A stretch of DNA of 64,000 nucleotides from a virus: positions 46,777 through 110,776 of IMG/VR virus record IMGVR_UViG_3300033143_005193; one strand, written 5' to 3'. Shown piece after piece: positions 1 to 64,000 of the stretch (position 1 is the first letter of the stretch; each line of letters starts with the position of its first letter). A program made the position numbers and the translations under genes. The notes under the pieces are model-generated. The model saw only the letters and a list, made by a program, of their open reading frames with translations. It searched no databases and was not told the origin of the DNA.

Positions 1-1
1 T

Positions 2-712
2 ACGATTTCAGATCATAGACACACAGGCCCAAATCATACACATACGATACCAAGCCATGCCCACACAACAGGTGATTGTACTCTAACAATAGATCAAATG
101 CCGAGGCATAGACATTTTATTGCTAGTTATGCTAGTTATGAGGGTATGGGACATAATTTAGCTAAAGATGCTGGTGGTTATGGTGGTGGTTTATATACTC
201 AATATACAGGTGGTGATCCATCAACATATGAAACACAACCACATAATCACGGTAGTACTGGACTTGGAGGGTCAGGTAATACCGGAACATCAGGAACAGG
301 ATATACTGGATATAGTGGTGTTGGTAATACTGGAGCGTCGGGAACTGGTAATACTGGGCTTGGTGGTGGTGGTAATACTGGAACATCAGGAACAGGTCTA
401 ACAGGAGAAAGTGGTGCTGGTAATACCGGAGCATCAGGAAACGGATATACTGGATATAGTGGAGCCGGTAATACCGGGACATCAGGAGACGGATATACCG
501 GATATAGTGGAGCGGGTAATACCGGAGCATCAGGAACTGGTTTAACAGGAGAAAGTGGTGCTGGTAATACAGGAGCATCAGGAAACGGATATACTGGATA
601 TAGTGGAACAGATTTAACAGGATATAGTGGAACTGGTTTGACTGGAACATCAGCCACGGTAAATACTTGGCGACCAAAAGGTAGAAATTTTACAAGACAA
701 CAAAAATTATAA
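2..712 (+). CDS. Tail fibre / collar-type protein, C-terminal part (5' end outside window)
   Basis: The frame is open from the first bases of the window, so this is the 3' part of a longer gene. The visible N-terminal part is His-rich (HTH, HAH, HRH, HNH) and contains TLTIDQMPRHRHF. This resembles the metal-binding C-terminal domains of phage tail fibres and tail collar proteins. It is followed by 17 octapeptide units of the form xTGxSGxG and a short basic tail, NTWRPKGRNF. Inference: a receptor-contacting or fibre-tip structural protein. An internal ATG at 98 is a methionine inside the domain, not a likely start. The ends of the repeat units are uniform, which suggests recent expansion. Confidence 0.7.
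   Translation, partial: TISDHRHTGPNHTHTIPSHAHTTGDCTLTIDQMPRHRHFIASYASYEGMGHNLAKDAGGYGGGLYTQYTGGDPSTYETQPHNHGSTGLGGSGNTGTSGTGYTGYSGVGNTGASGTGNTGLGGGGNTGTSGTGLTGESGAGNTGASGNGYTGYSGAGNTGTSGDGYTGYSGAGNTGASGTGLTGESGAGNTGASGNGYTGYSGTDLTGYSGTGLTGTSATVNTWRPKGRNFTRQQKL
254..661 (+). repeat. 17 tandem 24-bp units encoding octapeptide xTGxSGxG
   Basis: The protein reads as consecutive 8-residue blocks such as NTGASGTG, YTGYSGAG and LTGESGAG, exactly 136 codons. Pairs of blocks recur in the same order, which suggests expansion of a 48-bp or larger unit. Gly/Thr/Ser-rich repeats of this kind form extended fibrous regions. Copy number probably varies between relatives. Confidence 0.85.
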
Positions 713-730
713 AATAGGAGAATGATTAAT

Positions 731-1072
731 ATGTTAAATAAGAAAAAAGATGAAAACAAAGGATTATGTCCATTTAATAATCTTAAACCATGTAATGAAA
801 AGTGTGCTTTTTTTAGATCTGGAGTGAGATATACTGAAATAAATGGTGAACCATTTCCATTTAAAGAATGTGCTATAAATATCATAGCTGATAATTTGGA
901 ATCAATGCATAATAGAACTTATATGATGCAAAAAGAAGTTGGTGAAACTAAAAATACAATAGCAATGAAAATTCTTTCGGATCTTGGTGTTGGATCTATT
1001 GAAGAAACAACAAGATTGGCTGTAAGGGTTTTGGGTCTTGATAAAAAAGAAGAAACAAAAAAATTAGAATAG
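731..1072 (+). CDS. Small Cys-containing hypothetical protein
   Basis: 113 aa. The ATG at 731 is preferred over 722 because AGGAG (716-720) sits 10 nt upstream of it and only 1 nt from 722. The N-terminal third has four cysteines in the pattern CPFNNLKPCNEKC plus a later KEC, which suggests a metal or Fe-S site. The remainder is predicted helical. I do not recognise a family with confidence. It lies between the tail-fibre gene and gp55. Confidence 0.6.
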   Translation: MLNKKKDENKGLCPFNNLKPCNEKCAFFRSGVRYTEINGEPFPFKECAINIIADNLESMHNRTYMMQKEVGETKNTIAMKILSDLGVGSIEETTRLAVRVLGLDKKEETKKLE

Positions 1073-1074
1073 TG

Positions 1075-1103
1075 TTTACATCCACTTAAAAATGTTTTAT
1101 ACT
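1075..1103 (+). promoter_or_regulatory. Sigma70-type promoter upstream of gp55-like gene
   Basis: TTTACA (1075-1080), a 17-nt spacer and TATACT (1098-1103) lie directly after the previous stop codon and 32 nt before the gp55-like start. Sites with the same TTTAC(A/T)-N17-TATNNT form recur at several other operon heads in this window. Confidence 0.6.
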
Positions 1104-1135
1104 TATAAAAAAATAAAAGGATGGTATGAAACATC

Positions 1136-1555
1136 ATGGGTGAAGATTATGTAAATAACGAAGAATTATTAGAAGAAATTAAAAAATTCAAGAAAACTAA
1201 TAAGTATTCAGAAAGATTAGGTGAAATGATTCTTTTAATAGCTACCAATTATTCTAACCTCGGTAGTTTCAATGGCTATACCTGGAAAGATGATATGATA
1301 GGTGAAGCTGTTTTAACTTGTTTGAAATATCTTCATAATTTTAATCCTGATAAACAGATAAAACCAAATCCATTTGCTTATATAGGAACAATCGTTCATA
1401 GATCTTTTGTAAACTTTATAAAAAAACAAAAAAAACATAGATATATAAAGGATTATTGTTATAAAAATCTATCTTTATTGGATGGTAATGAATATTATTT
1501 TATGAAATCAATAAATTATGAATCAATGAAACCTGTTAGTGGGAGGAAAAAATGA
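1136..1555 (+). CDS. 55: gp55-like late-transcription sigma factor
   Basis: 139 aa, shorter than T4 gp55 (185 aa). The sequence shares its signature order: YVNNEELLEEI near the start, then FNGYTWKDDMIGEAVLTCLKYLHNFNP and NPFAYIGTIVHRSFVNFIKKQKK. In T4 this protein directs host RNA polymerase to TATAAATA late promoters together with the gp45 clamp and gp33. The region here corresponds to sigma regions 2.1-2.4. AAGGATGG precedes the start. The stop codon overlaps the next start (ATGA), so the two genes are probably translationally coupled. The assignment rests on motif recall, not on an alignment. Confidence 0.8.
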   Translation: MGEDYVNNEELLEEIKKFKKTNKYSERLGEMILLIATNYSNLGSFNGYTWKDDMIGEAVLTCLKYLHNFNPDKQIKPNPFAYIGTIVHRSFVNFIKKQKKHRYIKDYCYKNLSLLDGNEYYFMKSINYESMKPVSGRKK

Positions 1556-1896
1556 CATTTTTTGTTTTAGGTATGTACACAATGGCAACGATTATTATGG
1601 TTATATCAGTTGTGTATAATTTTTATCTTGTCAATAAAATTAAAAAAAAGAGTAATGAAGAATTGGAAAAAATAAAATCTCTTAGAAATGAGGAACTTAA
1701 AGATATTAATAATAATAAAATAGAAATAGATGAAATTATTGAAGAAATGAAAAATAGAATAGATAAAATACAAACAGAAAATACTTCTTTTAAAGAAACT
1801 TTTAAAAAAGATATTGATAATAGTATAGTTATTGTAAATGAAAATATTAAAAATATAGAAAAAGAAATAAGCGAAATAAAATCAATGATTCAATAA
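1552..1896 (+). CDS. Membrane-anchored coiled-coil protein
   Basis: 114 aa. Residues about 3-27 form one hydrophobic segment (VLGMYTMATIIMVISVVYNFYLV). A Lys-rich stop-transfer stretch follows, and then about 80 residues of charged heptad-like helix to the end. GGGAGG is well placed before the ATG. It overlaps the gp55-like gene by 4 nt. The likely topology is N-terminal anchor with a cytoplasmic coiled coil. Function unknown. Confidence 0.6.
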   Translation: MTFFVLGMYTMATIIMVISVVYNFYLVNKIKKKSNEELEKIKSLRNEELKDINNNKIEIDEIIEEMKNRIDKIQTENTSFKETFKKDIDNSIVIVNENIKNIEKEISEIKSMIQ

Positions 1897-1913
1897 CATA
1901 GAAAGGATAATTT

Positions 1914-2909
1914 GTGAAATTTTTACTTGTTTCAGATACACATTTAGGATTATATAATGATTCCGATATATGGTTAGATGTAACTACTAATCTTTTTAAC
2001 GAAATAATAGATACTTGTGTAAAAGAAAATATAAATAAAATAATACATTTGGGTGATTTTTTTCATAATCACAAAGCCATAAACACAAAAACATTAGATG
2101 TTTCAAAGAAAATTGCTGAAAATTTAGAAGAAGAAAAAATAACAACGTACATGATAGTAGGTAATCATGATTGTTATTACAGAAATACAATAAAACCAAA
2201 CACTCTAAGCGTATTTAAAAAACACAAATATATCAAGATTATAGAAGAACCATATATTTTGGAAAATATTCTTCTCCTTCCTTGGGGTTTCTATCCAGAA
2301 CAAGAATCAAAATACTGTATGGGACATTTTGAAATATCTGGATTTCTTATGAATGATAATTTTACCTGTAAAACAGGTTTAAGTTATAAATCATTTGAGA
2401 AATTCGATAGGGTATTTTCTGGTCATTTCCATAAATCATCAACAAATTATAATATAACATATCTTGGTAATCCATTTCAACAAGATTTTCATGATTCCGA
2501 ACATATTAAAGGATATTATATATTTGACAACGAAAGCGGTGAATTAAGATTTATAGAATTTACAGATTATCCAAAATTTGTTACTATAAGAATAGAGAAT
2601 TATAAAGATACTGATGTTACTGGAAATATTATAAAAATTCTTTTCGAAAAAGATTATGGTACAAATAAAAATAATAAACTTATTGATGAATTATATAAAT
2701 TAAATCCTTTAAAGATAAAAAGCACTAGAATATTGAATAGTGAAGATGAAGAATCTCTTGAAAGAGAAGAAAATGAAGAAGAAATTGTTCTTGATAATAA
2801 AAAATTGATGTTAGAATATATTGAAAAATATGAGAAAATACCGAAAAATATTAAAAAAGTTGTATTGAAAAATATGTTTAATACAATAGTTAATAATTTA
2901 GAGGAATAA
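1914..2909 (+). CDS. 47: gp47-like recombination nuclease (SbcD/Mre11 family)
   Basis: 331 aa with a GTG start preceded by AAAGGA. Metallophosphoesterase motifs appear in order: SDTHLG (7-12), GDFFHNH (47-53), GNHD (83-86), GHFE (137-140) and GHFH (170-173). These bind the two catalytic metals. In T4, gp47 with gp46 resects DNA ends and degrades host DNA. The partner gp46-like gene lies at 5492, separated by an inserted IS element and two small genes. The C-terminal third is charged and divergent, as usual for capping domains in this family. Confidence 0.9.
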   Translation: MKFLLVSDTHLGLYNDSDIWLDVTTNLFNEIIDTCVKENINKIIHLGDFFHNHKAINTKTLDVSKKIAENLEEEKITTYMIVGNHDCYYRNTIKPNTLSVFKKHKYIKIIEEPYILENILLLPWGFYPEQESKYCMGHFEISGFLMNDNFTCKTGLSYKSFEKFDRVFSGHFHKSSTNYNITYLGNPFQQDFHDSEHIKGYYIFDNESGELRFIEFTDYPKFVTIRIENYKDTDVTGNIIKILFEKDYGTNKNNKLIDELYKLNPLKIKSTRILNSEDEESLEREENEEEIVLDNKKLMLEYIEKYEKIPKNIKKVVLKNMFNTIVNNLEE

Positions 2910-2910
2910 A

Positions 2911-3009
2911 TATGTCATCTTATAGTTTTATTAGTTATAGAGAACTGCCAAGAAAACCCCGTTCGCTTGCGGCGGGGATGAATTGGCATAATATTTTTAA
3001 AAAATAACT
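2911..3009 (+). pseudogene. 5' fragment of a small gene broken by insertions
   Basis: The ORF begins ATG-TCA-TCT two bases after the gp47-like stop, with the GAGGAATAA ribosome site just before it. It encodes MSSYSFISYRELP and then runs through a GC-rich hairpin (2948-2988) that looks foreign. A coding remnant resumes in another frame (ttggcataatatt onward, then after 4730: NDFLCNKYFSTKQEEKN to a TGA at 4820). Inference: a small gene that originally lay between gp47 and gp46 was split by the hairpin element and then by the IS at 3040-4729. Confidence 0.5.
2948..2988. repeat. GC-rich nested hairpin resembling an IS200/IS605 right end
   Basis: The outer stem is GCCAA/TTGGC and the inner stem CCCCG/CGGGG. 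The GC content is far above the surroundings. The shape resembles right-end (omega-RNA scaffold) hairpins of IS200/IS605-type elements, but the sequence differs from the right end of the intact element downstream. It may be a relic of an unrelated family member. Low certainty on origin; the inverted repeat itself is clear. Confidence 0.5.
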
Positions 3010-3037
3010 TGATAAACACTGAATATAATAGTATATT
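3009..3037 (+). promoter_or_regulatory. Possible promoter reading into the IS element
   Basis: TTGATA (3009-3014), a 17-nt spacer and TATATT (3032-3037) lie just outside the inferred left end. This could drive the element's genes, but the region is AT-rich and a chance match is possible. Confidence 0.35.
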
Positions 3038-3056
3038 ATACATGTAAATAGGTGGT

Positions 3057-3209
3057 GTGGATAATGAATATAGCTCAAAGGAACGGAAAAGAGAGTTAGA
3101 GAGACTTACCAGAGTCTTCTCTATTGAGGAAGAGAATATATTAACTTATTTTGATTTAATTAGACTGGCAATTAAAGAAAAATATGGTTTGGAAGAAATA
3201 GGAAAATGA
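3057..3209 (+). CDS. Small ORF inside the IS element, upstream of tnpA
   Basis: 50 aa from a GTG start. It is helical and charged (RELERLTRVFSIEEENILTY, then LAIKEKYGLEEIGK) and its stop overlaps the tnpA ATG (ATGA). The first part is preserved in the deleted copy near 56.4 kb. It may be an accessory ORF of this IS lineage. No family recognised. Confidence 0.4.
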   Translation: MDNEYSSKERKRELERLTRVFSIEEENILTYFDLIRLAIKEKYGLEEIGK

Positions 3210-3609
3210 GAGAATATAAGTCAACATCACATTGTAAATATTTATGTCAGTACCACATCATTTTCTGCCCAAAATTTCGATATTCTGTTTAAAGGGAGAT
3301 ATTGAAATCAGTTTAAAAGAAATATTGGTAGATGTGGCAAATAGATACGAATATGAAATAATCCAAATGGAAGTGATACCAGACCATATTCATATATTTG
3401 TTGGCGCTAAACCAACTGTTGCTCCGATAGATATAGTAAGGATTTTTAAAAGTATTACAGCTATTGAATTGTTTAAGAAATATCCAAAGTTGAAATCTTT
3501 TTATTGGAGATGTGGTTCTCTTTGGTCAGTGGGAAAATTCATATCAACTATTGGTAATGTTTCTGCAGAAACAATCAAAAAATATATTGCAGAGCAAAAA
3601 GGGAAGTAA
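3206..3609 (+). pseudogene. tnpA: tnpA, HUH Y1 transposase of IS200/IS605 type, frameshifted
   Basis: The first frame (3206-3292) encodes MREYKSTSHCKYLCQYH ... KFRYSV and then stops. The rest continues in another frame as KGDIEISLKEIL to the end at 3609. A single missing T at about 3290 (RYSV-LKGDI) explains it. The HUH motif PDHIHIFV and the catalytic-Tyr region AETIKKYIAEQ are both present in the second frame. Either transposition is dead, or translation relies on frameshifting, or the base call is wrong. Confidence 0.75.
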
Positions 3610-3612
3610 AAT

Positions 3613-4686
3613 ATGTTGGTGCGAAGAGGCTATAAATATAGAATAATACCAACTAAAGAACAAGAGAAATCCTTGCTTCAACATGGCGGTAATACCAGAT
3701 TCTTATGGAATTATGCTCTTAAAACAAACCAAGATTATTATAAAGAAACTGGTAAATTTAAGTTTTATTATGAATTAGCTGCTTCATTACCAAAGCTTAA
3801 GGAAGAGTATCCCTTCCTTAAGAAATCATTCTCACAGTCTTTACAAATGGTTTTAAGACAATTTGATAAGGCATTGAAAGATTTTTTTAAAAAAGAGAAA
3901 GGATTCCCAACTTTTAAAAAGAAAATGTTGTTAAATGATAGCTTTACTTGCCCTCAAAAATGGCGATTGGGAAAAGGCTTTATTTTTATACCTAAGATAG
4001 GAGAAGTAAAATGGATAAAGCATAGGGCTATGAAAGGCAATCCTAAATCAATAACCATCTCACAGGATGGCAATAAATGGTATTGTTCTGTTTTATGTGA
4101 ATATGAAATAATTGAAAAAGAAAAAGGTTTTACTGATATTGTAGGTTGCGATGTTGGGTTAAAAGAATTTGCCACACTATCTAATGGAACTATTATAAGC
4201 AATCCCAAACATATAAAAAAATATGAAAAGAAGTTGGTAAAAGAACAAAGAAAACTAAGCAAGAAGAAAAAAGGAAGTAAAAACAGATTTAAACAAAGGC
4301 TTAAAGTTAGGAAGATTCAAAACAAAATAAGAAATGTTCGTAGAGATTTTCTACATAAAACATCTAATTCGATAGCCAAGAATTACGATGGAATATGTTT
4401 AGAAGATTTGAATATTAAAGGAATGATGAAAAACCACTATCTCGCTAAGTCAATCAGTGATGTTTCGTGGTCGGAATTTAATAGACAACTTGAATACAAA
4501 TGTAAGTGGAATTTTAAACATTATATTAAAATTGGAAGATTTGAACCAACAAGTAAAAAATGTTCAAATTGCGGATGTATTCAAGAAATGCCTTTGAGTA
4601 AAAGAATATTTAATTGTCCTGATTGTGGAGTGTCAATTGACAGGGATTTAAATGCATCTATAAATATCAAAAATATAGGATTTTAG
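3613..4686 (+). CDS. tnpB: TnpB, RuvC-type RNA-guided nuclease of IS605-type element
   Basis: 357 aa and apparently intact. It has the N-terminal MLVRRGYKYRIIPTKEQE helix, RuvC-I Asp in GCDVGLKEFA, RuvC-II Glu in GICLEDLNIKGM, a zinc finger with CSNCG and CPDCG, and RuvC-III Asp in DRDLNASINI. Family knowledge: TnpB uses an omega-RNA ending at the element's right end to cut the empty donor site. The C-terminus ends at NIKNIGF, while the deleted copy at 56.3 kb encodes a longer tail (ACGDGLLKLSLKQE), so the two elements are distinct lineages. Confidence 0.92.
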   Translation: MLVRRGYKYRIIPTKEQEKSLLQHGGNTRFLWNYALKTNQDYYKETGKFKFYYELAASLPKLKEEYPFLKKSFSQSLQMVLRQFDKALKDFFKKEKGFPTFKKKMLLNDSFTCPQKWRLGKGFIFIPKIGEVKWIKHRAMKGNPKSITISQDGNKWYCSVLCEYEIIEKEKGFTDIVGCDVGLKEFATLSNGTIISNPKHIKKYEKKLVKEQRKLSKKKKGSKNRFKQRLKVRKIQNKIRNVRRDFLHKTSNSIAKNYDGICLEDLNIKGMMKNHYLAKSISDVSWSEFNRQLEYKCKWNFKHYIKIGRFEPTSKKCSNCGCIQEMPLSKRIFNCPDCGVSIDRDLNASINIKNIGF

Positions 4687-4689
4687 TAA

Positions 4690-4729
4690 ACTAAGCAGAA
4701 GCCACGGGGCTTGCCCTGTGGAGTGTCAC
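4690..4729 (+). ncRNA. IS right end / probable 3' end of the TnpB omega-RNA
   Basis: The hairpin CCACGGGGC-tt-GCCCTGTGG followed by agtgtcac matches the right end of the deleted copy. By family analogy the guide RNA would include this hairpin and run into the flanking gaatgattttctatgc as guide. The 5' boundary inside tnpB is not determined. Confidence 0.5.
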
Positions 4730-4817
4730 GGAATGATTTTCTATGCAATAAATATTTTTCAACAAAACAAGAAGAAAAAAATAAATCATTGATTATTGAG
4801 GAAATTGATTTAACTAT

Positions 4818-5033
4818 ATGAAAAAAATAATAATTCTTATAATATCATTGTTTTTGTTTACTGGTTGTGCTTCTACTTATGATAGAACTGAATCAATAAT
4901 GATTGGTACTGGTGTTGGTATGATATCAGGAGTATTATTATTGAGCGGACCCGGTTCTATTGTTTTAAGTGGTGCTGCTGGTGGTTTAACTGGTTACACA
5001 TATTACAAAATAAACGATAAGGAAAGGAAATAA
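4818..5033 (+). CDS. Small lipoprotein with glycine-zipper segment
   Basis: 71 aa. A signal peptide MKKIIILIISLFLF leads to the lipobox TGC (Cys17), which is lipidated in bacteria. The mature part contains a Gly-rich hydrophobic stretch (GTGVGMISGVLLLSGPGSIVLSG) typical of glycine-zipper membrane or outer-membrane lipoproteins. Inference: an envelope protein made during infection, perhaps for superinfection exclusion or lysis. It follows the IS right end directly. Confidence 0.75.
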   Translation: MKKIIILIISLFLFTGCASTYDRTESIMIGTGVGMISGVLLLSGPGSIVLSGAAGGLTGYTYYKINDKERK

Positions 5034-5036
5034 AAT

Positions 5037-5489
5037 ATGGGAAAATTTGAAGATGTTACTGATGATGTTTATGAAATGTTGAGATCTATTATTAAAGATC
5101 ATTTTCCTGAATTGGTAAACGCGGGGTTCAAGATTCTTTTTAGTACAAAGAAAAAAACATCTGGTGGTAAAATTTGTTTTGCTTGGATTCAGAAAACAAA
5201 CGAATTAATTAGACACTTAACAACCGAAGAATCCGGTAGCGAAGATGGTTATGATTATATTATATATATTGATAAACTTATATGGGATAATATAGAAGAG
5301 GCGGATAAAATTAGACTTTTGAGACATGAATTAAGACATACTCATGTTGATTTAGAATCAAATAATCCTTATAAGATAAGAGGACATAGCATAGAAGATT
5401 TTTATTCTGAAATAGAATTAAATAAAGATGATCCGAGATGGGCTCAACGTGTTTCTGTTATAGCAGAAAGTCTTTATACTAGGGAATAA
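5037..5489 (+). CDS. Putative phage metallopeptidase (HELRH motif)
   Basis: 150 aa. The zinc-protease motif LLRHELRHTHVD (HExxH plus a downstream D) lies near residue 97, after a predicted beta-rich segment with DYIIYIDKLIW. This matches my recollection of the 'putative phage metallopeptidase' family. ARSVI-type tail: WAQRVSVIAESLY. It starts 4 nt after the lipoprotein and ends 3 nt before gp46. The substrate is unknown. Confidence 0.65.
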   Translation: MGKFEDVTDDVYEMLRSIIKDHFPELVNAGFKILFSTKKKTSGGKICFAWIQKTNELIRHLTTEESGSEDGYDYIIYIDKLIWDNIEEADKIRLLRHELRHTHVDLESNNPYKIRGHSIEDFYSEIELNKDDPRWAQRVSVIAESLYTRE

Positions 5490-5491
5490 TA

Positions 5492-7672
5492 ATGAAAATA
5501 GAATTAAATTCCATTAAATTTAGAAATTTTTTATCATATGGTTCTAGATGGAATGAAGTTGATATTCTACCTGGAATGAATATTGTTTTAGGTAAAGATA
5601 AAGATACTGATATGAGCAATGGGGTTGGTAAGAGTGTGTTTTTAGAAACAATTCCATTTGCTTTATATGGTAAAGTAATAAGAGATATTAATAAAGCTGA
5701 TATAGTAAATTGGAAAAATAGAAGAAATTGTGAAGTTGTATTAAATTTCACTAAAGGTAATAACAAATATACAATATTAAGAGCTATTAAGCCTGATAAA
5801 TTTGAAATATATAAGAATGATGTATTATTACCGAAAATGAATGCTAATGATTATCAAGATTTTTTAACTAATGAAATCATTGGTTATAATCTTGAGACAT
5901 TTAAATCACTTATGCATACAAATATAAAGAATAATACATCCATTCTTAAAATGAAAAAGCCTGAAAAAAGAAAAATGCTTGAATATATATTTGGGCTTGA
6001 TTTGTTTACATTAGTTAATAAAGAAATAAACGATAAGATTAACTATACAGAAAATAAGATATATGATTATAACAATAAAATAGCTTTTAATGATACAAAT
6101 ATTTCAAATAGTTCATCTTTGATAGAAGATTATAAAAGAAGAATTAGAAACGTTGGTAATTCAAAAGATGAATTAGATGATTTAAAAGAAAAAATCAATA
6201 AGCTTCAAAAAAATCTCCAAGAAACAGAATATGATAAGAAAGATGTTCAATTTATTCTTGATAATTTAAATCTTGAATATAATAACAATGACATAAAAAT
6301 TAAAAATATAAATAATAAAATAAAAATAGCAAAGACTAAGAAATCTTCATCTCTTTCTTTTATAGAAAAATCCAAGAAAATGATAGAGAATGAAAGAAAG
6401 AGAAAAAAAGAAATAGAAGAAATACAAAGTAAATATGGTGATCGTGAAAACATTGAGTCTAAAATAAAAGATATCAAAAAAATAATAGAAGAGTTAGAAA
6501 AAAATAAAGAGTCACTAAAGGATAAGATAGATAAACAATCAAAAGAAGAAAATCTTCTTTCATATAAAATAAAAGAAATAGAAAAATTATTGAATAAATT
6601 GGGTGATAATAATAATTGTCCTCTTTGTGGTGCTGATCTAAAAAATAATAATCTATTAAACAAAAAGAAAGAAGAGTATAAAGTAATTATAAAGAATAAA
6701 GAAGAAATAAATGAAATATTAAAAAAACTTAAAGAAGACTTCAATACTAATAAAAAAGAAATAAAGAAAAATGAAGAAAATTTAAGAATTCATTCAAATA
6801 TATTAACTAATTTATCATATCTCGAAAAGAATGAAATGAAAAATGATGAAAATATACCATCTATTGACAAAATTAAAAGATATGATAAAGCTATTAGAAT
6901 TTTAGAGAATCTTATAAATGAAATAGAAGAAAAGAATAAGAAAATATTGACAGACATAAATCTTAAAAATGAAATTCTTAATGATATCAATAAAATAGAA
7001 AAAGGTATTGAAATTTTAGAAAGAAAAATACAAGAAGTAAACATTAAAATAGAAAACGAAGAAAATCGTAAAAAAGAACTAAATGATATGATAAAAAATG
7101 AAGAAAAGAAGATTATATCATATCGTTCAGAAAATAAAGAATATCAGAAAAAATTAAAAAAATTAATTGAAATATTAGATCATTTTAAATTCTTAAAAGA
7201 ATTATGTAAAGATGAAAATATCAAACAATATGCTATATCATCTTTTATTCCGGGAATAAATAAAAGAACAAATGAATATCTTAATACAATAGGTCATAGT
7301 TTTTATACTACAATGAATAATTGGATGGATATAACAATAAAAGGGCCTGGTAAACCAAATATTCCATATGATTCATTGTCAGGTGGTGAAAGTTGCTCGA
7401 TTGATATGGCATTAAAACTTGCTATGCTTGATTTTACCAGAATGGTATCAGAATCATATCCAGATCTTATTGTATTTGATGAATTGTTGGATACTTCTGT
7501 TGACAGTATAGGAATTACAAATATGTTAAAAATTGTTGAACAGAAACAAAAAAGAGAAAATGGTAAGTTTTTTATTATAAGCCATAGAACAGAAATAGGT
7601 GAATTATTGGAACCTGATAATGTTTATTTTGTTGAGAAGTCCAATGGCTTTTCAACTATTACGATTCGATGA
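5492..7672 (+). CDS. 46: gp46-like recombination ATPase (SbcC/Rad50 family)
   Basis: 726 aa, longer than T4 gp46 (560 aa) because of extended coiled coils. The Walker A region is GKDKDTDMSNGVGKS (about 34-48). A zinc hook CPLCGAD sits near residue 375 between two long Lys/Glu-rich coiled coils. The ABC signature SGGES is near 630 and Walker B LIVFDELLD near 658, followed by ISHR. It works with the gp47-like nuclease to process DNA ends for recombination-dependent replication. Confidence 0.92.
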   Translation: MKIELNSIKFRNFLSYGSRWNEVDILPGMNIVLGKDKDTDMSNGVGKSVFLETIPFALYGKVIRDINKADIVNWKNRRNCEVVLNFTKGNNKYTILRAIKPDKFEIYKNDVLLPKMNANDYQDFLTNEIIGYNLETFKSLMHTNIKNNTSILKMKKPEKRKMLEYIFGLDLFTLVNKEINDKINYTENKIYDYNNKIAFNDTNISNSSSLIEDYKRRIRNVGNSKDELDDLKEKINKLQKNLQETEYDKKDVQFILDNLNLEYNNNDIKIKNINNKIKIAKTKKSSSLSFIEKSKKMIENERKRKKEIEEIQSKYGDRENIESKIKDIKKIIEELEKNKESLKDKIDKQSKEENLLSYKIKEIEKLLNKLGDNNNCPLCGADLKNNNLLNKKKEEYKVIIKNKEEINEILKKLKEDFNTNKKEIKKNEENLRIHSNILTNLSYLEKNEMKNDENIPSIDKIKRYDKAIRILENLINEIEEKNKKILTDINLKNEILNDINKIEKGIEILERKIQEVNIKIENEENRKKELNDMIKNEEKKIISYRSENKEYQKKLKKLIEILDHFKFLKELCKDENIKQYAISSFIPGINKRTNEYLNTIGHSFYTTMNNWMDITIKGPGKPNIPYDSLSGGESCSIDMALKLAMLDFTRMVSESYPDLIVFDELLDTSVDSIGITNMLKIVEQKQKRENGKFFIISHRTEIGELLEPDNVYFVEKSNGFSTITIR

Positions 7673-7674
7673 AT

Positions 7675-7703
7675 TGTATGAATCCGTACAATGAGTTTTT
7701 TGA
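7675..7703 (+). terminator. Weak terminator-like hairpin after gp46
   Basis: ATTGTA...TACAAT stem followed by gag and six Ts, two bases after the gp46 stop and before uvsX. The stem is short and AT-rich, so partial termination or attenuation is the most that can be claimed. Confidence 0.35.
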
Positions 7704-7743
7704 TAATATATTATTACTAATATAAAAAGGGGAATAAAATTAA

Positions 7744-8895
7744 ATGACTGATAATGTTTTTAACGCTTTAAAAGATAAAATAAACAAGAATATAAAAGGA
7801 GCCCATGTATCAATCTTAGAGGATTCTGATATTGCTTCGAGAAGAACATGGATAAAAACACCTGCTTATGATTTGAATAGAGTTTTGTCAGGTGATCTTT
7901 TTAAAGGAATTCAAAGTAGAAATCTTGTTGCTATTGTTGGTCCTGAACACACAATGAAATCTTCTTTCATGGTTTTATGTATGGCTGAAGCTCAAAAAAA
8001 TGGTTTAAAACCAATAATTATAGATACAGAAGGTGGAATAACAAGTGATTTTTGCAAAAGATGGGGATTGGATACAAAAAATATTCTATATATTTATACA
8101 CCTTGGATACATGAAGTAAAATCTATTTTAGCTCAAATAAGAGAATCGGGTGAAGAAAATTATATCATAGGACTTGATTCCGTTGGTGGTTTAGATAAAA
8201 TTAAATCATATGAAGATGCTCTTTCTGGTGATCCAAAAGCAGATCAAGGCGCTCTTCAAAAAGAAATAAGAAGTACTTTAAAACTATTTCTCAATATATG
8301 TATCGCTCAAAATTCTATGGGGATATGTACTGGTCACTTATATGGATCACCCGGTGGTTTTTTTCCTATGCCTGATCAAATTGGTGGTGGAAAAGCTATG
8401 AAGCTCTTTCCTTCTGTAATAATAAGTCTAAAAAAGTCAAATATTGTTTCTGAAAAAAAGGTAATAGGTAGTGAAATCAAAGCAACTACATTAAAAAATA
8501 GATTATATCCACCATTTCAAGAAGCTACGGTAAAATTAAATTATATAGAGGGAATTGATCCTTTTGCTGGGTTGATTGATTTGGCCTTAAAAGCTGGTAT
8601 TATAGAAAAAAGTGGTTCTTGGTATTCTATGGGTAATGTAAAGCTTGGTCAGGGTGTTGATAATGCAATGAAAACATTAACTAATAGTGATGTTGGTGAT
8701 AAATTTCTTATAAAATTGAATTCTTGGTTATCCAAAACAGGATATTCTTCAATTAATAAAGAACTAAAAGAAGCAGCTGAAGATTTAATGAAAGACATTT
8801 CTGAAGAATCTAAAGACGTTTCTGGTGAATCTAAAGATGTTTCTGAAGAAAAAAATATAAAAAAATCTAAAATAAAAATAAATAAAGATAAATAG
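7744..8895 (+). CDS. uvsX: UvsX/RecA-like recombinase
   Basis: 383 aa. The Walker A loop is GPEHTMKSS near residue 65. The segments PIIIDTEGGITSDFCKRWG, NYIIGLDSVGGL (Walker B) and EGIDPFAGLIDLALKAGII-EKSGSWYSMG match the T4 UvsX layout. The C-terminus carries an acidic/Lys repeat (SEESKDVSGESKDVSEE), comparable to the acidic tail of UvsX. It catalyses strand exchange in recombination and replication restart with the gp46/47 products upstream. AAAAAGGGG precedes the start. Confidence 0.9.
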   Translation: MTDNVFNALKDKINKNIKGAHVSILEDSDIASRRTWIKTPAYDLNRVLSGDLFKGIQSRNLVAIVGPEHTMKSSFMVLCMAEAQKNGLKPIIIDTEGGITSDFCKRWGLDTKNILYIYTPWIHEVKSILAQIRESGEENYIIGLDSVGGLDKIKSYEDALSGDPKADQGALQKEIRSTLKLFLNICIAQNSMGICTGHLYGSPGGFFPMPDQIGGGKAMKLFPSVIISLKKSNIVSEKKVIGSEIKATTLKNRLYPPFQEATVKLNYIEGIDPFAGLIDLALKAGIIEKSGSWYSMGNVKLGQGVDNAMKTLTNSDVGDKFLIKLNSWLSKTGYSSINKELKEAAEDLMKDISEESKDVSGESKDVSEEKNIKKSKIKINKDK

Positions 8896-8923
8896 AAACG
8901 AGTGTTAAAATGGAAGTAATATA

Positions 8924-9127
8924 ATGAAAAAAGAAACATATTTAAAATTAAAAAAAATAAGCTTAGACGAAATCAATAGTTTCGTTAATATTTTAAATAT
9001 AGGTGATAAATTTTCATTAAAAAAGACGGATAATTTAAAAAAAGGTAATTATATAACTTATTTAGAAGTTATAAATATAAAAAAGAATTCTGTAGAATAC
9101 ATTATAAAAACAGAAAAATTAGAATAA
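8924..9127 (+). CDS. Hypothetical 67-aa Lys-rich protein
   Basis: Basic, with a predicted helix followed by beta strands (SVEYIIKTEKLE). It is packed between uvsX and the next gene, in the same direction. I recognise no family. A small DNA-binding or accessory role is only a guess. Confidence 0.5.
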   Translation: MKKETYLKLKKISLDEINSFVNILNIGDKFSLKKTDNLKKGNYITYLEVINIKKNSVEYIIKTEKLE

Positions 9128-9141
9128 GGAGAATGAAAAAT

Positions 9142-9516
9142 ATGGCTATTGAGGTATTTAAAATTAAGTACACAAGACCTTTGTTAGACAAGAATATTAA
9201 TTGGACTGCTCATATTGCAGCGTATTCTTTTCAAGAAGCACAAAATTATCTTTTGAAAACAGTTGGAACTAAAGTGTATATCAATGAATATACATCTGTT
9301 TGTAGATTAGATGCTATTTCTGATGAGGTAAGGAGTAAAATTGTTGGGAAGTCTGTTCAAAACGAACCAAAAAGTCAGGATAAAAGTGTTAGTAAAACCG
9401 AAGAAACTAATAATGAAGAAAAAAGAGTTGGTAGGCCATCTGGTCCATCTAGTGTTAAAAAAGATACTAAAAGGATTTCAATAGGTAGTAATAAAACCGA
9501 AAAGAAAGAAGACTAA
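9142..9516 (+). CDS. Hypothetical protein with AT-hook-like tail
   Basis: 124 aa. The ATG at 9142 has AGGAG 10 nt upstream, whereas 9133 is too close. Residues 1-75 look folded (FKIKYTRPLLDKNINWTAHIAAYSFQEAQNYL). The rest is disordered, charged and contains KRVGRPSGPSS, an AT-hook-like motif suggesting minor-groove binding. Such short, fast-changing proteins are common near recombination genes in T4-type phages. Confidence 0.5.
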   Translation: MAIEVFKIKYTRPLLDKNINWTAHIAAYSFQEAQNYLLKTVGTKVYINEYTSVCRLDAISDEVRSKIVGKSVQNEPKSQDKSVSKTEETNNEEKRVGRPSGPSSVKKDTKRISIGSNKTEKKED

Positions 9517-9546
9517 TAATATGTGAATATTAGAAAGGAATTTGTA

Positions 9547-10014
9547 ATGAGTGAAATAAGATTTTTTAAAGGTGATAATAATTGGTTATCTAATTTTTAT
9601 CCATGTGAATTTGTCGATAAGTTTGGTAATAAATGGAAATCAGTAGAACATTATTATCAGGCAAATAAATGCGCAGATAAAAAAGATTTTGAAATGATTA
9701 TGAATGCTAAAACAGCTAAAGAAGCAAAACGTTTAGGTAAAAAGGTTAAATTAAACGAAGATTGGAATTCAATAAAGTTGACAATTATGTTCGAATGTGT
9801 TAATATGAAATTTAATCAAAATCTTTTTTTGAAAAAAATGTTACTATCTACTAATTGTGTAAAATTAATCGAAGGTAATTATTGGCATGATAATTACTGG
9901 GGAAATTGTTATTGTTCCAAATGCTATGAAATTGATGGTAAAAATTATCTCGGAAAAATCTTAATGATGGTAAGAAAAAATATAGGAAAACAATATAATG
10001 ATAGGTGCTTTTAA
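9547..10014 (+). CDS. NADAR/YbiA-like domain protein
   Basis: About 155 aa from the ATG at 9547 (AGAAAGGAA upstream). Family motifs are visible: NWLSNFYPCEF, WKSVEHYYQANKC, a C-terminal HDNYWGNCYC and NYLGKILMMVR. NADAR proteins are N-glycosidases. Members remove ADP-ribose from modified guanine, and others act in NAD-linked metabolism. In a phage this could reverse DarT-like DNA ADP-ribosylation or blunt NAD-based defence. It overlaps the following gene by 17 nt. Confidence 0.8.
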   Translation: MSEIRFFKGDNNWLSNFYPCEFVDKFGNKWKSVEHYYQANKCADKKDFEMIMNAKTAKEAKRLGKKVKLNEDWNSIKLTIMFECVNMKFNQNLFLKKMLLSTNCVKLIEGNYWHDNYWGNCYCSKCYEIDGKNYLGKILMMVRKNIGKQYNDRCF

Positions 10015-10834
10015 TATAGAAAACAAAATGTTTTCAAAATTATCAGAACAAATATCATTGATTGATATAACTGATAATATTAACAAAAAGGTTGATGGTA
10101 TAATATTAAAATGGATACCATTATCTCAAAATGAATTATCTATAAAACAAATTCAGTTAATAGAAAAATATGTTAAAAAAATGCCAATTATAGTTATAGA
10201 TAAATCAATGACAATTAATAGTAAAGAATATAATTGGCTCAAAAAATTTAAAGTTAAATTATATGAACCAGCTGTAAAAAATAGAGAATGTTTTAATTTT
10301 TTACCTGACTTTATTGATTTTTCTGAAATATCATTTAATAATGAAAGTAAAAAATATGATATAGCATATGAAAATGATGTTATATTGGATAATTTTGAGA
10401 AATACTATTGCTTGTTAAGTGATAAATATTCAATAAAAATTCCATGTAAAATATATAATATATCAAAGGAAAAAAAAGAAGTTTATAAAAAACTAAATAT
10501 AGATTTTGAGATACCTTTTGATTGGAAAGATGTATCAACAACTGTAGTTATTGGTACAAAAAAAGATTATAAAATAGGTAACCTAAACGTTAATTTATTT
10601 AGTAAAATTAAATATGGTTGTTTACCTTTAATACCAGAAGAACATAGATTTTTTGGTTCTTTGATGGAAACTTTAATAAAAAACCACCGTGATGTTTATT
10701 ATTATTTAGGATATGATAAAAAAATAAGATCAATATTATTGAATGATGTTTTAAAAAGATTAAAACATCATTATCCAGAATTTACAATAGAATATCAAAT
10801 AGATGAATTAACAAATTTTTTTAAAAAATCTTAA
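9998..10834 (+). CDS. Putative glycosyltransferase-like protein (divergent GT-B)
   Basis: 278 aa. It has alternating beta/alpha segments and a C-terminal block KIKYGCLPLIPEEHRFFG similar in position to the nucleotide-sugar-binding end of GT-B enzymes found elsewhere in this window. No clear catalytic motif is visible. Its overlap with the NADAR gene and the GT-A gene two places downstream give only weak context. Confidence 0.4.
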   Translation: MIGAFNIENKMFSKLSEQISLIDITDNINKKVDGIILKWIPLSQNELSIKQIQLIEKYVKKMPIIVIDKSMTINSKEYNWLKKFKVKLYEPAVKNRECFNFLPDFIDFSEISFNNESKKYDIAYENDVILDNFEKYYCLLSDKYSIKIPCKIYNISKEKKEVYKKLNIDFEIPFDWKDVSTTVVIGTKKDYKIGNLNVNLFSKIKYGCLPLIPEEHRFFGSLMETLIKNHRDVYYYLGYDKKIRSILLNDVLKRLKHHYPEFTIEYQIDELTNFFKKS

Positions 10835-10859
10835 AATATTGTGGAAAGGAATAAAAAAA

Positions 10860-11171
10860 ATGGGAAAATGTGATATAACAATTAATAAGGGACTTACAAT
10901 TAACGATGGTAATTATGAATCATTAAGACCAGATGTAAGTGTAACATTTAAAGATGTTGATGTTGAAACATTGAATTCATTCTATGAAAAAGCAGATGAT
11001 TTGGTTGGTGATTTGTTGGTATTGAATACCGCTTCCTTGAAAAATATTAAAAATGTTATAAAATATGAAAATCTTGAAAATGTTGTGAATGATATTTTAA
11101 AAAATGTTATAAAACATGAAAATCTTGAAAATGTTGTTGATGATGTTTTAAAAAATTTTGAAAAGTTATAA
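10860..11171 (+). CDS. Hypothetical protein with C-terminal tandem repeat
   Basis: 103 aa from the ATG at 10860 (AAAGGA upstream; the upstream ATG at 10839 lacks a site). The N-terminal half, CDITINKGLTINDGNYESLRPDVSVTF, looks like a small beta domain seen in other phage hypotheticals. The C-terminal half is an imperfect duplication of KNVIKYENLENVVNDIL. The DNA copies (about 11041-11096 and 11101-11150) are nearly identical, so the duplication is recent. Confidence 0.5.
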   Translation: MGKCDITINKGLTINDGNYESLRPDVSVTFKDVDVETLNSFYEKADDLVGDLLVLNTASLKNIKNVIKYENLENVVNDILKNVIKHENLENVVDDVLKNFEKL

Positions 11172-11195
11172 AATTAATATTGTAAAAAATATAGT

Positions 11196-11858
11196 ATGAA
11201 TAAAATAAAAATCATTAAATGTGATAAAAACCCAAAAGTTCTTATAGTCACTCCTTTATTACCAAAAGATAAAATAAGCAAAGAAACAAGAAAAAGTATA
11301 AAAAAGACAAAAACATCTATATTTTGGATATCATCCTCTGGTGATAATAATATACCAACAAATGCCAGAATTGGCATAGATTGGTATAAAGAAAAATATG
11401 GTAAGTTACCACCATATTATATAATGATTGATAATGATATAATTGCCAATAAAGGAATGATTGATAAACTGGTTAGAACTTTAGATGAATGTAAAGATGA
11501 AAATGTAGCATATGCTTATGCTTCTTTTGAATTTAAAGGATATGTTAATATCAAATTTATTGCTAAAAAATTTGATGTAAAAAGACTATTGAATAATAAT
11601 TATATATCATCCAATAGTCTTATAAAAACATCTATAATTGAAAAAATAGATTTTGTTTATGATAATAAATATAAAAGGTTACTTGATTGGGCTTATTGGT
11701 TAAAACTTCTTAAAAATGGATATATAGGAATATCCTGTCCTGAAGCTCATTTTATAGCCAAATCAAGCGCTAATGATGTTTCAGCTGGATCTTCAAAAGA
11801 TTTTAATTTAAAGAGAAATAGAGTAGTAAAAGATTTTATTTTACCTATGTCAAATTAG
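11196..11858 (+). CDS. GT-A (family 2-like) glycosyltransferase
   Basis: 220 aa. VLIVTPLLP near the start, then YYIMIDNDII, a DxD-type metal and sugar-nucleotide motif, near residue 75, and RLLDWAYWLKLLKNG in the acceptor region. The length is short but spans a GT-A core. It is the last plus-strand gene and converges with the minus-strand block, overlapping the next gene's 3' end by 14 nt. Confidence 0.65.
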   Translation: MNKIKIIKCDKNPKVLIVTPLLPKDKISKETRKSIKKTKTSIFWISSSGDNNIPTNARIGIDWYKEKYGKLPPYYIMIDNDIIANKGMIDKLVRTLDECKDENVAYAYASFEFKGYVNIKFIAKKFDVKRLLNNNYISSNSLIKTSIIEKIDFVYDNKYKRLLDWAYWLKLLKNGYIGISCPEAHFIAKSSANDVSAGSSKDFNLKRNRVVKDFILPMSN

Positions 11859-11985
11859 ACCAGACAAAATCATTTGAATTATTAGTCCAAACGTTAGAAT
11901 TTTCCCACTCATCTTCCATAAGATCTTCCATCAAATCTTCTGTTTCTTGAATTTCTAAAATACTATCAAGGATATCATCAAACAT
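11845..11985 (-). CDS. Small acidic protein, 46 aa
   Basis: ATG at 11985 with AAAGGA upstream. It is very acidic at the start (MFDDILDSILEIQETEDLMED) and Asn/Trp-rich at the end (NVWTNNSNDFVWSN). It is the 3'-most gene of the long minus-strand block and overlaps the convergent glycosyltransferase gene by 14 nt. Function unknown. The start context and amino-acid bias make it credible. Confidence 0.5.
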   Translation of the reverse strand: MFDDILDSILEIQETEDLMEDLMEDEWENSNVWTNNSNDFVWSNLT

Positions 11986-12004
11986 TTTTCAATTCCTTTC
12001 CTTT

Positions 12005-12550
12005 TTATATTTTTATAGTTTTATATTGGTTATAATACAAATACAAAGTAATCATATCAACACATTCTTTAACATTAAAAATCTCTGTATCACATATTAT
12101 ATCAAATTCTTTTGGGTCATCAAAAGGATCTTGAATTCCGGTCATATTAGTGATTTCTCCATTCAAAGCCTTTTTATATAGACCCTTAACATCTCTTTTT
12201 ATACAAGTTTCTAAGGAAGATTTTACCCATACACCAACATAATTTTCTATACTTTTTTTATTTTCAACCCTCATTTCTTCATACGGTGTTATAACCGAAA
12301 CTATTACATTTATACCATTTCTATTTAATAAGTTACATACCCATCTTATTCTTTTGATATTATTAATTCTATCCTGTCTATTAAAACCTAAATTTGATAA
12401 ATTTTCTCTTATTTCATCACCATCCAATAATTCTACTGGTTTTTTTACGCGATCAATTAATTCTTTTGATATTGTTGTTTTTCCAGAACATGGTAAACCA
12501 AATAACCATATTGTTTTACCTGTTTTCATTAAACCATTTTGCTGTTTCAT
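12005..12550 (-). CDS. cysC: Adenylyl-sulfate (APS) kinase
   Basis: 181 aa, close to full length for CysC. The P-loop is GLPCSGKTTIS (18-28). Other APS-kinase blocks are LLDGDEIRENLSNLGF, DRINNIKRIRWV and CIKRDVKGLYKKALNGEI with GIQDPFD. It phosphorylates APS to PAPS, the sulfate donor for sulfotransferases. Two sulfotransferase-like genes lie downstream in the same block (21.4 and 22.9 kb). GGAGAAAGG is well placed for the ATG at 12550, so the gene overlaps the upstream epimerase gene by 35 nt. Kinase-like proteins of this family can use other substrates, which remains possible. Confidence 0.85.
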   Translation of the reverse strand: MKQQNGLMKTGKTIWLFGLPCSGKTTISKELIDRVKKPVELLDGDEIRENLSNLGFNRQDRINNIKRIRWVCNLLNRNGINVIVSVITPYEEMRVENKKSIENYVGVWVKSSLETCIKRDVKGLYKKALNGEITNMTGIQDPFDDPKEFDIICDTEIFNVKECVDMITLYLYYNQYKTIKI

Positions 12551-13454
12551 TTAAACCTTTCTCCAAATCAGTGAATTCGAATCCTTTAAAAGTGTTCATG
12601 AATTTTTTGTTATTAATAAACACATTTTTAACTTCACCTTTTCTCATTGGTTTGTAAACCAATTTTATTGTATTCTTATTATATTTATCCATTATACTTG
12701 ATAAAATATTTAAAACATTATTTATTTCATAATATTTACCAGAAGCTAATTGATATATTTCACCTTTTTTTGTTTCACTGTTAGAGAATAAATATAATGC
12801 TTTTACTAAATCTTTTACGTATATAAAATCTCTTGTTTGTTTACCATCACCATACACACAAAATTCTTTATTTTGTAATAATCTATCCATAATATATTTT
12901 GGTATTAAATTAAGTTTTTTATGAAGAGAATAGGGACCATAAACATTTGAAAATCTTAATATTGTTGTGTTCAAACCAAAAGATTTAGCAAAAGCCAAAC
13001 AATATGCTTCTCCGGCTAATTTACTGGCTGCATAAGGTGATTCTGGTTTTGCAACCATTTCTTCATGTAATAATTCTGGTTTTTCACCTAAAACAGCACC
13101 TGATGAAGCAAAAATGAATTTTTTTACATTACTCATTAATGATGCGTTTAAATAATTAAATGTACCATCTATATTATATTTCTTATCAAGTTTTGGGTTT
13201 TTCAAAGAAGGAATAACACCTGAATTTGCAGCAAGATGTATAACAACATCAACATTTTTACATAACTTCATTGCAAGAATATCATTAGATATATCATCAT
13301 TTATAAAATTAATTTTTTCGCTTTTTATATAATCATCTGTTTTAAAAAGTAAATTATCGATTACAGTTATTTTACTGGCTTTATCTTTTTTTAATATATA
13401 ATTAATTAAATTGGAACCAATAAAACCAGCACCACCAGTTATTAAATAATGCAT
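12516..13454 (-). CDS. NAD-dependent nucleotide-sugar epimerase/dehydratase
   Basis: 312 aa extended SDR. The Rossmann motif GGAGFIGSN is at 7-15, the catalytic Ser region is FASSGAV, the active-site YAASK is near residue 142, and GDGKQTRDFIYVKD is the substrate-binding block. It is similar in layout to UDP-glucose 4-epimerases. It is one of four SDR enzymes in the sugar cluster; the exact substrate cannot be read from the sequence. Confidence 0.85.
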   Translation of the reverse strand: MHYLITGGAGFIGSNLINYILKKDKASKITVIDNLLFKTDDYIKSEKINFINDDISNDILAMKLCKNVDVVIHLAANSGVIPSLKNPKLDKKYNIDGTFNYLNASLMSNVKKFIFASSGAVLGEKPELLHEEMVAKPESPYAASKLAGEAYCLAFAKSFGLNTTILRFSNVYGPYSLHKKLNLIPKYIMDRLLQNKEFCVYGDGKQTRDFIYVKDLVKALYLFSNSETKKGEIYQLASGKYYEINNVLNILSSIMDKYNKNTIKLVYKPMRKGEVKNVFINNKKFMNTFKGFEFTDLEKGLNETAKWFNENR

Positions 13455-13455
13455 T

Positions 13456-14328
13456 TTAACGCTTCCTTTTCATATTGTAAATTAAATTTATAGCCGGTTT
13501 CACATCATCTATACCAAAACCATTACCATTTAAAATGTCTTTATATACTGAAATATGAAGATCTTCAAAAACATCATCAAATCTTATTTTTTCATTATCT
13601 ATTTTTAATTCTCTATATTTTTTACCTTCAGGGGCATATTTTTTATTTGTTGATAAAAACCATTCTATCCAAGCGTTTTCCATTTTAATAAAACCTGAAG
13701 CTAAATCTTTTTCATATTTTTCTAGGGAAAACTTTTTAATATCTGTATCAAATAACCATAATAATAAATCAAAAAAATGAATACCAATATTTATCATTAT
13801 ACCACCAGATTTTTCTTCTATTCCTTTCCAAGAATAATCATACCATAAACCTCTTGGTGTTATATAAGTTAATTTTACATCATAATGTTTGTCTTTTTTT
13901 ATTCTTTTCTTTAGATTTATTAAAGAAGGATGAAGTCTAAGTTGAAGAACATTATAAATTTTTTTACCTGTTTCCTTTTCTACTATTTTTAATTGATCAA
14001 GATTCCAAGGATTTACTGATAATGGTTTTTCACAAATAACATCAGCATTGGATCTTAAACCCAATCTACAATGAGAATCATGAAGATAATTTGGGGTACA
14101 AACTACTAAGTAATCTATTCCTTCATCTTTTTTTCTTAAAAGTTCCAAATGTCTTTCGAATCTTTCAGTTTCGGTAAAAAAACTAGCTTCTGGAAAATAA
14201 CTATCTATTACACCAACAGAATCAGATATATCCATAGCAGCGACAAGTTTATTACCAGTTTCTTTTATAGCTTTCATGTGTCGTGGTGCAACATATCCAG
14301 CTGCACCTATTAATGCAAATTTTTTCAT
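13456..14328 (-). CDS. Gfo/Idh/MocA oxidoreductase, WlbA/WbpB-like
   Basis: 290 aa. GAAGYVAPRHMKAIKETGN at the N-terminus and DSVGVIDSYFPEASFFTE-ERFERHLELL closely recall WlbA/WbpB. Those enzymes oxidise C3 of UDP-GlcNAc uronate using bound NAD. CEKPLSVNPWNLDQL is the family Lys-Pro motif. A 3-keto sugar would next need an aminotransferase (16258) and an N-acetyltransferase (14325), both present. A 6-dehydrogenase to make the uronate is not seen in this window. Confidence 0.8.
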   Translation of the reverse strand: MKKFALIGAAGYVAPRHMKAIKETGNKLVAAMDISDSVGVIDSYFPEASFFTETERFERHLELLRKKDEGIDYLVVCTPNYLHDSHCRLGLRSNADVICEKPLSVNPWNLDQLKIVEKETGKKIYNVLQLRLHPSLINLKKRIKKDKHYDVKLTYITPRGLWYDYSWKGIEEKSGGIMINIGIHFFDLLLWLFDTDIKKFSLEKYEKDLASGFIKMENAWIEWFLSTNKKYAPEGKKYRELKIDNEKIRFDDVFEDLHISVYKDILNGNGFGIDDVKPAINLIYNMKRKR

Positions 14329-14750
14329 TTCATTGGCCTCGCGGGATTTCCAATAACTTTTTCATTTTCTTTTATATCTTTTGTTACAACGGAACCAGCT
14401 GCAATAAAACAATTTTTTCCTAGTTTTATACCTGGCAAAATTGTTACACTACCACCAATAGTTACATTATCCTCAACAATAATTTTCATCCAATATTTTC
14501 CTTTAGATGGTGGATATTTATCATTAAGAAATGTCGTGTTTGGTCCAATAAAAACATTGTTTCCTATTTCTACACCAGATGGTATAAAAACAAATGATTG
14601 GATTTTACAATTATCACCTATTATAACATCTTTACATATTTCGACAAAATTACTTATTTTTACATTGTTTCCTATTTTACAATTATATAAGTTTATAAGG
14701 TTTTCATCATATATTATTAAATTTTCACCTATTATACAATCTTTTATCAT
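14325..14750 (-). CDS. Left-handed beta-helix acyltransferase, WbpD/WlbB-like
   Basis: 141 aa of hexapeptide repeats (IGENLI, IGNNVK, IGDNCK, IGNNVF). The segment FIGPNTTFLNDKYPPSKG is typical of the WbpD/WlbB sugar N-acetyltransferases. AAGSVVTKDI and GNPARPM form the C-terminal acetyl-CoA side. It likely acetylates the 3-amino group made by the aminotransferase. It overlaps the oxidoreductase by 4 nt, consistent with a shared pathway. Confidence 0.8.
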   Translation of the reverse strand: MIKDCIIGENLIIYDENLINLYNCKIGNNVKISNFVEICKDVIIGDNCKIQSFVFIPSGVEIGNNVFIGPNTTFLNDKYPPSKGKYWMKIIVEDNVTIGGSVTILPGIKLGKNCFIAAGSVVTKDIKENEKVIGNPARPMK

Positions 14751-15634
14751 AGAAAACTCTCTATATGTTTATATAATTGTTTTATTCTTATGTTATCAGT
14801 ATGTTTTTCTTCTATTTCATTTCTCGCATTTTTTGACATTTCAATAGCTAATTCTCTATTAAATAATACTTTTCTTGTGTTTTTGACTATATCTGTCATA
14901 TCTTCATTGTATGTTATATAACAATCTGTTTTAAAAAGTGTTTTTTCGTTTTCATTGAGTGAATTTATTAAAGGAATTGAACCACTTGCCATGATTTCAA
15001 ATGTTTTAGCATGAATAGAATTTTTTTCAGCAGATGATAACATACAAACATATTTTCTTAATATTTCTGGATATTCACTTAAAACTCTACCATGATCTTT
15101 TAATAAATTACTTTTATACAATACTTCTATAGCTTTTTTTCTTATTTTATAAGTATTGGTGCAAGTACCAGCAAAACCAACTTTTTTTATTTTATTATCA
15201 AAATTTTCTATTGGATAAAATTCACTAGTATCAGCTGACCATGGCAACCATATTGTAGGAATACCTAATTTTATTCTATATTTTTCAGGAATATATCCTC
15301 TATAAAAAATAACATCAAAATCATTATTTTCATAAAAATCAAATCTATTTTTTTCTATTATTTTCCAAAAATCAACAGCAATAATTATTTTCAAACAAGG
15401 TAAATTCTTAAAAAAACCATTAAGAAGATCATGTTGAGAATGGCACATAATTACGTCTGGTTTGTATTTTTCATATAAATCTTTTGGTTGTACCAGAAGC
15501 TTATTATTTTTCTTATCAAAAGCTTCTATTATATTAAATTTATTACATAAAGGCCCTATTTTCCTAATAAAATCAATATTAATTCTACTGTTATAGAGAT
15601 TTTTATTTTTTTTAGTTATTAAAATAATTTTCAC
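14747..15634 (-). CDS. CgeB-like glycosyltransferase
   Basis: 295 aa GT-B-type protein. KPDVIMCHSQHDL, VGFAGTCTN and the C-terminal SIHAKTFEIMASGSIPLINS are characteristic of CgeB/GT1-like enzymes, where the last block binds the sugar nucleotide. It overlaps its neighbours on both sides. Acceptor unknown. Confidence 0.7.
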   Translation of the reverse strand: MKIILITKKNKNLYNSRINIDFIRKIGPLCNKFNIIEAFDKKNNKLLVQPKDLYEKYKPDVIMCHSQHDLLNGFFKNLPCLKIIIAVDFWKIIEKNRFDFYENNDFDVIFYRGYIPEKYRIKLGIPTIWLPWSADTSEFYPIENFDNKIKKVGFAGTCTNTYKIRKKAIEVLYKSNLLKDHGRVLSEYPEILRKYVCMLSSAEKNSIHAKTFEIMASGSIPLINSLNENEKTLFKTDCYITYNEDMTDIVKNTRKVLFNRELAIEMSKNARNEIEEKHTDNIRIKQLYKHIESFL

Positions 15635-16247
15635 GTTTTATCACAGCTGGACACCCAGCAACCATTACATTATCAGGAACATCTTTTGTAACAACAGAAC
15701 CAGCAGCAATGATACTGTTTTTTCCTATTTTTATATTTGGAATAATTACACTTCCTGTAAAAATATATGAATATCTACCAACAGTTACACCACCTGCCAT
15801 TTTAACACCTGGTGCTATATTAACAAAATCATCTATAATACAATCATGTTCTATACTAACACCAGAATGTATCATACAAAAACAACCAATATCAGAATAA
15901 GGGCCAATGTTAGCAAATGGATTTATCAAAACACCTTGTCTAATAAAAGAAGATTTTGATATACTTGCTCTTATAGAAATAAATTTTGGATATATTATGC
16001 TTTTTTCTTTTTTAAAAAGATCTATATATATATATTCCTTCTTTATATTATTACCATTTGATATAAAAACTTTACAATTTTCAGTTGGTTGAAATTCTTT
16101 CAAATCATTGATTTTTATAAATCCAATAGATTTTCCTATTTTTTTCTTATTATCACTGTAAATATTAATATTTTTATAACTATTAGAATTAGTCATATCT
16201 AAAACATATTTAGCTTGAGCACCAGCACCAATTATATTAAGACTCAT
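15612..16247 (-). CDS. NeuD/PglD-like sugar acyltransferase
   Basis: 211 aa. An N-terminal Rossmann-like segment (NIIGAGAQAKYVLDM) is followed by a left-handed beta-helix (HSGVSIEHDCIIDDF-VNIAPGVKMAGGVTVG) and the C-terminal AAGSVVTKDVPDNVMVAG. This matches the NeuD/PglD family that acetylates amino sugars or sialic acids. It is directly downstream of the aminotransferase gene, suggesting action on its product. Confidence 0.8.
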   Translation of the reverse strand: MSLNIIGAGAQAKYVLDMTNSNSYKNINIYSDNKKKIGKSIGFIKINDLKEFQPTENCKVFISNGNNIKKEYIYIDLFKKEKSIIYPKFISIRASISKSSFIRQGVLINPFANIGPYSDIGCFCMIHSGVSIEHDCIIDDFVNIAPGVKMAGGVTVGRYSYIFTGSVIIPNIKIGKNSIIAAGSVVTKDVPDNVMVAGCPAVIKRENYFNN

Positions 16248-16257
16248 TCAATCCCTC

Positions 16258-17346
16258 CTAGAAAGAATTTACTACATCAATAATTCTATTAAGATCTTTT
16301 GTTGATAGATTTGGATGATTTGGTAGTCCAACAACTCTTTTACTGAAATGTTCAGCTCTCGGATGTAAAATACTATCATATTTTTTCTTAAATATAGGTT
16401 GTTTATATAATGGTTCATTATATCTATGCCTGAATCCAATACCATTTTCCTTCAAGTGTTTCAGAAAATCATCTCTTTCATCATATATTGTAATAACAGG
16501 ACACCAAAAGAAAACACATTCCTTGTTAGTTTCTATTATGTCCTTATAAAGAGGCATTACCTTTGTAGATTTTATGTTATTGTAAATATATAAGGAATTT
16601 TCAAATCTTTTTTCATTAAAAGAATCAAGTTTTTTCAACTGTTCTAATCCAATAACACCAGATACTTCATTCATTCTATAATTATATCCTAAATAAGTAT
16701 GAGTGTGTCTATCAGTCATACCATGAGATCTTATTTGTTTCAATCTTTCATACATTTCTTTACTGTTTGTAGTAATCATACCACCCTCTATAGTGGTCAT
16801 ATTTTTAGTAGCGAAAAATGAAAAACAACCAGCATTACCAAAAGAACCTACTGTTTTTCCATCAATTTTGGCCCCATGAGCTTGAGCACAATCTTCTATA
16901 ACAACAAGACCATATTTTTTAGCAATATTCATTATTTTATCCATATCACATGGCATACCAAAATAATGAACAGGCATAATAATCTTTGTATTTTCAGTTA
17001 TATGCTGTTCAATATCATCAGCGTTTATATTACATTCATCATTAACATCAACAAAAATTGGATCAGCATTTCTCATCAAAATAGGTGAAATTGTTGCAAA
17101 AAATGTCATGGACGGAACAATAACTTCATTACCCCATTCAATATTGTAATAAATAAGAGCCAAATGAATAGCAGCTGTTCCAGAATTACATGCAACAGCA
17201 TATTTTGTTCCAACATAATCGGCAAATTTCTTTTCAAATTGATCAACATATTTACCTGATGTATAATTTCCAGAAATTAATACTTCCCTAACTTTAGCGA
17301 GTTCTTCTTCATGAAGAATAGGCATAGATACTTTAATATTTTCCAT
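16258..17346 (-). CDS. DegT/DnrJ/EryC1 sugar aminotransferase (PLP)
   Basis: 362 aa from the ATG at 17346, which has GGAGG 5 nt upstream (the ATG at 17370 does not). NSGTAAIHLAL, VIEDCAQAHGA and the PLP-lysine block CFSFFATKNMTTIEGGM are all present. The FATKNM form is typical of polysaccharide aminotransferases such as perosamine-type enzymes. It transfers an amino group to a keto sugar nucleotide, most likely for the neighbouring acyltransferases. Confidence 0.88.
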   Translation of the reverse strand: MENIKVSMPILHEEELAKVREVLISGNYTSGKYVDQFEKKFADYVGTKYAVACNSGTAAIHLALIYYNIEWGNEVIVPSMTFFATISPILMRNADPIFVDVNDECNINADDIEQHITENTKIIMPVHYFGMPCDMDKIMNIAKKYGLVVIEDCAQAHGAKIDGKTVGSFGNAGCFSFFATKNMTTIEGGMITTNSKEMYERLKQIRSHGMTDRHTHTYLGYNYRMNEVSGVIGLEQLKKLDSFNEKRFENSLYIYNNIKSTKVMPLYKDIIETNKECVFFWCPVITIYDERDDFLKHLKENGIGFRHRYNEPLYKQPIFKKKYDSILHPRAEHFSKRVVGLPNHPNLSTKDLNRIIDVVNSF

Positions 17347-18295
17347 TTTCTTCCTCCAATATATAATCAAACAATTTTTCTAAACCATCTTTCATTTTCG
17401 TTCTTTTCTTATTTTTTAAAATACCATCAATTTTTTCATTTGATATTTTTAAATCTCTAGCTTTTACTTCATTTGATTCTTGTTGAAATTCAACAGAAAT
17501 ATTTTTTCCAATTTTCTTTTTAGTTAAATTTTGAATTTTTCTAATAATTTCTCTAATAGTAAATTCATCAGGCCCTGATATATTGAATATTTCACCTGAT
17601 AAACTTCTTTCATTTTTCATAATATCATATATCTCAAGATATGTATCTATTAAATCTTCGATCCACAGAAAATTTCTTTTTTGGTTTCCATCACCAAATA
17701 CGTTTATTGGCTCGTTTCTAATAGATTTTCTAATAAAATTATGGATGGCTGAATCATATTTCATAGATGGTGAAGGACCATATATTGTAGATTGTCTTAA
17801 AATAACGGTTGGTACACCAAATGATCTATAATATGATTGACAAAAAAGCTCAGAAGATCTTTTCATAACACCATAATCGTTTACAGGTTTTATGGGATGG
17901 TTTTCATCTAATGGAAGATAAATAGGATTACCATATAAAGCAACTATAGAGGAAGAAAATAAAAATCCAGAAATATCAATATCTTTTACACCTTCTAAAA
18001 GAAGTCGAGTTGATAAAGTATTGATTTCTAGTCCTTTTTTTATATTTTTTGAACATTCTCTAACATTTGATAAAGCTGATAAATGATAAACAAAATCAAC
18101 ACCTTCCAAAAAGTTTGATATATCTTTTTCGTTTAAAACACTGCCTCTTATTACTGTAATATCTTTATTTATTTCTTGATCATTTTTTAATTTGTTATCT
18201 ATTACTTTTACATTATATCCTTTTGATAAAGCTTTTTCAGCTAATGCCATGCCTATATATCCAAGACCGCCAGTTATTCCAATTGTATTAGTCAT
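17333..18295 (-). CDS. NAD-dependent nucleotide-sugar epimerase/dehydratase
   Basis: 320 aa extended SDR with TGGLGYIGM at the N-terminus, LFSSSIVALYG at the catalytic Ser, YGVMK as YxxxK, and FGDGNQKRNFLWIEDLI as the sugar-nucleotide block. It overlaps the aminotransferase gene by 14 nt. Together they may make and aminate one sugar nucleotide. Confidence 0.82.
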   Translation of the reverse strand: MTNTIGITGGLGYIGMALAEKALSKGYNVKVIDNKLKNDQEINKDITVIRGSVLNEKDISNFLEGVDFVYHLSALSNVRECSKNIKKGLEINTLSTRLLLEGVKDIDISGFLFSSSIVALYGNPIYLPLDENHPIKPVNDYGVMKRSSELFCQSYYRSFGVPTVILRQSTIYGPSPSMKYDSAIHNFIRKSIRNEPINVFGDGNQKRNFLWIEDLIDTYLEIYDIMKNERSLSGEIFNISGPDEFTIREIIRKIQNLTKKKIGKNISVEFQQESNEVKARDLKISNEKIDGILKNKKRTKMKDGLEKLFDYILEEENGKY

Positions 18296-18615
18296 TTATT
18301 ATTACTCCTTTGTCGTCTTCTAGCTTTATCCCTTGCTTTATCTAAATTATGTTCGTAATTCATTTCTTTCAAAAAAGCTTCTTTGTCTCCGCCTTTATAT
18401 TCGAACAATTTTCTTGCAATTTTTTTACCCATAATATAGGCTTCTTGAAGAAGATCTATTATCTTTTCTCTTTTTTCTTCATCCGGTAATTCTATAACTT
18501 CATCATATATTTCTCTATGAACTTCGCAAATTGATCTAAATTTAGATGAAACAGGATCGCTTATTTTATTTTTTTCAAAATCTACTTCCTTTTTAATATT
18601 ATTCTTTTTTGTCAT
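18292..18615 (-). CDS. Hypothetical helical protein in the sugar operon
   Basis: 107 aa from ATG 18615 (GAGGA upstream). It is entirely charged and helical with a basic tail (ARDKARRRQRSNNK). It resembles small phage proteins with no assigned role. It is translationally linked to the SDR genes on both sides by short overlaps, so it is part of the operon by position only. Confidence 0.5.
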   Translation of the reverse strand: MTKKNNIKKEVDFEKNKISDPVSSKFRSICEVHREIYDEVIELPDEEKREKIIDLLQEAYIMGKKIARKLFEYKGGDKEAFLKEMNYEHNLDKARDKARRRQRSNNK

Positions 18616-19501
18616 AATTTTCCTCATAATATTCTATAGTATCTCTTAAACCATAATCAAAATCATTCATAAATTCAAATCCAATTTTTTTTAGTTCATC
18701 ATTGGAAATATCATCAAAATTCATAACTTCATCGGGTCTCTGTGGTTCATATTTTATAAGAGATTGTTTTTTCATAATATTATATATTTTATAAGCTAAT
18801 TCTTTTATATTTATTTTAAAATCAGAAACACAATTAAATATTTTACCGTTTGTTGAATCATTTTCAGATATTAAAAGATTGGCTTTTACTATATCCGAAA
18901 CATGAGTGAATCGTCTTTCTTGTAATCCAGATCCTTGTATTATAATTGGAATATTATTTAAAATATTTGTTGTGAATTTTGGTATTACTCCAAGCTCTGA
19001 TTGTCTTTTACCATATACATGAAAATATCTTATTATACTATAATTAAAATCTGGATAATAACACTTGAAAGCATTTAAATAAGCTTCTGCTGAATATTTT
19101 GTAACACCATAAAATGACTTAGGATTTCCATTACAGACAGACCCAGTGGAGGCATAAATAACTTTTCTGACACCCATTTTTCTTGAAGCTTCAAATACAC
19201 ACCACGATCCTCTTGAATTTGTCATAAGATCTTCCAATGGATTATTTCTACATACTAAACACTTAGAAGCAGCATTATGAAATACAGTATCAACATCTTT
19301 AAAATAAGGTAATATTTTGTCATAATTGTAGATACTTTCATTAACAAAAGTACAGGTTTTCGGATTCCACCAATCTTTTAAATTATCTTTATTACCATTT
19401 ATAAAATTGTCTATACAGATAATTTCATGTCCCTGTTTACATAGAGTTTCGCATATATGACTTCCTATAAAACCAGCACCGCCTGTTATTAAATATTTCA
19501 T
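18599..19501 (-). CDS. NAD-dependent nucleotide-sugar epimerase/dehydratase
   Basis: 300 aa SDR. GGAGFIGSHICE is at the start, YASTGSV holds the catalytic Ser/Thr, YGVTKYSAE is the YxxxK block and IQGSGLQERRFTHVSDI the substrate block. It is a little short of the usual 310-340 aa but complete. Substrate not determined. Confidence 0.82.
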   Translation of the reverse strand: MKYLITGGAGFIGSHICETLCKQGHEIICIDNFINGNKDNLKDWWNPKTCTFVNESIYNYDKILPYFKDVDTVFHNAASKCLVCRNNPLEDLMTNSRGSWCVFEASRKMGVRKVIYASTGSVCNGNPKSFYGVTKYSAEAYLNAFKCYYPDFNYSIIRYFHVYGKRQSELGVIPKFTTNILNNIPIIIQGSGLQERRFTHVSDIVKANLLISENDSTNGKIFNCVSDFKINIKELAYKIYNIMKKQSLIKYEPQRPDEVMNFDDISNDELKKIGFEFMNDFDYGLRDTIEYYEENYDKKE

Positions 19502-20493
19502 ATTAGATCCTTATATACTTTATTCCATAATCTTTCAGAAGTTGGAATAAATCCATGTTTTTTCTCAGCCCATCTTCTGGACTTCTTTTTTTCTTCTATT
19601 ATCTTATCTCTATTATATTGAATTATTTTAATAATTTGATCTTTTAATTGTTTTTTATTGTTTGCTATGTTTAAAGCATTATTACCATATTCTTTTTTAT
19701 AAATATCATTATATAATGAATTAGTTATAACAATTTTTCCAAGTGCGGCTGCTTCAAGAGCAGTATTACCCCATTCGCCAAATTTTATTCCCTTAAAAGA
19801 AGGTTTCAATGTTTCTATTATAACATCACATTTTTTGAACTTTTTTAAATGTTCCAACCAAGGTTCTATTTTTTTATTTATATCTCTTGTTCCAATATAT
19901 TGGAACAATTTATTATATTTTTTATCATTTTCGATTTCTTTTATTATTTCTAAAATTTCCTTAGTTCCTTTAGTTTTTGGATTTGATGGAAAATGACCTA
20001 TAATAACTTTCTCATTATTATTATATTCAGGCTGTAGAAATTCTGTATCTACTGGATAATATATAAGATGTTCATTTTTCGCACCATATCCCAAAAGAGC
20101 TGGATATTGCATAATAGTAGCATCTACTATTTTATTAAAAAAAGAATTACATTTTTTTCTCGTGTTTGTGTTTATATATGGACGACCGCCATATTGAATA
20201 ACTAATTTCTTTTTTGATAAATCTATTCCTGTATCAACATAAGTACCAGCTATAAAATGAATTATTTTTGATTCAGAAGCTAAATCCTTTAATTCTTCGC
20301 TTTTAAAGGAAAGTGGTGGGTATAATGGGGATTTAATTCTATACATATTACAAAGAATTGCTTGTTCTGTATAATCAAAATGGGAAATTCCTTTAAATAT
20401 TTTAACATTTAATCCAAGTAATTCCAGGCATTTGCTGAATCTCCAACCAGTATTGGCGAGATCTTTATAAGTTACCATTAAAACATCATTCAT
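19498..20493 (-). CDS. GT-B glycosyltransferase
   Basis: 331 aa. GHFPSNPKTKGTKEILEII begins the second Rossmann domain and EWGNTALEAAALGKIVITNS is the GT1/GT4-type donor-binding block. Its ends overlap or abut neighbouring sugar genes. Likely adds one sugar of the glycan assembled by the cluster. Confidence 0.75.
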   Translation of the reverse strand: MNDVLMVTYKDLANTGWRFSKCLELLGLNVKIFKGISHFDYTEQAILCNMYRIKSPLYPPLSFKSEELKDLASESKIIHFIAGTYVDTGIDLSKKKLVIQYGGRPYINTNTRKKCNSFFNKIVDATIMQYPALLGYGAKNEHLIYYPVDTEFLQPEYNNNEKVIIGHFPSNPKTKGTKEILEIIKEIENDKKYNKLFQYIGTRDINKKIEPWLEHLKKFKKCDVIIETLKPSFKGIKFGEWGNTALEAAALGKIVITNSLYNDIYKKEYGNNALNIANNKKQLKDQIIKIIQYNRDKIIEEKKKSRRWAEKKHGFIPTSERLWNKVYKDLI

Positions 20494-20516
20494 GATTATT
20501 TTTGCCCATATTAAAT

Positions 20517-21425
20517 TTATCCGTTGACTTCTTTTAATCTCCTTTTACTAATTTTTATTGTAAATTCATCTTTTTTAAATATTCTGCTTTGTTCTCTATT
20601 AAATCTACTACATATATATCCATCATTCCAATAATTTATCATTTTACCAATATCAACACTTACTTTACCATGTTCTTTTATTATATCACTATATGATCTA
20701 CCAAGCATTCCACCACCAACAAAGAAAATATCATAATCATTAATCTTCTTTTTTAATTCTTCTTTTATCTTTTCATGAAAATTTATATGCCATTTTTCTT
20801 TCGGTACATCATTTACATATCCCTTTTTACCAGAAATATTTCTAACTTTATTTGCTCTTGGAATTGAAAAAACACCATAATCTATACCATATTTTTTAAA
20901 TTGATCAAAAGAATCATTTAAAGATGTAACAAAACAAACCTTTTTATTATTTTTTTTAAGATATTTAAACAATTTCATATCATTGAAAAGAAAGAACCCA
21001 ACATCAGTTTCACAATAATTAGTGTTCACTATACCAAGTTCATTATAATAATATTTCCATTTTTCTAGCAAACTTTTATTTTTACCGCCTTTTCTTTCCT
21101 TATATAAATCAAAAGATGATATGTAATTTGCCCTATTTGAAACATCTCTATACATATCCCAAACATAAGGAAATTTGTCAAAAGTTACACCTTGTTGGTA
21201 TCCTTTCCAAACACAATCAAGTTTTCCATCATATTCTTCAAAAAAATCAACATTTTGTTTTTTAAGTTCTATAAAACATTTTATAAATTTTAGATCACCA
21301 TCACCAAATCTTATCAGAGAAAATGGCTTTGATTTTTCTACATGATTTATTATATCTTGTTTTATCCATTCTGAAGTATGAATATTAGTATTTGGTATAT
21401 ATTTTGTAATTTTAGATTTCTTCAT
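20517..21425 (-). CDS. GT-D-fold glycosyltransferase
   Basis: 302 aa from ATG 21425, with AAAGGA about 11 nt upstream. The early motif PFSLIRFGDGDLKFI matches the sugar-nucleotide/metal block of GT-D enzymes (DUF1792-type). YDIFFVGGGMLG lies in the second half. The ATG overlaps the end of the sulfotransferase gene by 14 nt, which argues for coordinated synthesis. Confidence 0.7.
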   Translation of the reverse strand: MKKSKITKYIPNTNIHTSEWIKQDIINHVEKSKPFSLIRFGDGDLKFIKCFIELKKQNVDFFEEYDGKLDCVWKGYQQGVTFDKFPYVWDMYRDVSNRANYISSFDLYKERKGGKNKSLLEKWKYYYNELGIVNTNYCETDVGFFLFNDMKLFKYLKKNNKKVCFVTSLNDSFDQFKKYGIDYGVFSIPRANKVRNISGKKGYVNDVPKEKWHINFHEKIKEELKKKINDYDIFFVGGGMLGRSYSDIIKEHGKVSVDIGKMINYWNDGYICSRFNREQSRIFKKDEFTIKISKRRLKEVNG

Positions 21426-22158
21426 CAAATCTATATCCTTTTAATATGTCATATTTGTTAATTATTTTTTTATATACTTTATTTTTTTGATCATCTGTCC
21501 ATTTTAACCTAAATCTACTAAAATGTGGTTTATTTTTTATTACATTTGAACATGATTCTATATAATCATCGAAAACATCAACACCCAAAAACTCACACAT
21601 TTTTATTATATTTCTTTTTTTATTGTATATTAAATCTTCATGATATATTTCTAATATATTATTCTGTTCATTTTCTTCCTCATTTTTTATTTTTTGAACA
21701 ACGTCCATTATTGAACAGTACACTTCTATAAGATTATCTATGCTTTTACCTTTTCTTATTGATTCTGTTGTTATTTGATCAAATGGATTTCGAACAGAAT
21801 GAATATATTTTATTGGAAGATTTATATTTTTTTGAAAGATTTTTAATTTGTTGAAATTTCTACTTAAATTTAAAGATGTATTATTTCCGTGTTTATCACC
21901 TATAACTAATAAATCACCATCTTTCCATGTTTTTTCAATTTTATATTTATATTTTCCTCTTACTAACTTGTTTTTTTCTTTTTCACATTTTTTTAAAATA
22001 TTGTTTATAATCGTTTCTTTATTTTTATTATAACATCCATTTTTTTTAAAAATACCCAATTCATTTGAAATACGAATATTTGGATGGGCATTTAATATAA
22101 CTGATATTAAACTATGTCCGCTTCTTCCAGGGCCTATAAACAAACAAAAATAATTCAT
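21412..22158 (-). CDS. Sulfotransferase-like protein
   Basis: 248 aa. GPGRSGHSLIS (9-19) fits the 5'-phosphosulfate-binding loop and IHSVRNPFDQITT the 3'-phosphate-binding loop of PAPS sulfotransferases. ILEIYHEDLIYN follows as in sugar sulfotransferases. It would use PAPS from the APS kinase encoded at 12.0 kb. The acceptor is presumably a glycan made by the surrounding glycosyltransferases. Homology to kinases is less likely because both PAPS loops are present. Confidence 0.75.
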   Translation of the reverse strand: MNYFCLFIGPGRSGHSLISVILNAHPNIRISNELGIFKKNGCYNKNKETIINNILKKCEKEKNKLVRGKYKYKIEKTWKDGDLLVIGDKHGNNTSLNLSRNFNKLKIFQKNINLPIKYIHSVRNPFDQITTESIRKGKSIDNLIEVYCSIMDVVQKIKNEEENEQNNILEIYHEDLIYNKKRNIIKMCEFLGVDVFDDYIESCSNVIKNKPHFSRFRLKWTDDQKNKVYKKIINKYDILKGYRFDEEI

Positions 22159-22955
22159 ATTACACCATTCTTTTTTAAATAATCATAAGATTTTTTTAAA
22201 TTTATTGATTTCAATCCTTTATTTGCATTTAACCATTCTCTGTTATTACTTCTCATCTGACCCCATTTAAAATTCGGATATTTTTTATTTATATCAACAT
22301 ATGCTTGATAACAAGCTTTTTGACCATGAGCTTTGCCTCTTTTTTGTAGAGGAATTTTATCTATATAATATATCCATCTATCCATAAAATCTTTTACTTT
22401 ATCATTTACAGTAAAACCCATTACACACATTAAAACAGCTCTGTTTTCCCTATATACAAATCCCTTTCTATTTATTTGTTTATCTATTCTAAATATGGTA
22501 GAAAAATCATTTTCTTTAGTTATTTTTAAAATTCGTTCAAAAGAACCAGTAACACAAGTATCTATATCTGCATGGAATAAATTATCACCTTCATCCATTT
22601 CTTTTATTAAACTATATATTGATTTTATTCTATCATCATCAGCTATATAATTCTTCCATATTTTTATTCCTGTGTTAGTCTTTTTGTTCTCTGTTATGTT
22701 TTTAAACATCATTAATTTTTCTTTACTTATACCCATTTTTCTTGATAAATCATTATAATCTATTTTACTATTTCTAATTTCTATATTTTTTCTTAATGAT
22801 GTTAATTCTTTTATTTGATCACTTTTCAGATCTTTTGTAAAGATTACCATTTCATCATCTTCACCATTAAAGTGTGTATATGATTTTATAAAAATTTTAC
22901 CCCATTCAAAATAACCATCTGTTAAATAACTGTTTATAATCACACCATACCCCAC
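22155..22955 (-). CDS. GT-A/GT8-like glycosyltransferase
   Basis: 266 aa. It begins GYGVIINSYLTDGYFEWGKIFIKSY and contains DNLFHADIDTCVTGSF, a DxD metal/nucleotide-sugar motif. AHGQKACYQAYVDI resembles the acceptor half of GT8-like proteins. It is placed between the two sulfotransferase genes and overlaps both. Confidence 0.65.
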   Translation of the reverse strand: MGYGVIINSYLTDGYFEWGKIFIKSYTHFNGEDDEMVIFTKDLKSDQIKELTSLRKNIEIRNSKIDYNDLSRKMGISKEKLMMFKNITENKKTNTGIKIWKNYIADDDRIKSIYSLIKEMDEGDNLFHADIDTCVTGSFERILKITKENDFSTIFRIDKQINRKGFVYRENRAVLMCVMGFTVNDKVKDFMDRWIYYIDKIPLQKRGKAHGQKACYQAYVDINKKYPNFKWGQMRSNNREWLNANKGLKSINLKKSYDYLKKNGVI

Positions 22956-23710
22956 TCATCAAGATATTTTCCAAGGTCTACTTTTTTTAACAAAGATATC
23001 ATTTTTCTTTTTTCTCTATCGTTAAAATATGATAATACATCTTCTTTATTTCTTTTTGTTATATTTGAATACATGTCAAAATATTCTACACCAATAAAAT
23101 TACATAACTTTTCACACGTTTCTTTATTTAAATATGTTATTTGATTTGATTTTATATTGAAAGCACCGACTTTTTTAATCTCACCAATTTCTCCTTCTTT
23201 TCTTCCTATCATATCCTCATAATATATTTTTATCTGGTTTTCATGTTTTTCCCATTTCTTTTTATATATTCTTGATTTTTCCATAGAATGTAGTATTTCG
23301 TTTACTAATTTTTTTACATCAATATTTGTTATAGGATCTATTTGTCCTTTATTATTATTTCTTGATAATCTAGAAACAGCTTTTTTGAAATGATTTTTTC
23401 TGAATAGATGTATTATCTGTAGATTATTTTTCCTAATATAAGGTTCTAATTTCCAATAATCACACTGATCATATATTAGTTTCAAATAAACATTTTCATC
23501 TTGTTCACCTAAATAATTAAGAAATTTTTTTTTATTATATGATTTATTATCTTTCATCCATCTATACATATATTGACCATTTCTTTTTTTAATTTTTCCC
23601 CTTATCATAAAAAGTTCATCATAACAAGTAATTTCTGGATGTGAATCTAAACAATTTTGTAATAAAGTAGATCCTGTTCTTTTATCACATAAAATAAAAC
23701 CTTTAAACAT
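22940..23710 (-). CDS. Sulfotransferase-like protein (Stf0-type)
   Basis: 256 aa. CDKRTGSTLLQNCLDSHPEI is a textbook PAPS 5'-phosphosulfate loop, and IIHLFRKNHFKKAVSRL is the 3'-phosphate loop. KIYYEDMIG follows. It is the second PAPS-dependent enzyme of the cluster and is quite different from the one at 21.4 kb, so two acceptors or two positions are likely. Confidence 0.82.
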   Translation of the reverse strand: MFKGFILCDKRTGSTLLQNCLDSHPEITCYDELFMIRGKIKKRNGQYMYRWMKDNKSYNKKKFLNYLGEQDENVYLKLIYDQCDYWKLEPYIRKNNLQIIHLFRKNHFKKAVSRLSRNNNKGQIDPITNIDVKKLVNEILHSMEKSRIYKKKWEKHENQIKIYYEDMIGRKEGEIGEIKKVGAFNIKSNQITYLNKETCEKLCNFIGVEYFDMYSNITKRNKEDVLSYFNDREKRKMISLLKKVDLGKYLDEWGMV

Positions 23711-23724
23711 ATAAAAAATCTCCT

Positions 23725-24678
23725 TTAAATTTCGTCAATTAAAGCTTTAACAGAATTTTGTTTTTCCATGATAACATTTAGTGTATTAAACATTCTTACT
23801 TTACTTGAATGATATTTCTGTATAAAATTAAAAGCTTTTTCTCTTATTTTAGATGTATCCTTATTCTCCCAAATTTTCCATAATTCTTTCACAATCTCTG
23901 GATTATCATAACTATGAAATAATACATGAATATCATCAGGCAAAATTTTTTCTTGCCACTTAAATTTTCTACTTATCATAAAGGCACCACAACCTAAATA
24001 TTGAAATGGTCTTACGTCAATAAAACCACCAATATCGTAACCAGTACATAATCCTAATATACATTTAGAAGAAATAGAAACTTCTGGTGTATATTTTCTT
24101 AGATCATTTTTAGATTTAGTTTTTACAATGATTATTTTCATTATTTTACGTAATTCTTTTATAAATTCAGATCTATCTTTATGTGATGATTGTGATCCTG
24201 TAAATAATGGATGTTGAAAACTAAATTTAGGATTTTTTTGTGGTATTTTATTTAATGTTAATGAAGAATATGGCCAAAAAAAGACTGGAATATTCCAATA
24301 TGATTTAAATTTATCCAGATTTTCTAGTTGTGAAACGAAAGCAAAATCAAAAACTTCTCTTAAATCACCATCATATCTAGGTTCATCTCTTGCATCAGAA
24401 AGAGTATGAATCATTTTAATTCCTTTGGATTTAAAATCTCTAAATAATTGAAAAACATCTGGTAATTTTTTATGATGATGGAATGTTAAATGTGTGAATA
24501 TAATATTAGGCTTAAAATCGTAAACAATTTCTTTTATAGTATCTAAACTATTTTTTTTCCAATCAACACCAATAACATTATGTCCGTTTAAAGTAAAACC
24601 CTCATATGTTGTTTTAACAAACCAACTATAAGCATTATTTATATTATTACCAGTATTACCTAATATTATAATTTTCAT
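23725..24678 (-). CDS. CgeB-like glycosyltransferase
   Basis: 317 aa. The N-terminal half ends with FFWPYSSLTLN. The second domain has GLCTGYDIGGFIDVRPFQYLGCGAFMISR, the CgeB/GT1-like donor-binding end. Similar in type to the protein at 14.7 kb but not close in sequence. It overlaps the next gene by 23 nt. Confidence 0.7.
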   Translation of the reverse strand: MKIIILGNTGNNINNAYSWFVKTTYEGFTLNGHNVIGVDWKKNSLDTIKEIVYDFKPNIIFTHLTFHHHKKLPDVFQLFRDFKSKGIKMIHTLSDARDEPRYDGDLREVFDFAFVSQLENLDKFKSYWNIPVFFWPYSSLTLNKIPQKNPKFSFQHPLFTGSQSSHKDRSEFIKELRKIMKIIIVKTKSKNDLRKYTPEVSISSKCILGLCTGYDIGGFIDVRPFQYLGCGAFMISRKFKWQEKILPDDIHVLFHSYDNPEIVKELWKIWENKDTSKIREKAFNFIQKYHSSKVRMFNTLNVIMEKQNSVKALIDEI

Positions 24679-25954
24679 TTTTTTCTAAAATACTCCTAAA
24701 CATTTTTCTATAATTTTCAGATTGAATTTTCCACGTCCATCCATCTTCTACTGTTTTTCTAGCATTTATACCCATTTCTATTAGCTTATCTCTATTGTTT
24801 TTAAACCAGTTTATTTTTTCAACATAAGCATTAATATTTCTATCTACCAAAAAACCATTATATCCATCTTTTATAAATTCAGGCATATTACCTATTTTAT
24901 TTGATATTATTGGTCTTCCACAAGCAGCAGCTTCCAATGCTGGATTAGGTGTTCCATCTTCATCACTTGAAACAATAAAAACATCCATATCTTGATACAA
25001 ATCAGGCATTTTATCATGTGGTAATCTGTTAGTATAATCATTCAAATGTAAACGACTATCAGCATCTGCTCTTTCTATTGCTGGTATAATAAAATCTTTT
25101 TGACCTTTTCTTGGTGATAATTTACCAACATGACCAACAACTATTTTATTTCTTTCTCTTGGAATATATTTTTTTATATTGAAAAGTTCCTCATCAACAC
25201 CATTTGGAACATAATATAAATTATCAGAAAACCCCATATTTACCAGTTCATTATACAGTAAAACAGAATTAGCATGTATATGACCAGCTAATCTCATTCT
25301 TTTTCTTATCATTTCTGGGTTTCTGTGAGCAGTAACACCTGTTACTCTTTTCTTTTTTTCAACATTGTTTATTTTTGTTATATATGAATATCCAAAAGTA
25401 AAATAAATATCATAAAATCTATTATTTATACCAGCAGTTTTTCCATCTTCAAGATAATTATAAATATCAAAATCAAATTCATCAGAAAGATATCTTATTA
25501 AATATCGTGATTTTATCCACCAAGCCCATCCTTCAACATCAGTAATAAGAAGAATTTTTGGTTTACCTGATTTTTCTTTAATAGATTTTGTTGGTATTCT
25601 ATTTTTATATCTTTTTGTACTAATGTTTTTTGTTATATTTTTCTTTTTTCTTTCTTTTTCTCTGTTTATGTATTCTCTTATTAAAATCTTTTTTCTGGAT
25701 GTTTTATTATCTCTTACAATTACACCAGCTGACATATCTTCCTCACTTATATTGATTAAAGAATTTAAATAATCAGTTATTTTTCTTAAATCTTTTATTT
25801 TTTGTTTTGCGAAAGAAATTCTTCTAAGATCTTTTTTGTTTTTTGATTCTTTCTTTTCTAAAGTTGATAAATATTCTTCTATTTTTTTTATTTCATCTTC
25901 TTTTTCTTTAATAATTTCTCTAAATTTTTTTTCTGTATATTCAAGATTTTCCAT
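24656..25954 (-). CDS. GT4 glycosyltransferase with N-terminal coiled coil
   Basis: 432 aa. Residues 1-120 are a Lys/Glu coiled coil not found in simple GT4 enzymes. The catalytic part has VGHVGKLSPRKGQKDFI, DVFIVSSDEDGTPNPALEAAACGRPIIS (the E-x7-E donor block) and a usual GT4 tail. The extra helix may attach the enzyme to partners or to the virion. Reading is clear; acceptor unknown. Confidence 0.82.
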   Translation of the reverse strand: MENLEYTEKKFREIIKEKEDEIKKIEEYLSTLEKKESKNKKDLRRISFAKQKIKDLRKITDYLNSLINISEEDMSAGVIVRDNKTSRKKILIREYINREKERKKKNITKNISTKRYKNRIPTKSIKEKSGKPKILLITDVEGWAWWIKSRYLIRYLSDEFDFDIYNYLEDGKTAGINNRFYDIYFTFGYSYITKINNVEKKKRVTGVTAHRNPEMIRKRMRLAGHIHANSVLLYNELVNMGFSDNLYYVPNGVDEELFNIKKYIPRERNKIVVGHVGKLSPRKGQKDFIIPAIERADADSRLHLNDYTNRLPHDKMPDLYQDMDVFIVSSDEDGTPNPALEAAACGRPIISNKIGNMPEFIKDGYNGFLVDRNINAYVEKINWFKNNRDKLIEMGINARKTVEDGWTWKIQSENYRKMFRSILEKNENYNIR

Positions 25955-25975
25955 AAAACAATAATTTCCATAGGA

Positions 25976-28618
25976 TTATTTTTTCCATGTTATTATAGGA
26001 ATCACAACATTATTTAATTTCTTTAAATCAATATTCTTTAGATTTTTTAATTTATCAATAACATAGCACCCTTCATCTTCTATTGTTCTTGTTGGCTTAA
26101 ATCCAAGATTTTTTAGTTTATCAACAACTGGATTGTAATAAAAATTATCGGTAGATTCGCTTCTTGGTGATTCTATATGAATTTTTTCGGCTTTTATACC
26201 AAATTTATTAGCTATATAAATTACTTTATCAGCTAATTCATTCATAGATAATGGTTCATCTAATTGATTCCATGTTCTATATTCACCATTATTTGGATAA
26301 TTTTCTATGGCCAGCATTAGACATTGAACAGAGTCATTTAATGATAAAAATCCTCTACTATGCTCACCTTTTCCAAAAATAGTTAAAGGATGACCTATAA
26401 CAGCTTGAACAATAAATCTATTGAAAACAGTACCAAAACATTCATCAGAATCAAATCTTGTATTCAATCCAGTTTCTTCTATTTCTGGTGTCCATGCACC
26501 ATAAACTACACCCTGCATTATATCAGTAGCTCTTATATCATAAAATCTACAAGCACAATCAATATAATAAGTAGAAGCAACTTTACTGTTACCACACCAT
26601 ACAGATTTACCATTTCTTCTAACATAAATTATATTATTCGGAACTTCTACACAATAAATTTTTCCATTATATTTAATTTTATTCCAAGAATTATCTTCTT
26701 TATTATTAATTTGTGTTGTTTTATTATCAGAAATATAAACACAATATTCATTTTCTTGTTCATCAATTTTATGAAGATAAGCGGAATATCCAAGTTTTAA
26801 ACAAATTTCATGAAAATCATTAGCAAGTTGAATAGATTTTGTATAATAAGCTCCTCTTAATTTTTTTGATTTATCATCTATCCAACCATCACCTTTCATC
26901 ATTGTATTAAATAAGATTTTTAATAATGGTTTTGAAAGATTTTTTATCCATTTAGGAATATATTTTTCATCACTTAATTTGAATTTTTTTAAATATTCTG
27001 ATAATTGTTTGTATCTTATAGAGAATATATTTACTCCATTAAAATCTTTATTTATTTGAATTTTTCTATTAAAAATTGATAATGAATTTTTAATTTCTTC
27101 GAAATATTGTTCTTTTTTTTGTGATATATTTATTGAATTTTTATATAAATTTCCTTCGGTTATATACCATCCAAAAAATAATAACCAATCTTCCATTGGA
27201 ATATATTTTTCTTTTTCTAATTTAAATACATCTTTTGTTAAAGTTACCATACATTCTGGTAAAACAAAATATTCAAAATCATCCCCATTCCAATTATCAA
27301 CATTTGTTTTAAGACAGATATCTTTTCCATATACATCCTTCGCTTCTGTAAGTCGCCAATTTTTTAAATCACTTCTATGAGAAGAATGTTCTAATAATTT
27401 ATGATTATCTGTTACAAGTAAATCAATATTTTTATTTTTTAATGAAATAAGATCACCATCAAAATCATATTCAAAATGATTAATTGGTAATTGATACTCT
27501 AATTCATTTTTTTCTTTATTTAAAGTAGCTACCTTTTCTTTTTTGTTCAAATTTTTAAACAACTTCCATCCATTTTCCGTAAGAATCTCTGTATCATCTG
27601 AATAACATGCATGGTAATACGAACCAGGTTTTCTTGGATAAATTGCGTTTTTTATTAATTTACCATCATATTCAAAATCAAAAACACCTTCTGGTATTCT
27701 TATTCCAACACTAGGATCATATTCACCCATACTATTACCAGACCAATAATTTTTTCCATTTCTTCTAACCATTATTATACCAGTAGGAACAGTACAACAA
27801 TACACATAATCATTATATTCTATTTTTGATATATGATCTTTTTTTACAAAAGCATCATTGTTTTTTGTCATATCATCAGTATTTTTTGGAATATAAAATG
27901 ATTGTTTATGAATCATTTTATCAGCTCTTTCTATTTTTATATCACCGTCTTCATCTTTATATACAACTCTATGATTAGGTGTCAAAAGACAATCAACTTT
28001 TTTATTTTTTATTGATATCATTTCACCATTATATTTGTATTTTTGTATTTCAGATGGATTATGATATTCTATTTTCATTTTATTTTTATCTAAACACATT
28101 ACTTTATCATTTTTAGATAATTCTTCAAAACGTTTCCATCCATCTTCTGTTAAAATTTCTGTTTCTTTATCGTAACATCCAATTGTTACTAAACTAGTAT
28201 CTGGTGAATATTCTTTTATGGCATGAAGAATGTTAAGTGTACCTAGAATGTTATTATAAGTAGTTTCATATGCTAATTCTCTATTTTTATGTGAAAATGG
28301 AGCAGCTGGTTGTTGGGCTAGATTAACAACAACATCTGGTTTATATTCTTCAAAAATTCTTTGTAATTGATAATAATCATCAATACCATCAATTCCCATT
28401 TTATAGAATATGAAATCACCATATTCTTTCATTATTTTTAATCGTTTGTTTGGTTCTTCTATTGGTAAAGCAGAAAAAGATTCCATGTAATGTTCTACAT
28501 AGAATCTTCTTCTAAAATCATCTATACAAATAACTTTATATCCTTTTTTTAATAATCTTAAAGTTAATGCATGTCCTATATAACCATCACTACCACAAAC
28601 CAAAACAGTTTTACTCAT
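25976..28618 (-). CDS. sqdB: UDP-sulfoquinovose synthase-like enzyme interrupted by two inteins
   Basis: 880 aa ORF. Exteins total 392 aa (1-147, 296-337, 678-880), matching SQD1/SqdB (about 400 aa). CGSDGYIGHAL binds NAD, and FRRRFYVEH, SMGEYDPSVGIRIPEG, YPRKPGSYYHASK, RATDIMQGVVYG and GKGEHSRGFLSLNDSVQC all recall SQD1. That enzyme joins sulfite to UDP-glucose to make UDP-sulfoquinovose, the head group donor of sulfolipid and of sulfo-glycans. Intein 1 splits before the Ser of SMGEY. Intein 2 lies inside the YxxxK motif (YYHA/SK). The enzyme is therefore inactive until both inteins splice. Confidence 0.85.
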   Translation of the reverse strand: MSKTVLVCGSDGYIGHALTLRLLKKGYKVICIDDFRRRFYVEHYMESFSALPIEEPNKRLKIMKEYGDFIFYKMGIDGIDDYYQLQRIFEEYKPDVVVNLAQQPAAPFSHKNRELAYETTYNNILGTLNILHAIKEYSPDTSLVTIGCYDKETEILTEDGWKRFEELSKNDKVMCLDKNKMKIEYHNPSEIQKYKYNGEMISIKNKKVDCLLTPNHRVVYKDEDGDIKIERADKMIHKQSFYIPKNTDDMTKNNDAFVKKDHISKIEYNDYVYCCTVPTGIIMVRRNGKNYWSGNSMGEYDPSVGIRIPEGVFDFEYDGKLIKNAIYPRKPGSYYHACYSDDTEILTENGWKLFKNLNKKEKVATLNKEKNELEYQLPINHFEYDFDGDLISLKNKNIDLLVTDNHKLLEHSSHRSDLKNWRLTEAKDVYGKDICLKTNVDNWNGDDFEYFVLPECMVTLTKDVFKLEKEKYIPMEDWLLFFGWYITEGNLYKNSINISQKKEQYFEEIKNSLSIFNRKIQINKDFNGVNIFSIRYKQLSEYLKKFKLSDEKYIPKWIKNLSKPLLKILFNTMMKGDGWIDDKSKKLRGAYYTKSIQLANDFHEICLKLGYSAYLHKIDEQENEYCVYISDNKTTQINNKEDNSWNKIKYNGKIYCVEVPNNIIYVRRNGKSVWCGNSKVASTYYIDCACRFYDIRATDIMQGVVYGAWTPEIEETGLNTRFDSDECFGTVFNRFIVQAVIGHPLTIFGKGEHSRGFLSLNDSVQCLMLAIENYPNNGEYRTWNQLDEPLSMNELADKVIYIANKFGIKAEKIHIESPRSESTDNFYYNPVVDKLKNLGFKPTRTIEDEGCYVIDKLKNLKNIDLKKLNNVVIPIITWKK
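26588..27607 (-). other. Intein 2 in the SqdB-like protein (residues 338-677), LAGLIDADG type
   Basis: 340 aa, starting CYSDDTEILTENGW and ending WCGN before Ser+1. Block B is TDNHKLL. Two dodecapeptide-like motifs, LLFFGWYITEGN and LFNTMMKGDGW, indicate a LAGLIDADG homing endonuclease. Insertion is inside the catalytic YxxxK of the host protein. Confidence 0.88.
27734..28177 (-). other. Mini-intein 1 in the SqdB-like protein (residues 148-295)
   Basis: 148 aa, starting with Cys (CYDKETEILTEDGW) and ending WSGN before Ser+1. Block B is LTPNHRV. There is no endonuclease domain. The penultimate residue is Gly rather than the usual His. Its last 17 residues resemble the end of intein 2 in the same protein. 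Confidence 0.85.
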
Positions 28619-28622
28619 AATA

Positions 28623-29435
28623 TTATTTCCCCTTTATCACAAGCATTTCCACGGCATCTGTTTGTTTTTTTCCTTTTGTTGCCATTGATGCTTTTTTATA
28701 TTCTCTAAATTCTCTTTTATACTTAATTATTGGATAAAAATCATAAGATTCTTTAAAATCATAATAACTTAAAATCCAATTACTTTTACAGGTATTTAGT
28801 ATATTAGCTAATTTTTTATGATGATCTATGTTAAAATTATGAAAAGCATAAAGTTTTTCTGTTCCATAATAAGGAGGGTCCAAATACATCCAAGTATTTT
28901 CACCATCTATAATTGGAATAAATTCTTCATATGATAAATTAAATACTTTTATTTTTTCTAATTTTGATTGTATTCTTGGATTGTTTAACTTTCTTTTGAA
29001 CGCATCATATTTTGTGGTTTTATATTTGGCGGGATCTAAAAATATCATTTTAACTCTTTCTGACATAATACCAGAAAAAGTCTGTGTTACTAAATACATA
29101 TATTTAGCGGCTATATTGAAATCAGGAAAATCTATTTTTTTGTTAAATTTAACTAATTCTATTATTTCTTTTTTATATTCATTAAAAATATAATCTTTTT
29201 GTGGTTCTACTCTATTAAGATATTTTAAAAATTCGTCATAATATCTACAACACGAAAAAACATTAGCCATGAATGGATTAAAATCATTATAATAAACTTC
29301 AATGGGGTCTATATTACTATTAATATAAACCCACATTGCACCACCAAAAACTTCTGCATATTTTTCTATTTTTTTAGGAAAAAAACTTGATATCCATTTT
29401 GATTGTCTATATTTACCACCAACATATGGAAACAT
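28623..29435 (-). CDS. DNA adenine methyltransferase (D12 class, Dam-like)
   Basis: 270 aa. Motif I is PYVGGKYRQ at the start, the AdoMet-binding FGGAMWVYIN follows, and the catalytic motif IV is DPPYYG near residue 188. It methylates N6 of adenine, usually in GATC-like sites. It may protect phage DNA from host restriction. The gene lies 5 nt upstream of the SqdB-like gene. Confidence 0.88.
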   Translation of the reverse strand: MFPYVGGKYRQSKWISSFFPKKIEKYAEVFGGAMWVYINSNIDPIEVYYNDFNPFMANVFSCCRYYDEFLKYLNRVEPQKDYIFNEYKKEIIELVKFNKKIDFPDFNIAAKYMYLVTQTFSGIMSERVKMIFLDPAKYKTTKYDAFKRKLNNPRIQSKLEKIKVFNLSYEEFIPIIDGENTWMYLDPPYYGTEKLYAFHNFNIDHHKKLANILNTCKSNWILSYYDFKESYDFYPIIKYKREFREYKKASMATKGKKQTDAVEMLVIKGK

Positions 29436-29457
29436 ATTCCATTATCCTTTCTACATT

Positions 29458-30573
29458 TTAATATATTTTAATAAAATTTGATGAATAATCACTTATTGAG
29501 GATGCACCGTAAAACATATCACTCACAATCTCGTTTGCTTTTCCTTTATTCTTTACTAAAAATTCACCGAATTGAAGAGCATGTATAGCTGATTGCCAGA
29601 AACCATTACGGCCTCTTTTTTCTAATGGATTCTTTCCATTTATAAGTTCATTAAAATCTTTATCTATTTTTTCTTGTGAGAAATTATAACCAATATCAGA
29701 CCATAATTTCACAACAATATCTCTAAGTTCATCATCTGTCATTTTCTTTATTTTTGAAAGTTGTAATTGTGGTATGTTATATTTTTTAATTATGTTTGTT
29801 ACAGCAAATTTTCCATGTCTGGCTGTTTTACCTAATAATTCACCACGAATATCAGCATTTTTAATTATTTCAAAACTTCTTATATTAATAATCCATTTAT
29901 TCGATAAATTTATTGCTATACCTGTTGAAAAAATAGTTTTTGTTGGTTTCCTAATACCACTAAAATTAACTTGTTTTATTTCCATTTTATCTTTGCCAAC
30001 AACAACAACTTTAGCATTGTTACCAACTTTTTTTAATGATATACCAATTAAATTACATTTTTCTAATTGATCTGCTATATAAGCATTATATTCAATTAAT
30101 GATCCAAATGAACCAAAATTAGGTTTAAAGCTAGAAGAAACGGCCCATATATCACCAGGATTCCATTTATCGTTTTGAAGTTTTATACCTTCCAAAATTT
30201 TCATTTTATTAAATTCTCTATAAACAAGATTCATTAAACCAGTTCCTCTATAAAAATCATAGGGAGCTTTCTTGCTATAAGGTGATTTGAAAAAAGCATT
30301 AGTTGATGTTACAACGCTTTTTACCCAATCCGGTCTCCTTTCAGCAAAATCGAAAATTTCATCACCTGAAGAATCAAGATTACAGTGTAAACTATAGCTT
30401 TGGAAAAATTTATTTCTATCTAAAACATCAGATTCTGTGATATTACTTTTTTTATCTTGTCTTATACCAAAAGAAACACAATGAAGACATTCTTGTAATC
30501 GTGTTTCTTTTGAAGCTTTACCAGCAGCTTTATTTATTTTATTAACTTCAGTAATAAATTCTTTAAATTTCAT
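29458..30573 (-). CDS. Hypothetical protein with capsid-targeting-like N-terminus
   Basis: 371 aa. It begins MKFKEFITEVNK, very like the T4 capsid-targeting sequence MKTYQEFIAEA, with a cleavable IxE (FITE). The rest is unassigned and contains VAERRPDW-type and WQSAIHALQFGEFL segments. A family with toxin, ADP-ribosyltransferase or scaffold role cannot be argued from the sequence. Inference: an internal head protein packaged and injected with DNA. Confidence 0.5.
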   Translation of the reverse strand: MKFKEFITEVNKINKAAGKASKETRLQECLHCVSFGIRQDKKSNITESDVLDRNKFFQSYSLHCNLDSSGDEIFDFAERRPDWVKSVVTSTNAFFKSPYSKKAPYDFYRGTGLMNLVYREFNKMKILEGIKLQNDKWNPGDIWAVSSSFKPNFGSFGSLIEYNAYIADQLEKCNLIGISLKKVGNNAKVVVVGKDKMEIKQVNFSGIRKPTKTIFSTGIAINLSNKWIINIRSFEIIKNADIRGELLGKTARHGKFAVTNIIKKYNIPQLQLSKIKKMTDDELRDIVVKLWSDIGYNFSQEKIDKDFNELINGKNPLEKRGRNGFWQSAIHALQFGEFLVKNKGKANEIVSDMFYGASSISDYSSNFIKIY

Positions 30574-30788
30574 TGTTTTCCCCCATCTTGTGATATTTTT
30601 CTTTGTATAGCTTTATCTATTTCACCAGACAATTTATTTAAACAACTTTTACAAAGCAAAACGTTTTCATTTTCATTTATACATATGTTTATGTAACAAG
30701 AATTTTGTTTTTCACAAAACGAACATACATCATCGCTTCGATAAAAACCATTTTCATTTCGCCAATTTTCTTTTAATAGGAATAACAT
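30570..30788 (-). CDS. Small four-Cys zinc-finger-like protein
   Basis: 72 aa from ATG 30788 (GAAAGGA upstream). CSFCEKQNSC and LLCKSCLNKL give two CxxC pairs, which suggest one zinc site. Its stop overlaps the start of the 371-aa gene (ATGA-like). Function unknown. Confidence 0.55.
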   Translation of the reverse strand: MLFLLKENWRNENGFYRSDDVCSFCEKQNSCYINICINENENVLLCKSCLNKLSGEIDKAIQRKISQDGGKQ

Positions 30789-30806
30789 TTTATAATTTCC
30801 TTTCAT

Positions 30807-31103
30807 TTATAAAATTTTGGTTCTTTTTTCACCATCTAATTCTGGAATTCGAACATCTTTACCTTCAGCTTTTTGTTTTTTATATTCATCATAATAGTGA
30901 TTTGTGTTACCATCCCAATCACACATATCACCACGTTTATTATTAAATACCAATTTAAACGTTGGTGATTTTTGAGGAAAAATTCTAATCATTTCAGTGT
31001 TACATTTCGAACAAATGAGTATTTCTTGTGGGTTAGTTTTATGAAATACTATTAGTTCTTGGTGATATCCACATTTAGGACACTCATAATCAAATACAGG
31101 CAT
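30807..31103 (-). CDS. FmdB-type zinc-ribbon protein
   Basis: 98 aa from ATG 31103, which overlaps the stop of the upstream zinc-ribbon gene (TAATG). MPVFDYECPKCGY and ICSKCNTEM give the FmdB CxxC...CxxC ribbon, followed by a disordered basic tail. Two FmdB-like genes in tandem point to duplication. FmdB proteins are thought to act as small regulatory or nucleic-acid-binding proteins. Confidence 0.7.
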   Translation of the reverse strand: MPVFDYECPKCGYHQELIVFHKTNPQEILICSKCNTEMIRIFPQKSPTFKLVFNNKRGDMCDWDGNTNHYYDEYKKQKAEGKDVRIPELDGEKRTKIL

Positions 31104-31300
31104 TACTTCTTCTCCTTTGAATATCCGCTTTGGCCCCATCCACCACCTTTTAATATAAAAGATGTTGATGATAATATTCTTTTCATTTTGATACAACAAT
31201 TATCACACTTAACAACATTTTCATTAGCTTCTTTTATATTTTTATAATATTTTTCAAATATTTTATTACATTTTGGACACTGAAATTCATAATAAGGCAT
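31103..31300 (-). CDS. FmdB-type zinc-ribbon protein
   Basis: 65 aa from ATG 31300 (AGGAGA upstream). MPYYEFQCPKCNKIFE, VKCDNCCIKMKRI and the C-terminal FILKGGGWGQSGY are a typical complete FmdB domain. Tandem with the similar gene at 30807. Confidence 0.8.
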   Translation of the reverse strand: MPYYEFQCPKCNKIFEKYYKNIKEANENVVKCDNCCIKMKRILSSTSFILKGGGWGQSGYSKEKK

Positions 31301-31313
31301 TTTACATCTTCTC

Positions 31314-32150
31314 CTATACAATTTTTAGATCCTTTATAAATTTATCTAAAGATCTTATAACAAGATCGGGATTTGTTTCATTATTTGTTGGTAATATAAA
31401 AGATTTTTTATTATTAAAATTATAAACACCATTGTCTTTGAAAGATGATACATTTTCTCCCCATGAAAATACCGGTTTTCCCTGTAAATTGCTTATAAAA
31501 GTCCAAACACCGGTTGGGCATATTACCATTCTAGATGTATTTATGTGATCTATTATATATTGAAAACCAAAATCAAAATAATTTATCATTGGTGTGATAA
31601 TATTATCTTCTGGATATTCAGTTTTCATATCACCAATAATTATAGAATCATAATTATTTAAAACATGATAATGAATTTTATTTAATAATCTTTCATCTGA
31701 TTTTATATCAGGTATAAAAACAATTTTGTCCATGTTGGTTAATGGACAAGAATGACTTACTTTTATTTTTTCAAATATCTTATTATATATTGGGACGTGT
31801 TTTACATTTTTAACATAATTTAATTGATAGTTTGTGATATCTCTTTTCACACATTTTTTATCGTTTAATATAATTTGTTTCGCATATTTTACTATATTTC
31901 TGAAATTTTTTTGATTTATTCTTTTATTGTAATATCCAACCTGATCATATTCATAAACAGATAAATGTTTATATATTGGTATTTTATTACTTTCTGGTAT
32001 AAAATCGTATAAAAAAAGTCTATTATAATGAGAACTTACAAATACTTCATCATATTCTAGAGAATCACATAACCATCTTACATATGGTCTAAAATTAACA
32101 ATTTCCTGTTCCCAATCACCAACATATGGACCAATTAATAAATAATTCAT
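31314..32150 (-). CDS. Glycosyltransferase-like protein (GT9-type end)
   Basis: 278 aa. NYLLIGPYVGDWEQEIVNFRPYVRWL starts the first domain. IINTSRMVICPTGVWTFISNLQGKPVFSWG resembles the donor-binding end of heptosyltransferase-like enzymes. Position among primase-side genes is unusual for a glycosyltransferase. Moderate certainty. Confidence 0.5.
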   Translation of the reverse strand: MNYLLIGPYVGDWEQEIVNFRPYVRWLCDSLEYDEVFVSSHYNRLFLYDFIPESNKIPIYKHLSVYEYDQVGYYNKRINQKNFRNIVKYAKQIILNDKKCVKRDITNYQLNYVKNVKHVPIYNKIFEKIKVSHSCPLTNMDKIVFIPDIKSDERLLNKIHYHVLNNYDSIIIGDMKTEYPEDNIITPMINYFDFGFQYIIDHINTSRMVICPTGVWTFISNLQGKPVFSWGENVSSFKDNGVYNFNNKKSFILPTNNETNPDLVIRSLDKFIKDLKIV

Positions 32151-32611
32151 TATATTATTACATTACCATTCCACTTTTTTAGTATTTCTAATTTAGATTG
32201 AAAAATTTCCTCATCCATTCTAATAACTTCAACATTATTAAGTATATCATAAAATAAAATATTGTCAAGATATATTTTTTTCACAATATTTGATAAGTTA
32301 TTGAAGTTAAATAGAATTTTGTTGTTTCTTCTGAAAAATGAAATGATATTATTACTATCATTTTTTGTATTTTCAACATAATATTTTTTTATAGTATTCT
32401 TCAAAACACTATTATATATTTTTATGTTGTTATCAACAACAAATCTATTTGTATTTGGATATTTACTAATAACATTATTAATTTTAACAGCGGTTGGTTT
32501 TAGAAAATTCATTTTTATTATATGAATTTTTCTTATTTGTAAAAATTCTTCACTGTCCCAATTTTTTTCGTCTATTTCAATATAATCTTTTCCCACTACA
32601 GTTTTTATCAT
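32150..32611 (-). CDS. Hypothetical protein, 153 aa
   Basis: Asn/Ile/Lys-rich with predicted alpha/beta content. No motif recognised. It overlaps the primase stop by 4 nt and the next gene by 1 nt, so it is in the same transcript. Confidence 0.5.
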   Translation of the reverse strand: MIKTVVGKDYIEIDEKNWDSEEFLQIRKIHIIKMNFLKPTAVKINNVISKYPNTNRFVVDNNIKIYNSVLKNTIKKYYVENTKNDSNNIISFFRRNNKILFNFNNLSNIVKKIYLDNILFYDILNNVEVIRMDEEIFQSKLEILKKWNGNVII

Positions 32612-33633
32612 TTTCTACTTTCTCCAATATTTTTTAATATTCTAACCTTCGTATCAGATATTGAATTATTCACTATATAATCATATATGTTTTCTATTTT
32701 ATGTTTTATTTTTAATTCATTTATATCACTACAATCTTTATATTTTTCAGAAAATATAAAATATCTAACTCTTGTTCTTTTTTTATGTTTTGAATTTTTG
32801 AAAATTTTATATAATGTTTTGCTTCCAGCATCATCATTATCTACCGATATTATTACATTTCTATCAGTAAGGCTTAATAGCTTTTCGATAAATTCATCTT
32901 TTATACTTGATCCTAAATAAGCAGTTCCTTGATCACCTATCGTTAACGCATCTAATAATCCTTCAACAGCTATTATTGATTTTTTTCGATCAAATTTATA
33001 TTCATTGAATATAATATTACCTTTTGATAATGTTGGGTTTTTATATTTAGGAATAATACTATTACTAATAGATCTTCCTTGAAAATAATACATTAAACCA
33101 TCTTTATTATATAAAGGTAATATTATTCTATTAGAATATTCACCTTTATATGCATAAAAAACTTTAAAACCTTCCGGTATGTACCTGGAATTTTTAAAGT
33201 TTTTTAGCATCTTTTTTACGTTTTTGATAAATACAGTATTACCTTTATCATCTTCTGATATACAATCTTTTAAAATATAGCTATGATCTTCATACTCCAT
33301 CTTTTCAACAACTTTTTTCTCTCTTCTATTATTAGATAATCTTTGTATTATATAATTTGAATCATATTTTTCAAATTCTTTAATAGCATCACTTATTGAT
33401 ATACAATTTATAATACTATATAATTTCAAAAAAGATCCAGAAGAATCACAATTAAAACAATGATATATTGGTTTACCACCGTTATAATCTAAATTGAATC
33501 TTCTTTTTCTTTTATTTTTTTTACTATCACCACAAAGCGGACATCTAGCAAGGAAATGGGTTCCATCTTTAGAAGTAGAAACGTTTTCACAATTACTATA
33601 TATAAAATTAGAAACAAATTCAAGAGATAACAT
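32608..33633 (-). CDS. 61: DNA primase (gp61/DnaG-like)
   Basis: 341 aa. The N-terminal CHC2-type zinc ribbon has CPLCG (31-35) and YHCFNC (57-62). The TOPRIM core has IIAVEGLLDALTIGD and VIISVDNDDAGSKTL. It makes RNA primers for lagging-strand synthesis, in T4 with the gp41 helicase, which is not in this window. The length matches T4 gp61 (342 aa). Confidence 0.88.
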   Translation of the reverse strand: MLSLEFVSNFIYSNCENVSTSKDGTHFLARCPLCGDSKKNKRKRRFNLDYNGGKPIYHCFNCDSSGSFLKLYSIINCISISDAIKEFEKYDSNYIIQRLSNNRREKKVVEKMEYEDHSYILKDCISEDDKGNTVFIKNVKKMLKNFKNSRYIPEGFKVFYAYKGEYSNRIILPLYNKDGLMYYFQGRSISNSIIPKYKNPTLSKGNIIFNEYKFDRKKSIIAVEGLLDALTIGDQGTAYLGSSIKDEFIEKLLSLTDRNVIISVDNDDAGSKTLYKIFKNSKHKKRTRVRYFIFSEKYKDCSDINELKIKHKIENIYDYIVNNSISDTKVRILKNIGESRK

Positions 33634-33635
33634 TT

Positions 33636-33797
33636 TTATATTTCCTCAAAATCTATACATTCAAAATCAAATGGGGTTAATAAATCAAGTTCTTTATATG
33701 TTATGTTTTTGAAATATTTTAACTTACAACTAATTAAATTATTTTTTATTTTACAATTTACACAATTTTTACAAAAAAAGACGTTACTTTTTTCCAT
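33636..33797 (-). CDS. Small Cys-rich protein, 53 aa
   Basis: ATG at 33797 lies within the end of the upstream gene (14-nt overlap), so translation is probably coupled. The early CKNCVNCKI and a later SC and EC suggest one metal site. It ends 3 nt before the primase start. Short, but the cysteine pattern favours a real gene. Confidence 0.45.
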   Translation of the reverse strand: MEKSNVFFCKNCVNCKIKNNLISCKLKYFKNITYKELDLLTPFDFECIDFEEI

Positions 33798-34104
33798 GTA
33801 ATGTTTCATTAGCGGATGCTTCTATTTTTTTTCTAATATCAGGTGGAAACAATTTAAAAAAGTTAGTAACGTCCATATCCTCAACACCCAATCCAACCAT
33901 AAGATTTACAGCTACTTCAAAATCAGTTCCACCCATTTCTTTTTTCATTTCAATAAAAAGTTTTTTCATGGCTCTTTTTAATGTATTGGAAACGGCTTGT
34001 CTTGTAATACCCAATTCCTTTCCTATTTCAGCACCAGTCATTCCTTCAAAAAGATTAGTTTTCTTTGTATCTTCTTCTTTTGTAATATAATCTCTTAAAG
34101 ACAT
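33784..34104 (-). CDS. Sigma70-region-4-like helix-turn-helix protein
   Basis: 106 aa. EIGKELGITRQAVSNTLKRAMKKL is a sigma-region-4 type HTH with the usual 'LGITRQAVSNTL' recognition helix. No region 2 is present. It could be a promoter-specificity factor working with the gp55-like protein or a small transcriptional regulator. GGAGGAA precedes the start. Confidence 0.7.
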   Translation of the reverse strand: MSLRDYITKEEDTKKTNLFEGMTGAEIGKELGITRQAVSNTLKRAMKKLFIEMKKEMGGTDFEVAVNLMVGLGVEDMDVTNFFKLFPPDIRKKIEASANETLHGKK

Positions 34105-34141
34105 TATTTATTCCTCCGTTTGTTTTTATAAAATCTGATAT

Positions 34142-34149
34142 TATTTATA
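34142..34149 (-). promoter_or_regulatory. Candidate T4-type late promoter box TATAAATA
   Basis: An exact TATAAATA on the minus strand lies 38 nt before the HTH gene and just after the ribonucleotide reductase stop. T4-like gp55 recognises this sequence. In such AT-rich DNA a chance occurrence is possible. Confidence 0.35.
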
Positions 34150-34162
34150 AAAAAATGAAAAT

Positions 34163-37100
34163 TTAGCTACATTTACTATAACCACAAGTACAGTTAAAAC
34201 ACCCTTCTATTGCGAGCATTTTTTGGCCACATTGGGGACAAACTTCATCACTCAATTCACCCTCAAATTTTTTACCAATATAGTATCTATTCAATAATTG
34301 AGCAATAGCATCTGGAATGCTTAATATTTGTACTGGTCTTTTATCAGTTGGTTCAAACCTAAACCAACACATTTTATCACTATTTATACCAATAAGAGTT
34401 TTTGTTATATCCTCAACAGGAACACCTCTTTGTAAAGCAATAGAAATAATTCTTCCAAGAGCTTCTGTAAAAGTATTTTGAACTTGTCCACTTTTACCTA
34501 AATGGATAAAAACTTCTAAAGGCTTGTCTTTATAATCAGAAACAGTAACATACATTTTACCATTACCAGTTTCAACGGAATATGTTTTTGAAGATAAAAT
34601 ACTCGGTCTTTTAAATCCATACATTATATTATCTTTTTTATCTTCTGTAAAGGTAACTGGTTGATTTTTCTTAGAACCATCACGATAAATAGTAATACCC
34701 TTTAATCCCTTTTGATAGGCGTATTTATATATTTCAGAAATTTCTTCTGTTGTTGTTTCTTTTGGTAAATTAACAGTAGAAGAAATAGCAGTAGAACAAT
34801 GTTCCTGTAAAGCGGCTTGTATATCTATTCTATCTTTATATTTTATTTCATGAGCAGTTATAAAAACTTCTTTTACTTCTTTTGGAATGTTATGAAGACC
34901 TTTTAACGATCCCATATTATTAGATATTTTTTCTAATAAAGCATCATTGAACCATTCTTCATTTTGAAATTTTTCTTCAAATACTGGATTTGTTATTAAG
35001 GCTTTAGATCCATCAATATAGTTTTTAGTGAAAGTCAAACCAAATGACGGTTCTATACCATATGAACAATCACAAGAAAGAGCAACAGTATTATGTGTAA
35101 CAAAACCATTAGCAACATATGTATGTGTGTTTTCAATAACTTCCAAATCATTTACATGTTTTGATTCAAAATATTCTTTATTTTTTATTAAATCCATATA
35201 TAAATCATTTTTAACAAACCAATTATAAGGATCACTATTCATAACTTCTTTATATTTTCTTAATGTTACACAACAATTTTTACTATTTGATATTTCTATT
35301 CTTTCTGGAAAATATTTTTCTTCATTTGGTGTAATTGGTACATATTCTCTACAATAAATATTATCATCATTTGATGATACATTACATTTAAATTGTTTTA
35401 ATAAATTATATGAACTAGTTTTATCTAATGTTATAGAATATGATTCATGATTTTTAATAATTTTTCTATCATCACTTTCAACAACAGAACCAATTTCTAC
35501 ATTGTTTTTGCTTAATCTTGAAATATATCCCAATCCAAGTAATATTGTATGCAGTTGATTAGCCATAATTTCAGAAATAGTTTTAAAACTAACTAGATTA
35601 TCTCTGTTTATTATACAACCATCACCCTTCCAATATCCTTTTATAAAAGAATTTATTACATCTATTGATCCATCTAAAATTATTTGTGGTATAAAAGCAT
35701 TAACATCACCTTCTTTTATGCAATTATATTTTTTAAACCAATCAAACATTTTTTTAGATGATATATCAAATTTACATTTATAATCATCTTTTCTAACAAA
35801 AACATTAAAATTAAAAGTTTTACCAAATGAATCATTTATTAAATTTCTTATGTAATCTTCATCATTTTCATTAAATGAAATATATAATTTATCATTATTC
35901 CACCATCCATTGGCCATATATAATCCTATAAATTCAGCCTTTTTAACATCCAACCAATATTCTTTATCAATTATAAAATTTTTCTTTAAGATAACATTAT
36001 CATTTAATGATAAATCATTTATTTTTTTCCATATATATCCATTACCTTCAGATAAAACACGAACTTTATGATCATATGTTCCTTCTAATGAATATCCGTT
36101 TTCTGTTGTTATTTTTACTGTATTAGATATTCCTTGATCAAAATATGATTTTAAATGACATTTACCAAAATCTGATTCTGTTGATATTTCATTACTTCCG
36201 TCTTGTAAAATATCTTTATAATCAATTATTTTCTTTATACCTTTATTAGAAGAAATTAAAGTATTATCAACCAAACAACCAGTAGGTTGAGCAGTTGTGA
36301 ATTGACTATTTCTAAGTCCAAATTCCTTTACTCTTTCCATTATTTTTTGCATATGTGAATCTTTATCAGATCCAATATGTTTATCAATAATATTTTCTAC
36401 ATTATCTTTATGTTGATCATATTCGAAAAATGATCCATGTTTTTCAGCCAAAATAGTACTTTGATAAACACAAGCGGCTGTTAAGGTTCTCATAACATTT
36501 GATGCAAAGTTTTTACCTTCTATCTTATCATATCTATATCCTAATTTAAACATAGCATCAGCAAGACCCATAGGCCCTATCCCAACTGGTCTATATTTTT
36601 TAACATTTGATTCAAATCTTTTATCTGGAAAATCCATTTTATCAATAACATTATCCATATATTTCATTATTCTACAAGTTGTTTCAAAAAGACCATCATA
36701 ATTAAAATCATCTTCACCACCAACAAATTTTGATATATTTATAGCACTAAGATTACAAGCAAAAAATGGTGGCATTACTTGTTCACCACAATTTCCAGTA
36801 AAAGAATATGGTAATCTAAAAGTATGAGAATTATCATATACAGAAACATCCCATACATCTTCATATAAATCAGTTTCTTCTACGGATACTATTTGTATAT
36901 GAGTTAATTTATTCAATGTTCTTTTACATTCAGGTATATTCTCCAATAAAGCCTGTTTTCTTTTATTACTTAATTTAAAAATTCTTCTAAAATTCAAAGC
37001 ATCATATTTTAATATCTCTAATGTGTAATTATTATATTCAATATCATTATTTTCTGATGATTCGTTTATATATGTTTTTATACCATAAAAACCCAATAAT

Positions 37101-39538
37101 TCTGAAATATCAAATATAAGTTTTTTGTGTGATAATTTAAGCGATATCTTGTTTTTATGAACACGTCCATTAGATGAAAAAATACCATCTATAACGCCTT
37201 TTCTGAAATCTTCAGAAGATTTTTTCCATATAAAATTTGAAAGTCCTGTTTCTTTTTTATCAACTTCAAAACTATTAAAATATTCATGTAATCTTAAACA
37301 AGATGAATATATTTCTATATTATCGTCCTTTTCTGTTAAGTTATATTCTTCACCTGTTATTAGCTTTAATTTTTCTACTATAATATCCTTTATATCATTC
37401 TCAATATCATCTTTTGATATTATAAAACCATATTGTCTTTTATTATCTTCTATATCTGATATCCAACCATTACCTATATTACATCCAATTATAAAACCAT
37501 CTTTATATGTACCTATTTCACCGTAATATAAATTATTTTGAATTTGTTTTGGAAATAAATCACCTGGCTTCAACTCTAATGTTGTTTTCTTTTTATAATT
37601 ATTATTAATTAAAACTGGCCATTTATGTTCAGCTGTAGCATAATAAGAATGACCACTGATTAAATTTATTTTATATAATCTTTTATTTCTACCAGACAAA
37701 AAGCATTTTGCTGGTGCTAAAACATTATCAAGTGTTGGAACAAAAAATTCTTTATTTTCCAATTCTTGTATTTCAAATATACCATTTGATGTAAGAAGTT
37801 TTGTGCCTTTTCTCAATGAAGGATTAGGACATTCAATCAACATTTTATTTTTCAAAACATTATATCTATTAATCGTATCTATAAACAATACACCTGGATC
37901 TGCTGATTTATGAGCAAACTTAACAATTTCATCCCATATTAATTTTGGATCAATTTCTTTAACAACACTACCATCATATGGTGTTCTGAGTTTAAATGGT
38001 GTTCCATCTTCTAAACACTTCATAAATTCATCAGTAATAGATACTGATATATTCATATTACTCAATCTACCATCTTTTTCTTTACACCTAATAAACTCTA
38101 ATATATCTGGATGCCATACTGGTATTGAACATAAAATAGCGGCTCTTCTTACTCTACCACCGGATTTTGTTGTTTCACCAACAGCATCATAAAGTTTCAT
38201 GAATGTTATTGGTCCGCTGTTATGAGAAACAAATCCATTAGCTATAAAATTATGATAAGGAGCTTCCATTTTAACATCATATACCTTTTCAATTCCTTTA
38301 TATTCAATGCTAATTATTTCATCAAAATACACTTCTCTTGTAAGTCTATAATTTCCTTTAGCTCTACGTTTTTTATGCTCATCATTATGACATTGAATAC
38401 ATAATACTTCTAAATTACTTATTTCATTATTATATGGATTACCATCTTTATGATGAACCTCTATTCTTTTTTTTGTTTCTCCACATCTTTCACATACATG
38501 ATTTTCTCTATTCCATAAATATATGTTTTTATTTCTTGATCTTGCCGTTACTTCATTTGCATAATCCCCTCTCCACATAGGATTATTTTCACCAGAATTT
38601 ATATTTGAATAATATTCTTTTATTTCTTTTCTATTTCTATAATTTTTTCTTGCTTTACTTCTTTTTTCAAATTCTTCATTCGATCCTTTTAAAGAACATC
38701 CATTAAAAACAGAAACAACACAATTCTCACATAATCCTTTATACTTGCTTCTATTTCCTCTTAATAATCTTACTTTTCCACATCTTTTACATTCTGATAT
38801 AGGTCTTGTTTTACCATTTACACCAATTTTATCTTTTACAGAAAAATCTTCAACTTTTTTCCATTCTCCGCTTTCTGATAAAAATCTATGATTACTAGTT
38901 GCTTTTATTTTATAACCACTTTTTGTTTTTATTTCATATACAGGTCTTTTTCCATTATAAATAACGTCTTTAATTGTATTCATTCCTATACCAAAATCAT
39001 CTAGCATTGATCTTACTCTATATTTTGGATTTTTAACATTTTTATAAAAATTATACAACCATTCAAGTGTTACTTTTTGATTTTCTACAGCAAAATTTGT
39101 TTTATCATTTAATAATATTGTATCACCAGTTAAACAACTTTTGCCTTCCGCGGGTTTATCGGGCTGACCCTCAAAAATATAAGAATCTTTTTCTCTCAAA
39201 TTACCAATAGGAATACCAATCCCACTACCATATTGAAATATTTTTCTGGCAACGTTTGCGATATCATAAATACTATTCATGCTATCTTCTAAACCAACAA
39301 CAAAACATGCGGAGTATATTTTATGAGAAGTACCAGCATTCAAAAAAACTGGTGTATTTGGTCTCCATATATTACTAGATAAAAGATTAAAAATATCTTG
39401 TTTTTCTTCATCAGTATTTCCAAACTCATTAGCAACTCTTAAAAATGTATCTTTTATAGTTTCACCTTGAAATGAATACAGGTCTTTAAAAATCTTTACT
39501 GCATTGTTACTTAAACCAAATTCATTTTTTTCAGTCAT
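34163..39538 (-). CDS. nrdJ: Class II (B12-dependent) ribonucleotide reductase with three inteins
   Basis: 1791-aa ORF; exteins sum to 746 aa, normal for adenosylcobalamin-dependent reductases. IYSACFVVGLEDS holds an active-site Cys. The rejoined NP-CGEQVMPPFFACNLSAIN carries the N-x-C-x-E radical motif, and QPTG-TVALS is the phosphate-binding loop. The C-terminal CPQCG ... CTCGYSKC is the zinc/redox tail. It makes dNTPs without oxygen dependence. All three inteins sit in conserved motifs. There is no separate small subunit in the window, as expected for class II. Confidence 0.9.
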   Translation of the reverse strand: MTEKNEFGLSNNAVKIFKDLYSFQGETIKDTFLRVANEFGNTDEEKQDIFNLLSSNIWRPNTPVFLNAGTSHKIYSACFVVGLEDSMNSIYDIANVARKIFQYGSGIGIPIGNLREKDSYIFEGQPDKPAEGKSCLTGDTILLNDKTNFAVENQKVTLEWLYNFYKNVKNPKYRVRSMLDDFGIGMNTIKDVIYNGKRPVYEIKTKSGYKIKATSNHRFLSESGEWKKVEDFSVKDKIGVNGKTRPISECKRCGKVRLLRGNRSKYKGLCENCVVSVFNGCSLKGSNEEFEKRSKARKNYRNRKEIKEYYSNINSGENNPMWRGDYANEVTARSRNKNIYLWNRENHVCERCGETKKRIEVHHKDGNPYNNEISNLEVLCIQCHNDEHKKRRAKGNYRLTREVYFDEIISIEYKGIEKVYDVKMEAPYHNFIANGFVSHNSGPITFMKLYDAVGETTKSGGRVRRAAILCSIPVWHPDILEFIRCKEKDGRLSNMNISVSITDEFMKCLEDGTPFKLRTPYDGSVVKEIDPKLIWDEIVKFAHKSADPGVLFIDTINRYNVLKNKMLIECPNPSLRKGTKLLTSNGIFEIQELENKEFFVPTLDNVLAPAKCFLSGRNKRLYKINLISGHSYYATAEHKWPVLINNNYKKKTTLELKPGDLFPKQIQNNLYYGEIGTYKDGFIIGCNIGNGWISDIEDNKRQYGFIISKDDIENDIKDIIVEKLKLITGEEYNLTEKDDNIEIYSSCLRLHEYFNSFEVDKKETGLSNFIWKKSSEDFRKGVIDGIFSSNGRVHKNKISLKLSHKKLIFDISELLGFYGIKTYINESSENNDIEYNNYTLEILKYDALNFRRIFKLSNKRKQALLENIPECKRTLNKLTHIQIVSVEETDLYEDVWDVSVYDNSHTFRLPYSFTGNCGEQVMPPFFACNLSAINISKFVGGEDDFNYDGLFETTCRIMKYMDNVIDKMDFPDKRFESNVKKYRPVGIGPMGLADAMFKLGYRYDKIEGKNFASNVMRTLTAACVYQSTILAEKHGSFFEYDQHKDNVENIIDKHIGSDKDSHMQKIMERVKEFGLRNSQFTTAQPTGCLVDNTLISSNKGIKKIIDYKDILQDGSNEISTESDFGKCHLKSYFDQGISNTVKITTENGYSLEGTYDHKVRVLSEGNGYIWKKINDLSLNDNVILKKNFIIDKEYWLDVKKAEFIGLYMANGWWNNDKLYISFNENDEDYIRNLINDSFGKTFNFNVFVRKDDYKCKFDISSKKMFDWFKKYNCIKEGDVNAFIPQIILDGSIDVINSFIKGYWKGDGCIINRDNLVSFKTISEIMANQLHTILLGLGYISRLSKNNVEIGSVVESDDRKIIKNHESYSITLDKTSSYNLLKQFKCNVSSNDDNIYCREYVPITPNEEKYFPERIEISNSKNCCVTLRKYKEVMNSDPYNWFVKNDLYMDLIKNKEYFESKHVNDLEVIENTHTYVANGFVTHNTVALSCDCSYGIEPSFGLTFTKNYIDGSKALITNPVFEEKFQNEEWFNDALLEKISNNMGSLKGLHNIPKEVKEVFITAHEIKYKDRIDIQAALQEHCSTAISSTVNLPKETTTEEISEIYKYAYQKGLKGITIYRDGSKKNQPVTFTEDKKDNIMYGFKRPSILSSKTYSVETGNGKMYVTVSDYKDKPLEVFIHLGKSGQVQNTFTEALGRIISIALQRGVPVEDITKTLIGINSDKMCWFRFEPTDKRPVQILSIPDAIAQLLNRYYIGKKFEGELSDEVCPQCGQKMLAIEGCFNCTCGYSKCS
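35090..36277 (-). other. Intein C of ribonucleotide reductase (residues 1088-1483), LAGLIDADG type
   Basis: 396 aa, starting CLVDNTLISSNKG and ending FVTHN before Thr+1. Block B is GTYDHKVRV. LAGLIDADG-like helices are AEFIGLYMANGWW and INSFIKGYWKGDGC. It splits the conserved QPTG/TVAL loop. Confidence 0.88.
36791..37819 (-). other. Intein B of ribonucleotide reductase (residues 574-916), LAGLIDADG type
   Basis: 343 aa, beginning with Ser (SLRKGTKLLTSNG) instead of Cys and ending SFTGN before Cys+1. Block B is TAEHKWP. The dodecapeptide regions are DGFIIGCNIGNGWI and GVIDGIFSSNG. It splits the NP/CGE active-site motif. Ser1 and the Gly-Asn end are unusual. Confidence 0.85.
38219..39136 (-). 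other. Intein A of ribonucleotide reductase (residues 135-440), HNH type
   Basis: 306 aa, starting CLTGDTILL and ending VSHN before Ser+1. Block B is TSNHRFL. It contains two CxxC fingers (CKRCG, CENC) and an HNH core (CERCGETKKRIEVHHKDGN-PYNN with CIQCH), so the homing endonuclease is HNH rather than LAGLIDADG. Confidence 0.9.
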
Positions 39539-39568
39539 TATACAAATATTCTCCTATTATAAAAAATT

Positions 39569-40249
39569 TTAATTATTATAAGATATTATATCTTTCCAAT
39601 TTTTTACATCATTAAACTCCCCAACAGGATACTTTATACCGATTTTACTTGCAATCATTCTCCCACTATTAGAAGATGGTATTTCAACACCTTCAAAAAC
39701 AAAAGGAACATTACTCTTTTTAACAAAACTTGAATATGCTTGTGAAATTTTATTTAACTTTAAATTTTCTCCTATTTTTATTTTTTTACCATTTTTATCA
39801 ATTATATAAAATGAACTACCATCCTTCAATACAGCACCATCTTGTTTAAACTCTTTTAAAAGCTCTATAATAAAAAGCTCAAAATCTTTTTGACTCATTT
39901 CATCTGGTTTTTTTGATAAATAACTTCTTTCTATAACATCTACTAACATATTTTCAGGACAATCTTTATATTCAATTTTATCATCTTTACATTCACGCCA
40001 ATGACCTACTAATTGATATACACCCATTTTCTTCTTATTAAATTTTGTTCGTAAATTTCTATTTCTTATAATATTTTCTTTCTTACTATATTCACTTCTG
40101 TAAGCCGACATAATAACAAAACTTTCACTTTCCTTAATACTTGATAATACTCTTGAAAGACCGGCTTCTGTAATTAAGTTTCCATTAATACCATCAAGAC
40201 CATAATCATCAAATGGTGTCGTTTCGTTTATATATTCTTCAAATTTCAT
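39569..40249 (-). CDS. DUF3293-like protein with capsid-targeting-like N-terminus
   Basis: 226 aa. It begins MKFEEYINETTPFDDYG and has a second IxE at NLITEAG, again like T4 cap-targeting and gp21-type cleavage sites. The body has FVIMSAYRSEYSKKENIIRNRNL and VYQLVGHWRE, similar to DUF3293 proteins. Inference: a candidate injected head protein. It overlaps the next gene by 4 nt. Confidence 0.5.
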   Translation of the reverse strand: MKFEEYINETTPFDDYGLDGINGNLITEAGLSRVLSSIKESESFVIMSAYRSEYSKKENIIRNRNLRTKFNKKKMGVYQLVGHWRECKDDKIEYKDCPENMLVDVIERSYLSKKPDEMSQKDFELFIIELLKEFKQDGAVLKDGSSFYIIDKNGKKIKIGENLKLNKISQAYSSFVKKSNVPFVFEGVEIPSSNSGRMIASKIGIKYPVGEFNDVKNWKDIISYNN

Positions 40250-40782
40250 TTTAAATATTTCTCCATTCTTTCATATTTTTTAAAACAATCATATACTTTC
40301 AGATCTTTTATTTCAAATATATCTTTTAACCATGTAATGTTTATATTATCATCACTTTCCATTACAAAACTATCACTTGATGCGATAGAATTAATATCAG
40401 AACTCATAATTTTTTTATTTGGTGTATCAATTTTTACTGGTATATATGGATCATCTTCTTTTATTCCATTTTTTCCCTTTAATATTTCCTTGGCCCATTT
40501 ACTTAAAATTATTTTTGTTTTTCTATCTACTTTTTTTACATTTATTGACAAAAAATTTTTATATCTTCTTATTCTTATCCATCCATTATTAAGTAAAGAA
40601 ATCAATATTTGTTCTCTAGCTTTACCTTCTGTACCAATTTTTTCATTATACATATCATGAATATATTCTATTATTTCTTTTGTCATTCCAAAAGCTTTTG
40701 GATTTTTTATTATTTCTGATATATGATTACTACCACAATATATTACTTCCCCTTTTGGACTTATAAAGAACGCATAATTCAC
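40246..40782 (-). CDS. Hypothetical phage protein
   Basis: 178 aa with a GTG start (AGGAG upstream). The N-terminal half (NYAFFISPKGEVIYCGSNHISEII-NPKAFGMTKEII and TEGKAREQILISLLNNGWIRIR) resembles a domain that recurs in large phages with unknown role. The C-terminal half is low complexity. Confidence 0.55.
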   Translation of the reverse strand: MNYAFFISPKGEVIYCGSNHISEIIKNPKAFGMTKEIIEYIHDMYNEKIGTEGKAREQILISLLNNGWIRIRRYKNFLSINVKKVDRKTKIILSKWAKEILKGKNGIKEDDPYIPVKIDTPNKKIMSSDINSIASSDSFVMESDDNINITWLKDIFEIKDLKVYDCFKKYERMEKYLK

Positions 40783-40794
40783 TTGAAATCACTC

Positions 40795-41598
40795 CTATGT
40801 ATTTTTATTTAATTTTGCTCTCAATGGTTTTATTTCAAAATCATAACAATGCCCTTTCAAACTAGAAAAAGATAATGGACCAACTTTCACACCAAGATTT
40901 TCAGCAATATATTCCATTAAAAGAGTGATACCACCAAGATTCTCCGGCCAAGCGGCATATAAATCCCATGATCTAAAATAAGCATGAGCACATAAATACC
41001 AATCATTTTCATGTTTTTTAATATGTGTATCTACCCCACGCAAACATGAATTTGTTTGTCTTTCAGATTCATCTTTATATGGTATATCATATGCAAATAA
41101 ACTTTCTGGATAACCAACTGTAATATAACAATGATTGTTACCAAAACCCTTTTCTTTATAATGTTTTATAATCCATTCAAGTTGACTTGGAACCAATAAT
41201 CTATTACCATCATATTTTATAATAAAATTAGCCAATGGTTCATCTACCATTCTTAATCTTGGCATTCTATATAAACCACCATTTATCCATGTAGCATAAC
41301 GGTAATGTTCATTATCTTCTAAATTAACACCATCCATTAAATAATTTACAAAGTATTCTTCTATTTTTTCATCGGTTGTAACGGGCGGAACACCAGCGGG
41401 AAATGTTGGAGCCAACGGTCTAATTGTAGGCATATGAATTGTACCGGAAATAAAATCAAATTCCAGTCTTGAAGAACCTTCATAACTACCAGTATGAATC
41501 GGATTCATTCTACCATGTTGCTCTAATTCATAAAGCATTGAAAAATATACATTATCTAGTGTATTTCCTTCAACAAAAATAGATTTAAATTTTTTCAT
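40795..41598 (-). CDS. Thymidylate synthase-family protein
   Basis: 267 aa. SCLRGVDTHI holds the likely catalytic Cys. YFRSWDLYAAWPENLGGITLLMEYIAENLGVKVGPLSF and GHCYDFEI match the core of thymidylate synthase and pyrimidine hydroxymethylase enzymes. It could make dTMP or a 5-hydroxymethyl pyrimidine. In a phage either is common. The sequence alone does not decide. Confidence 0.72.
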   Translation of the reverse strand: MKKFKSIFVEGNTLDNVYFSMLYELEQHGRMNPIHTGSYEGSSRLEFDFISGTIHMPTIRPLAPTFPAGVPPVTTDEKIEEYFVNYLMDGVNLEDNEHYRYATWINGGLYRMPRLRMVDEPLANFIIKYDGNRLLVPSQLEWIIKHYKEKGFGNNHCYITVGYPESLFAYDIPYKDESERQTNSCLRGVDTHIKKHENDWYLCAHAYFRSWDLYAAWPENLGGITLLMEYIAENLGVKVGPLSFSSLKGHCYDFEIKPLRAKLNKNT

Positions 41599-41804
41599 AT
41601 ATCGAATCTCCCATAATAAACAATTTCTTTTCCTTCACTATCAACTTTTACAACGGAAAATTTTGGATTTATTTCATCAACATATTTTACAGCACCATCA
41701 AAATCTTCAAAAATAACAGAAGAACCATAACCATAAGGAATTTGATATTCCTTTTCAAATTCATCTCTATCTTTAATACTTAATGCACAATACAAAGGTT
41801 TCAT
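41595..41804 (-). CDS. Hypothetical protein, 69 aa
   Basis: Small alpha/beta protein (SSVIFEDFDGAVKYVDEINPKFSVVKV) overlapping the thymidylate synthase-like gene by 4 nt. No family recognised. Confidence 0.5.
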   Translation of the reverse strand: MKPLYCALSIKDRDEFEKEYQIPYGYGSSVIFEDFDGAVKYVDEINPKFSVVKVDSEGKEIVYYGRFDI

Positions 41805-41815
41805 TTTAATTCTCC

Positions 41816-42706
41816 TTAATAGAGTCTTAAAAGTTTATATTCTAGTTTATTAAAATCATCCATAAAACCGCGCATACCATACTTTTCAAAAAAATAATAC
41901 ATATTTTTTGGGTCTGGAAGAATATATTCATCATATTTGTCTTTTATTGATTTTTGGATTGTTTTTGGTATGCAATTGAAATCAATCAGAATTTTATTTC
42001 TTTTGAAGTTTTCATTTAAATTATTATCAGATAACCATTTCTCATATCCTTCTTTAATTATTTTTTCAGCGGTTTTTGGACCAAGACCGGGTTTTCTTTT
42101 TCCTTCTGTTTGTTTTGTAAGTCCCCAATCTGAAGAAGTTTTGACATTAAAAATATTATCTTTGGATTGACCCATAAGACATTGTTCTAATAAAAACCTT
42201 TTAGGATCATCACATTTTTCAAATGATCTCTTATTAGGATTCCATAATTTTACCTTATCTGAACATAATTGTAAATAGTCACGATCATTAGAATTTATAA
42301 TGATATAATCATTATCTATATATCGTGATAAAACGGCTATAATATCATCAGCTTCAGCTTTCTTTACTTTAAGAACTTTTAAAGGCAGGTATTCTGAAAT
42401 TTCAGTTCTTAAAACATCCATTTCATAAAAAAAAGTATCCCAATCAATTTCTACTTGTTTTGATCTATTAGTTAATCTATTTTCTTTATATCTTTTATAA
42501 AAAATTTTACGCCAAGAATCTTTACTATCAACAGCAACAATTATTTCATTTACTGTATTATCTTTATTTAAAGGTTCCAATAAAGAAGTGGTCACCAAAT
42601 ATCGCCACATAGCATATTCTGGTAAACCACTTGCAGCATTTACATCACCTGTAAAAAAACAACGAAAGCATAAATTATTATAATCGAACAAAACAGTTTT
42701 AGACAT
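41816..42706 (-). CDS. rnh: 5'-3' exonuclease / RNase H (FEN family, T4 Rnh-like)
   Basis: 296 aa. Metal-binding blocks: LFDYNNLCFR, VAVDSKDSWRK, VKKAEADDIIAVL and SNDRDYLQL. A helix-3-turn-helix GLGPKTAEKII binds DNA. In T4 this enzyme removes primers from Okazaki fragments. The length and layout match T4 Rnh (305 aa). Confidence 0.88.
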   Translation of the reverse strand: MSKTVLFDYNNLCFRCFFTGDVNAASGLPEYAMWRYLVTTSLLEPLNKDNTVNEIIVAVDSKDSWRKIFYKRYKENRLTNRSKQVEIDWDTFFYEMDVLRTEISEYLPLKVLKVKKAEADDIIAVLSRYIDNDYIIINSNDRDYLQLCSDKVKLWNPNKRSFEKCDDPKRFLLEQCLMGQSKDNIFNVKTSSDWGLTKQTEGKRKPGLGPKTAEKIIKEGYEKWLSDNNLNENFKRNKILIDFNCIPKTIQKSIKDKYDEYILPDPKNMYYFFEKYGMRGFMDDFNKLEYKLLRLY

Positions 42707-42722
42707 TATAAAAAATCCTTTC

Positions 42723-43016
42723 TTATTTTACTTTTCTTAATTCACCAGATTTTACATGTTGAATCCAAAATGGCTTATTATATCTTGTTTTTGCCATATA
42801 TTGTTGAACTTTACTACCTGATGTAAAACGAAGTCTTCTTCTTCCAAAATTAAAATTTTGATAAAAATCCTTATCATCTACATTGAAAACAGGTAACCCC
42901 ATTTTTACACCATCTGCTTTAACATCAGGAACGTCCGTATCAAACTCAACTTGTTTAACTTCATGATCCTTTTCTATACTTGTTTTACTTTCAATATCAC
43001 CTACAAAATCACCCAT
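42723..43016 (-). CDS. Hypothetical protein, 97 aa
   Basis: ATG 43016 has AAGGAG 9 nt upstream; the ATG at 43055 is inside the previous gene. The C-terminal half is basic and aromatic (NFNFGRRRLRFTSGSKVQQYMAKTRYN), perhaps nucleic-acid binding. Confidence 0.5.
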   Translation of the reverse strand: MGDFVGDIESKTSIEKDHEVKQVEFDTDVPDVKADGVKMGLPVFNVDDKDFYQNFNFGRRRLRFTSGSKVQQYMAKTRYNKPFWIQHVKSGELRKVK

Positions 43017-43020
43017 AAAA

Positions 43021-43296
43021 TCACTCCTTTTCTTCACTATCTTTTTTAATTTCAATCACACCTTTAAAAGCCAAATCTGTTAAACTTTTTCTAATTTTCT
43101 TATAATTTAATCTTTCATTGGCGTTCATAGAAAAATATTTCATCATAAGAAAAGATTTAACACCTTTTAAATCAAAAATTTCAATAATTTCTTTAAAATC
43201 ATCACTTAAATTTAATTCATCTTTATGTAAGAGACAATCTAATAAATAAGATATTATTAAATTCGAAAACTCTTCTGGTGTTAAATTAACTTTCAT
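43021..43296 (-). CDS. Hypothetical helical protein, 91 aa
   Basis: All-helical with LTPEEFSNLIISYLLDCLLHKDEL near the start. It could be one of the small T4-type replication accessory proteins, but I cannot assign it. It is packed tightly between the nuclease and the next gene. Confidence 0.5.
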   Translation of the reverse strand: MKVNLTPEEFSNLIISYLLDCLLHKDELNLSDDFKEIIEIFDLKGVKSFLMMKYFSMNANERLNYKKIRKSLTDLAFKGVIEIKKDSEEKE

Positions 43297-43851
43297 TTAT
43301 TTTACCTTTATTTTATTTAACTTCTTAATAGTGTTTATATTTATAACTTCGAAAAATTTTTTCATATTAAAAAAAACTATTGTATCCAAATTATCTTGTT
43401 TATCAAACTTTATAAACATTGTTGGTATATCAGAAATTTCTGGTGATATTTTTTTAATATAAGAGTAACATTTTTCATTTATTCCAACTATTTCAGTTTT
43501 ATTCTTTTTACGATATATAAGCATTGGAAATTTATTAGACTTTAATGCATCATTACAACATTGTGACCAAAAATCCTTTATATTAAAATTTTTAACATTA
43601 GTAAAATGTTGCCAAAATGAAGTTTTAGGATATCCTATTTTACATTCTACACTAAAAACATCTGTAAAAACAGTAGCTTCTTTTGTTATAGCTCTTATAT
43701 CACCAGATAAATCCATACATTCTTCATGAATTGTACTTAAAGATCCACTTCCTGGCATTCTCCAAAAACAGAACGGTTTTTCTTTTCCAGTTAACCACTT
43801 TGTTAAAAATTTTGATACATATCTTTCAAAAGGGCCACCTTTACTACTCAT
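43297..43851 (-). CDS. PD-(D/E)XK-like nuclease
   Basis: 184 aa. GPFERYVSKFLTKWLTG opens with the conserved Glu helix. DLSGDI followed by VFSVECKIGYP gives the D...ExK core. CFWRMPGSGSLST is typical of archaeal resolvase-like and phage nucleases. Likely a junction or DNA-repair nuclease. Confidence 0.68.
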   Translation of the reverse strand: MSSKGGPFERYVSKFLTKWLTGKEKPFCFWRMPGSGSLSTIHEECMDLSGDIRAITKEATVFTDVFSVECKIGYPKTSFWQHFTNVKNFNIKDFWSQCCNDALKSNKFPMLIYRKKNKTEIVGINEKCYSYIKKISPEISDIPTMFIKFDKQDNLDTIVFFNMKKFFEVININTIKKLNKIKVK

Positions 43852-43855
43852 ATGA

Positions 43856-44206
43856 TTATAGATCCTTCATATTATTTATTTCATTATTAACATAATTCCA
43901 GTCACCATCAAATTTTATCGCTCTATCATCTATATATGCTTCAGCAATAGGTTTTTTACCAGTTATTTTATCAAAATAAATATCATGTTTTTTCAACCAA
44001 TTATACATTTGATTTACAACTTCATGTGGTTCTAAATATCCATCATTTATTCTGGCTGATGATATAATTATATAATAATCTTTCTTTAAATTATTTATAA
44101 AATCTCTAACACCTTCAACTGGTTCATCATATATTTCACCATTACACCAACCTTTAGAATATTTATGTATGACACCATCAAAATCAAAACAAATAGCTTT
44201 CTTCAT
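43856..44206 (-). CDS. HAD-family hydrolase-like protein
   Basis: 116 aa. CFDFDGVIHKY is HAD motif I, IIISSAR motif II and KPIAEAYIDDRAI motifs III/IV. It lacks a cap domain. It probably acts on a small phosphorylated substrate or is a regulatory phosphatase. Confidence 0.78.
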   Translation of the reverse strand: MKKAICFDFDGVIHKYSKGWCNGEIYDEPVEGVRDFINNLKKDYYIIISSARINDGYLEPHEVVNQMYNWLKKHDIYFDKITGKKPIAEAYIDDRAIKFDGDWNYVNNEINNMKDL

Positions 44207-44271
44207 ATTTATATAATCCTCGCCAATATTTTTATTTAATTATAACACTTTTTTAGTATTATGTAAATAAA

Positions 44272-44304
44272 AAAAATCCCCAGCGAAAAAAATTCACTGG
44301 GGAT
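44272..44304 (-). terminator. Rho-independent terminator after the Hsp20 gene
   Basis: On the minus strand the stem ATCCCCAG/CTGGGGAT has a 13-nt loop and is followed by a run of Ts. It lies 22 nt downstream of the small heat-shock gene and is the clearest terminator in the window. Confidence 0.85.
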
Positions 44305-44326
44305 CTCAATTACTTATAATATTTTA

Positions 44327-44695
44327 TTATTCAATTTCTATTTTTGTACCTCTTTTTTCATTTTTATCAAGAACAATAGACAATACACCATTCTTCAAAG
44401 AAGCACTAGTACAAACATGTTCATTTATATTTAGTCTTTCTTTAATTTTTACTGTTTTTCCGTTATTCCTTTTAATTTCACCACTAATCATCAAAGATGG
44501 GCCAATAGTTTCAATATTAATATCTTCTTTAGTAAACCCAGGCACATCTAATTCATAAACATATTGCCCATCATCATTTTCATATACATTATAAGATGGA
44601 TATTTTTTCAAAAATTTATCAGCGATACTATTAAAACCAGTATCCAAATCATTGAAAAAATCATTAAACAAATCGACAACAGGATAATACGACAT
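44327..44695 (-). CDS. Small heat-shock protein (Hsp20/alpha-crystallin)
   Basis: 122 aa. The alpha-crystallin domain is clear: YELDVPGFTKEDINIE, LMISGEIKR and ASLKNGVLSIVLDK. Such holdases are frequent in T4-type cyanophages and may help virion assembly. It has its own promoter and terminator, so it is a single-gene unit. Confidence 0.9.
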   Translation of the reverse strand: MSYYPVVDLFNDFFNDLDTGFNSIADKFLKKYPSYNVYENDDGQYVYELDVPGFTKEDINIETIGPSLMISGEIKRNNGKTVKIKERLNINEHVCTSASLKNGVLSIVLDKNEKRGTKIEIE

Positions 44696-44735
44696 TAATA
44701 ATACCTCCTTTGTTTAAAATTTGTTTTTTGATAAA

Positions 44736-44763
44736 AAGATAACCTCTGATGTTTAAAAGTCAA
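44736..44763 (-). promoter_or_regulatory. Promoter of the Hsp20 gene
   Basis: On the minus strand TTGACT (44763-44758), a 16-nt spacer and TATCTT (44741-44736), just after the previous gene's stop and 41 nt before the Hsp20 start, with AAAGGAGGT following. Confidence 0.55.
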
Positions 44764-44766
44764 GTC

Positions 44767-45741
44767 TTAAAGATCCTCAAGTTCTTTCAACAGATCCTCT
44801 TCACTGTAATCATCTTCATCTGTTTCGTGGTTTTCATCATTTTCCTTTACATTCACTTTTTCTGTAGTTTCGTGATTTTCATCATCATTATCTTCCATAA
44901 AAACGTCTTCTTCAATATCATCGTCATTTTTCGATGTTAAACCAGATCCTTTATGTACTCTCCATTCATCTTCAACCAATTCCCAAACCATAGCATCTTT
45001 CAACGTCTTTTTAATAATAGCATCATCTTTATCAAAAGATTTCAAATAATCATTAAGATTAATAGTTTGTTCCATAATCTTTTCGATTTCTTTTTCTGTT
45101 CCAAGTGGTTCGGGTTTTCTTGAAAATTTTGAAGAAGAATAATCCGGCCAAACTTTATTATTTTCATCCTTTTTAGTAGCATAAACCTTCAAAATAAAAT
45201 TATACCCATCCTTACCTGGATCAAAAATAGCATATCCAATACCATCATTTCTATCAATTATTTCTTCTTTAATAAGTTTCTCAACTTTTTCAGGAAATTC
45301 ATAAATTCTTACAGTTTTAGAAACTTTATTTTCATCATCTTTATCAACATCTCTTGGATCATCTATGATATAAAAATTTGCAGCAAATTTCGTTTTTCTC
45401 TTAAAATCATAAGCCATTCTCTTTTCAGCTTGAGTTCCTTGATAAAGTTTAGAAGCAACGGAACAAAAAGGACAGAAATTTTTAAAATCATCCGTTTTAG
45501 AACATTTAAAAAACGCCCAAGATTCACCGATTTTAAACATATGATAGAAATACTTCACATAAAAATTACTTTCGTTATCAGGCAAAAATCTACCAACATA
45601 AGTTTTTGGATTTTCTACTGTTCCCTTTTCAGGTCGCCAAATAGGTAAACGAGTAAAATCATTTGATTTTTGTGTATCCTTTTCCTCAATTTTTTGTTCT
45701 TGAAACATCTTAAATTTATCAACATTTATCCATTTAGACAT
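44767..45741 (-). CDS. 32: gp32-like single-stranded DNA-binding protein
   Basis: 324 aa from ATG 45741 (AAGGAG 10 nt upstream); the upstream ATG at 45750 is too close. RLPIWRPEKGTVENPKTYVGRFLPD, KCSKTDDFKNFCPFC (zinc ligands) and the very acidic C-terminus ending LLKELEDL match gp32 architecture: OB core, zinc site and acidic protein-interaction tail. It coats ssDNA and organises the replisome. Confidence 0.85.
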   Translation of the reverse strand: MSKWINVDKFKMFQEQKIEEKDTQKSNDFTRLPIWRPEKGTVENPKTYVGRFLPDNESNFYVKYFYHMFKIGESWAFFKCSKTDDFKNFCPFCSVASKLYQGTQAEKRMAYDFKRKTKFAANFYIIDDPRDVDKDDENKVSKTVRIYEFPEKVEKLIKEEIIDRNDGIGYAIFDPGKDGYNFILKVYATKKDENNKVWPDYSSSKFSRKPEPLGTEKEIEKIMEQTINLNDYLKSFDKDDAIIKKTLKDAMVWELVEDEWRVHKGSGLTSKNDDDIEEDVFMEDNDDENHETTEKVNVKENDENHETDEDDYSEEDLLKELEDL

Positions 45742-45742
45742 A

Positions 45743-45886
45743 TTATTCATTCTCCTTTCTTTCAATATACTCCTTAAGCAATTTAACAATAGCATATTGT
45801 ATCAACATATTTTTTTCTTCTTCTGTCATTTCCAATGTTAATGTAGAAGTACCATCATCATTTTCAATAACATCTAAAACTTCCAT
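45743..45886 (-). CDS. Small acidic helical protein, 47 aa
   Basis: ATG 45886 has GAAAGGA 8 nt upstream. The protein is MEVLDVIENDDG followed by TLTLEMTEEEKNMLIQYAIV and a Lys-rich helix. The stop is just before the gp32-like start and the gene overlaps its ribosome site, so the two are coupled. Similar 'TEEEK-LI-YAI' peptides occur in other phages. Confidence 0.6.
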   Translation of the reverse strand: MEVLDVIENDDGTSTLTLEMTEEEKNMLIQYAIVKLLKEYIERKENE

Positions 45887-45912
45887 AATATTTTCCTTTC
45901 TTTTTAGATTTT

Positions 45913-45941
45913 ATCATAACATTATCTTAAAATAATGTAAA
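45913..45941 (-). promoter_or_regulatory. Promoter of the gp32 operon
   Basis: TTTACA (45941-45936), 17-nt spacer, TATGAT (45918-45913). It overlaps the 3' end of the gene before it and reads into the 47-aa gene and gp32. Same consensus as upstream of gp55. Confidence 0.6.
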
Positions 45942-46112
45942 TTCATTCAATCTTTTATCTCCCTTTTCTTTTTCATTTAATGTATCATTTATCCAAAGCT
46001 TTTTACCTTCCGGCACATCATTTTTCAAAATTTCACCATCTTTTTTACTATCAAGAAGATCACCACTTTTTTCTTTATCTTTTATTATTTTACCTTTATG
46101 TTCTATTGACAT
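45927..46112 (-). CDS. Hypothetical protein, 61 aa
   Basis: Charged and Lys/Asp-rich (MSIEHKGKIIKDKEKSGDLL), probably disordered. GGAGGAG precedes the ATG. It overlaps the vWA gene by 17 nt. Confidence 0.5.
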   Translation of the reverse strand: MSIEHKGKIIKDKEKSGDLLDSKKDGEILKNDVPEGKKLWINDTLNEKEKGDKRLNEFTLF

Positions 46113-46815
46113 TTATATAATCTCCTCCAAATGTATGGTTTTCATTTATATAATAATCGTTCATATTTCTATACCCCAAATCTCTAGCTGTAAAATATTC
46201 ATTTATAATTGTTTTATAATTACTAACATTGGTTGTATTATTAACTCTGCTATATTGAATATTAGCGAATGAATCAAAAACATTACCAACCTCTTTTATA
46301 TCAATATCATCCGTACCAAAGAAAACAACAGAAAAATTCTTATTTTTCTTTCTTTCTTTTATCATTTCATTTATTTTTTTAGCACCATCATCACCTATAA
46401 ATTCAACAGAAGCATTTTCATAACCATCTGTCATTATTATCAAAAGCGCTGAATGATTACTGTTTTCATCTTTCAACTCTTTAATGTTATCAAGAATATT
46501 TATACCAACACCAACTGCATCATAAAGAGCTGTAGTACCAGAACATATATACTCATTCAATTCTTCAACATTATTAACATTAATCTCTTTAAAAACAACC
46601 TCAACACGAGAACTAAAATTAATTAAAGTAACATATGTATCTTGTGTTTTTGATTTGTTTTTAAGCTCCTGAATGTTTTCATTAAAATTATTTAATGATT
46701 CTTCAGCAATAGAAGACATAGAACCACTATGATCCAAAATAAAAACAACATGATTAACAATTTTATTTTCATTTTTATCAATTGTATTATCAATTAAATC
46801 ACTAAAAATATCCAT
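46096..46815 (-). CDS. von Willebrand factor A domain protein
   Basis: 239 aa. The MIDAS metal site is complete: VFILDHSGSMSS, TALYDAVGVG and IIMTDGYENAS. It follows the TerY-like vWA layout, a bacterial group found in phage and stress operons. Likely binds a partner through Mg2+. Its neighbour at 46815 starts by overlap and is the obvious partner candidate. Confidence 0.82.
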   Translation of the reverse strand: MDIFSDLIDNTIDKNENKIVNHVVFILDHSGSMSSIAEESLNNFNENIQELKNKSKTQDTYVTLINFSSRVEVVFKEINVNNVEELNEYICSGTTALYDAVGVGINILDNIKELKDENSNHSALLIIMTDGYENASVEFIGDDGAKKINEMIKERKKNKNFSVVFFGTDDIDIKEVGNVFDSFANIQYSRVNNTTNVSNYKTIINEYFTARDLGYRNMNDYYINENHTFGGDYINVNRT

Positions 46816-47441
46816 TATTTTCCCCCTATTAATCCTTTTTTAGTAAATAAATTTTCAACAAAATCATTTATTTCCTGTAAAATATATACAATATTTCTAT
46901 ATTGTTCTGATATATATGGTATTACAGCCATATCATTATCATTTAATTTTAGATAACCTTTCATTATCAACCAACAAACAGTAAATTTATCTATTTTATC
47001 TTTTATGTATAAATTAATAATTGTATGATTTCCTTTACCATCAATCTTATTACAGAATCCTATTAAAGTTTTTACTTCAATTTTTTTCATATAAAGAGAT
47101 ATAAAAGATACTGATTTTTCTATACGTTTTTTATTTACCTCCATTTCTCTTTTAGCTATATTAGATCTTCTTATATAAAGATTAAGAACCTTTTCATCGA
47201 AAAATTTATTATAACTAAAACTTTTATATATTTCAAAACCACATAAAAAATAATTATATGGATCTATGTTATTCCATTTTGTATTAAAATATCTTGTTAT
47301 TTTTCTCAATGATTCTCTTGTTAAAGAAGTCATTCTTTTATTAAAATGGTTTTCGAAATTTTTCGGCATACGAAAACCAGCTCCTTTATAAGAAGACTGG
47401 GCTTTTCTAAAATAATAGTAGATTTTTTTTACATCATACAT
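46815..47441 (-). CDS. Hypothetical protein, 208 aa, partner of the vWA gene
   Basis: Basic, helical and Lys/Tyr/Phe-rich (KKIYYYFRKAQSSYKGAGFRMPKNF). No family recognised. It overlaps the vWA gene by 1 nt and follows a good promoter, so the two are an operon. Confidence 0.5.
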   Translation of the reverse strand: MYDVKKIYYYFRKAQSSYKGAGFRMPKNFENHFNKRMTSLTRESLRKITRYFNTKWNNIDPYNYFLCGFEIYKSFSYNKFFDEKVLNLYIRRSNIAKREMEVNKKRIEKSVSFISLYMKKIEVKTLIGFCNKIDGKGNHTIINLYIKDKIDKFTVCWLIMKGYLKLNDNDMAVIPYISEQYRNIVYILQEINDFVENLFTKKGLIGGK

Positions 47442-47465
47442 ATTTCACTCCAAATTTTTTACTCT

Positions 47466-47494
47466 ATATTATTACTTTTTGATTAGAAAGTAAA
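47466..47494 (-). promoter_or_regulatory. Promoter of the vWA operon
   Basis: TTTACT (47494-47489), 17-nt spacer, TAATAT (47471-47466), 25 nt before the 208-aa gene. Same form as the gp32 and gp55 promoters. Confidence 0.6.
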
Positions 47495-47496
47495 CT

Positions 47497-49716
47497 TTAA
47501 GGTAATTTTTTCCCAAAAAGACTTAAATAACTATTTATATACTTTTTCAAATTATCGTTTTCTTCCCACCATAATTGGTCTTTCACTTTCTGATAATCCT
47601 TTTTCCAAACCCTTGATCTAAGGTCCACATCAGAAGCTAATTCTTCTATTTTAGATATCATATATTCTTCTGTTTCACATTTTATTGTAACATTAGAATA
47701 TGGAACAGCATTTGAATACACACCAGGAATACCACATGCAACATACTCCAATTGTTTTATATTACTATTATGTGAAATTATACCATTTGCCATATAATAT
47801 TGTCCATCAGGTACTTGTATATCATATACATCTTTTACATTATAAGATATTTCAATTATTTCATCATTTAAACACCATTTTTTAAAAGCATTTGAATGCT
47901 TTTTATTACATATGTTTTCTAATTTTTTTATTTTCTCTGCAGATAAAAAATTTATTTCTTTGTAGAAAACATCACAAGCTTCTCTATTAAGAATTAATGT
48001 ATAGTAAAATTTATCATATAATTTATTCTTAACAGTTATAACTTTCGATAATATATTAAACCCTAATAAAATAAATTGAATTTGTTTGGCTAAATTTTCA
48101 TGTTTTGTTGTAAACGAACAATTACTCCTTGATATTATACCATTAGATTCAAATAATCCTCTAATAAATTCTTTAATAACAGATTTTGGTGATTTTAATA
48201 TAACATCTGGTACATTTAAATTTTTACAATTCGCTCCACTAAATCCTATTTTTTTTGATAAAAACCATCTTAAATTTCTGCTATTGAAAACAACATCTAT
48301 TTTTTTTCCATTTTTATAACCATCAGATTCATTTTTTTTAACTTTTTCAACAACAAAAGTTGGTTCATATAAACCAATTTCTCTGGAGAATTTTTTTAAA
48401 TCATCAATAACATCTTTATATTTTGAATTACATGAAATACCAATATCACCACTTCCATTTCCGATATAACCATTACCTAAAATATATCCTATAAATCTAC
48501 CCCATCTTTCATTTATTTTAATTTTAGGTAAAAGATCTTCATTTAACAATTTAGAATCAAAATTATCTAATTTTTTTGTCAAAAATAAAGGAGCAGATAA
48601 ATATTGATAATTATTCTTAAATTCAAAAAATGATATATCAACTTTATCATTAATATTTAAATCAGATAAACATTTAAATTCATTATTACTTCTTATACGA
48701 TGGTTAAACGTTCCTTCTAACTTAAAACCTAATTTTGTTTTTATTTTAATAGTTTTTTTATTGTTATATTTTACTATTTGACTAACCTTTTTATAATCAT
48801 TTTCTTGCCATATATAATCACCTATTTGTATATCTTTTATTTCTTTTATACCATTTATTGTAACAATATTTGTATCGCCAGCCAAGCATTTACAATCATT
48901 AAAATCACATTTAAGCAAAGGAGCAATACCAATATCAGCATCAATATCTTTTAATGTTTTTGGATATTGAAATATTTTAACCCAAGGATAAACCTTTATT
49001 TTATCCTTATAATCTAATAATTCATAAGGAAACGCGCCTAATAAACACCAATCATATTTATCTGTTGTTTTGATAATAAATTCAATAAGTTTCTTTCCAA
49101 AATCACCACCACTTTTATTATTTTGAGAAAAATGATTTTGTGATCCAGCCCATAAAATTCTTGGCTTTTTTTCTCTAGGTTCATTAAGATGTTTTGGATA
49201 AATTTCACCCCAAACAAATTTAGATAGGTGGTTTGGAACTACTGCTATCTTTTTGTTATATTTTGATAAATGATTTTTTAATGGTAAAGTAGAAACAACA
49301 ATAGCATCTGATAATTCTAAAAGTCTTTTTATATTATCACTGTTTTCTTTATAATATTTACTCGCATAATTCCATTCTGGAATATCGAACAACAAATCAT
49401 CTACTTCATATATTATTGGTATTTTTACATATTTTCTAACTTCTCTTATTATATGATTATACAATGAAAGGTGATATTTTTCAGCAGCCCTTTGAAACTG
49501 AACAAAGGTAAAATTTTTATAAAACAATGGATCATAAACAAAATTACTTAAATATGTTCCACCAGCGGTGACCCTATCTTTATAAGAAAAATGATTTAAT
49601 AGAAGATAAGGATATATAACCCTTATTGTACCACATCCTTGAATATCACCCAAATAACCTAAAAAATTAATTTTTGCCGGTAAATCAATAATCTTTAACT
49701 TTTTTGTTTTCTTCAT
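47497..49716 (-). CDS. GT-B glycosyltransferase interrupted by an intein
   Basis: 739-aa ORF; the exteins give a 365-aa GT-B enzyme. IPIIYEVDDLLFDIPEWN and PRILWAGSQNHF are in the first half. The donor-binding block is rejoined as FNDCK-SNIKQLEYVACGIPGVYS, normally a contiguous N-x-x-K-S-x-I-K motif. The intein therefore breaks the most conserved loop. The enzyme is far from the main sugar cluster and may modify the virion. Confidence 0.82.
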   Translation of the reverse strand: MKKTKKLKIIDLPAKINFLGYLGDIQGCGTIRVIYPYLLLNHFSYKDRVTAGGTYLSNFVYDPLFYKNFTFVQFQRAAEKYHLSLYNHIIREVRKYVKIPIIYEVDDLLFDIPEWNYASKYYKENSDNIKRLLELSDAIVVSTLPLKNHLSKYNKKIAVVPNHLSKFVWGEIYPKHLNEPREKKPRILWAGSQNHFSQNNKSGGDFGKKLIEFIIKTTDKYDWCLLGAFPYELLDYKDKIKVYPWVKIFQYPKTLKDIDADIGIAPLLKCDFNDCKCLAGDTNIVTINGIKEIKDIQIGDYIWQENDYKKVSQIVKYNNKKTIKIKTKLGFKLEGTFNHRIRSNNEFKCLSDLNINDKVDISFFEFKNNYQYLSAPLFLTKKLDNFDSKLLNEDLLPKIKINERWGRFIGYILGNGYIGNGSGDIGISCNSKYKDVIDDLKKFSREIGLYEPTFVVEKVKKNESDGYKNGKKIDVVFNSRNLRWFLSKKIGFSGANCKNLNVPDVILKSPKSVIKEFIRGLFESNGIISRSNCSFTTKHENLAKQIQFILLGFNILSKVITVKNKLYDKFYYTLILNREACDVFYKEINFLSAEKIKKLENICNKKHSNAFKKWCLNDEIIEISYNVKDVYDIQVPDGQYYMANGIISHNSNIKQLEYVACGIPGVYSNAVPYSNVTIKCETEEYMISKIEELASDVDLRSRVWKKDYQKVKDQLWWEENDNLKKYINSYLSLFGKKLP
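47767..48888 (-). other. Intein in the glycosyltransferase (residues 277-650), LAGLIDADG type
   Basis: 374 aa, starting CLAGDTNIVTING and ending ISHN before Ser+1. Block B is GTFNHRI. The dodecapeptides are WGRFIGYILGNGY and FIRGLFESNGI. Inteins in glycosyltransferases are rarely described. Confidence 0.88.
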
Positions 49717-49737
49717 TTAAACAAATTGCCTCATATT

Positions 49738-50238
49738 TTATTTTACAGATTCAGATATAATATCTTCTATACCAATACTTTTCATTTTTTCTTGCAAAAA
49801 TTGCGAAATAGTTGGTTGATATGGCATTCTTTTTGGATACATTTTAATTTCACTTGGAAGTTTATCGCCCTTTTTATTATTACATGGCTTACAAGAAGTT
49901 ACACAATTTTCGAAGATTGATTTACCACCACGAGATTTTGGCACCAAGTGATCTATTGTAAGCCTCACATTAGTAGCACCACAATAAACACATTTAAATC
50001 CATCACGAATCATAACATTTTTCTTACTAAAAGGAACCTTCGTTTTGAACAGTGTTCTAATAAATTTAATAAGTCTCAAAACAATAGGCACACGAATAGC
50101 TTTATTAATTGTTCTAACTACCTTTTCTTGGTATTTAACAACTTCAGCTTTTCCTTTTGCAAGAATACACATAGCCTTTTTCCAGCTAACGATGTTTAAG
50201 AAAGAATAATCCGCGTTTAAAACTATAACCCTATCCAT
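49738..50238 (-). CDS. Free-standing HNH endonuclease
   Basis: 166 aa. The HNH core is CVYCGATNVRLTIDHLVPKSRGG followed by NCVTSCKPCNNKKGDKLPSE, a complete McrA/HNH site with zinc knuckles. It is directly upstream of the intein-split glycosyltransferase. It could be a homing nuclease or a host-DNA cutter. Confidence 0.85.
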   Translation of the reverse strand: MDRVIVLNADYSFLNIVSWKKAMCILAKGKAEVVKYQEKVVRTINKAIRVPIVLRLIKFIRTLFKTKVPFSKKNVMIRDGFKCVYCGATNVRLTIDHLVPKSRGGKSIFENCVTSCKPCNNKKGDKLPSEIKMYPKRMPYQPTISQFLQEKMKSIGIEDIISESVK

Positions 50239-50253
50239 TTTTTAAAACCTTCC

Positions 50254-50502
50254 TTATTGTTTTTTAATTCCTTTTGCTAAAATTTTAGCAATACTTTCTG
50301 TATCTTTTAATTTATTTAACATTATTCTATAATCTTTTTCACAATCTTCTTTTGTATATACTTCATTATATCCTCTTACATTTAATGTTACTTCTTTTAT
50401 ACCTCTTTCACAAAAAATACAAACATGCTCATTAAGATCTTTATTTTTTAAAATAGATAAATTTGGTGGAAAAAAACCACCGCAAGTTACACATTTAGGC
50501 AT
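50254..50502 (-). CDS. Small zinc-knuckle protein, 82 aa
   Basis: MPKCVTCGGFF and HVCIFCERG form a four-Cys zinc site, followed by a helical tail. It lies 3 nt after the LigA stop. Function unknown. Confidence 0.6.
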   Translation of the reverse strand: MPKCVTCGGFFPPNLSILKNKDLNEHVCIFCERGIKEVTLNVRGYNEVYTKEDCEKDYRIMLNKLKDTESIAKILAKGIKKQ

Positions 50503-50505
50503 CTT

Positions 50506-52323
50506 TTAATCATCTCCCATTTTTTTATTTAACTCATCGTAACTTATAATATTAATATTATATTCTCTTGCTTTTTTCATTTTTCCAGTATTTGAATTCA
50601 TATCATTTGTAACCAAAAAATCCAAATCTTTTGTTACACTATTTAAAACAAAACCACCATTTCTTTTAATTCTCTCTATCAATTCTTTTCTGTTAACATT
50701 TGATTTTCCTGTAAGACAAAACTTCAACCCATTAAGATTACCGGTTTCTTTAATAAATTTCATTCCAATGGATTTTAAATATTTCCATATTTCATAACAT
50801 TCTATTCTACTAGCTAGAATTTTATCCGCCAATAACTCACCTATTCCATCTATATCCAACAACTCATCTTTAGTTATATCAAAAAATCTATCAAAATTTT
50901 CATCAAGCTCAAAATTATCAGATATAGATTTTGACATAATAGAACCAATACCAGGAAGCTGAAAAGCAGTAATAAGCCTGTCTGGTGTTGTTTTTAACGT
51001 TTTTTTAATTTCATTTAAAATAACATCAGATTTCTTTTTACCAAAACCCTGTATTCCCAAAATATATTTATCATCGATTTCATACAATTTTTTTATACTA
51101 TCTATATTCAACCTACGAATTGTACTTAAATCAATGTTTTCGCTACCTAATGATCTCAGAAAATATGAGATTCTTTTATAAACCATACTATTACATTTGT
51201 CATTTGTACATATTAAATCAACACCTTGAAACATTAATGGAGAATTACAAGATGGACATGGTGGTATAGAAAAACTATCATCTGATTTTTTAACCACATC
51301 TACAATATATGGAATGACATCACCAGAACGGGTTACTTTTACAACAGAACCTCTTCCTATATTATTATTCATTATATATTCAGCATTAAACCCAGTAGTT
51401 TTTGATATTGTAACGCCTTGTATTTCTACTGGTTCTATGTTCACAACAGGAATAACTCTTCCGGTTCTTGAAGTACTCCAAATAACGTTTTTAACTACAC
51501 ATTCAATACCTTCTTCGTTTACTTTAAATGCTACTTTATTTTTCGGAAACGAAACATTTTCTCTTTCATAAATCAATGGTGAAATTACCAAACCATCTAT
51601 ATCATAAAAATCCTTATATTTATTCTTATAATAAGATAACATTTCTACAAGTTTTTCAACTTTATCTTTTTCTGGATCAAAAATAAAATAATTAACTATA
51701 TCAAAACCAATTCTTCTAAGAAATTTAAGTTTTTCAACTTCATTATCAAAAAGTTCTTCACTATCTATAATTTCATAAAAATAAGGAACAATATATTTCA
51801 AATCACTATTTACCAGATCACGATTTAATAAACCAGCAACACCGTTCCGTCTGTTCTTAAAACCAAGAACCTTATAACTATCACCTAACATCATGGCTTC
51901 GGCTCTTAAATGAAGAAAACCTTTATATTTTATTTTTGGACAAAAAATCTTTGCCTTTTCTGTTACATCTTCACCATAAAAACCATCACCGCGCTTTGCA
52001 GCAAAAGATACTTCTCCATCAATATACTCAACATAAAGACTTATACTATCAAGTTTTTCAGTACAAATAACAGGACCATTGATCTTCTCTAACCAATCTT
52101 TTACTGTATCAATTTTTACTTTATTTAATGATCCTATTACATAAGGTAAACCAACTTTTTCATTTTTAACCGAATATCCAACTTCTTTAAAATAAGGATG
52201 ATCTGGATAAAGTTTTCTCGCCTTTTCTTTTATTTCATCATATTTTTCATCACTTATAGATGAATCACCTTCTATATAATATTTTCTATCAAATTCTTTT
52301 AGTTTTTCTATTATACTATTCAT
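50506..52323 (-). CDS. ligA: NAD-dependent DNA ligase (LigA)
   Basis: 605 aa, a little under bacterial LigA (about 670). The adenylation motif is CTEKLDSISL with catalytic Lys90 and Ser in place of the usual Gly (KxDG becomes KxDS). The OB domain has GRGSVVKVTRSGDVIPYI. A Cys4 zinc finger (CPSC, CTNDKC) is followed by HhH repeats (IQGFGKKK, LPGIGS, IDGIGEL) and a C-terminal BRCT domain. It seals nicks; most T4-type phages use ATP-dependent ligases instead. Confidence 0.9.
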   Translation of the reverse strand: MNSIIEKLKEFDRKYYIEGDSSISDEKYDEIKEKARKLYPDHPYFKEVGYSVKNEKVGLPYVIGSLNKVKIDTVKDWLEKINGPVICTEKLDSISLYVEYIDGEVSFAAKRGDGFYGEDVTEKAKIFCPKIKYKGFLHLRAEAMMLGDSYKVLGFKNRRNGVAGLLNRDLVNSDLKYIVPYFYEIIDSEELFDNEVEKLKFLRRIGFDIVNYFIFDPEKDKVEKLVEMLSYYKNKYKDFYDIDGLVISPLIYERENVSFPKNKVAFKVNEEGIECVVKNVIWSTSRTGRVIPVVNIEPVEIQGVTISKTTGFNAEYIMNNNIGRGSVVKVTRSGDVIPYIVDVVKKSDDSFSIPPCPSCNSPLMFQGVDLICTNDKCNSMVYKRISYFLRSLGSENIDLSTIRRLNIDSIKKLYEIDDKYILGIQGFGKKKSDVILNEIKKTLKTTPDRLITAFQLPGIGSIMSKSISDNFELDENFDRFFDITKDELLDIDGIGELLADKILASRIECYEIWKYLKSIGMKFIKETGNLNGLKFCLTGKSNVNRKELIERIKRNGGFVLNSVTKDLDFLVTNDMNSNTGKMKKAREYNINIISYDELNKKMGDD

Positions 52324-52339
52324 TTATATCACCATGATT

Positions 52340-52603
52340 TCAAGATATATTATTTTCTAATTCTATACTTTCATAAATTCTATCTATCATTTCTTTTATA
52401 TCAATTGGAACAACTGACATATTTGCATTAACAAAATTATAAGCCTGTTTTCTATTATGATTAACAATAAAATCATACAAAGTGTTTGATTTATCTTTCA
52501 TTAATACTTTAATCATTGTAATCCAGAACGAATCATAATCAAATTCTTTTGGAATATCCTTAACTTGTAAGACTGGTTGTTTCAACATATTAAAAATCAC
52601 CAT
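52340..52603 (-). CDS. Hypothetical protein, 87 aa
   Basis: Helical, with YDSFWITMIKVLMKDKSN and KEMIDRIYESIELEN. ATG 52603 has AAGG upstream; an internal ATG at 52588 is a possible alternative start. No family recognised. Confidence 0.5.
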   Translation of the reverse strand: MVIFNMLKQPVLQVKDIPKEFDYDSFWITMIKVLMKDKSNTLYDFIVNHNRKQAYNFVNANMSVVPIDIKEMIDRIYESIELENNIS

Positions 52604-52615
52604 TAACCTTAAAAT

Positions 52616-53326
52616 TTAAGATTCATTTTCATCTTCATCATCATACATTTCTCTTTTATGATAAATGTTATCTATTTCTTTATAAAGAACTGATTTTACT
52701 ATTTTTAAATCCCCAACTCTCATGTTATCTAATTGATCATCATTCATAAGACGATTAACACACATATCAACAACATTTTTTCTATCATCACTACCATTTA
52801 ATTTTCCATTTAATGAATAAGATCTGGAAGTAGCTTCAACACAATCACATATCATTAAAATAGATGATTCTAATGATTGTGGTTTCACACACTTATATCT
52901 AAATGCTGTATCTGTTTTTGAACGCGATTTAGTATAAAAATGCCTCAATACTGTATCACCATGATGTTGTGATACTATATCTAAAACTTTTCTTGGTAAA
53001 TTTGGTATTTGAAGAAGATATAAAACACTATCACCAACATGACGTGTTATGACATTATAAGAAATTAAAGGATCTAAATCATCATGAATATTTTTTTCAC
53101 TTTGATTCTCTGAAAAATATTCAGGATTATTCATTTTTCCAATATCATGATACATTGCAGCAATTAAAAGAGAATCAGGATCATCACATTTTAACTTATC
53201 AATTATAGCATCACACATATTATATACTTGTTGACAGTGTTTAAATGTACCTGGTGCTTTTTCCTTAAAGAGCGTCAATAATGGATATTTCGTATCAATA
53301 ATTTCTTTAAATTCTTCATTTTCCAT
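52616..53326 (-). CDS. PgpH-like HD-domain phosphodiesterase (soluble)
   Basis: 236 aa. KEKAPGTFKHCQQV (H30), MYHDIGKMNNPEYFSENQ (H60, D61), DDLDPLISYNVITRHVGD (H96), SQHHGDTVLRHFY (H121, H122) and KPQSLESSILMICDCVEATSRS (D161) closely follow the HD domain of the 7TM-HD enzyme PgpH, which degrades cyclic di-AMP. The membrane part is absent here. A phage-borne free catalytic domain may remove host cyclic nucleotides. The exact substrate is inferred by similarity only. Confidence 0.78.
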   Translation of the reverse strand: MENEEFKEIIDTKYPLLTLFKEKAPGTFKHCQQVYNMCDAIIDKLKCDDPDSLLIAAMYHDIGKMNNPEYFSENQSEKNIHDDLDPLISYNVITRHVGDSVLYLLQIPNLPRKVLDIVSQHHGDTVLRHFYTKSRSKTDTAFRYKCVKPQSLESSILMICDCVEATSRSYSLNGKLNGSDDRKNVVDMCVNRLMNDDQLDNMRVGDLKIVKSVLYKEIDNIYHKREMYDDEDENES

Positions 53327-53358
53327 AATATAAAATCCTTCATAATAAGGTTTTATTT

Positions 53359-53387
53359 ATTATAAAACATGTAAAGTAAAATGTAAA
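53359..53387 (-). promoter_or_regulatory. Strong promoter upstream of the HD gene
   Basis: TTTACA (53387-53382), 17-nt spacer and a perfect TATAAT (53364-53359), 32 nt before the HD gene start. Confidence 0.65.
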
Positions 53388-53477
53388 TGTAAAAAATTGA
53401 TATTGATTGATAAAATAGAATTATTATAGAAATTTGATATGATATTTGAATAGGAATTATGATAGGAAATACTTTAT

Positions 53478-53631
53478 TAATACCATACAACCAAGGTAAA
53501 ACAAAACCAAATATGAAAATAACATAACAAACTAAATGGATAAAAAATACTTTATCATAAGTGAAAATTTTGTAATACCATACAACCAAGGTAAAACAAA
53601 ACCAAATATGAAAATAACATAACAAACCAAA
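53478..53631. repeat. 59-bp direct repeat, two copies 95 bp apart
   Basis: The copies 53478-53536 and 53573-53631 share taccatacaaccaaggt and atgaaaataacataacaaac with only a base or two of difference. The offset is not a multiple of three, so any translated product changes frame between copies. Confidence 0.85.
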
Positions 53632-53666
53632 AGAATAGAATATATTTTTATTTTTTCCTTAATCAA
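53532..53666 (-). CDS. Small hydrophobic peptide, 44 aa (one repeat copy)
   Basis: Reads from a TTG that overlaps the stop of the 81-aa gene: IKEKIKIYSILLVCYVIFIFGF, then VLPWLYG, one membrane-spanning segment. The second repeat copy encodes the same CYVIFIFGFVLPWLYG in another frame. This suggests a small membrane protein duplicated in tandem. There is no AUG, so confidence is limited. Confidence 0.35.
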   Translation of the reverse strand: MIKEKIKIYSILLVCYVIFIFGFVLPWLYGITKFSLMIKYFLSI

Positions 53667-53904
53667 TATATCCCTCTTTTTTCATAAAAAGAATAACTTC
53701 TGTTATTTCTTCTTCAGTTGGTTCAAAATTCTCAAATAAAGGATATGCCTCTCTCGCTATTTTAAAAACCTTTCCTTCCATAATACCATTGTCAACTAAT
53801 GAATTAAATAGATCAATGATATATAAAAATGTTTTTTGGATTCTGTTTAATTCAATCTTTTCACTTCCATCTATCTTCAAATCTTTTAAAATATCTTCAA
53901 ACAT
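53659..53904 (-). CDS. Hypothetical protein, 81 aa
   Basis: Helical and acidic: MFEDILKDLKIDGSEKIELN, with FEPTEEEITEVILFMKKEG at the end. AAAGGGA precedes the start. It follows the DUF2828 gene by 48 nt, in which a hairpin (accttccatt/aatggaaggt, about 53922-53949) lies and may attenuate transcription. Confidence 0.55.
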   Translation of the reverse strand: MFEDILKDLKIDGSEKIELNRIQKTFLYIIDLFNSLVDNGIMEGKVFKIAREAYPLFENFEPTEEEITEVILFMKKEGYID

Positions 53905-53919
53905 TTTATTTCCCTTTCA

Positions 53920-53951
53920 AATGGAAGGTGGTTTTATACACCTTCCATTTT
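53920..53951 (-). terminator. Hairpin after the DUF2828 gene
   Basis: AATGGAAGGTG paired with CACCTTCCATTT across a short loop (aaatggaaggtggttttatacaccttccatttta). A perfect stem with weak T-tract; probable terminator or processing site. Confidence 0.6.
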
Positions 53952-53952
53952 A

Positions 53953-55392
53953 TTAAAACATATTAAATACTTCTTCATCAGTAGATTTTTCATTTTTCTG
54001 ACCAGCAAGTTTAATTGGCTTATATCGTTCTGAATTTACAACTTCCATCATTACACTTCTTGGATCTGCAATATCACCACTTAAAACAGACTTAAAAATA
54101 GATGGTGAGCATCCAGAAACAATACAAACACCCCTATCGTCATATTTTACTGGTAAATTATTTTTTCTTGCGTTAACATTCCAAAAAATAATAGATGGAA
54201 TTTCATAACCAAATTTATTATATCTTCTCTTTATCATATCCAAAGATGAATCATCTGGATAATTAACACAACAATCAAATTGCATATCAGATATAATCAT
54301 AATAGTATCTGGCATTTGATCTTCTGGTACATTACCTCTTTCAGCTGATTTCAAAATAAGATCAAAAATAGCTTCAATATTTGTATTCATTCCCCATTCG
54401 GCTTTTTCAAGTTGTCTACACCTATCATAAAAAGAACCCCTCAAATATTGAAGTTTCGGACTACGGCTAAATGTTAAAAAACCATCCTTAAAAATACCTT
54501 CATTTCTTTCAGAAATATAAATACCTAAAGAAACAGAAACATCAATAGGTTTTGGGTTACCGAGGCAGTACATTGATCCACTTGTATCACAAACAGGTAA
54601 AATTCTTTTTGTATTACCTTCCAAAAAATTAGGCAAATTTTCCCATTGTGCTTCTACAGCGTTTTTATCTTCATTTCTTTGGTAAGCTTGATACAATTGA
54701 TAAGGAAATAGATCACCAGCATTAATGCTTTTCTTACCTTTTTTAACTTGTTCAATATATGATGAAAATCGAGCATTATCATTACGAAGAAAGGCCCTAC
54801 GATATTTATTCATAGCTATCGATGGAACATTATCGTATTTGATATTACTCCAATCTTTTGCACACATTTGTTGTTCAACAACTTTAGTTAAAGCAACAAT
54901 TTTTTTACGATATTCCTTTGGTGTTAAATCAAGAAATTTACGAACTTTTTCAGCAAACGGACCCTTTCTTGGCAACCACTTCGCAAGCAATCCATTTCCA
55001 TCATCAAGACCCTGTCTAATTAAAGACAAAACCTTCGAACTTCTCAAATGAAAAACATCTTTCCATCTTCCATATTCTGGAATAAGATTCAGATTTTCAT
55101 AAAGATGGTCTCTATATTCCAATGTATCATCAAGATACTTTGAACAAACATTAAAAACCCGCCTTTCACCCATACCACCACGAATATCACGAGCGAAAAA
55201 AAGAATCTTCAGGGCAGTCAATGGATCTTCAGCCATTGCCTTAGAAAAATTAGCAATAATTTGATCATCACTCCATGAACGACATGAACCAGCAATAGCA
55301 AAAAAATCGAGACACGCATCAAAACTTGAAGAATTTGATGGCATCTCGTTTTCAGTGAAAGTATCTTTGGTTTTCATTTGATTCATTAACAT
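53953..55392 (-). CDS. DUF2828 / vWA (TROVE-like) protein
   Basis: 479 aa. The N-terminal half is helical repeats (LFFARDIRGGMGERRVF, LNLIPEYGRWKDVF, KWLPRKGPFAEKVRKFL) as in TROVE/DUF2828. The C-terminal half is a vWA domain with ILPVCDTSGSMY near 267 and TIMIISDMQFDC. Ro60-type relatives bind structured non-coding RNA. Three covarying stem elements lie directly upstream and could be its ligands. GGAG precedes the ATG. Confidence 0.75.
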   Translation of the reverse strand: MLMNQMKTKDTFTENEMPSNSSSFDACLDFFAIAGSCRSWSDDQIIANFSKAMAEDPLTALKILFFARDIRGGMGERRVFNVCSKYLDDTLEYRDHLYENLNLIPEYGRWKDVFHLRSSKVLSLIRQGLDDGNGLLAKWLPRKGPFAEKVRKFLDLTPKEYRKKIVALTKVVEQQMCAKDWSNIKYDNVPSIAMNKYRRAFLRNDNARFSSYIEQVKKGKKSINAGDLFPYQLYQAYQRNEDKNAVEAQWENLPNFLEGNTKRILPVCDTSGSMYCLGNPKPIDVSVSLGIYISERNEGIFKDGFLTFSRSPKLQYLRGSFYDRCRQLEKAEWGMNTNIEAIFDLILKSAERGNVPEDQMPDTIMIISDMQFDCCVNYPDDSSLDMIKRRYNKFGYEIPSIIFWNVNARKNNLPVKYDDRGVCIVSGCSPSIFKSVLSGDIADPRSVMMEVVNSERYKPIKLAGQKNEKSTDEEVFNMF

Positions 55393-55410
55393 TTTATTTT
55401 TTCTCCTTTC

Positions 55411-55451
55411 GGATTACATTATCCAATGTATTTAATTGCTGTTAGTAATCC
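55411..55451 (-). ncRNA. Structured RNA repeat, unit 1
   Basis: Minus-strand RNA would be GGATTAC ... GTAATCC with the conserved 5' TAACAGCAATTAAAT and an internal TACATT/AATGTA hairpin. It lies 19 nt before the DUF2828 gene. Confidence 0.6.
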
Positions 55452-55480
55452 TTGTAAATGATTTTAAACAAAATAAAAAC

Positions 55481-55551
55481 GGATTGCTATTGGTCAATAA
55501 TTAGACTTTATTTTTCACATAAATAATTAATTAGTTTGCTGTTTGCAATCC
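55481..55551 (-). ncRNA. Structured RNA repeat, unit 2
   Basis: GGATTGC ... GCAATCC, with AAACAGCAAACTAAT after the 5' arm. The closing pair changes A-T to G-C on both arms relative to units 1 and 3, a compensatory change. Confidence 0.6.
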
Positions 55552-55621
55552 TTTTAAAACTAATATTGAATCATAATTTTATAAAACCTTTTACAAACAC
55601 AATTTTTCTTTTAAAAGTCCC

Positions 55622-55681
55622 GGATTACATTATTTGTATTGATTAACAAGATCAATTAAATTTAATTGCTGTTAGTAATCC
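55622..55681 (-). ncRNA. Structured RNA repeat, unit 3
   Basis: GGATTAC ... GTAATCC, 5' TAACAGCAATTAAATTTAATTG (a perfect small hairpin) and a TTGAT/ATCAA hairpin, so a three-arm fold is possible. It begins 9 nt after the stop of the 75-aa gene. Confidence 0.6.
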
Positions 55682-55689
55682 TTATAAAT

Positions 55690-55917
55690 CTATAGAAAAT
55701 AAACTATACAATCATAATCTTCATCAAATTCAAAACCAATATCTAATAACATATCATAATCTTCATCAATAAGATCTTCTGGTTTAAGATTAGTAATAAT
55801 AGTATCTATATCACATTCAATAGATTCATTATTTTTAAAATATTTTGATAAAATTTCAAATCCCTTTGATAAGGAAGCCATAACATTCATTTTTATTTTC
55901 TCCACTTCATATTTCAT
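55690..55917 (-). CDS. Hypothetical acidic protein, 75 aa
   Basis: KMNVMASLSKGFEILSKYFK then a strongly acidic end (LIDEDYDMLLDIGFEFDEDYD). It sits between tRNA-Gln and the RNA repeats. No family recognised. An internal ATG is possible. Confidence 0.5.
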   Translation of the reverse strand: MKYEVEKIKMNVMASLSKGFEILSKYFKNNESIECDIDTIITNLKPEDLIDEDYDMLLDIGFEFDEDYDCIVYFL

Positions 55918-55933
55918 TATTCAAACATCATGG

Positions 55934-56004
55934 AAGCCCTGTCCAGAATCGAACTGGAATGTTATGGTTCAAAGCCATATATTCTACCATTGAATTACAG
56001 GGCT
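55934..56004 (-). tRNA. tRNA-Gln(TTG)
   Basis: AGCCCTG/CAGGGCT acceptor, T-arm CCAG-TTCGATT-CTGG and anticodon loop CTTTGAA closed by TATGG/CCATA. CCA is not encoded. Confidence 0.88.
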
Positions 56005-56033
56005 ATTATAAATCATATTTTATTTAAAGTAAA
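56005..56033 (-). promoter_or_regulatory. Promoter-like site abutting tRNA-Gln
   Basis: TTTACT (56033-56028), 17-nt spacer, TATAAT (56010-56005). The -10 box touches the first base of tRNA-Gln, so a start about 7 nt on would fall inside it. The site may serve the 75-aa gene instead, or may be fortuitous. Confidence 0.4.
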
Positions 56034-56256
56034 TATTATTTTTTTCTTTAATTAATTTTACTAAAACATCACCGTGACAAGGTTTTGGCTTACACCAACA
56101 ACCAAGAGTCTTGCCTTCTAATTCCATAAGACGCTCCATTAAATAAGGGTTATTTCTTATATAGTTTTCGTATTGTTCAATAACTTCTTCTCTGTTACCA
56201 TCAATACCAATTTTAAATGGATTCCCCCATATTGATGGGTGTCCTATATAAACATC
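56020..56256 (-). pseudogene. DUF4326 protein, 3' part, split by an IS remnant
   Basis: The DUF4326 core is clear: DVYIGHPSIWGNPF, EEVIEQYENYIRNNPYLMERL, and GKTLGCWCKPKPCHGDVLVKLI. Its N-terminus lies on the far side of the 256-bp element (VVNISKESY just before 56512). Removing the element restores VVNISKESY-DVYIGHPS in frame. The ORF currently runs 56430-56020 through the element, adding about 58 foreign residues (MPESSLLRMYSRNALIKY...). It may be translated as a fusion or be dead. Confidence 0.75.
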
Positions 56257-56512
56257 GTGACACTCCACAGGACAAGCCCCGTGGCTTCTGCTTAGTTTAC
56301 TAAACATTCTTTTTCTTGCTTCAACGACAGTTTCAACAAACCATCTCCACAAGCGTGAATTCCGCTGTGCCCCAGCGTACTTAATCAAGGCATTTCTTGA
56401 ATACATCCGCAATAGAGAAGACTCTGGCAAGTCTCTCTAACTCTCATTTCCATTCCTTTGGTAAAGCTATATTTATTTGAATATTCATTATCTACACCCC
56501 CTATTTACATGT
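56257..56512 (-). mobile_element. Deletion derivative of an IS605-type element (MITE-like, 256 bp)
   Basis: The left end acatgtaaatag and the right-end CCACGGGGC hairpin with gtgtcac match the intact element, and TTAT precedes it. The left part (through gagtcttctctattg) joins directly to a tnpB zinc-finger segment (attgcggatgtattc). The junction sits at a shared ATTG, so deletion by microhomology is likely. The tnpB tail differs from the intact copy. Confidence 0.8.
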
Positions 56513-56535
56513 ATAACTTTCTTTTGATATATTAA

Positions 56536-56697
56536 CTACTTTAGTTGGAAATTTTCTTTTCTTCTTTTCCTCTTTTTTAATTTTCTCGTTCTCCTTATTT
56601 TTTCTGGATCTCTTTCTTTAAACTTTTTTCTACTACCAATTTTTTCGAAATTATAATTATCATCAATTTCTTGATAATAATTTTCGTAATAATTCAT
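56536..56697 (-). CDS. Small, extremely basic protein, 53 aa
   Basis: ATG 56697 follows GAGGGG. MNYYENYYQEIDDNYNFEK then RKKFKERDPEKIRRTRKLKKRKRRK. Likely nucleic-acid binding. The longer ORF upstream runs into tRNA-Ser and is not used. Its 3' end overlaps the probable start of the intact DUF4326 gene. Confidence 0.45.
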   Translation of the reverse strand: MNYYENYYQEIDDNYNFEKIGSRKKFKERDPEKIRRTRKLKKRKRRKENFQLK

Positions 56698-56715
56698 TTT
56701 TACCCCTCTTTTCAC

Positions 56716-56803
56716 TGGAGGAAGGGACAGGATTCGAACCTGCGGAACATTTATGTCCTCTTGTTTAGCAAACAAGTCCAATAAACCACTCTGGCACCCT
56801 TCC
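56716..56803 (-). tRNA. tRNA-Ser(GCT)
   Basis: Type II with a long variable arm. Anticodon loop TTGCTAA closed by CTTGT/ACAAG; acceptor GGAAGGG; CCA encoded. Confidence 0.9.
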
Positions 56804-56807
56804 TTTT

Positions 56808-57180
56808 TTAATTTTCTTCAAAAACAAGTTCGAAATACTTAATTAGATTCATTGGAAAAACTTTAATAACATTACCTTCCCAAAAAGAAACAAATTCATC
56901 CCTGTTGCCCGTTGGAGAAGATGTTATATCTTTTCCAATATATTCTTCACCATTTTCTACAATACCAATGTCAGCTGATATATAATCATCTTTATGGTAA
57001 ATTCTCTTTAAATATTAATTGTGTTCCATCTAATGCACTATAAGCAATAAATTTATTAAGAAATGTATGAATCACAAATGAAAATTTTTTTGGTAATTTA
57101 ATTATTTTAACTCCAGATGGAGTATATAAAATACCATTACTTGAACAACCAAATAAACCATAAATAAATTTATATTTCAT
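56808..57180 (-). pseudogene. Frameshifted hypothetical gene
   Basis: 62 aa are read from 57180 (MKYKFIYGLFGCSSNGILYT ... GTQLIFKENLP) and stop at 56992. The next 60 codons in the next frame have no start but look coding: HKDDYISADIGIVENGEEYIG, then NRDEFVSFWEGNVIKVFPMNLIKYF, to 56808. One indel near 57000 would join them into a protein of about 125 aa. A sequencing error or programmed shift is possible. Confidence 0.5.
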
Positions 57181-57195
57181 AATTTTTTATCCTTT

Positions 57196-57591
57196 CTATA
57201 TTATCACTAAACAATTAGGATCTTTTCCAAATTTCAAAAATTTTTTTATTGTATCTTCTGTACCACCTTTTCTATCAGGTGAAACACAAGCAATTAAAAC
57301 ATCAGCATCTCTTGCAACCAATGTATTTCTTTCATAAAAAGCCTTCATATATTCATACTTAGAAGATCCTTTAGGTATTGGTTTCGGACGATAGATAATC
57401 AAACCGCCATTTTTTTCGGTAAGTTTTAAAACAAAAGCAAATTCTTCCGCAAACCTATCACCGCCTTTAGGACAACCACCAGAAACGATTATATCACCCT
57501 TTTCATACCATTTTTTAAATTCGTTCCAAACAGCTAATTTATCTTCTCTACTGTCTCTTTTTCTTGAACCAATAATTCCTATCTTTTTCAT
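57196..57591 (-). CDS. SLOG/Rossmann (DprA-YspA-like) domain protein
   Basis: 131 aa. IGIIGSRKRD and DIIVSGGCPKGGDRFAEEFA form a nucleotide-binding SLOG-like fold; VARDADVLIACVSPDRKGGTEDTI continues it. Such domains sense or cleave nucleotide-derived signals in defence systems. The start overlaps a small upstream ORF (TAATG). Confidence 0.72.
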   Translation of the reverse strand: MKKIGIIGSRKRDSREDKLAVWNEFKKWYEKGDIIVSGGCPKGGDRFAEEFAFVLKLTEKNGGLIIYRPKPIPKGSSKYEYMKAFYERNTLVARDADVLIACVSPDRKGGTEDTIKKFLKFGKDPNCLVII

Positions 57592-57689
57592 TATGACTCC
57601 TTAAAATTATATAGAATGTGGCGAACAATTTTCTTACACAGAAATTTTATCCGCTGGCCCCACCCAATAGGCATCCCTTTTTGTATCAT
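57591..57689 (-). CDS. Small basic peptide, 32 aa, coupled to the SLOG gene
   Basis: IQKGMPIGWGQRIKFLCKKIV then RHILYNFKES. Its stop overlaps the next start (TAATG). There is no clear Shine-Dalgarno site and the ORF starts inside a strong hairpin (57661-57700), so it could be a leader peptide or spurious. Confidence 0.3.
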   Translation of the reverse strand: MIQKGMPIGWGQRIKFLCKKIVRHILYNFKES

Positions 57690-57700
57690 GATGTTGGGTG
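57661..57700 (-). other. Stable hairpin upstream of the SLOG gene
   Basis: CACCCAA-CATC ... GATG-CC-TA-TTGGGTG forms an 11-bp stem with a small bulge. It is GC-rich compared with its surroundings and may regulate the downstream gene. Confidence 0.5.
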
Positions 57701-57767
57701 TTCTACATGACTTTTGTTAGGATTTTTTTTCACATTCCATATTAGAGTAATTCTTTAAGTAAAATTT

Positions 57768-57843
57768 TGGTTGCGGGAGAGGGAATCGAACCCTCATATA
57801 TGGCTTATGAGACCATCGAGTTGACCAACTACTCTATCCCGCT
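57768..57843 (-). tRNA. tRNA-Met(CAT), possibly initiator-like
   Basis: Loop CTCATAA closed by ATGGT/GCCAT. Position 1 (A) does not pair with position 72 (A), as in initiators, and the 3' end CCCGCAACCA is initiator-like. The GGG/CCC anticodon-stem pairs of true initiators are incomplete. Confidence 0.85.
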
Positions 57844-57851
57844 ATCTTTTG

Positions 57852-57924
57852 GGGTGGGAAACGGGGAACGATCCCGTAACGCGAAGGCCACAACTTCGCA
57901 TGATACCATTTCAACATTCCCACC
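57852..57924 (-). tRNA. tRNA-His(GTG)
   Basis: Loop TTGTGGC closed by CGAAG/CTTCG; acceptor GGTGGGA/TCCCACC; CCA not encoded. Confidence 0.85.
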
Positions 57925-57937
57925 ATAATAATCAAAT

Positions 57938-58301
57938 TGGTGGAGGTGACCGGTGTCGAACCGGTGTCCAAAAACAACTTAACTTCGATATCTACATCCA
58001 TAGTTTATTGTTTATTTTTTCTCATAATATCATACACAATAAACAAAGTAAATATTATGATATCCTTCAATTATATTCATTTATGACACAAAGGAAAAAT
58101 CATCATAAATATATTTCCCTAATCGACGTCCCTTGAAAACCGGGAAAATTTAATCAAGGGACGGAATTATGCCGCTTTGGCTAATTCAGTGTAATAATCA
58201 TCTGCGATTATATTTAGCGTATTATGGTTTAACGTGTTCATAATACAATCCACGAGATGCAATCCCAGCTTCGTTGTCCTTGTCGAGTCCTTTTCACCCC
58301 C
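57938..58301 (-). ncRNA. ssrA: tmRNA (SsrA)
   Basis: 364 nt. The 5' end GGGGGTGAAAAGGACTCGACAAGG pairs as GGGGGTG with the 3' CACCTCC, then ACCA. The tRNA-like T-arm is CACCGG-TTCGACA-CCGGTG. The reading frame ending at 58167 gives ADDYYTELAKAA then TAA, with GCA as resume codon (preceded by ATC). Tag with the charged Ala: AADDYYTELAKAA. It would rescue stalled ribosomes and mark products for proteolysis. Phage-encoded tmRNAs are uncommon. Confidence 0.93.
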
Positions 58302-58316
58302 ATATTTATCATTTAA

Positions 58317-59027
58317 TTATTTTAACACCTTCTTCATATCTATCCACCATTGACCTGATTCATAAGAACAAGTAGCCAATGAAATCCATTTACAACCATC
58401 TACATAGGTATTTATATAAACATGAAAATGCCCAGAAAACCAATAAGAGGGTTTGTATTTTTCCAATACAATATCCAACGCAACACATGATGGATCATTT
58501 ATTCTGTTACGCTTATAATCAATAAATTTAAAAAATCTTTTTGGTATTGTATGAGAAACAACTATATCAACATTAACATTTTCAGGCAATTTATCTATAT
58601 CTTTTTGAGATATAATTTCCTGTGACCACCAAGAATTACCTTCTATTCTATATTGTTTATCAGTAGATTCAGCACCACCGACAAATAATACATTATAACC
58701 ATTTACATTTATTATTGTTCCAAAAGGACAATAATAAACACCTTCTTGTAATTCTGTAATTTTATCATATTTATCTAAATCATCCCAATTTTCATGATTA
58801 CCAGGGCACCAATAAATCTTTGTTAATTTATCGTTTTGTTTATTTTTTACACCATATTGATCAAATTTAGTATTTTTACTAATAAAATTCAATTTATTAT
58901 GATAATGAGGCCACCAGCCCCAATCACCACATTGTAAAATAATATCAGGTTTCTTTTTATTTATAAGAGTGTTTAACGGACCCCAATCAGCATGAATATC
59001 ACCACATATCAATACTTTTTTCATCAT
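58317..59027 (-). CDS. Calcineurin-like metallophosphoesterase
   Basis: 236 aa. KVLICGDIHADWG, LQCGDWGWW, YWCPGNHENW, VVSHTIP and YWFSGHFHVYIN contain all metal-binding motifs. It differs from the gp47-like protein by having no capping domain. Substrate unknown: could be RNA ends, nucleotides or a protein phosphatase role. Confidence 0.85.
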   Translation of the reverse strand: MMKKVLICGDIHADWGPLNTLINKKKPDIILQCGDWGWWPHYHNKLNFISKNTKFDQYGVKNKQNDKLTKIYWCPGNHENWDDLDKYDKITELQEGVYYCPFGTIINVNGYNVLFVGGAESTDKQYRIEGNSWWSQEIISQKDIDKLPENVNVDIVVSHTIPKRFFKFIDYKRNRINDPSCVALDIVLEKYKPSYWFSGHFHVYINTYVDGCKWISLATCSYESGQWWIDMKKVLK

Positions 59028-59048
59028 ATTATCCTAAAATATTTCTTT

Positions 59049-59133
59049 TGGTAGGGGAGAAGGGATTCGAACCCTTATGACTTTCGTAACCGGGTCTAAG
59101 CCGGTCCCCTGCTACCATTTCGGGTACTCCCCC
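59049..59133 (-). tRNA. tRNA-Leu(TAG)
   Basis: Type II, long variable arm. Loop CTTAGAC closed by ACCGG/CCGGT; CCA encoded. Confidence 0.9.
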
Positions 59134-59138
59134 AAAAT

Positions 59139-59303
59139 TTATTTCTCATTTTTTCCTTTTTCAAAAGCATCATTTAACATATTAACAATTGCTTTACACA
59201 AAGCAACGTGACCAACAGGTAGTGTAAATATTTCAATTCCATCACAAAATATACCATATCCAGTATATTTCTCAGATTCATCATAACTATATACTTTTTC
59301 CAT
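59139..59303 (-). CDS. Small protein, 54 aa, paralogue of the neighbour
   Basis: EKVYSYDESEKYTGYGIFCDG then EIFTLPVGHVALCKAIVN and LNDAFEKG. The middle resembles the 68-aa protein at 59374 (KYSGVDIIYDDFVLFTIPLSHSFL, GALNGAF). A small family of unknown function in the tRNA region. Confidence 0.6.
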   Translation of the reverse strand: MEKVYSYDESEKYTGYGIFCDGIEIFTLPVGHVALCKAIVNMLNDAFEKGKNEK

Positions 59304-59373
59304 TTATTCACCCTTTAAACTATTCATAATTTTATAATATTTGATTTATTATTAATTTTACAATTAATTATTT

Positions 59374-59580
59374 CTATTTTTTACTCATTTTTTCTCTATA
59401 AATATACCCCTCAAAAAAAGCTCCATTCAAAGCACCAATAAATGTTTTATACAAAAAACTATGAGATAAAGGAATAGTAAACAAAACAAAATCATCATAA
59501 ATTATATCCACACCTGAATATTTTTCTGATAATTTAGCTTTATATGGCTTTGGTATATTTTTAATTTCTTGTATATCCAT
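59374..59580 (-). CDS. Small protein, 68 aa, paralogue of the neighbour
   Basis: ATG 59580 with a ribosome site overlapping the upstream gene's end. See the 54-aa gene at 59139; both share SGxxI-ILDDxELFTIPL-like segments. Function unknown. Confidence 0.6.
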   Translation of the reverse strand: MDIQEIKNIPKPYKAKLSEKYSGVDIIYDDFVLFTIPLSHSFLYKTFIGALNGAFFEGYIYREKMSKK

Positions 59581-59582
59581 TT

Positions 59583-60038
59583 TTACCACCAACAATAAAT
59601 CGAATATTCTTTGTTTTTATCTAAAATACCATTTTCATAAAAATAATTGACAATGGAATAAGTAACAAATTTATCAAGATCACCGTCTTCAAGTTTTTCC
59701 ATTACTTTTATATCATTGGAATCCATTTTATCTGGATAAAAATTAACAAGATTGCCATTAAATATTTCCATATCATCAGCTATGGAATAATCATTACCCA
59801 AATTAAAAAAACTATTAACATAGTCATTCCAATCTTCCATTTCTATCATATTAAACGTTTTTTCTTGAAATTTTAGATCTGGAAGAGTTTTAATCAATGT
59901 CAAATCTTTTCCGCCAATTCTTGTATAAGAATTCCCACCATCAACAAATGTTCCGTTTTCACAATTACATTGTTGAAAATCATGGCGGGATTTAGAAATC
60001 AAAATTTTACCACATTTCAAACATTTTACTTTTGACAT
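59583..60038 (-). CDS. Zinc-ribbon phage protein (DUF7695-like N-terminus)
   Basis: 151 aa. KCLKCGKILISKSRHDFQQC and CENGTFVDGGNSYTRIGG are a conserved N-terminal domain seen in several phage proteins, with CxxC and CxC ligands. The remainder is unassigned. It may be an accessory translation or RNA protein by context. Confidence 0.62.
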   Translation of the reverse strand: MSKVKCLKCGKILISKSRHDFQQCNCENGTFVDGGNSYTRIGGKDLTLIKTLPDLKFQEKTFNMIEMEDWNDYVNSFFNLGNDYSIADDMEIFNGNLVNFYPDKMDSNDIKVMEKLEDGDLDKFVTYSIVNYFYENGILDKNKEYSIYCWW

Positions 60039-60053
60039 TATTTTTTATCCTTT

Positions 60054-60224
60054 TTAGTTAACATATCGTTCTGTATGAAAAAATTTATCACAAAATTTTA
60101 AATGTTCTTTTATATGATTGATAATACTTTTATTTAATTGAGTGACATATTTTGATAAAAACTCACTAGTGTATTCATCACAATAAGGATCATCAAAACC
60201 TTCTAATAAATGAATTAATAACAT
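60054..60224 (-). CDS. Hypothetical protein, 56 aa
   Basis: ATG 60224 with AAAAGGA upstream; the longer reading into tRNA-Leu is not used. LLIHLLEGFDDPYCDEYTSEFL then a helical His-rich end. Function unknown. Confidence 0.5.
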   Translation of the reverse strand: MLLIHLLEGFDDPYCDEYTSEFLSKYVTQLNKSIINHIKEHLKFCDKFFHTERYVN

Positions 60225-60241
60225 AAAAATTCCTTTTAAAT

Positions 60242-60319
60242 TGGTAGGGAATATGGGTGTCGAACCCATCCTGTCATGCTTTTGAAGCATGTGCCTCTGC
60301 CATCGTGGGCTAATTCCCC
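60242..60319 (-). tRNA. tRNA with CAA anticodon (Leu codon UUG), type I form
   Basis: Loop TTCAAAA closed by CATGC/GCATG; acceptor GGGGAAT; five-base variable loop; CCA encoded. Leu tRNAs normally have a long variable arm; this one does not. Confidence 0.8.
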
Positions 60320-60331
60320 AAAATTGTTTTA

Positions 60332-60407
60332 TGGTGGAACCCCACCGAGTCGAACGGTGTTCTTCCGGGCTTCAACCGGACGCTATGACCCCATCAGCTA
60401 GAGTTCC
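60332..60407 (-). tRNA. tRNA-Phe(GAA)
   Basis: Loop TTGAAGC closed by TCCGG/CCGGA; acceptor GGAACTC/GGGTTCC; CCA encoded. Confidence 0.9.
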
Positions 60408-60412
60408 ATTTT

Positions 60413-60490
60413 TGGTAGGGGATATGGGTGTCGAACCCATCCTTTAATGGTTTTAAACCATTTGCCTCTGCCATCGTGGGCTAATCCCCC
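60413..60490 (-). tRNA. tRNA with TAA anticodon (Leu codon UUA), type I form
   Basis: Loop TTTAAAA closed by AATGG/CCATT; D- and T-arms nearly identical to the CAA tRNA at 60242; short variable loop; CCA encoded. Clearly a duplicate of its neighbour with a changed anticodon. Confidence 0.8.
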
Positions 60491-60493
60491 AAA

Positions 60494-60922
60494 TTAAGTA
60501 TGATCAATAATTTCAATATCAGAACAATTTATCATTTTACCAATTTTTCCATTTATAATGGAAACACAATATTCCCATTTCAAAGGTGTAACAAAAATAT
60601 CATAATTTTTGAAGCATTTTGGTAAAACGAATTCAATTCTAAAATATTTTGGATGATTATAATATACATCAATTTTATCAGCATCAAGATCGTTCAAACA
60701 AGTTTTCCCATCATAAATAAATGGTGTAAATGAAATAACAGGACCCTCATAATCTTTACAACAAATAGAACCGTTTAAAACATCAAGATATTTATAATCA
60801 TGAAAATAAAAACAAAAATCAACTCTATAATCATTTTCAAAGACATCAATTCCAGACAAAATTTCATCAATAGAAACATTTGAATTATGAATATAATCAA
60901 TTAAATGAATTTTATATGACAT
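60494..60922 (-). CDS. Hypothetical protein, 142 aa
   Basis: ATG 60922 (AGGTTAAA upstream). Beta-rich with DFCFYFHDYKYLDVLNGSIC and IFVTPLKWEYCVSIINGKIG. No family recognised. Encoded between tRNA-Leu and tRNA-Asn. Confidence 0.55.
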   Translation of the reverse strand: MSYKIHLIDYIHNSNVSIDEILSGIDVFENDYRVDFCFYFHDYKYLDVLNGSICCKDYEGPVISFTPFIYDGKTCLNDLDADKIDVYYNHPKYFRIEFVLPKCFKNYDIFVTPLKWEYCVSIINGKIGKMINCSDIEIIDHT

Positions 60923-60936
60923 TTTAACCTCTTTTT

Positions 60937-61011
60937 TGGCTCTAAGGGTAGGATTCGAACCTACATCTTTATGATTAACAGTCATACGCTCTACCGTTAA
61001 GCTACCTTAGA
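60937..61011 (-). tRNA. tRNA-Asn(GTT)
   Basis: Loop CTGTTAA closed by TATGA/TCATA; acceptor TCTAAGG/CCTTAGA; G73; CCA encoded. Confidence 0.9.
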
Positions 61012-61020
61012 AAAAACAGA

Positions 61021-61095
61021 TGGTAGTGGGTGAAGGAATCGAACCTTCATCTTTCGGTTATCGGCCGAAAATCCTACCTATTGGAAGAACCCACT
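61021..61095 (-). tRNA. tRNA-Ile(GAT)
   Basis: Loop CCGATAA closed by TTCGG/CCGAA; acceptor AGTGGGT/ACCCACT; CCA encoded. Confidence 0.9.
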
Positions 61096-61120
61096 ATTAA
61101 ATCAATGATACACAACATCA

Positions 61121-61149
61121 TTATAATAAAACATTTTTTACACTTTGTA
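61121..61149 (-). promoter_or_regulatory. Promoter within the tRNA block
   Basis: TTTACA, 17-nt spacer, TATTAT on the minus strand, about 27 nt before tRNA-Ile. The spacing would allow a normal pre-tRNA leader. Confidence 0.5.
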
Positions 61150-61151
61150 AA

Positions 61152-61230
61152 TGGCGACCCTGGACGGATTTGAACCGACGATCTCTTGGCTGACAACCAA
61201 GCGCATTAAACCAAACTATGCTACAGGGCC
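61152..61230 (-). tRNA. tRNA-Asp(GTC)
   Basis: Loop TTGTCAG closed by CTTGG/CCAAG; acceptor GGCCCTG/CAGGGTC; G73; CCA encoded. Confidence 0.9.
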
Positions 61231-61242
61231 AAACATAAAATT

Positions 61243-61318
61243 TGGTAGGGAATAAGGGAATCGAACCCTTCTAAATCTGCTTGTAAGGCAGACATCCACC
61301 CCAGTTGATTTATTCCCT
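61243..61318 (-). tRNA. tRNA-Val(TAC)
   Basis: Loop CTTACAA closed by TCTGC/GCAGA; acceptor AGGGAAT/ATTCCCT; CCA encoded. Confidence 0.9.
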
Positions 61319-61357
61319 ATAATATCAAATATCATAAAACTTGTAAATTATCAAAAT

Positions 61358-61432
61358 TGGAACCCCCACAGGGAATCGAACCCTGATCAACGGCTTAGAA
61401 GGCCACCACTCTATCCTTTGAGCTATGGGGGC
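61358..61432 (-). tRNA. tRNA-Arg(TCT)
   Basis: Loop CTTCTAA closed by GTGGC/GCCGT; acceptor GCCCCCA/TGGGGGT; CCA encoded. Confidence 0.88.
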
Positions 61433-61484
61433 AAAATTGTTATTTAATAAAATTCAACATATCAAATAATACAAAAAATGTAAC

Positions 61485-61561
61485 TGGAGCCCCTAATGAG
61501 ATTCGAACTCATATAAAACCTTGATCCGTAGTCAAGCGCTGATCCGTTCAGCTATAGGGGC
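61485..61561 (-). tRNA. tRNA-Arg(ACG)
   Basis: Loop CTACGGA closed by CTTGA/TCAAG; acceptor GCCCCTA/TAGGGGC; CCA encoded. A34 would need host TadA to become inosine. Confidence 0.9.
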
Positions 61562-61567
61562 TTAAAA

Positions 61568-61654
61568 TGGCGGAAGGGACAGGATTCGAACCTGCAACCG
61601 TTTTACCGGCCCGAGTTTTCAAGACTCGTTGCTCACCATACTAGCGACCCTTCC
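61568..61654 (-). tRNA. tRNA-Ser(TGA)
   Basis: Type II long variable arm. Loop CTTGAAA closed by CGAGT/ACTCG; G73; CCA encoded. Confidence 0.9.
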
Positions 61655-61682
61655 ATAAATTATATACTACACAATAAAAAAG

Positions 61683-61753
61683 TGGATCTACGGGGAATCG
61701 AACCCCGTGACGGATACCGTGCAAAGGTTTCCCGTAACCCCATTACTAGACCC
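61683..61753 (-). tRNA. tRNA-Ala(TGC), short D-arm
   Basis: Acceptor GGGTCTA/TAGATCC includes the G3-U70 wobble that specifies Ala. Loop TTTGCAC closed by AAACC/GGTAT (one A-A mismatch). D region shorter than usual; CCA not encoded. Confidence 0.75.
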
Positions 61754-61764
61754 AAATATTTTAT

Positions 61765-61843
61765 TGGTCGGGAAGGTAGGATTCGAACCTACGAAGTGCC
61801 CCGCGTCCAAGGCGGGTAGCCTAAACCACTAGCTCACTTCCCG
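61765..61843 (-). tRNA. tRNA-Pro(TGG)
   Basis: Loop CTTGGAC closed by CCCGC/GCGGG; acceptor CGGGAAG/CTTCCCG; CCA encoded. Confidence 0.9.
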
Positions 61844-61850
61844 ATATTTT

Positions 61851-62498
61851 TTAGTTAAAATCCTTATACTTCAATTTAGTAATAATTCTTTTTCTGTTTC
61901 TTGTAAAAAGAGGAACTTTTGGAGTACCAACCAAACCTTCTGCGATAAAATCACCCCATTGAGAATTAAAACCCTCTTTTACAATTTTGATAGCATCATA
62001 AATACTACCAATCAAAACAACAGGAACAACAGGAATATCTAATTGTTTTCCAATTTTTACAACATCTTCCCTTTTTAACCACCATTCACCTATTTTAACA
62101 TCAAAAAGAACAAACTTTTCTTCTTTTGAATATTTTCCACCAGCTTGAATTTTGTTACCGTATCCTTCACCATACAAACAAATTTCTACATTATTTTTAT
62201 CCGATACAGTAAAAACTTTCTTGAAATCCTCAATCATAGGCAGAAATTTTGATTGAAGATGTTTTACCAAACCAACAGGCATTTGAGCTCTATCAGTTTT
62301 ACCACCAAAAGTGATATTTTCACCATCAAACATAATTCTAATATTAGTTCCATCAACCTTTTCAGTCCAAATCCAATCGTTATCTTTAAGATAGAAAAAT
62401 TCTGGCAAAGTCCATTTACCTTCAATAATTTTACCCTTTAATGGACCTTTTTCTTGATGCCTTTTAAAGATTGTTTGGATTTTATGATATTCTTTCAT
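61851..62498 (-). CDS. RNA ligase (Rnl2/T4 Rnl-type nucleotidyltransferase)
   Basis: 215 aa from ATG 62498 (GAGGTG upstream). The adenylation motif is WTEKVDGTNIRIM (KxDGTN). IEICLYGEGYGNKIQAGG, KFVLFDVKIGEWWL and DFIAEGLVGTPKVPLF are motifs III, IV and V of RNA ligases. Inference: repairs tRNAs cleaved by host anticodon nucleases, fitting its place in the tRNA block. Polynucleotide kinase is not seen in this window. Confidence 0.85.
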   Translation of the reverse strand: MKEYHKIQTIFKRHQEKGPLKGKIIEGKWTLPEFFYLKDNDWIWTEKVDGTNIRIMFDGENITFGGKTDRAQMPVGLVKHLQSKFLPMIEDFKKVFTVSDKNNVEICLYGEGYGNKIQAGGKYSKEEKFVLFDVKIGEWWLKREDVVKIGKQLDIPVVPVVLIGSIYDAIKIVKEGFNSQWGDFIAEGLVGTPKVPLFTRNRKRIITKLKYKDFN

Positions 62499-62543
62499 AA
62501 TACACCTCATTTTCAAAATAATCAAAAATAATGGACTGAAAAA

Positions 62544-62618
62544 TGGAGCGGGTAAACGGACTTGAACCGTTACCTATAGCTTGGAAGGCTAATATGCTAC
62601 CATTAACACCATACCCGC
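62544..62618 (-). tRNA. tRNA-Gly(TCC)
   Basis: Loop CTTCCAA closed by TTAGC/GCTAT; acceptor GCGGGTA/TACCCGC; U73 as in bacterial Gly tRNAs; CCA encoded. Confidence 0.9.
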
Positions 62619-62627
62619 TAAAATTCA

Positions 62628-62701
62628 TGGTAGCCCCGGGTGGAATCGAACCACCATTAGAGCGTTATAAGCACCCCCTTCTACCATTGAAGTACGAGGC
62701 C
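62628..62701 (-). tRNA. tRNA-Ile(TAT)
   Basis: Loop CTTATAA closed by GGGTG/CGCTC (with wobble pairs); acceptor GGCCTCG; CCA encoded. It would read AUA directly. Confidence 0.8.
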
Positions 62702-62717
62702 AAAATCATATTAAAAT

Positions 62718-62793
62718 TGGTGATCCCGGCCGGATTCGAACCGGCAACTACAACCTTGAAAGGGTTGTGACCTAACCATTAGTCCACGGGACC
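62718..62793 (-). tRNA. tRNA-Glu(TTC)
   Basis: Loop CTTTCAA closed by CAACC/GGTTG; acceptor GGTCCCG/CGGGATC; CCA encoded. Confidence 0.9.
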
Positions 62794-62803
62794 AAATTAA
62801 AAG

Positions 62804-62885
62804 AGCCGGCGGAGGGATTCGAACCCCCGATGCCTTACGGTCCTGCTTACAAGGCAGGTGCAATCAACCACTATGCGACACCGGC
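62804..62885 (-). tRNA. tRNA-Thr(TGT) with extended variable region
   Basis: Loop CTTGTAA closed by CCTGC/GCAGG; acceptor GCCGGTG/CGCCGGC; variable region about 13 nt, unusual for Thr; CCA not encoded. Confidence 0.8.
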
Positions 62886-62895
62886 TAATTTCTTT

Positions 62896-63147
62896 TCAAA
62901 CAATATTACCATGTTTTTGAAGGATTGTCAACCAATCCTTTCTATTAATAGTGGCTCTACTTACAGGAATTTCATTACCAGAAGTAAAATATTCATCAAT
63001 TTCTCTTATGATACCACTCAAAGAATCGATAATTTCCCCCTGAAATTGTAAATCACGTTTCAATACATTTACTTGATCTTGCAAACCATTTTTTTCATTC
63101 ATCAACCACGCAATTTCAACCTCAAGAGATTTACGACCTTTTTTCAT
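62896..63147 (-). CDS. Hypothetical coiled-coil protein, 83 aa
   Basis: KKGRKSLEVEIAWLMNEKNG followed by a helix (LQDQVNVLKRDLQFQGEIID). It is flanked by tRNA genes and preceded by AAAGGAAAG. Function unknown. Confidence 0.55.
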   Translation of the reverse strand: MKKGRKSLEVEIAWLMNEKNGLQDQVNVLKRDLQFQGEIIDSLSGIIREIDEYFTSGNEIPVSRATINRKDWLTILQKHGNIV

Positions 63148-63176
63148 AATAACTTTCCTTTTTTAAAGTTTACTAA

Positions 63177-63265
63177 TGGTGAGGGGTGAAGGAATCGAAC
63201 CTATCGTCACCCACCCGCAAATTTAACGACAACTGATTTACAGTCAGTCAGCAGGGACAACCCCC
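63177..63265 (-). tRNA. tRNA-Tyr(GTA)-like gene, abnormal structure
   Basis: The ACTGA-CTGTAAA-TCAGT anticodon arm is typical of Tyr and the 3' end is ACCCCTC-ACCA. But the D region is about 10 nt, the variable region about 30 nt, and the T-stem is imperfect (ATAGG/CCTTC). Either a rearranged or decaying tRNA, or an unusual fold. Confidence 0.55.
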
Positions 63266-63271
63266 AGACTA

Positions 63272-63306
63272 ACGTTTATTTTATTATACAATACAAAAAA
63301 TGTAAA
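63272..63306 (-). promoter_or_regulatory. Promoter-like site between tRNA-Trp and tRNA-Tyr
   Basis: TTTACA, 17-nt spacer and TAAAAT on the minus strand. It fits the phage consensus loosely. Confidence 0.4.
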
Positions 63307-63311
63307 CTTTA

Positions 63312-63385
63312 TGGCAGGCCATAGAGGATTCAAACCCCTATCAATCGGGTTGGAGCCGATTATGTTATCTTTACACCAATGACCT
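63312..63385 (-). tRNA. tRNA-Trp(CCA)
   Basis: Loop CTCCAAC closed by ATCGG/CCGAT; acceptor AGGTCAT/ATGGCCT; G73 as expected for Trp; CCA encoded. Confidence 0.9.
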
Positions 63386-63407
63386 ATAATATTTAACTCA
63401 TTAAAAC

Positions 63408-63435
63408 AAAAAAACTTCCAAGAAATTAATCCCGG
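63408..63435 (-). terminator. Terminator-like hairpin upstream of the tRNA block
   Basis: On the minus strand CTTCC ... GGAAG followed by seven Ts. It would stop transcription entering the tRNA block from the right. Confidence 0.55.
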
Positions 63436-63440
63436 AAGCC

Positions 63441-63469
63441 TTTTGTAAATACTATATGTTTACAAAAGA
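63441..63469. repeat. Perfect inverted repeat CTTTTGTAAA / TTTACAAAAG
   Basis: Ten-base arms around a 9-nt loop. Part of the 63386-63629 non-coding stretch, which is AT-rich and has no credible gene. Confidence 0.7.
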
Positions 63470-63629
63470 CTACCGCATGAATATACCTCTTGTATTTTTA
63501 CAATACAGTAACTGCGACTGAATAATATTATAGATTTTAATGGTTAAATTTTTCATGTTACCAATATTTAGCATTTTTTTCTTTTTTTTCAATATACACT
63601 TATATAAAACAAATGTACATTGAAAAAAA

Positions 63630-63993
63630 CCACTTTTTTTTCGTAAAAAGTGGGAAAAAACGTCACTTTCTCGACGAAAGTAAGAAAACACACTTTTTTT
63701 CGTAAAAGTTAAAAAAACGTCACTTTTTCACGAAAGTAAGAAAACGTCACTTTTTTTCGTAAAAGTGAGAAAACGTCTGGTTTTATGGTAAAAAAACCAG
63801 AAAACCGGGTAACGTGGTGAACGTTTTACTGATGTGAAAACGTTCAAAAAAACAGATGATTTTTTTCGCAAAAACATCAAAACGTTACTTTTTTTTCGCG
63901 AAAGTAAGAAAACGTCACTTTTTTTCGCAAAAAGTGAGAAAACGTCACTTTTTCACGCAAAAGTGATAACGCCCTATGATTTAAGCGATAGGG
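63630..63993. repeat. Array of about twelve short hairpins with a constant linker
   Basis: Successive inverted repeats at 63630, 63665, 63692, 63722, 63748, 63777, 63820, 63855, 63885, 63916, 63946 and 63972. Most are CACTTT-n-AAAGTG variants with a TTTCG loop; several use other pairs (CTGG/CCAG, GATG/CATC, AACGTTTT/AAAACGTT, CCCTAT/ATAGGG) and stay complementary. They are mostly joined by agaaaacgt. No gene is seen here. Spacing about 30-40 bp. It continues to the window edge. Confidence 0.85.
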
Positions 63994-64000
63994 GCTCGCT

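Follow-up and report, generated by a model that had tools for sequence, protein, structure and literature searches.

The analysed window comprises 64,000 nucleotides at positions 46,777–110,776, the right end, of a 110,776-bp virus record (contig G000). The minus strand at 55931–63385 carries 22 tRNAs and a tmRNA, together with small genes; the phage-borne tmRNA, with the tag ADDYYTELAKAA, lies inside this block at 57938–58301 (minus strand). To the right of this block, which reads leftward and away from them, twelve palindromic units stand in non-coding DNA at approximately 63630–63994, with a spacing of ~27–30 bp, and form the densest hairpin stretch in the contig. The initial annotation had counted about 12 hairpins at 63630–63993, and this is borne out: with arms of at least 6 bp, loops of 3–10 and at least one G/C, the final 376 bp contain 10 non-overlapping perfect stems, whereas 500 dinucleotide shuffles averaged 2.2 and never exceeded 6. 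Folding of both strands, the check proposed there, gave MFE z-scores of -5.2 for plus-strand RNA and -4.2 for minus-strand RNA; the value for DNA is -4.2.

The array is longer than first described, as a related array continues in a second contig (G001, below) and an imperfect hairpin forms its left edge at 63583–63629 (arms of 19 nt, 89% complementary, loop of 9 nt, -8.4 kcal/mol). This edge also holds a weak sigma70-like promoter match on the minus strand (TGTACA-17-TATATT, 63591–63619; 9/12, a consensus match only), which points left to the tRNA block. Eight of the units are of the CACTTT type, and the CTGG, GAACGTTTT, GATG and CCCTAT types occur once each. Hairpin 1 (63630–63653) has a 9-bp stem, followed on the minus strand by TTTTTTT, and is the best terminator-like unit. 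An outer pair is broken (C.A) in hairpins 2 (63664–63682) and 4 (63721–63739); hairpin 3 (63690–63712) is weak, with broken outer pairs, and hairpin 5 (63747–63768) has an 8-bp stem. Hairpin 6 (63776–63801) is the CTGG unit, and hairpin 7 (GAACGTTTT/AAAACGTTC, 63818–63846), with the same sequence in G001, is the most stable of all. The GATG/CATC pairing is present as hairpin 8 (63857–63880), though weak at -1.7 kcal/mol. Hairpin 9 (TTACTTT/AAAGTAA, 63885–63907) contains one compensated pair, hairpins 10 and 11 (63915–63966; stems of 9 and 8 bp) have identical counterparts in G001, and so does hairpin 12 (CCCTAT/ATAGGG, 63972–63993). The linker "agaaaacgt", described as constant, occurs in its exact form in only four places, the remaining linkers being variable. 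In intact units the linker may itself form a loop (63932–63952, -4.4 kcal/mol), since neighbouring units can pair with each other, 3' arm to following 5' arm.

Several identities for the array can be set aside. Its exclusion from the CRISPR arrays, already made in the initial annotation, is correct: every segment is repeated or palindromic, and the constant repeats with unique spacers that define such arrays are not found. Units of 27–30 bp in the window break any reading frame; the only long frame over the array, on the minus strand at G001 132–356 with FSHFLRKKVT repeats, exists because the units there are ~30 bp. A search with Rfam covariance models gave no match at the gathering score, the nearest overlap being S414 (E=0.74, 26.5 bits against a gathering score of 45). 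The strict unit pattern is absent from ~85,000 prokaryote genomes, which argues against a host-derived repeat.

A second contig with a related array

When IMG/VR was scanned with the linker pattern alone, 37 viral contigs matched. Inspection left a single contig of 67,130 bp (L015, hereafter G001) as a true relative, and the rest proved to be other repeats or chance. The unit pattern matched ten viral contigs, namely G001 and nine with single chance hairpins, so that across viral contigs and prokaryote genomes, at the stringency used, the unit is found in these two contigs only. Searching the G001 control region by blastn against phages and plasmids returned no match. Relatives identified by RNA ligase have no array neighbourhood, and the relative with the closest terminase (64%, 19.7 kb) covers the structural-gene block only.

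G001 starts within the related array (positions 1–325). Its positions 10–101 are identical over 92 bp to the contig end of G000 (window 63909–64000, plus strand), its initial nine bases differ from G000 at this overlap, and window 63691–63853 matches G001 156–313 at 83%. With the additional hairpins CCAATC/GATTGG and CTCATTTA/TAAATGAG in G001, the two contigs together hold more than 20 units, and this run of about two dozen short hairpins is real. As the array runs up to the contig end, it has been truncated by assembly; it is unlikely to be an assembly artefact, because two separate contigs have 92 identical bp and then continue differently.

The gene contents of the contigs suggest that they are complementary parts of a single phage. 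G001 encodes portal, terminase, major head protein, sheath, DnaB-like helicase and clamp loader, and G000 encodes DNA polymerase, a gp32-type SSB, UvsX, an SbcC-like protein, ligase, ribonucleotide reductase and baseplate. No clearly orthologous core genes are apparent in both, their overlap being limited to the RCC1-like repeat proteins plus a few matches that are weak or paralogous. Tetranucleotide composition correlates at 0.95 between the contigs and at 0.92 between the two halves of G000; tRNA-Asn and tRNA-Asp are identical between them, and tRNA-Ile agrees at 74/75 positions. Within the phage collection, the G001 terminase matches T4-type phages (best 36%, to cyanophages such as S-PM2), and the contigs sum to 177.9 kb, compared with 169 kb for T4 (PMC3016281). 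They thus look like one uncultured T4-type phage of ~178 kb, split at the repeats. We infer that they meet at the array, a junction that is unassembled and of whose adjacency the 92-bp overlap alone is no proof.

Some genes of these contigs deserve mention in their own right. RCC1-like repeat proteins of ~366 aa each, unusual for a phage, are encoded in tandem clusters (G000:C1 13319–21973, in L002/L003, and L015 4492–10024) and have diverged to ~60–80% identity to one another. The ribonucleotide reductase gene (window 34163–39538, minus strand, 1,791 aa), which has HNH matches, contains an apparent intein or homing-type insertion, as do the portal (L087 14753–17179) and DnaB-like helicase (L086 4518–6320) genes. 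Among the structural genes, the minus strand at L087 3238–9806 (G001 43.2–49.8 kb) carries a set of three genes, which by eye we take to resemble bacterial PrkA kinase/YeaH/SpoVR. The corresponding PHROGs are phrog_22605, phrog_19072 with the "sporulation protein" phrog_10856, and phrog_35217, and relatives of all three genes are also present in the 64% terminase relative.

Promoters, skew minima and the origin reading

Four 75-bp repeats (332–604) lie to the right of the array on G001. Every one of them contains a match to a sigma70-like promoter with an extended -10 (TTGACA-17-TAGAAT/TAAAGT/TAGAGT, with TG ahead of the -10), and all four matches face left into the array. Beyond them, a 124-bp inverted repeat (634–757 and 1148–1271, 90%) surrounds 18-bp tandem repeats (811–1094), and the promoter element recurs in inverted orientation at 1380–1415, where it faces right to a gene at 1441. 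The 18-bp tandem repeats here and those at L003 8946–9180 contain TAACTGA-like heptamers, reminiscent of the TAACTGA repeats known from Beggiatoaceae and cyanobacteria (PMC4679880). Elsewhere, a dispersed 65-bp element (G000:C1 12339–12402 and 30868–30931; G001 16985–17048; ~92% identical between contigs) includes a strong match to a promoter, TTTACA-16-TATAAT with TG, and resembles a mobile promoter cassette.

Cumulative GC skew, computed with G000 and G001 end to end in one assumed contig order, has only two minima of note in 178 kb, at G001:1,237 and G000:28,260. Both persist when the RCC1 genes, which are themselves skewed, are masked, the second then falling at G000:28,264. The second minimum coincides with the left edge of the other long repeat-rich non-coding stretch (~28.3–31.1 kb of G000), whose gaps of 1,204 and 1,348 bp hold 52-, 18- and ~101-bp repeats, of which several are palindromes. 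Relative to G+C content, the most structured 120-nt segments of both contigs are three in these two regions, at G001:121, G000:30,301 and G000:28,921. If the contigs join at the array, genes face outward on both sides of the region; skew also tracks gene direction, and the region is a strand switch.

Because the region lies at one of only two skew minima, we take it to be a combined early-promoter/replication-origin region working like oriE of phage T4, a reading to which we give a probability of roughly 0.4. The array would form one wing of this control region, which is non-coding, rich in repeats and bordered by two gene blocks that point outward. Since the four predicted tandem sigma70-type promoters face the array, early leftward transcripts from them would carry its minus strand as a structured leader. 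Early transcription through the tandem repeats could open the DNA in an oriE-like manner and may leave RNA for priming, and replication slippage and template switching would have multiplied the units and kept their arms complementary. The activity of the promoters, initiation at this site and the priming step are predictions. With the skew minimum ~0.9 kb to the right, the array may adjoin the origin and not be part of it. Both the replication site and the multi-hairpin RNA considered in the initial annotation are in line with this reading, and the array probably belongs to an origin or to a site controlling early transcription rather than to a new kind of RNA system. A packaging site, a decoy for host proteins and a protein-loading array, also suggested there, have no specific support here.

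The neighbourhood of oriE in T4 comprises gene 5, repEA and repEB. The gene-5 homologue of the present phage is located at G000 37,653–39,485, so that ~71 kb of G000 separate it from the array. T4 oriE contains evenly spaced direct repeats of 12 nt, apparently depends on an early promoter and is located at a switch of transcription and base-composition bias, the role of its repeat arrays being unproven (PMC3016281). The phage region resembles it in its evenly spaced tandem repeats, in the predicted early-type promoters reading in and, assuming that the contigs join here, in a strand switch with a base-composition shift at G001:1,237 (PMC3016281). However, the phage units are ~30-bp hairpin inverted repeats of unrelated sequence, they number more than 20, and the repeats flank tRNA blocks. 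As both repeats and neighbourhood differ, we do not assign the region to oriE; most plausibly, it is akin to T4 oriE but no member of that class. It would provide a predicted origin with a larger repeat array and a bank of early promoters, along with another repeat-rich site for comparison, so that the connection of repeats and transcription with origin activity becomes testable in this phage. A broader proposal, which we regard as decidedly unlikely, is that both origin-like skew minima are marked by tandem hairpin arrays of unrelated sequence, so that origins would be specified by repeated structure and promoter banks instead of a common motif.

Alternative explanations of the array

The array might instead be a structured leader or attenuator with no origin role, that is, a stack of weak terminator-like hairpins downstream of tandem early promoters, which would damp or time expression of the tRNA block. 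The promoters predicted to read into the array favour this, as does the minus strand, where 10 of the 12 hairpins (all except 7 and 12) are followed by 5–7 T in 9 nt, compared with 0–3 on the plus strand. Terminator-like matches in window 62900–64000 are likewise above shuffles (5 against 0.7), four of them on the minus strand and three of those in the array. However, this T-rich polarity is due largely to one repeated linker and thus is not independent evidence. An intrinsic terminator has a G+C-rich stem with a T run directly after it. Here most stems contain few G-C pairs and are weak, at -2 to -8 kcal/mol, and mostly have ACG before the T run, the one good terminator-like case being that at 63630–63653 on the minus strand.

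Such a leader could be an expanded form of the PeSLs, promoter-early stem-loop motifs of T4-like phages, which are described as composite promoter-terminator elements that recur between genes and similarly join an early-type promoter to stem-loops in non-coding DNA. PeSLs are described as single, compact and dispersed, whereas here tandem promoters face a multi-hairpin array, promoter and hairpins occur together at this one place, and no other viral contig has the unit at the stringency used. An attenuator would also leave the skew minimum and the second repeat-rich region unexplained, and we consider it somewhat unlikely as the whole function of the array.

Alternatively, the array could be a functionless by-product of local tandem duplication and template switching in a tolerant non-coding region, a question on which the variation among the arms bears directly. 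In the initial annotation the arms were said to covary under selection for structure and not for sequence. The eight CACTTT-type units are few and near-identical, and their inner ACTTT/AAAGT never varies. Immediately outside this core, four units have a C-G pair, one has T-A (63885) and in three the pair is broken (C.A at 63664 and 63721, C.T at 63690). At the outermost position six units have T-A, one has C-G and one has a broken pair. The arms thus covary only in part, with a stem pair broken in 3/8 alignable units, and the pattern of arm variation is weak support for structure. Template switching between the arms of inverted repeats, a mechanism first proposed in bacteriophages, homogenises arms and inverts spacers with no need for selection (PMC8604942). 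The core of the CTGG hairpin (63776–63801) is the exact reverse complement of its equivalent at G001 244–268 (25 bp, 100%). As inverted spacers and homogenised arms are products of template switching, complementary arms are expected here without selection, and the claim of selection for structure is not supported. Arm complementarity in tandem hairpins can persist by this route, and covariation within an array alone is not proof of an RNA.

This exact inversion, with the partly broken arms, fits a by-product of template switching (PMC8604942), as do the several unrelated tandem arrays in non-coding stretches of the phage and the absence of the unit outside it at the stringency used. Against it, the arrays cluster at the two skew minima, where several units of unrelated sequence form hairpins and promoters are repeated along with them; we hold a functionless by-product to be unlikely. 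Highly improbable is an array whose DNA binds a partition, initiator or repressor protein from phage or host at alternating 7-bp sites (TCACTTT/AAAGTGA every 13–17 bp, ~30 bp per pair), which would account for the regular alternating spacing in both contigs but not for the four of 12 units (CTGG, GAACG, GATG and CCCTAT types) that lack a site.

Short palindromes multiplied in non-coding DNA are also known as the bacterial REP/REPIN and mitochondrial DHE/RHE hairpin elements, which are described as scattered singly through genomes, whereas the units described here form local arrays. Another large viral contig of 180,778 bp (L037, IMGVR_UViG_3300021255_000109) has palindromic repeats in its non-coding DNA at 300–700, 3840–3960 and 4090–6110, which are very dense and differ in sequence from the present units (TTGTCTGACAATT, AGTTAGTTAGTCTTAACTAACT and CGAAAACGTTTTCG).
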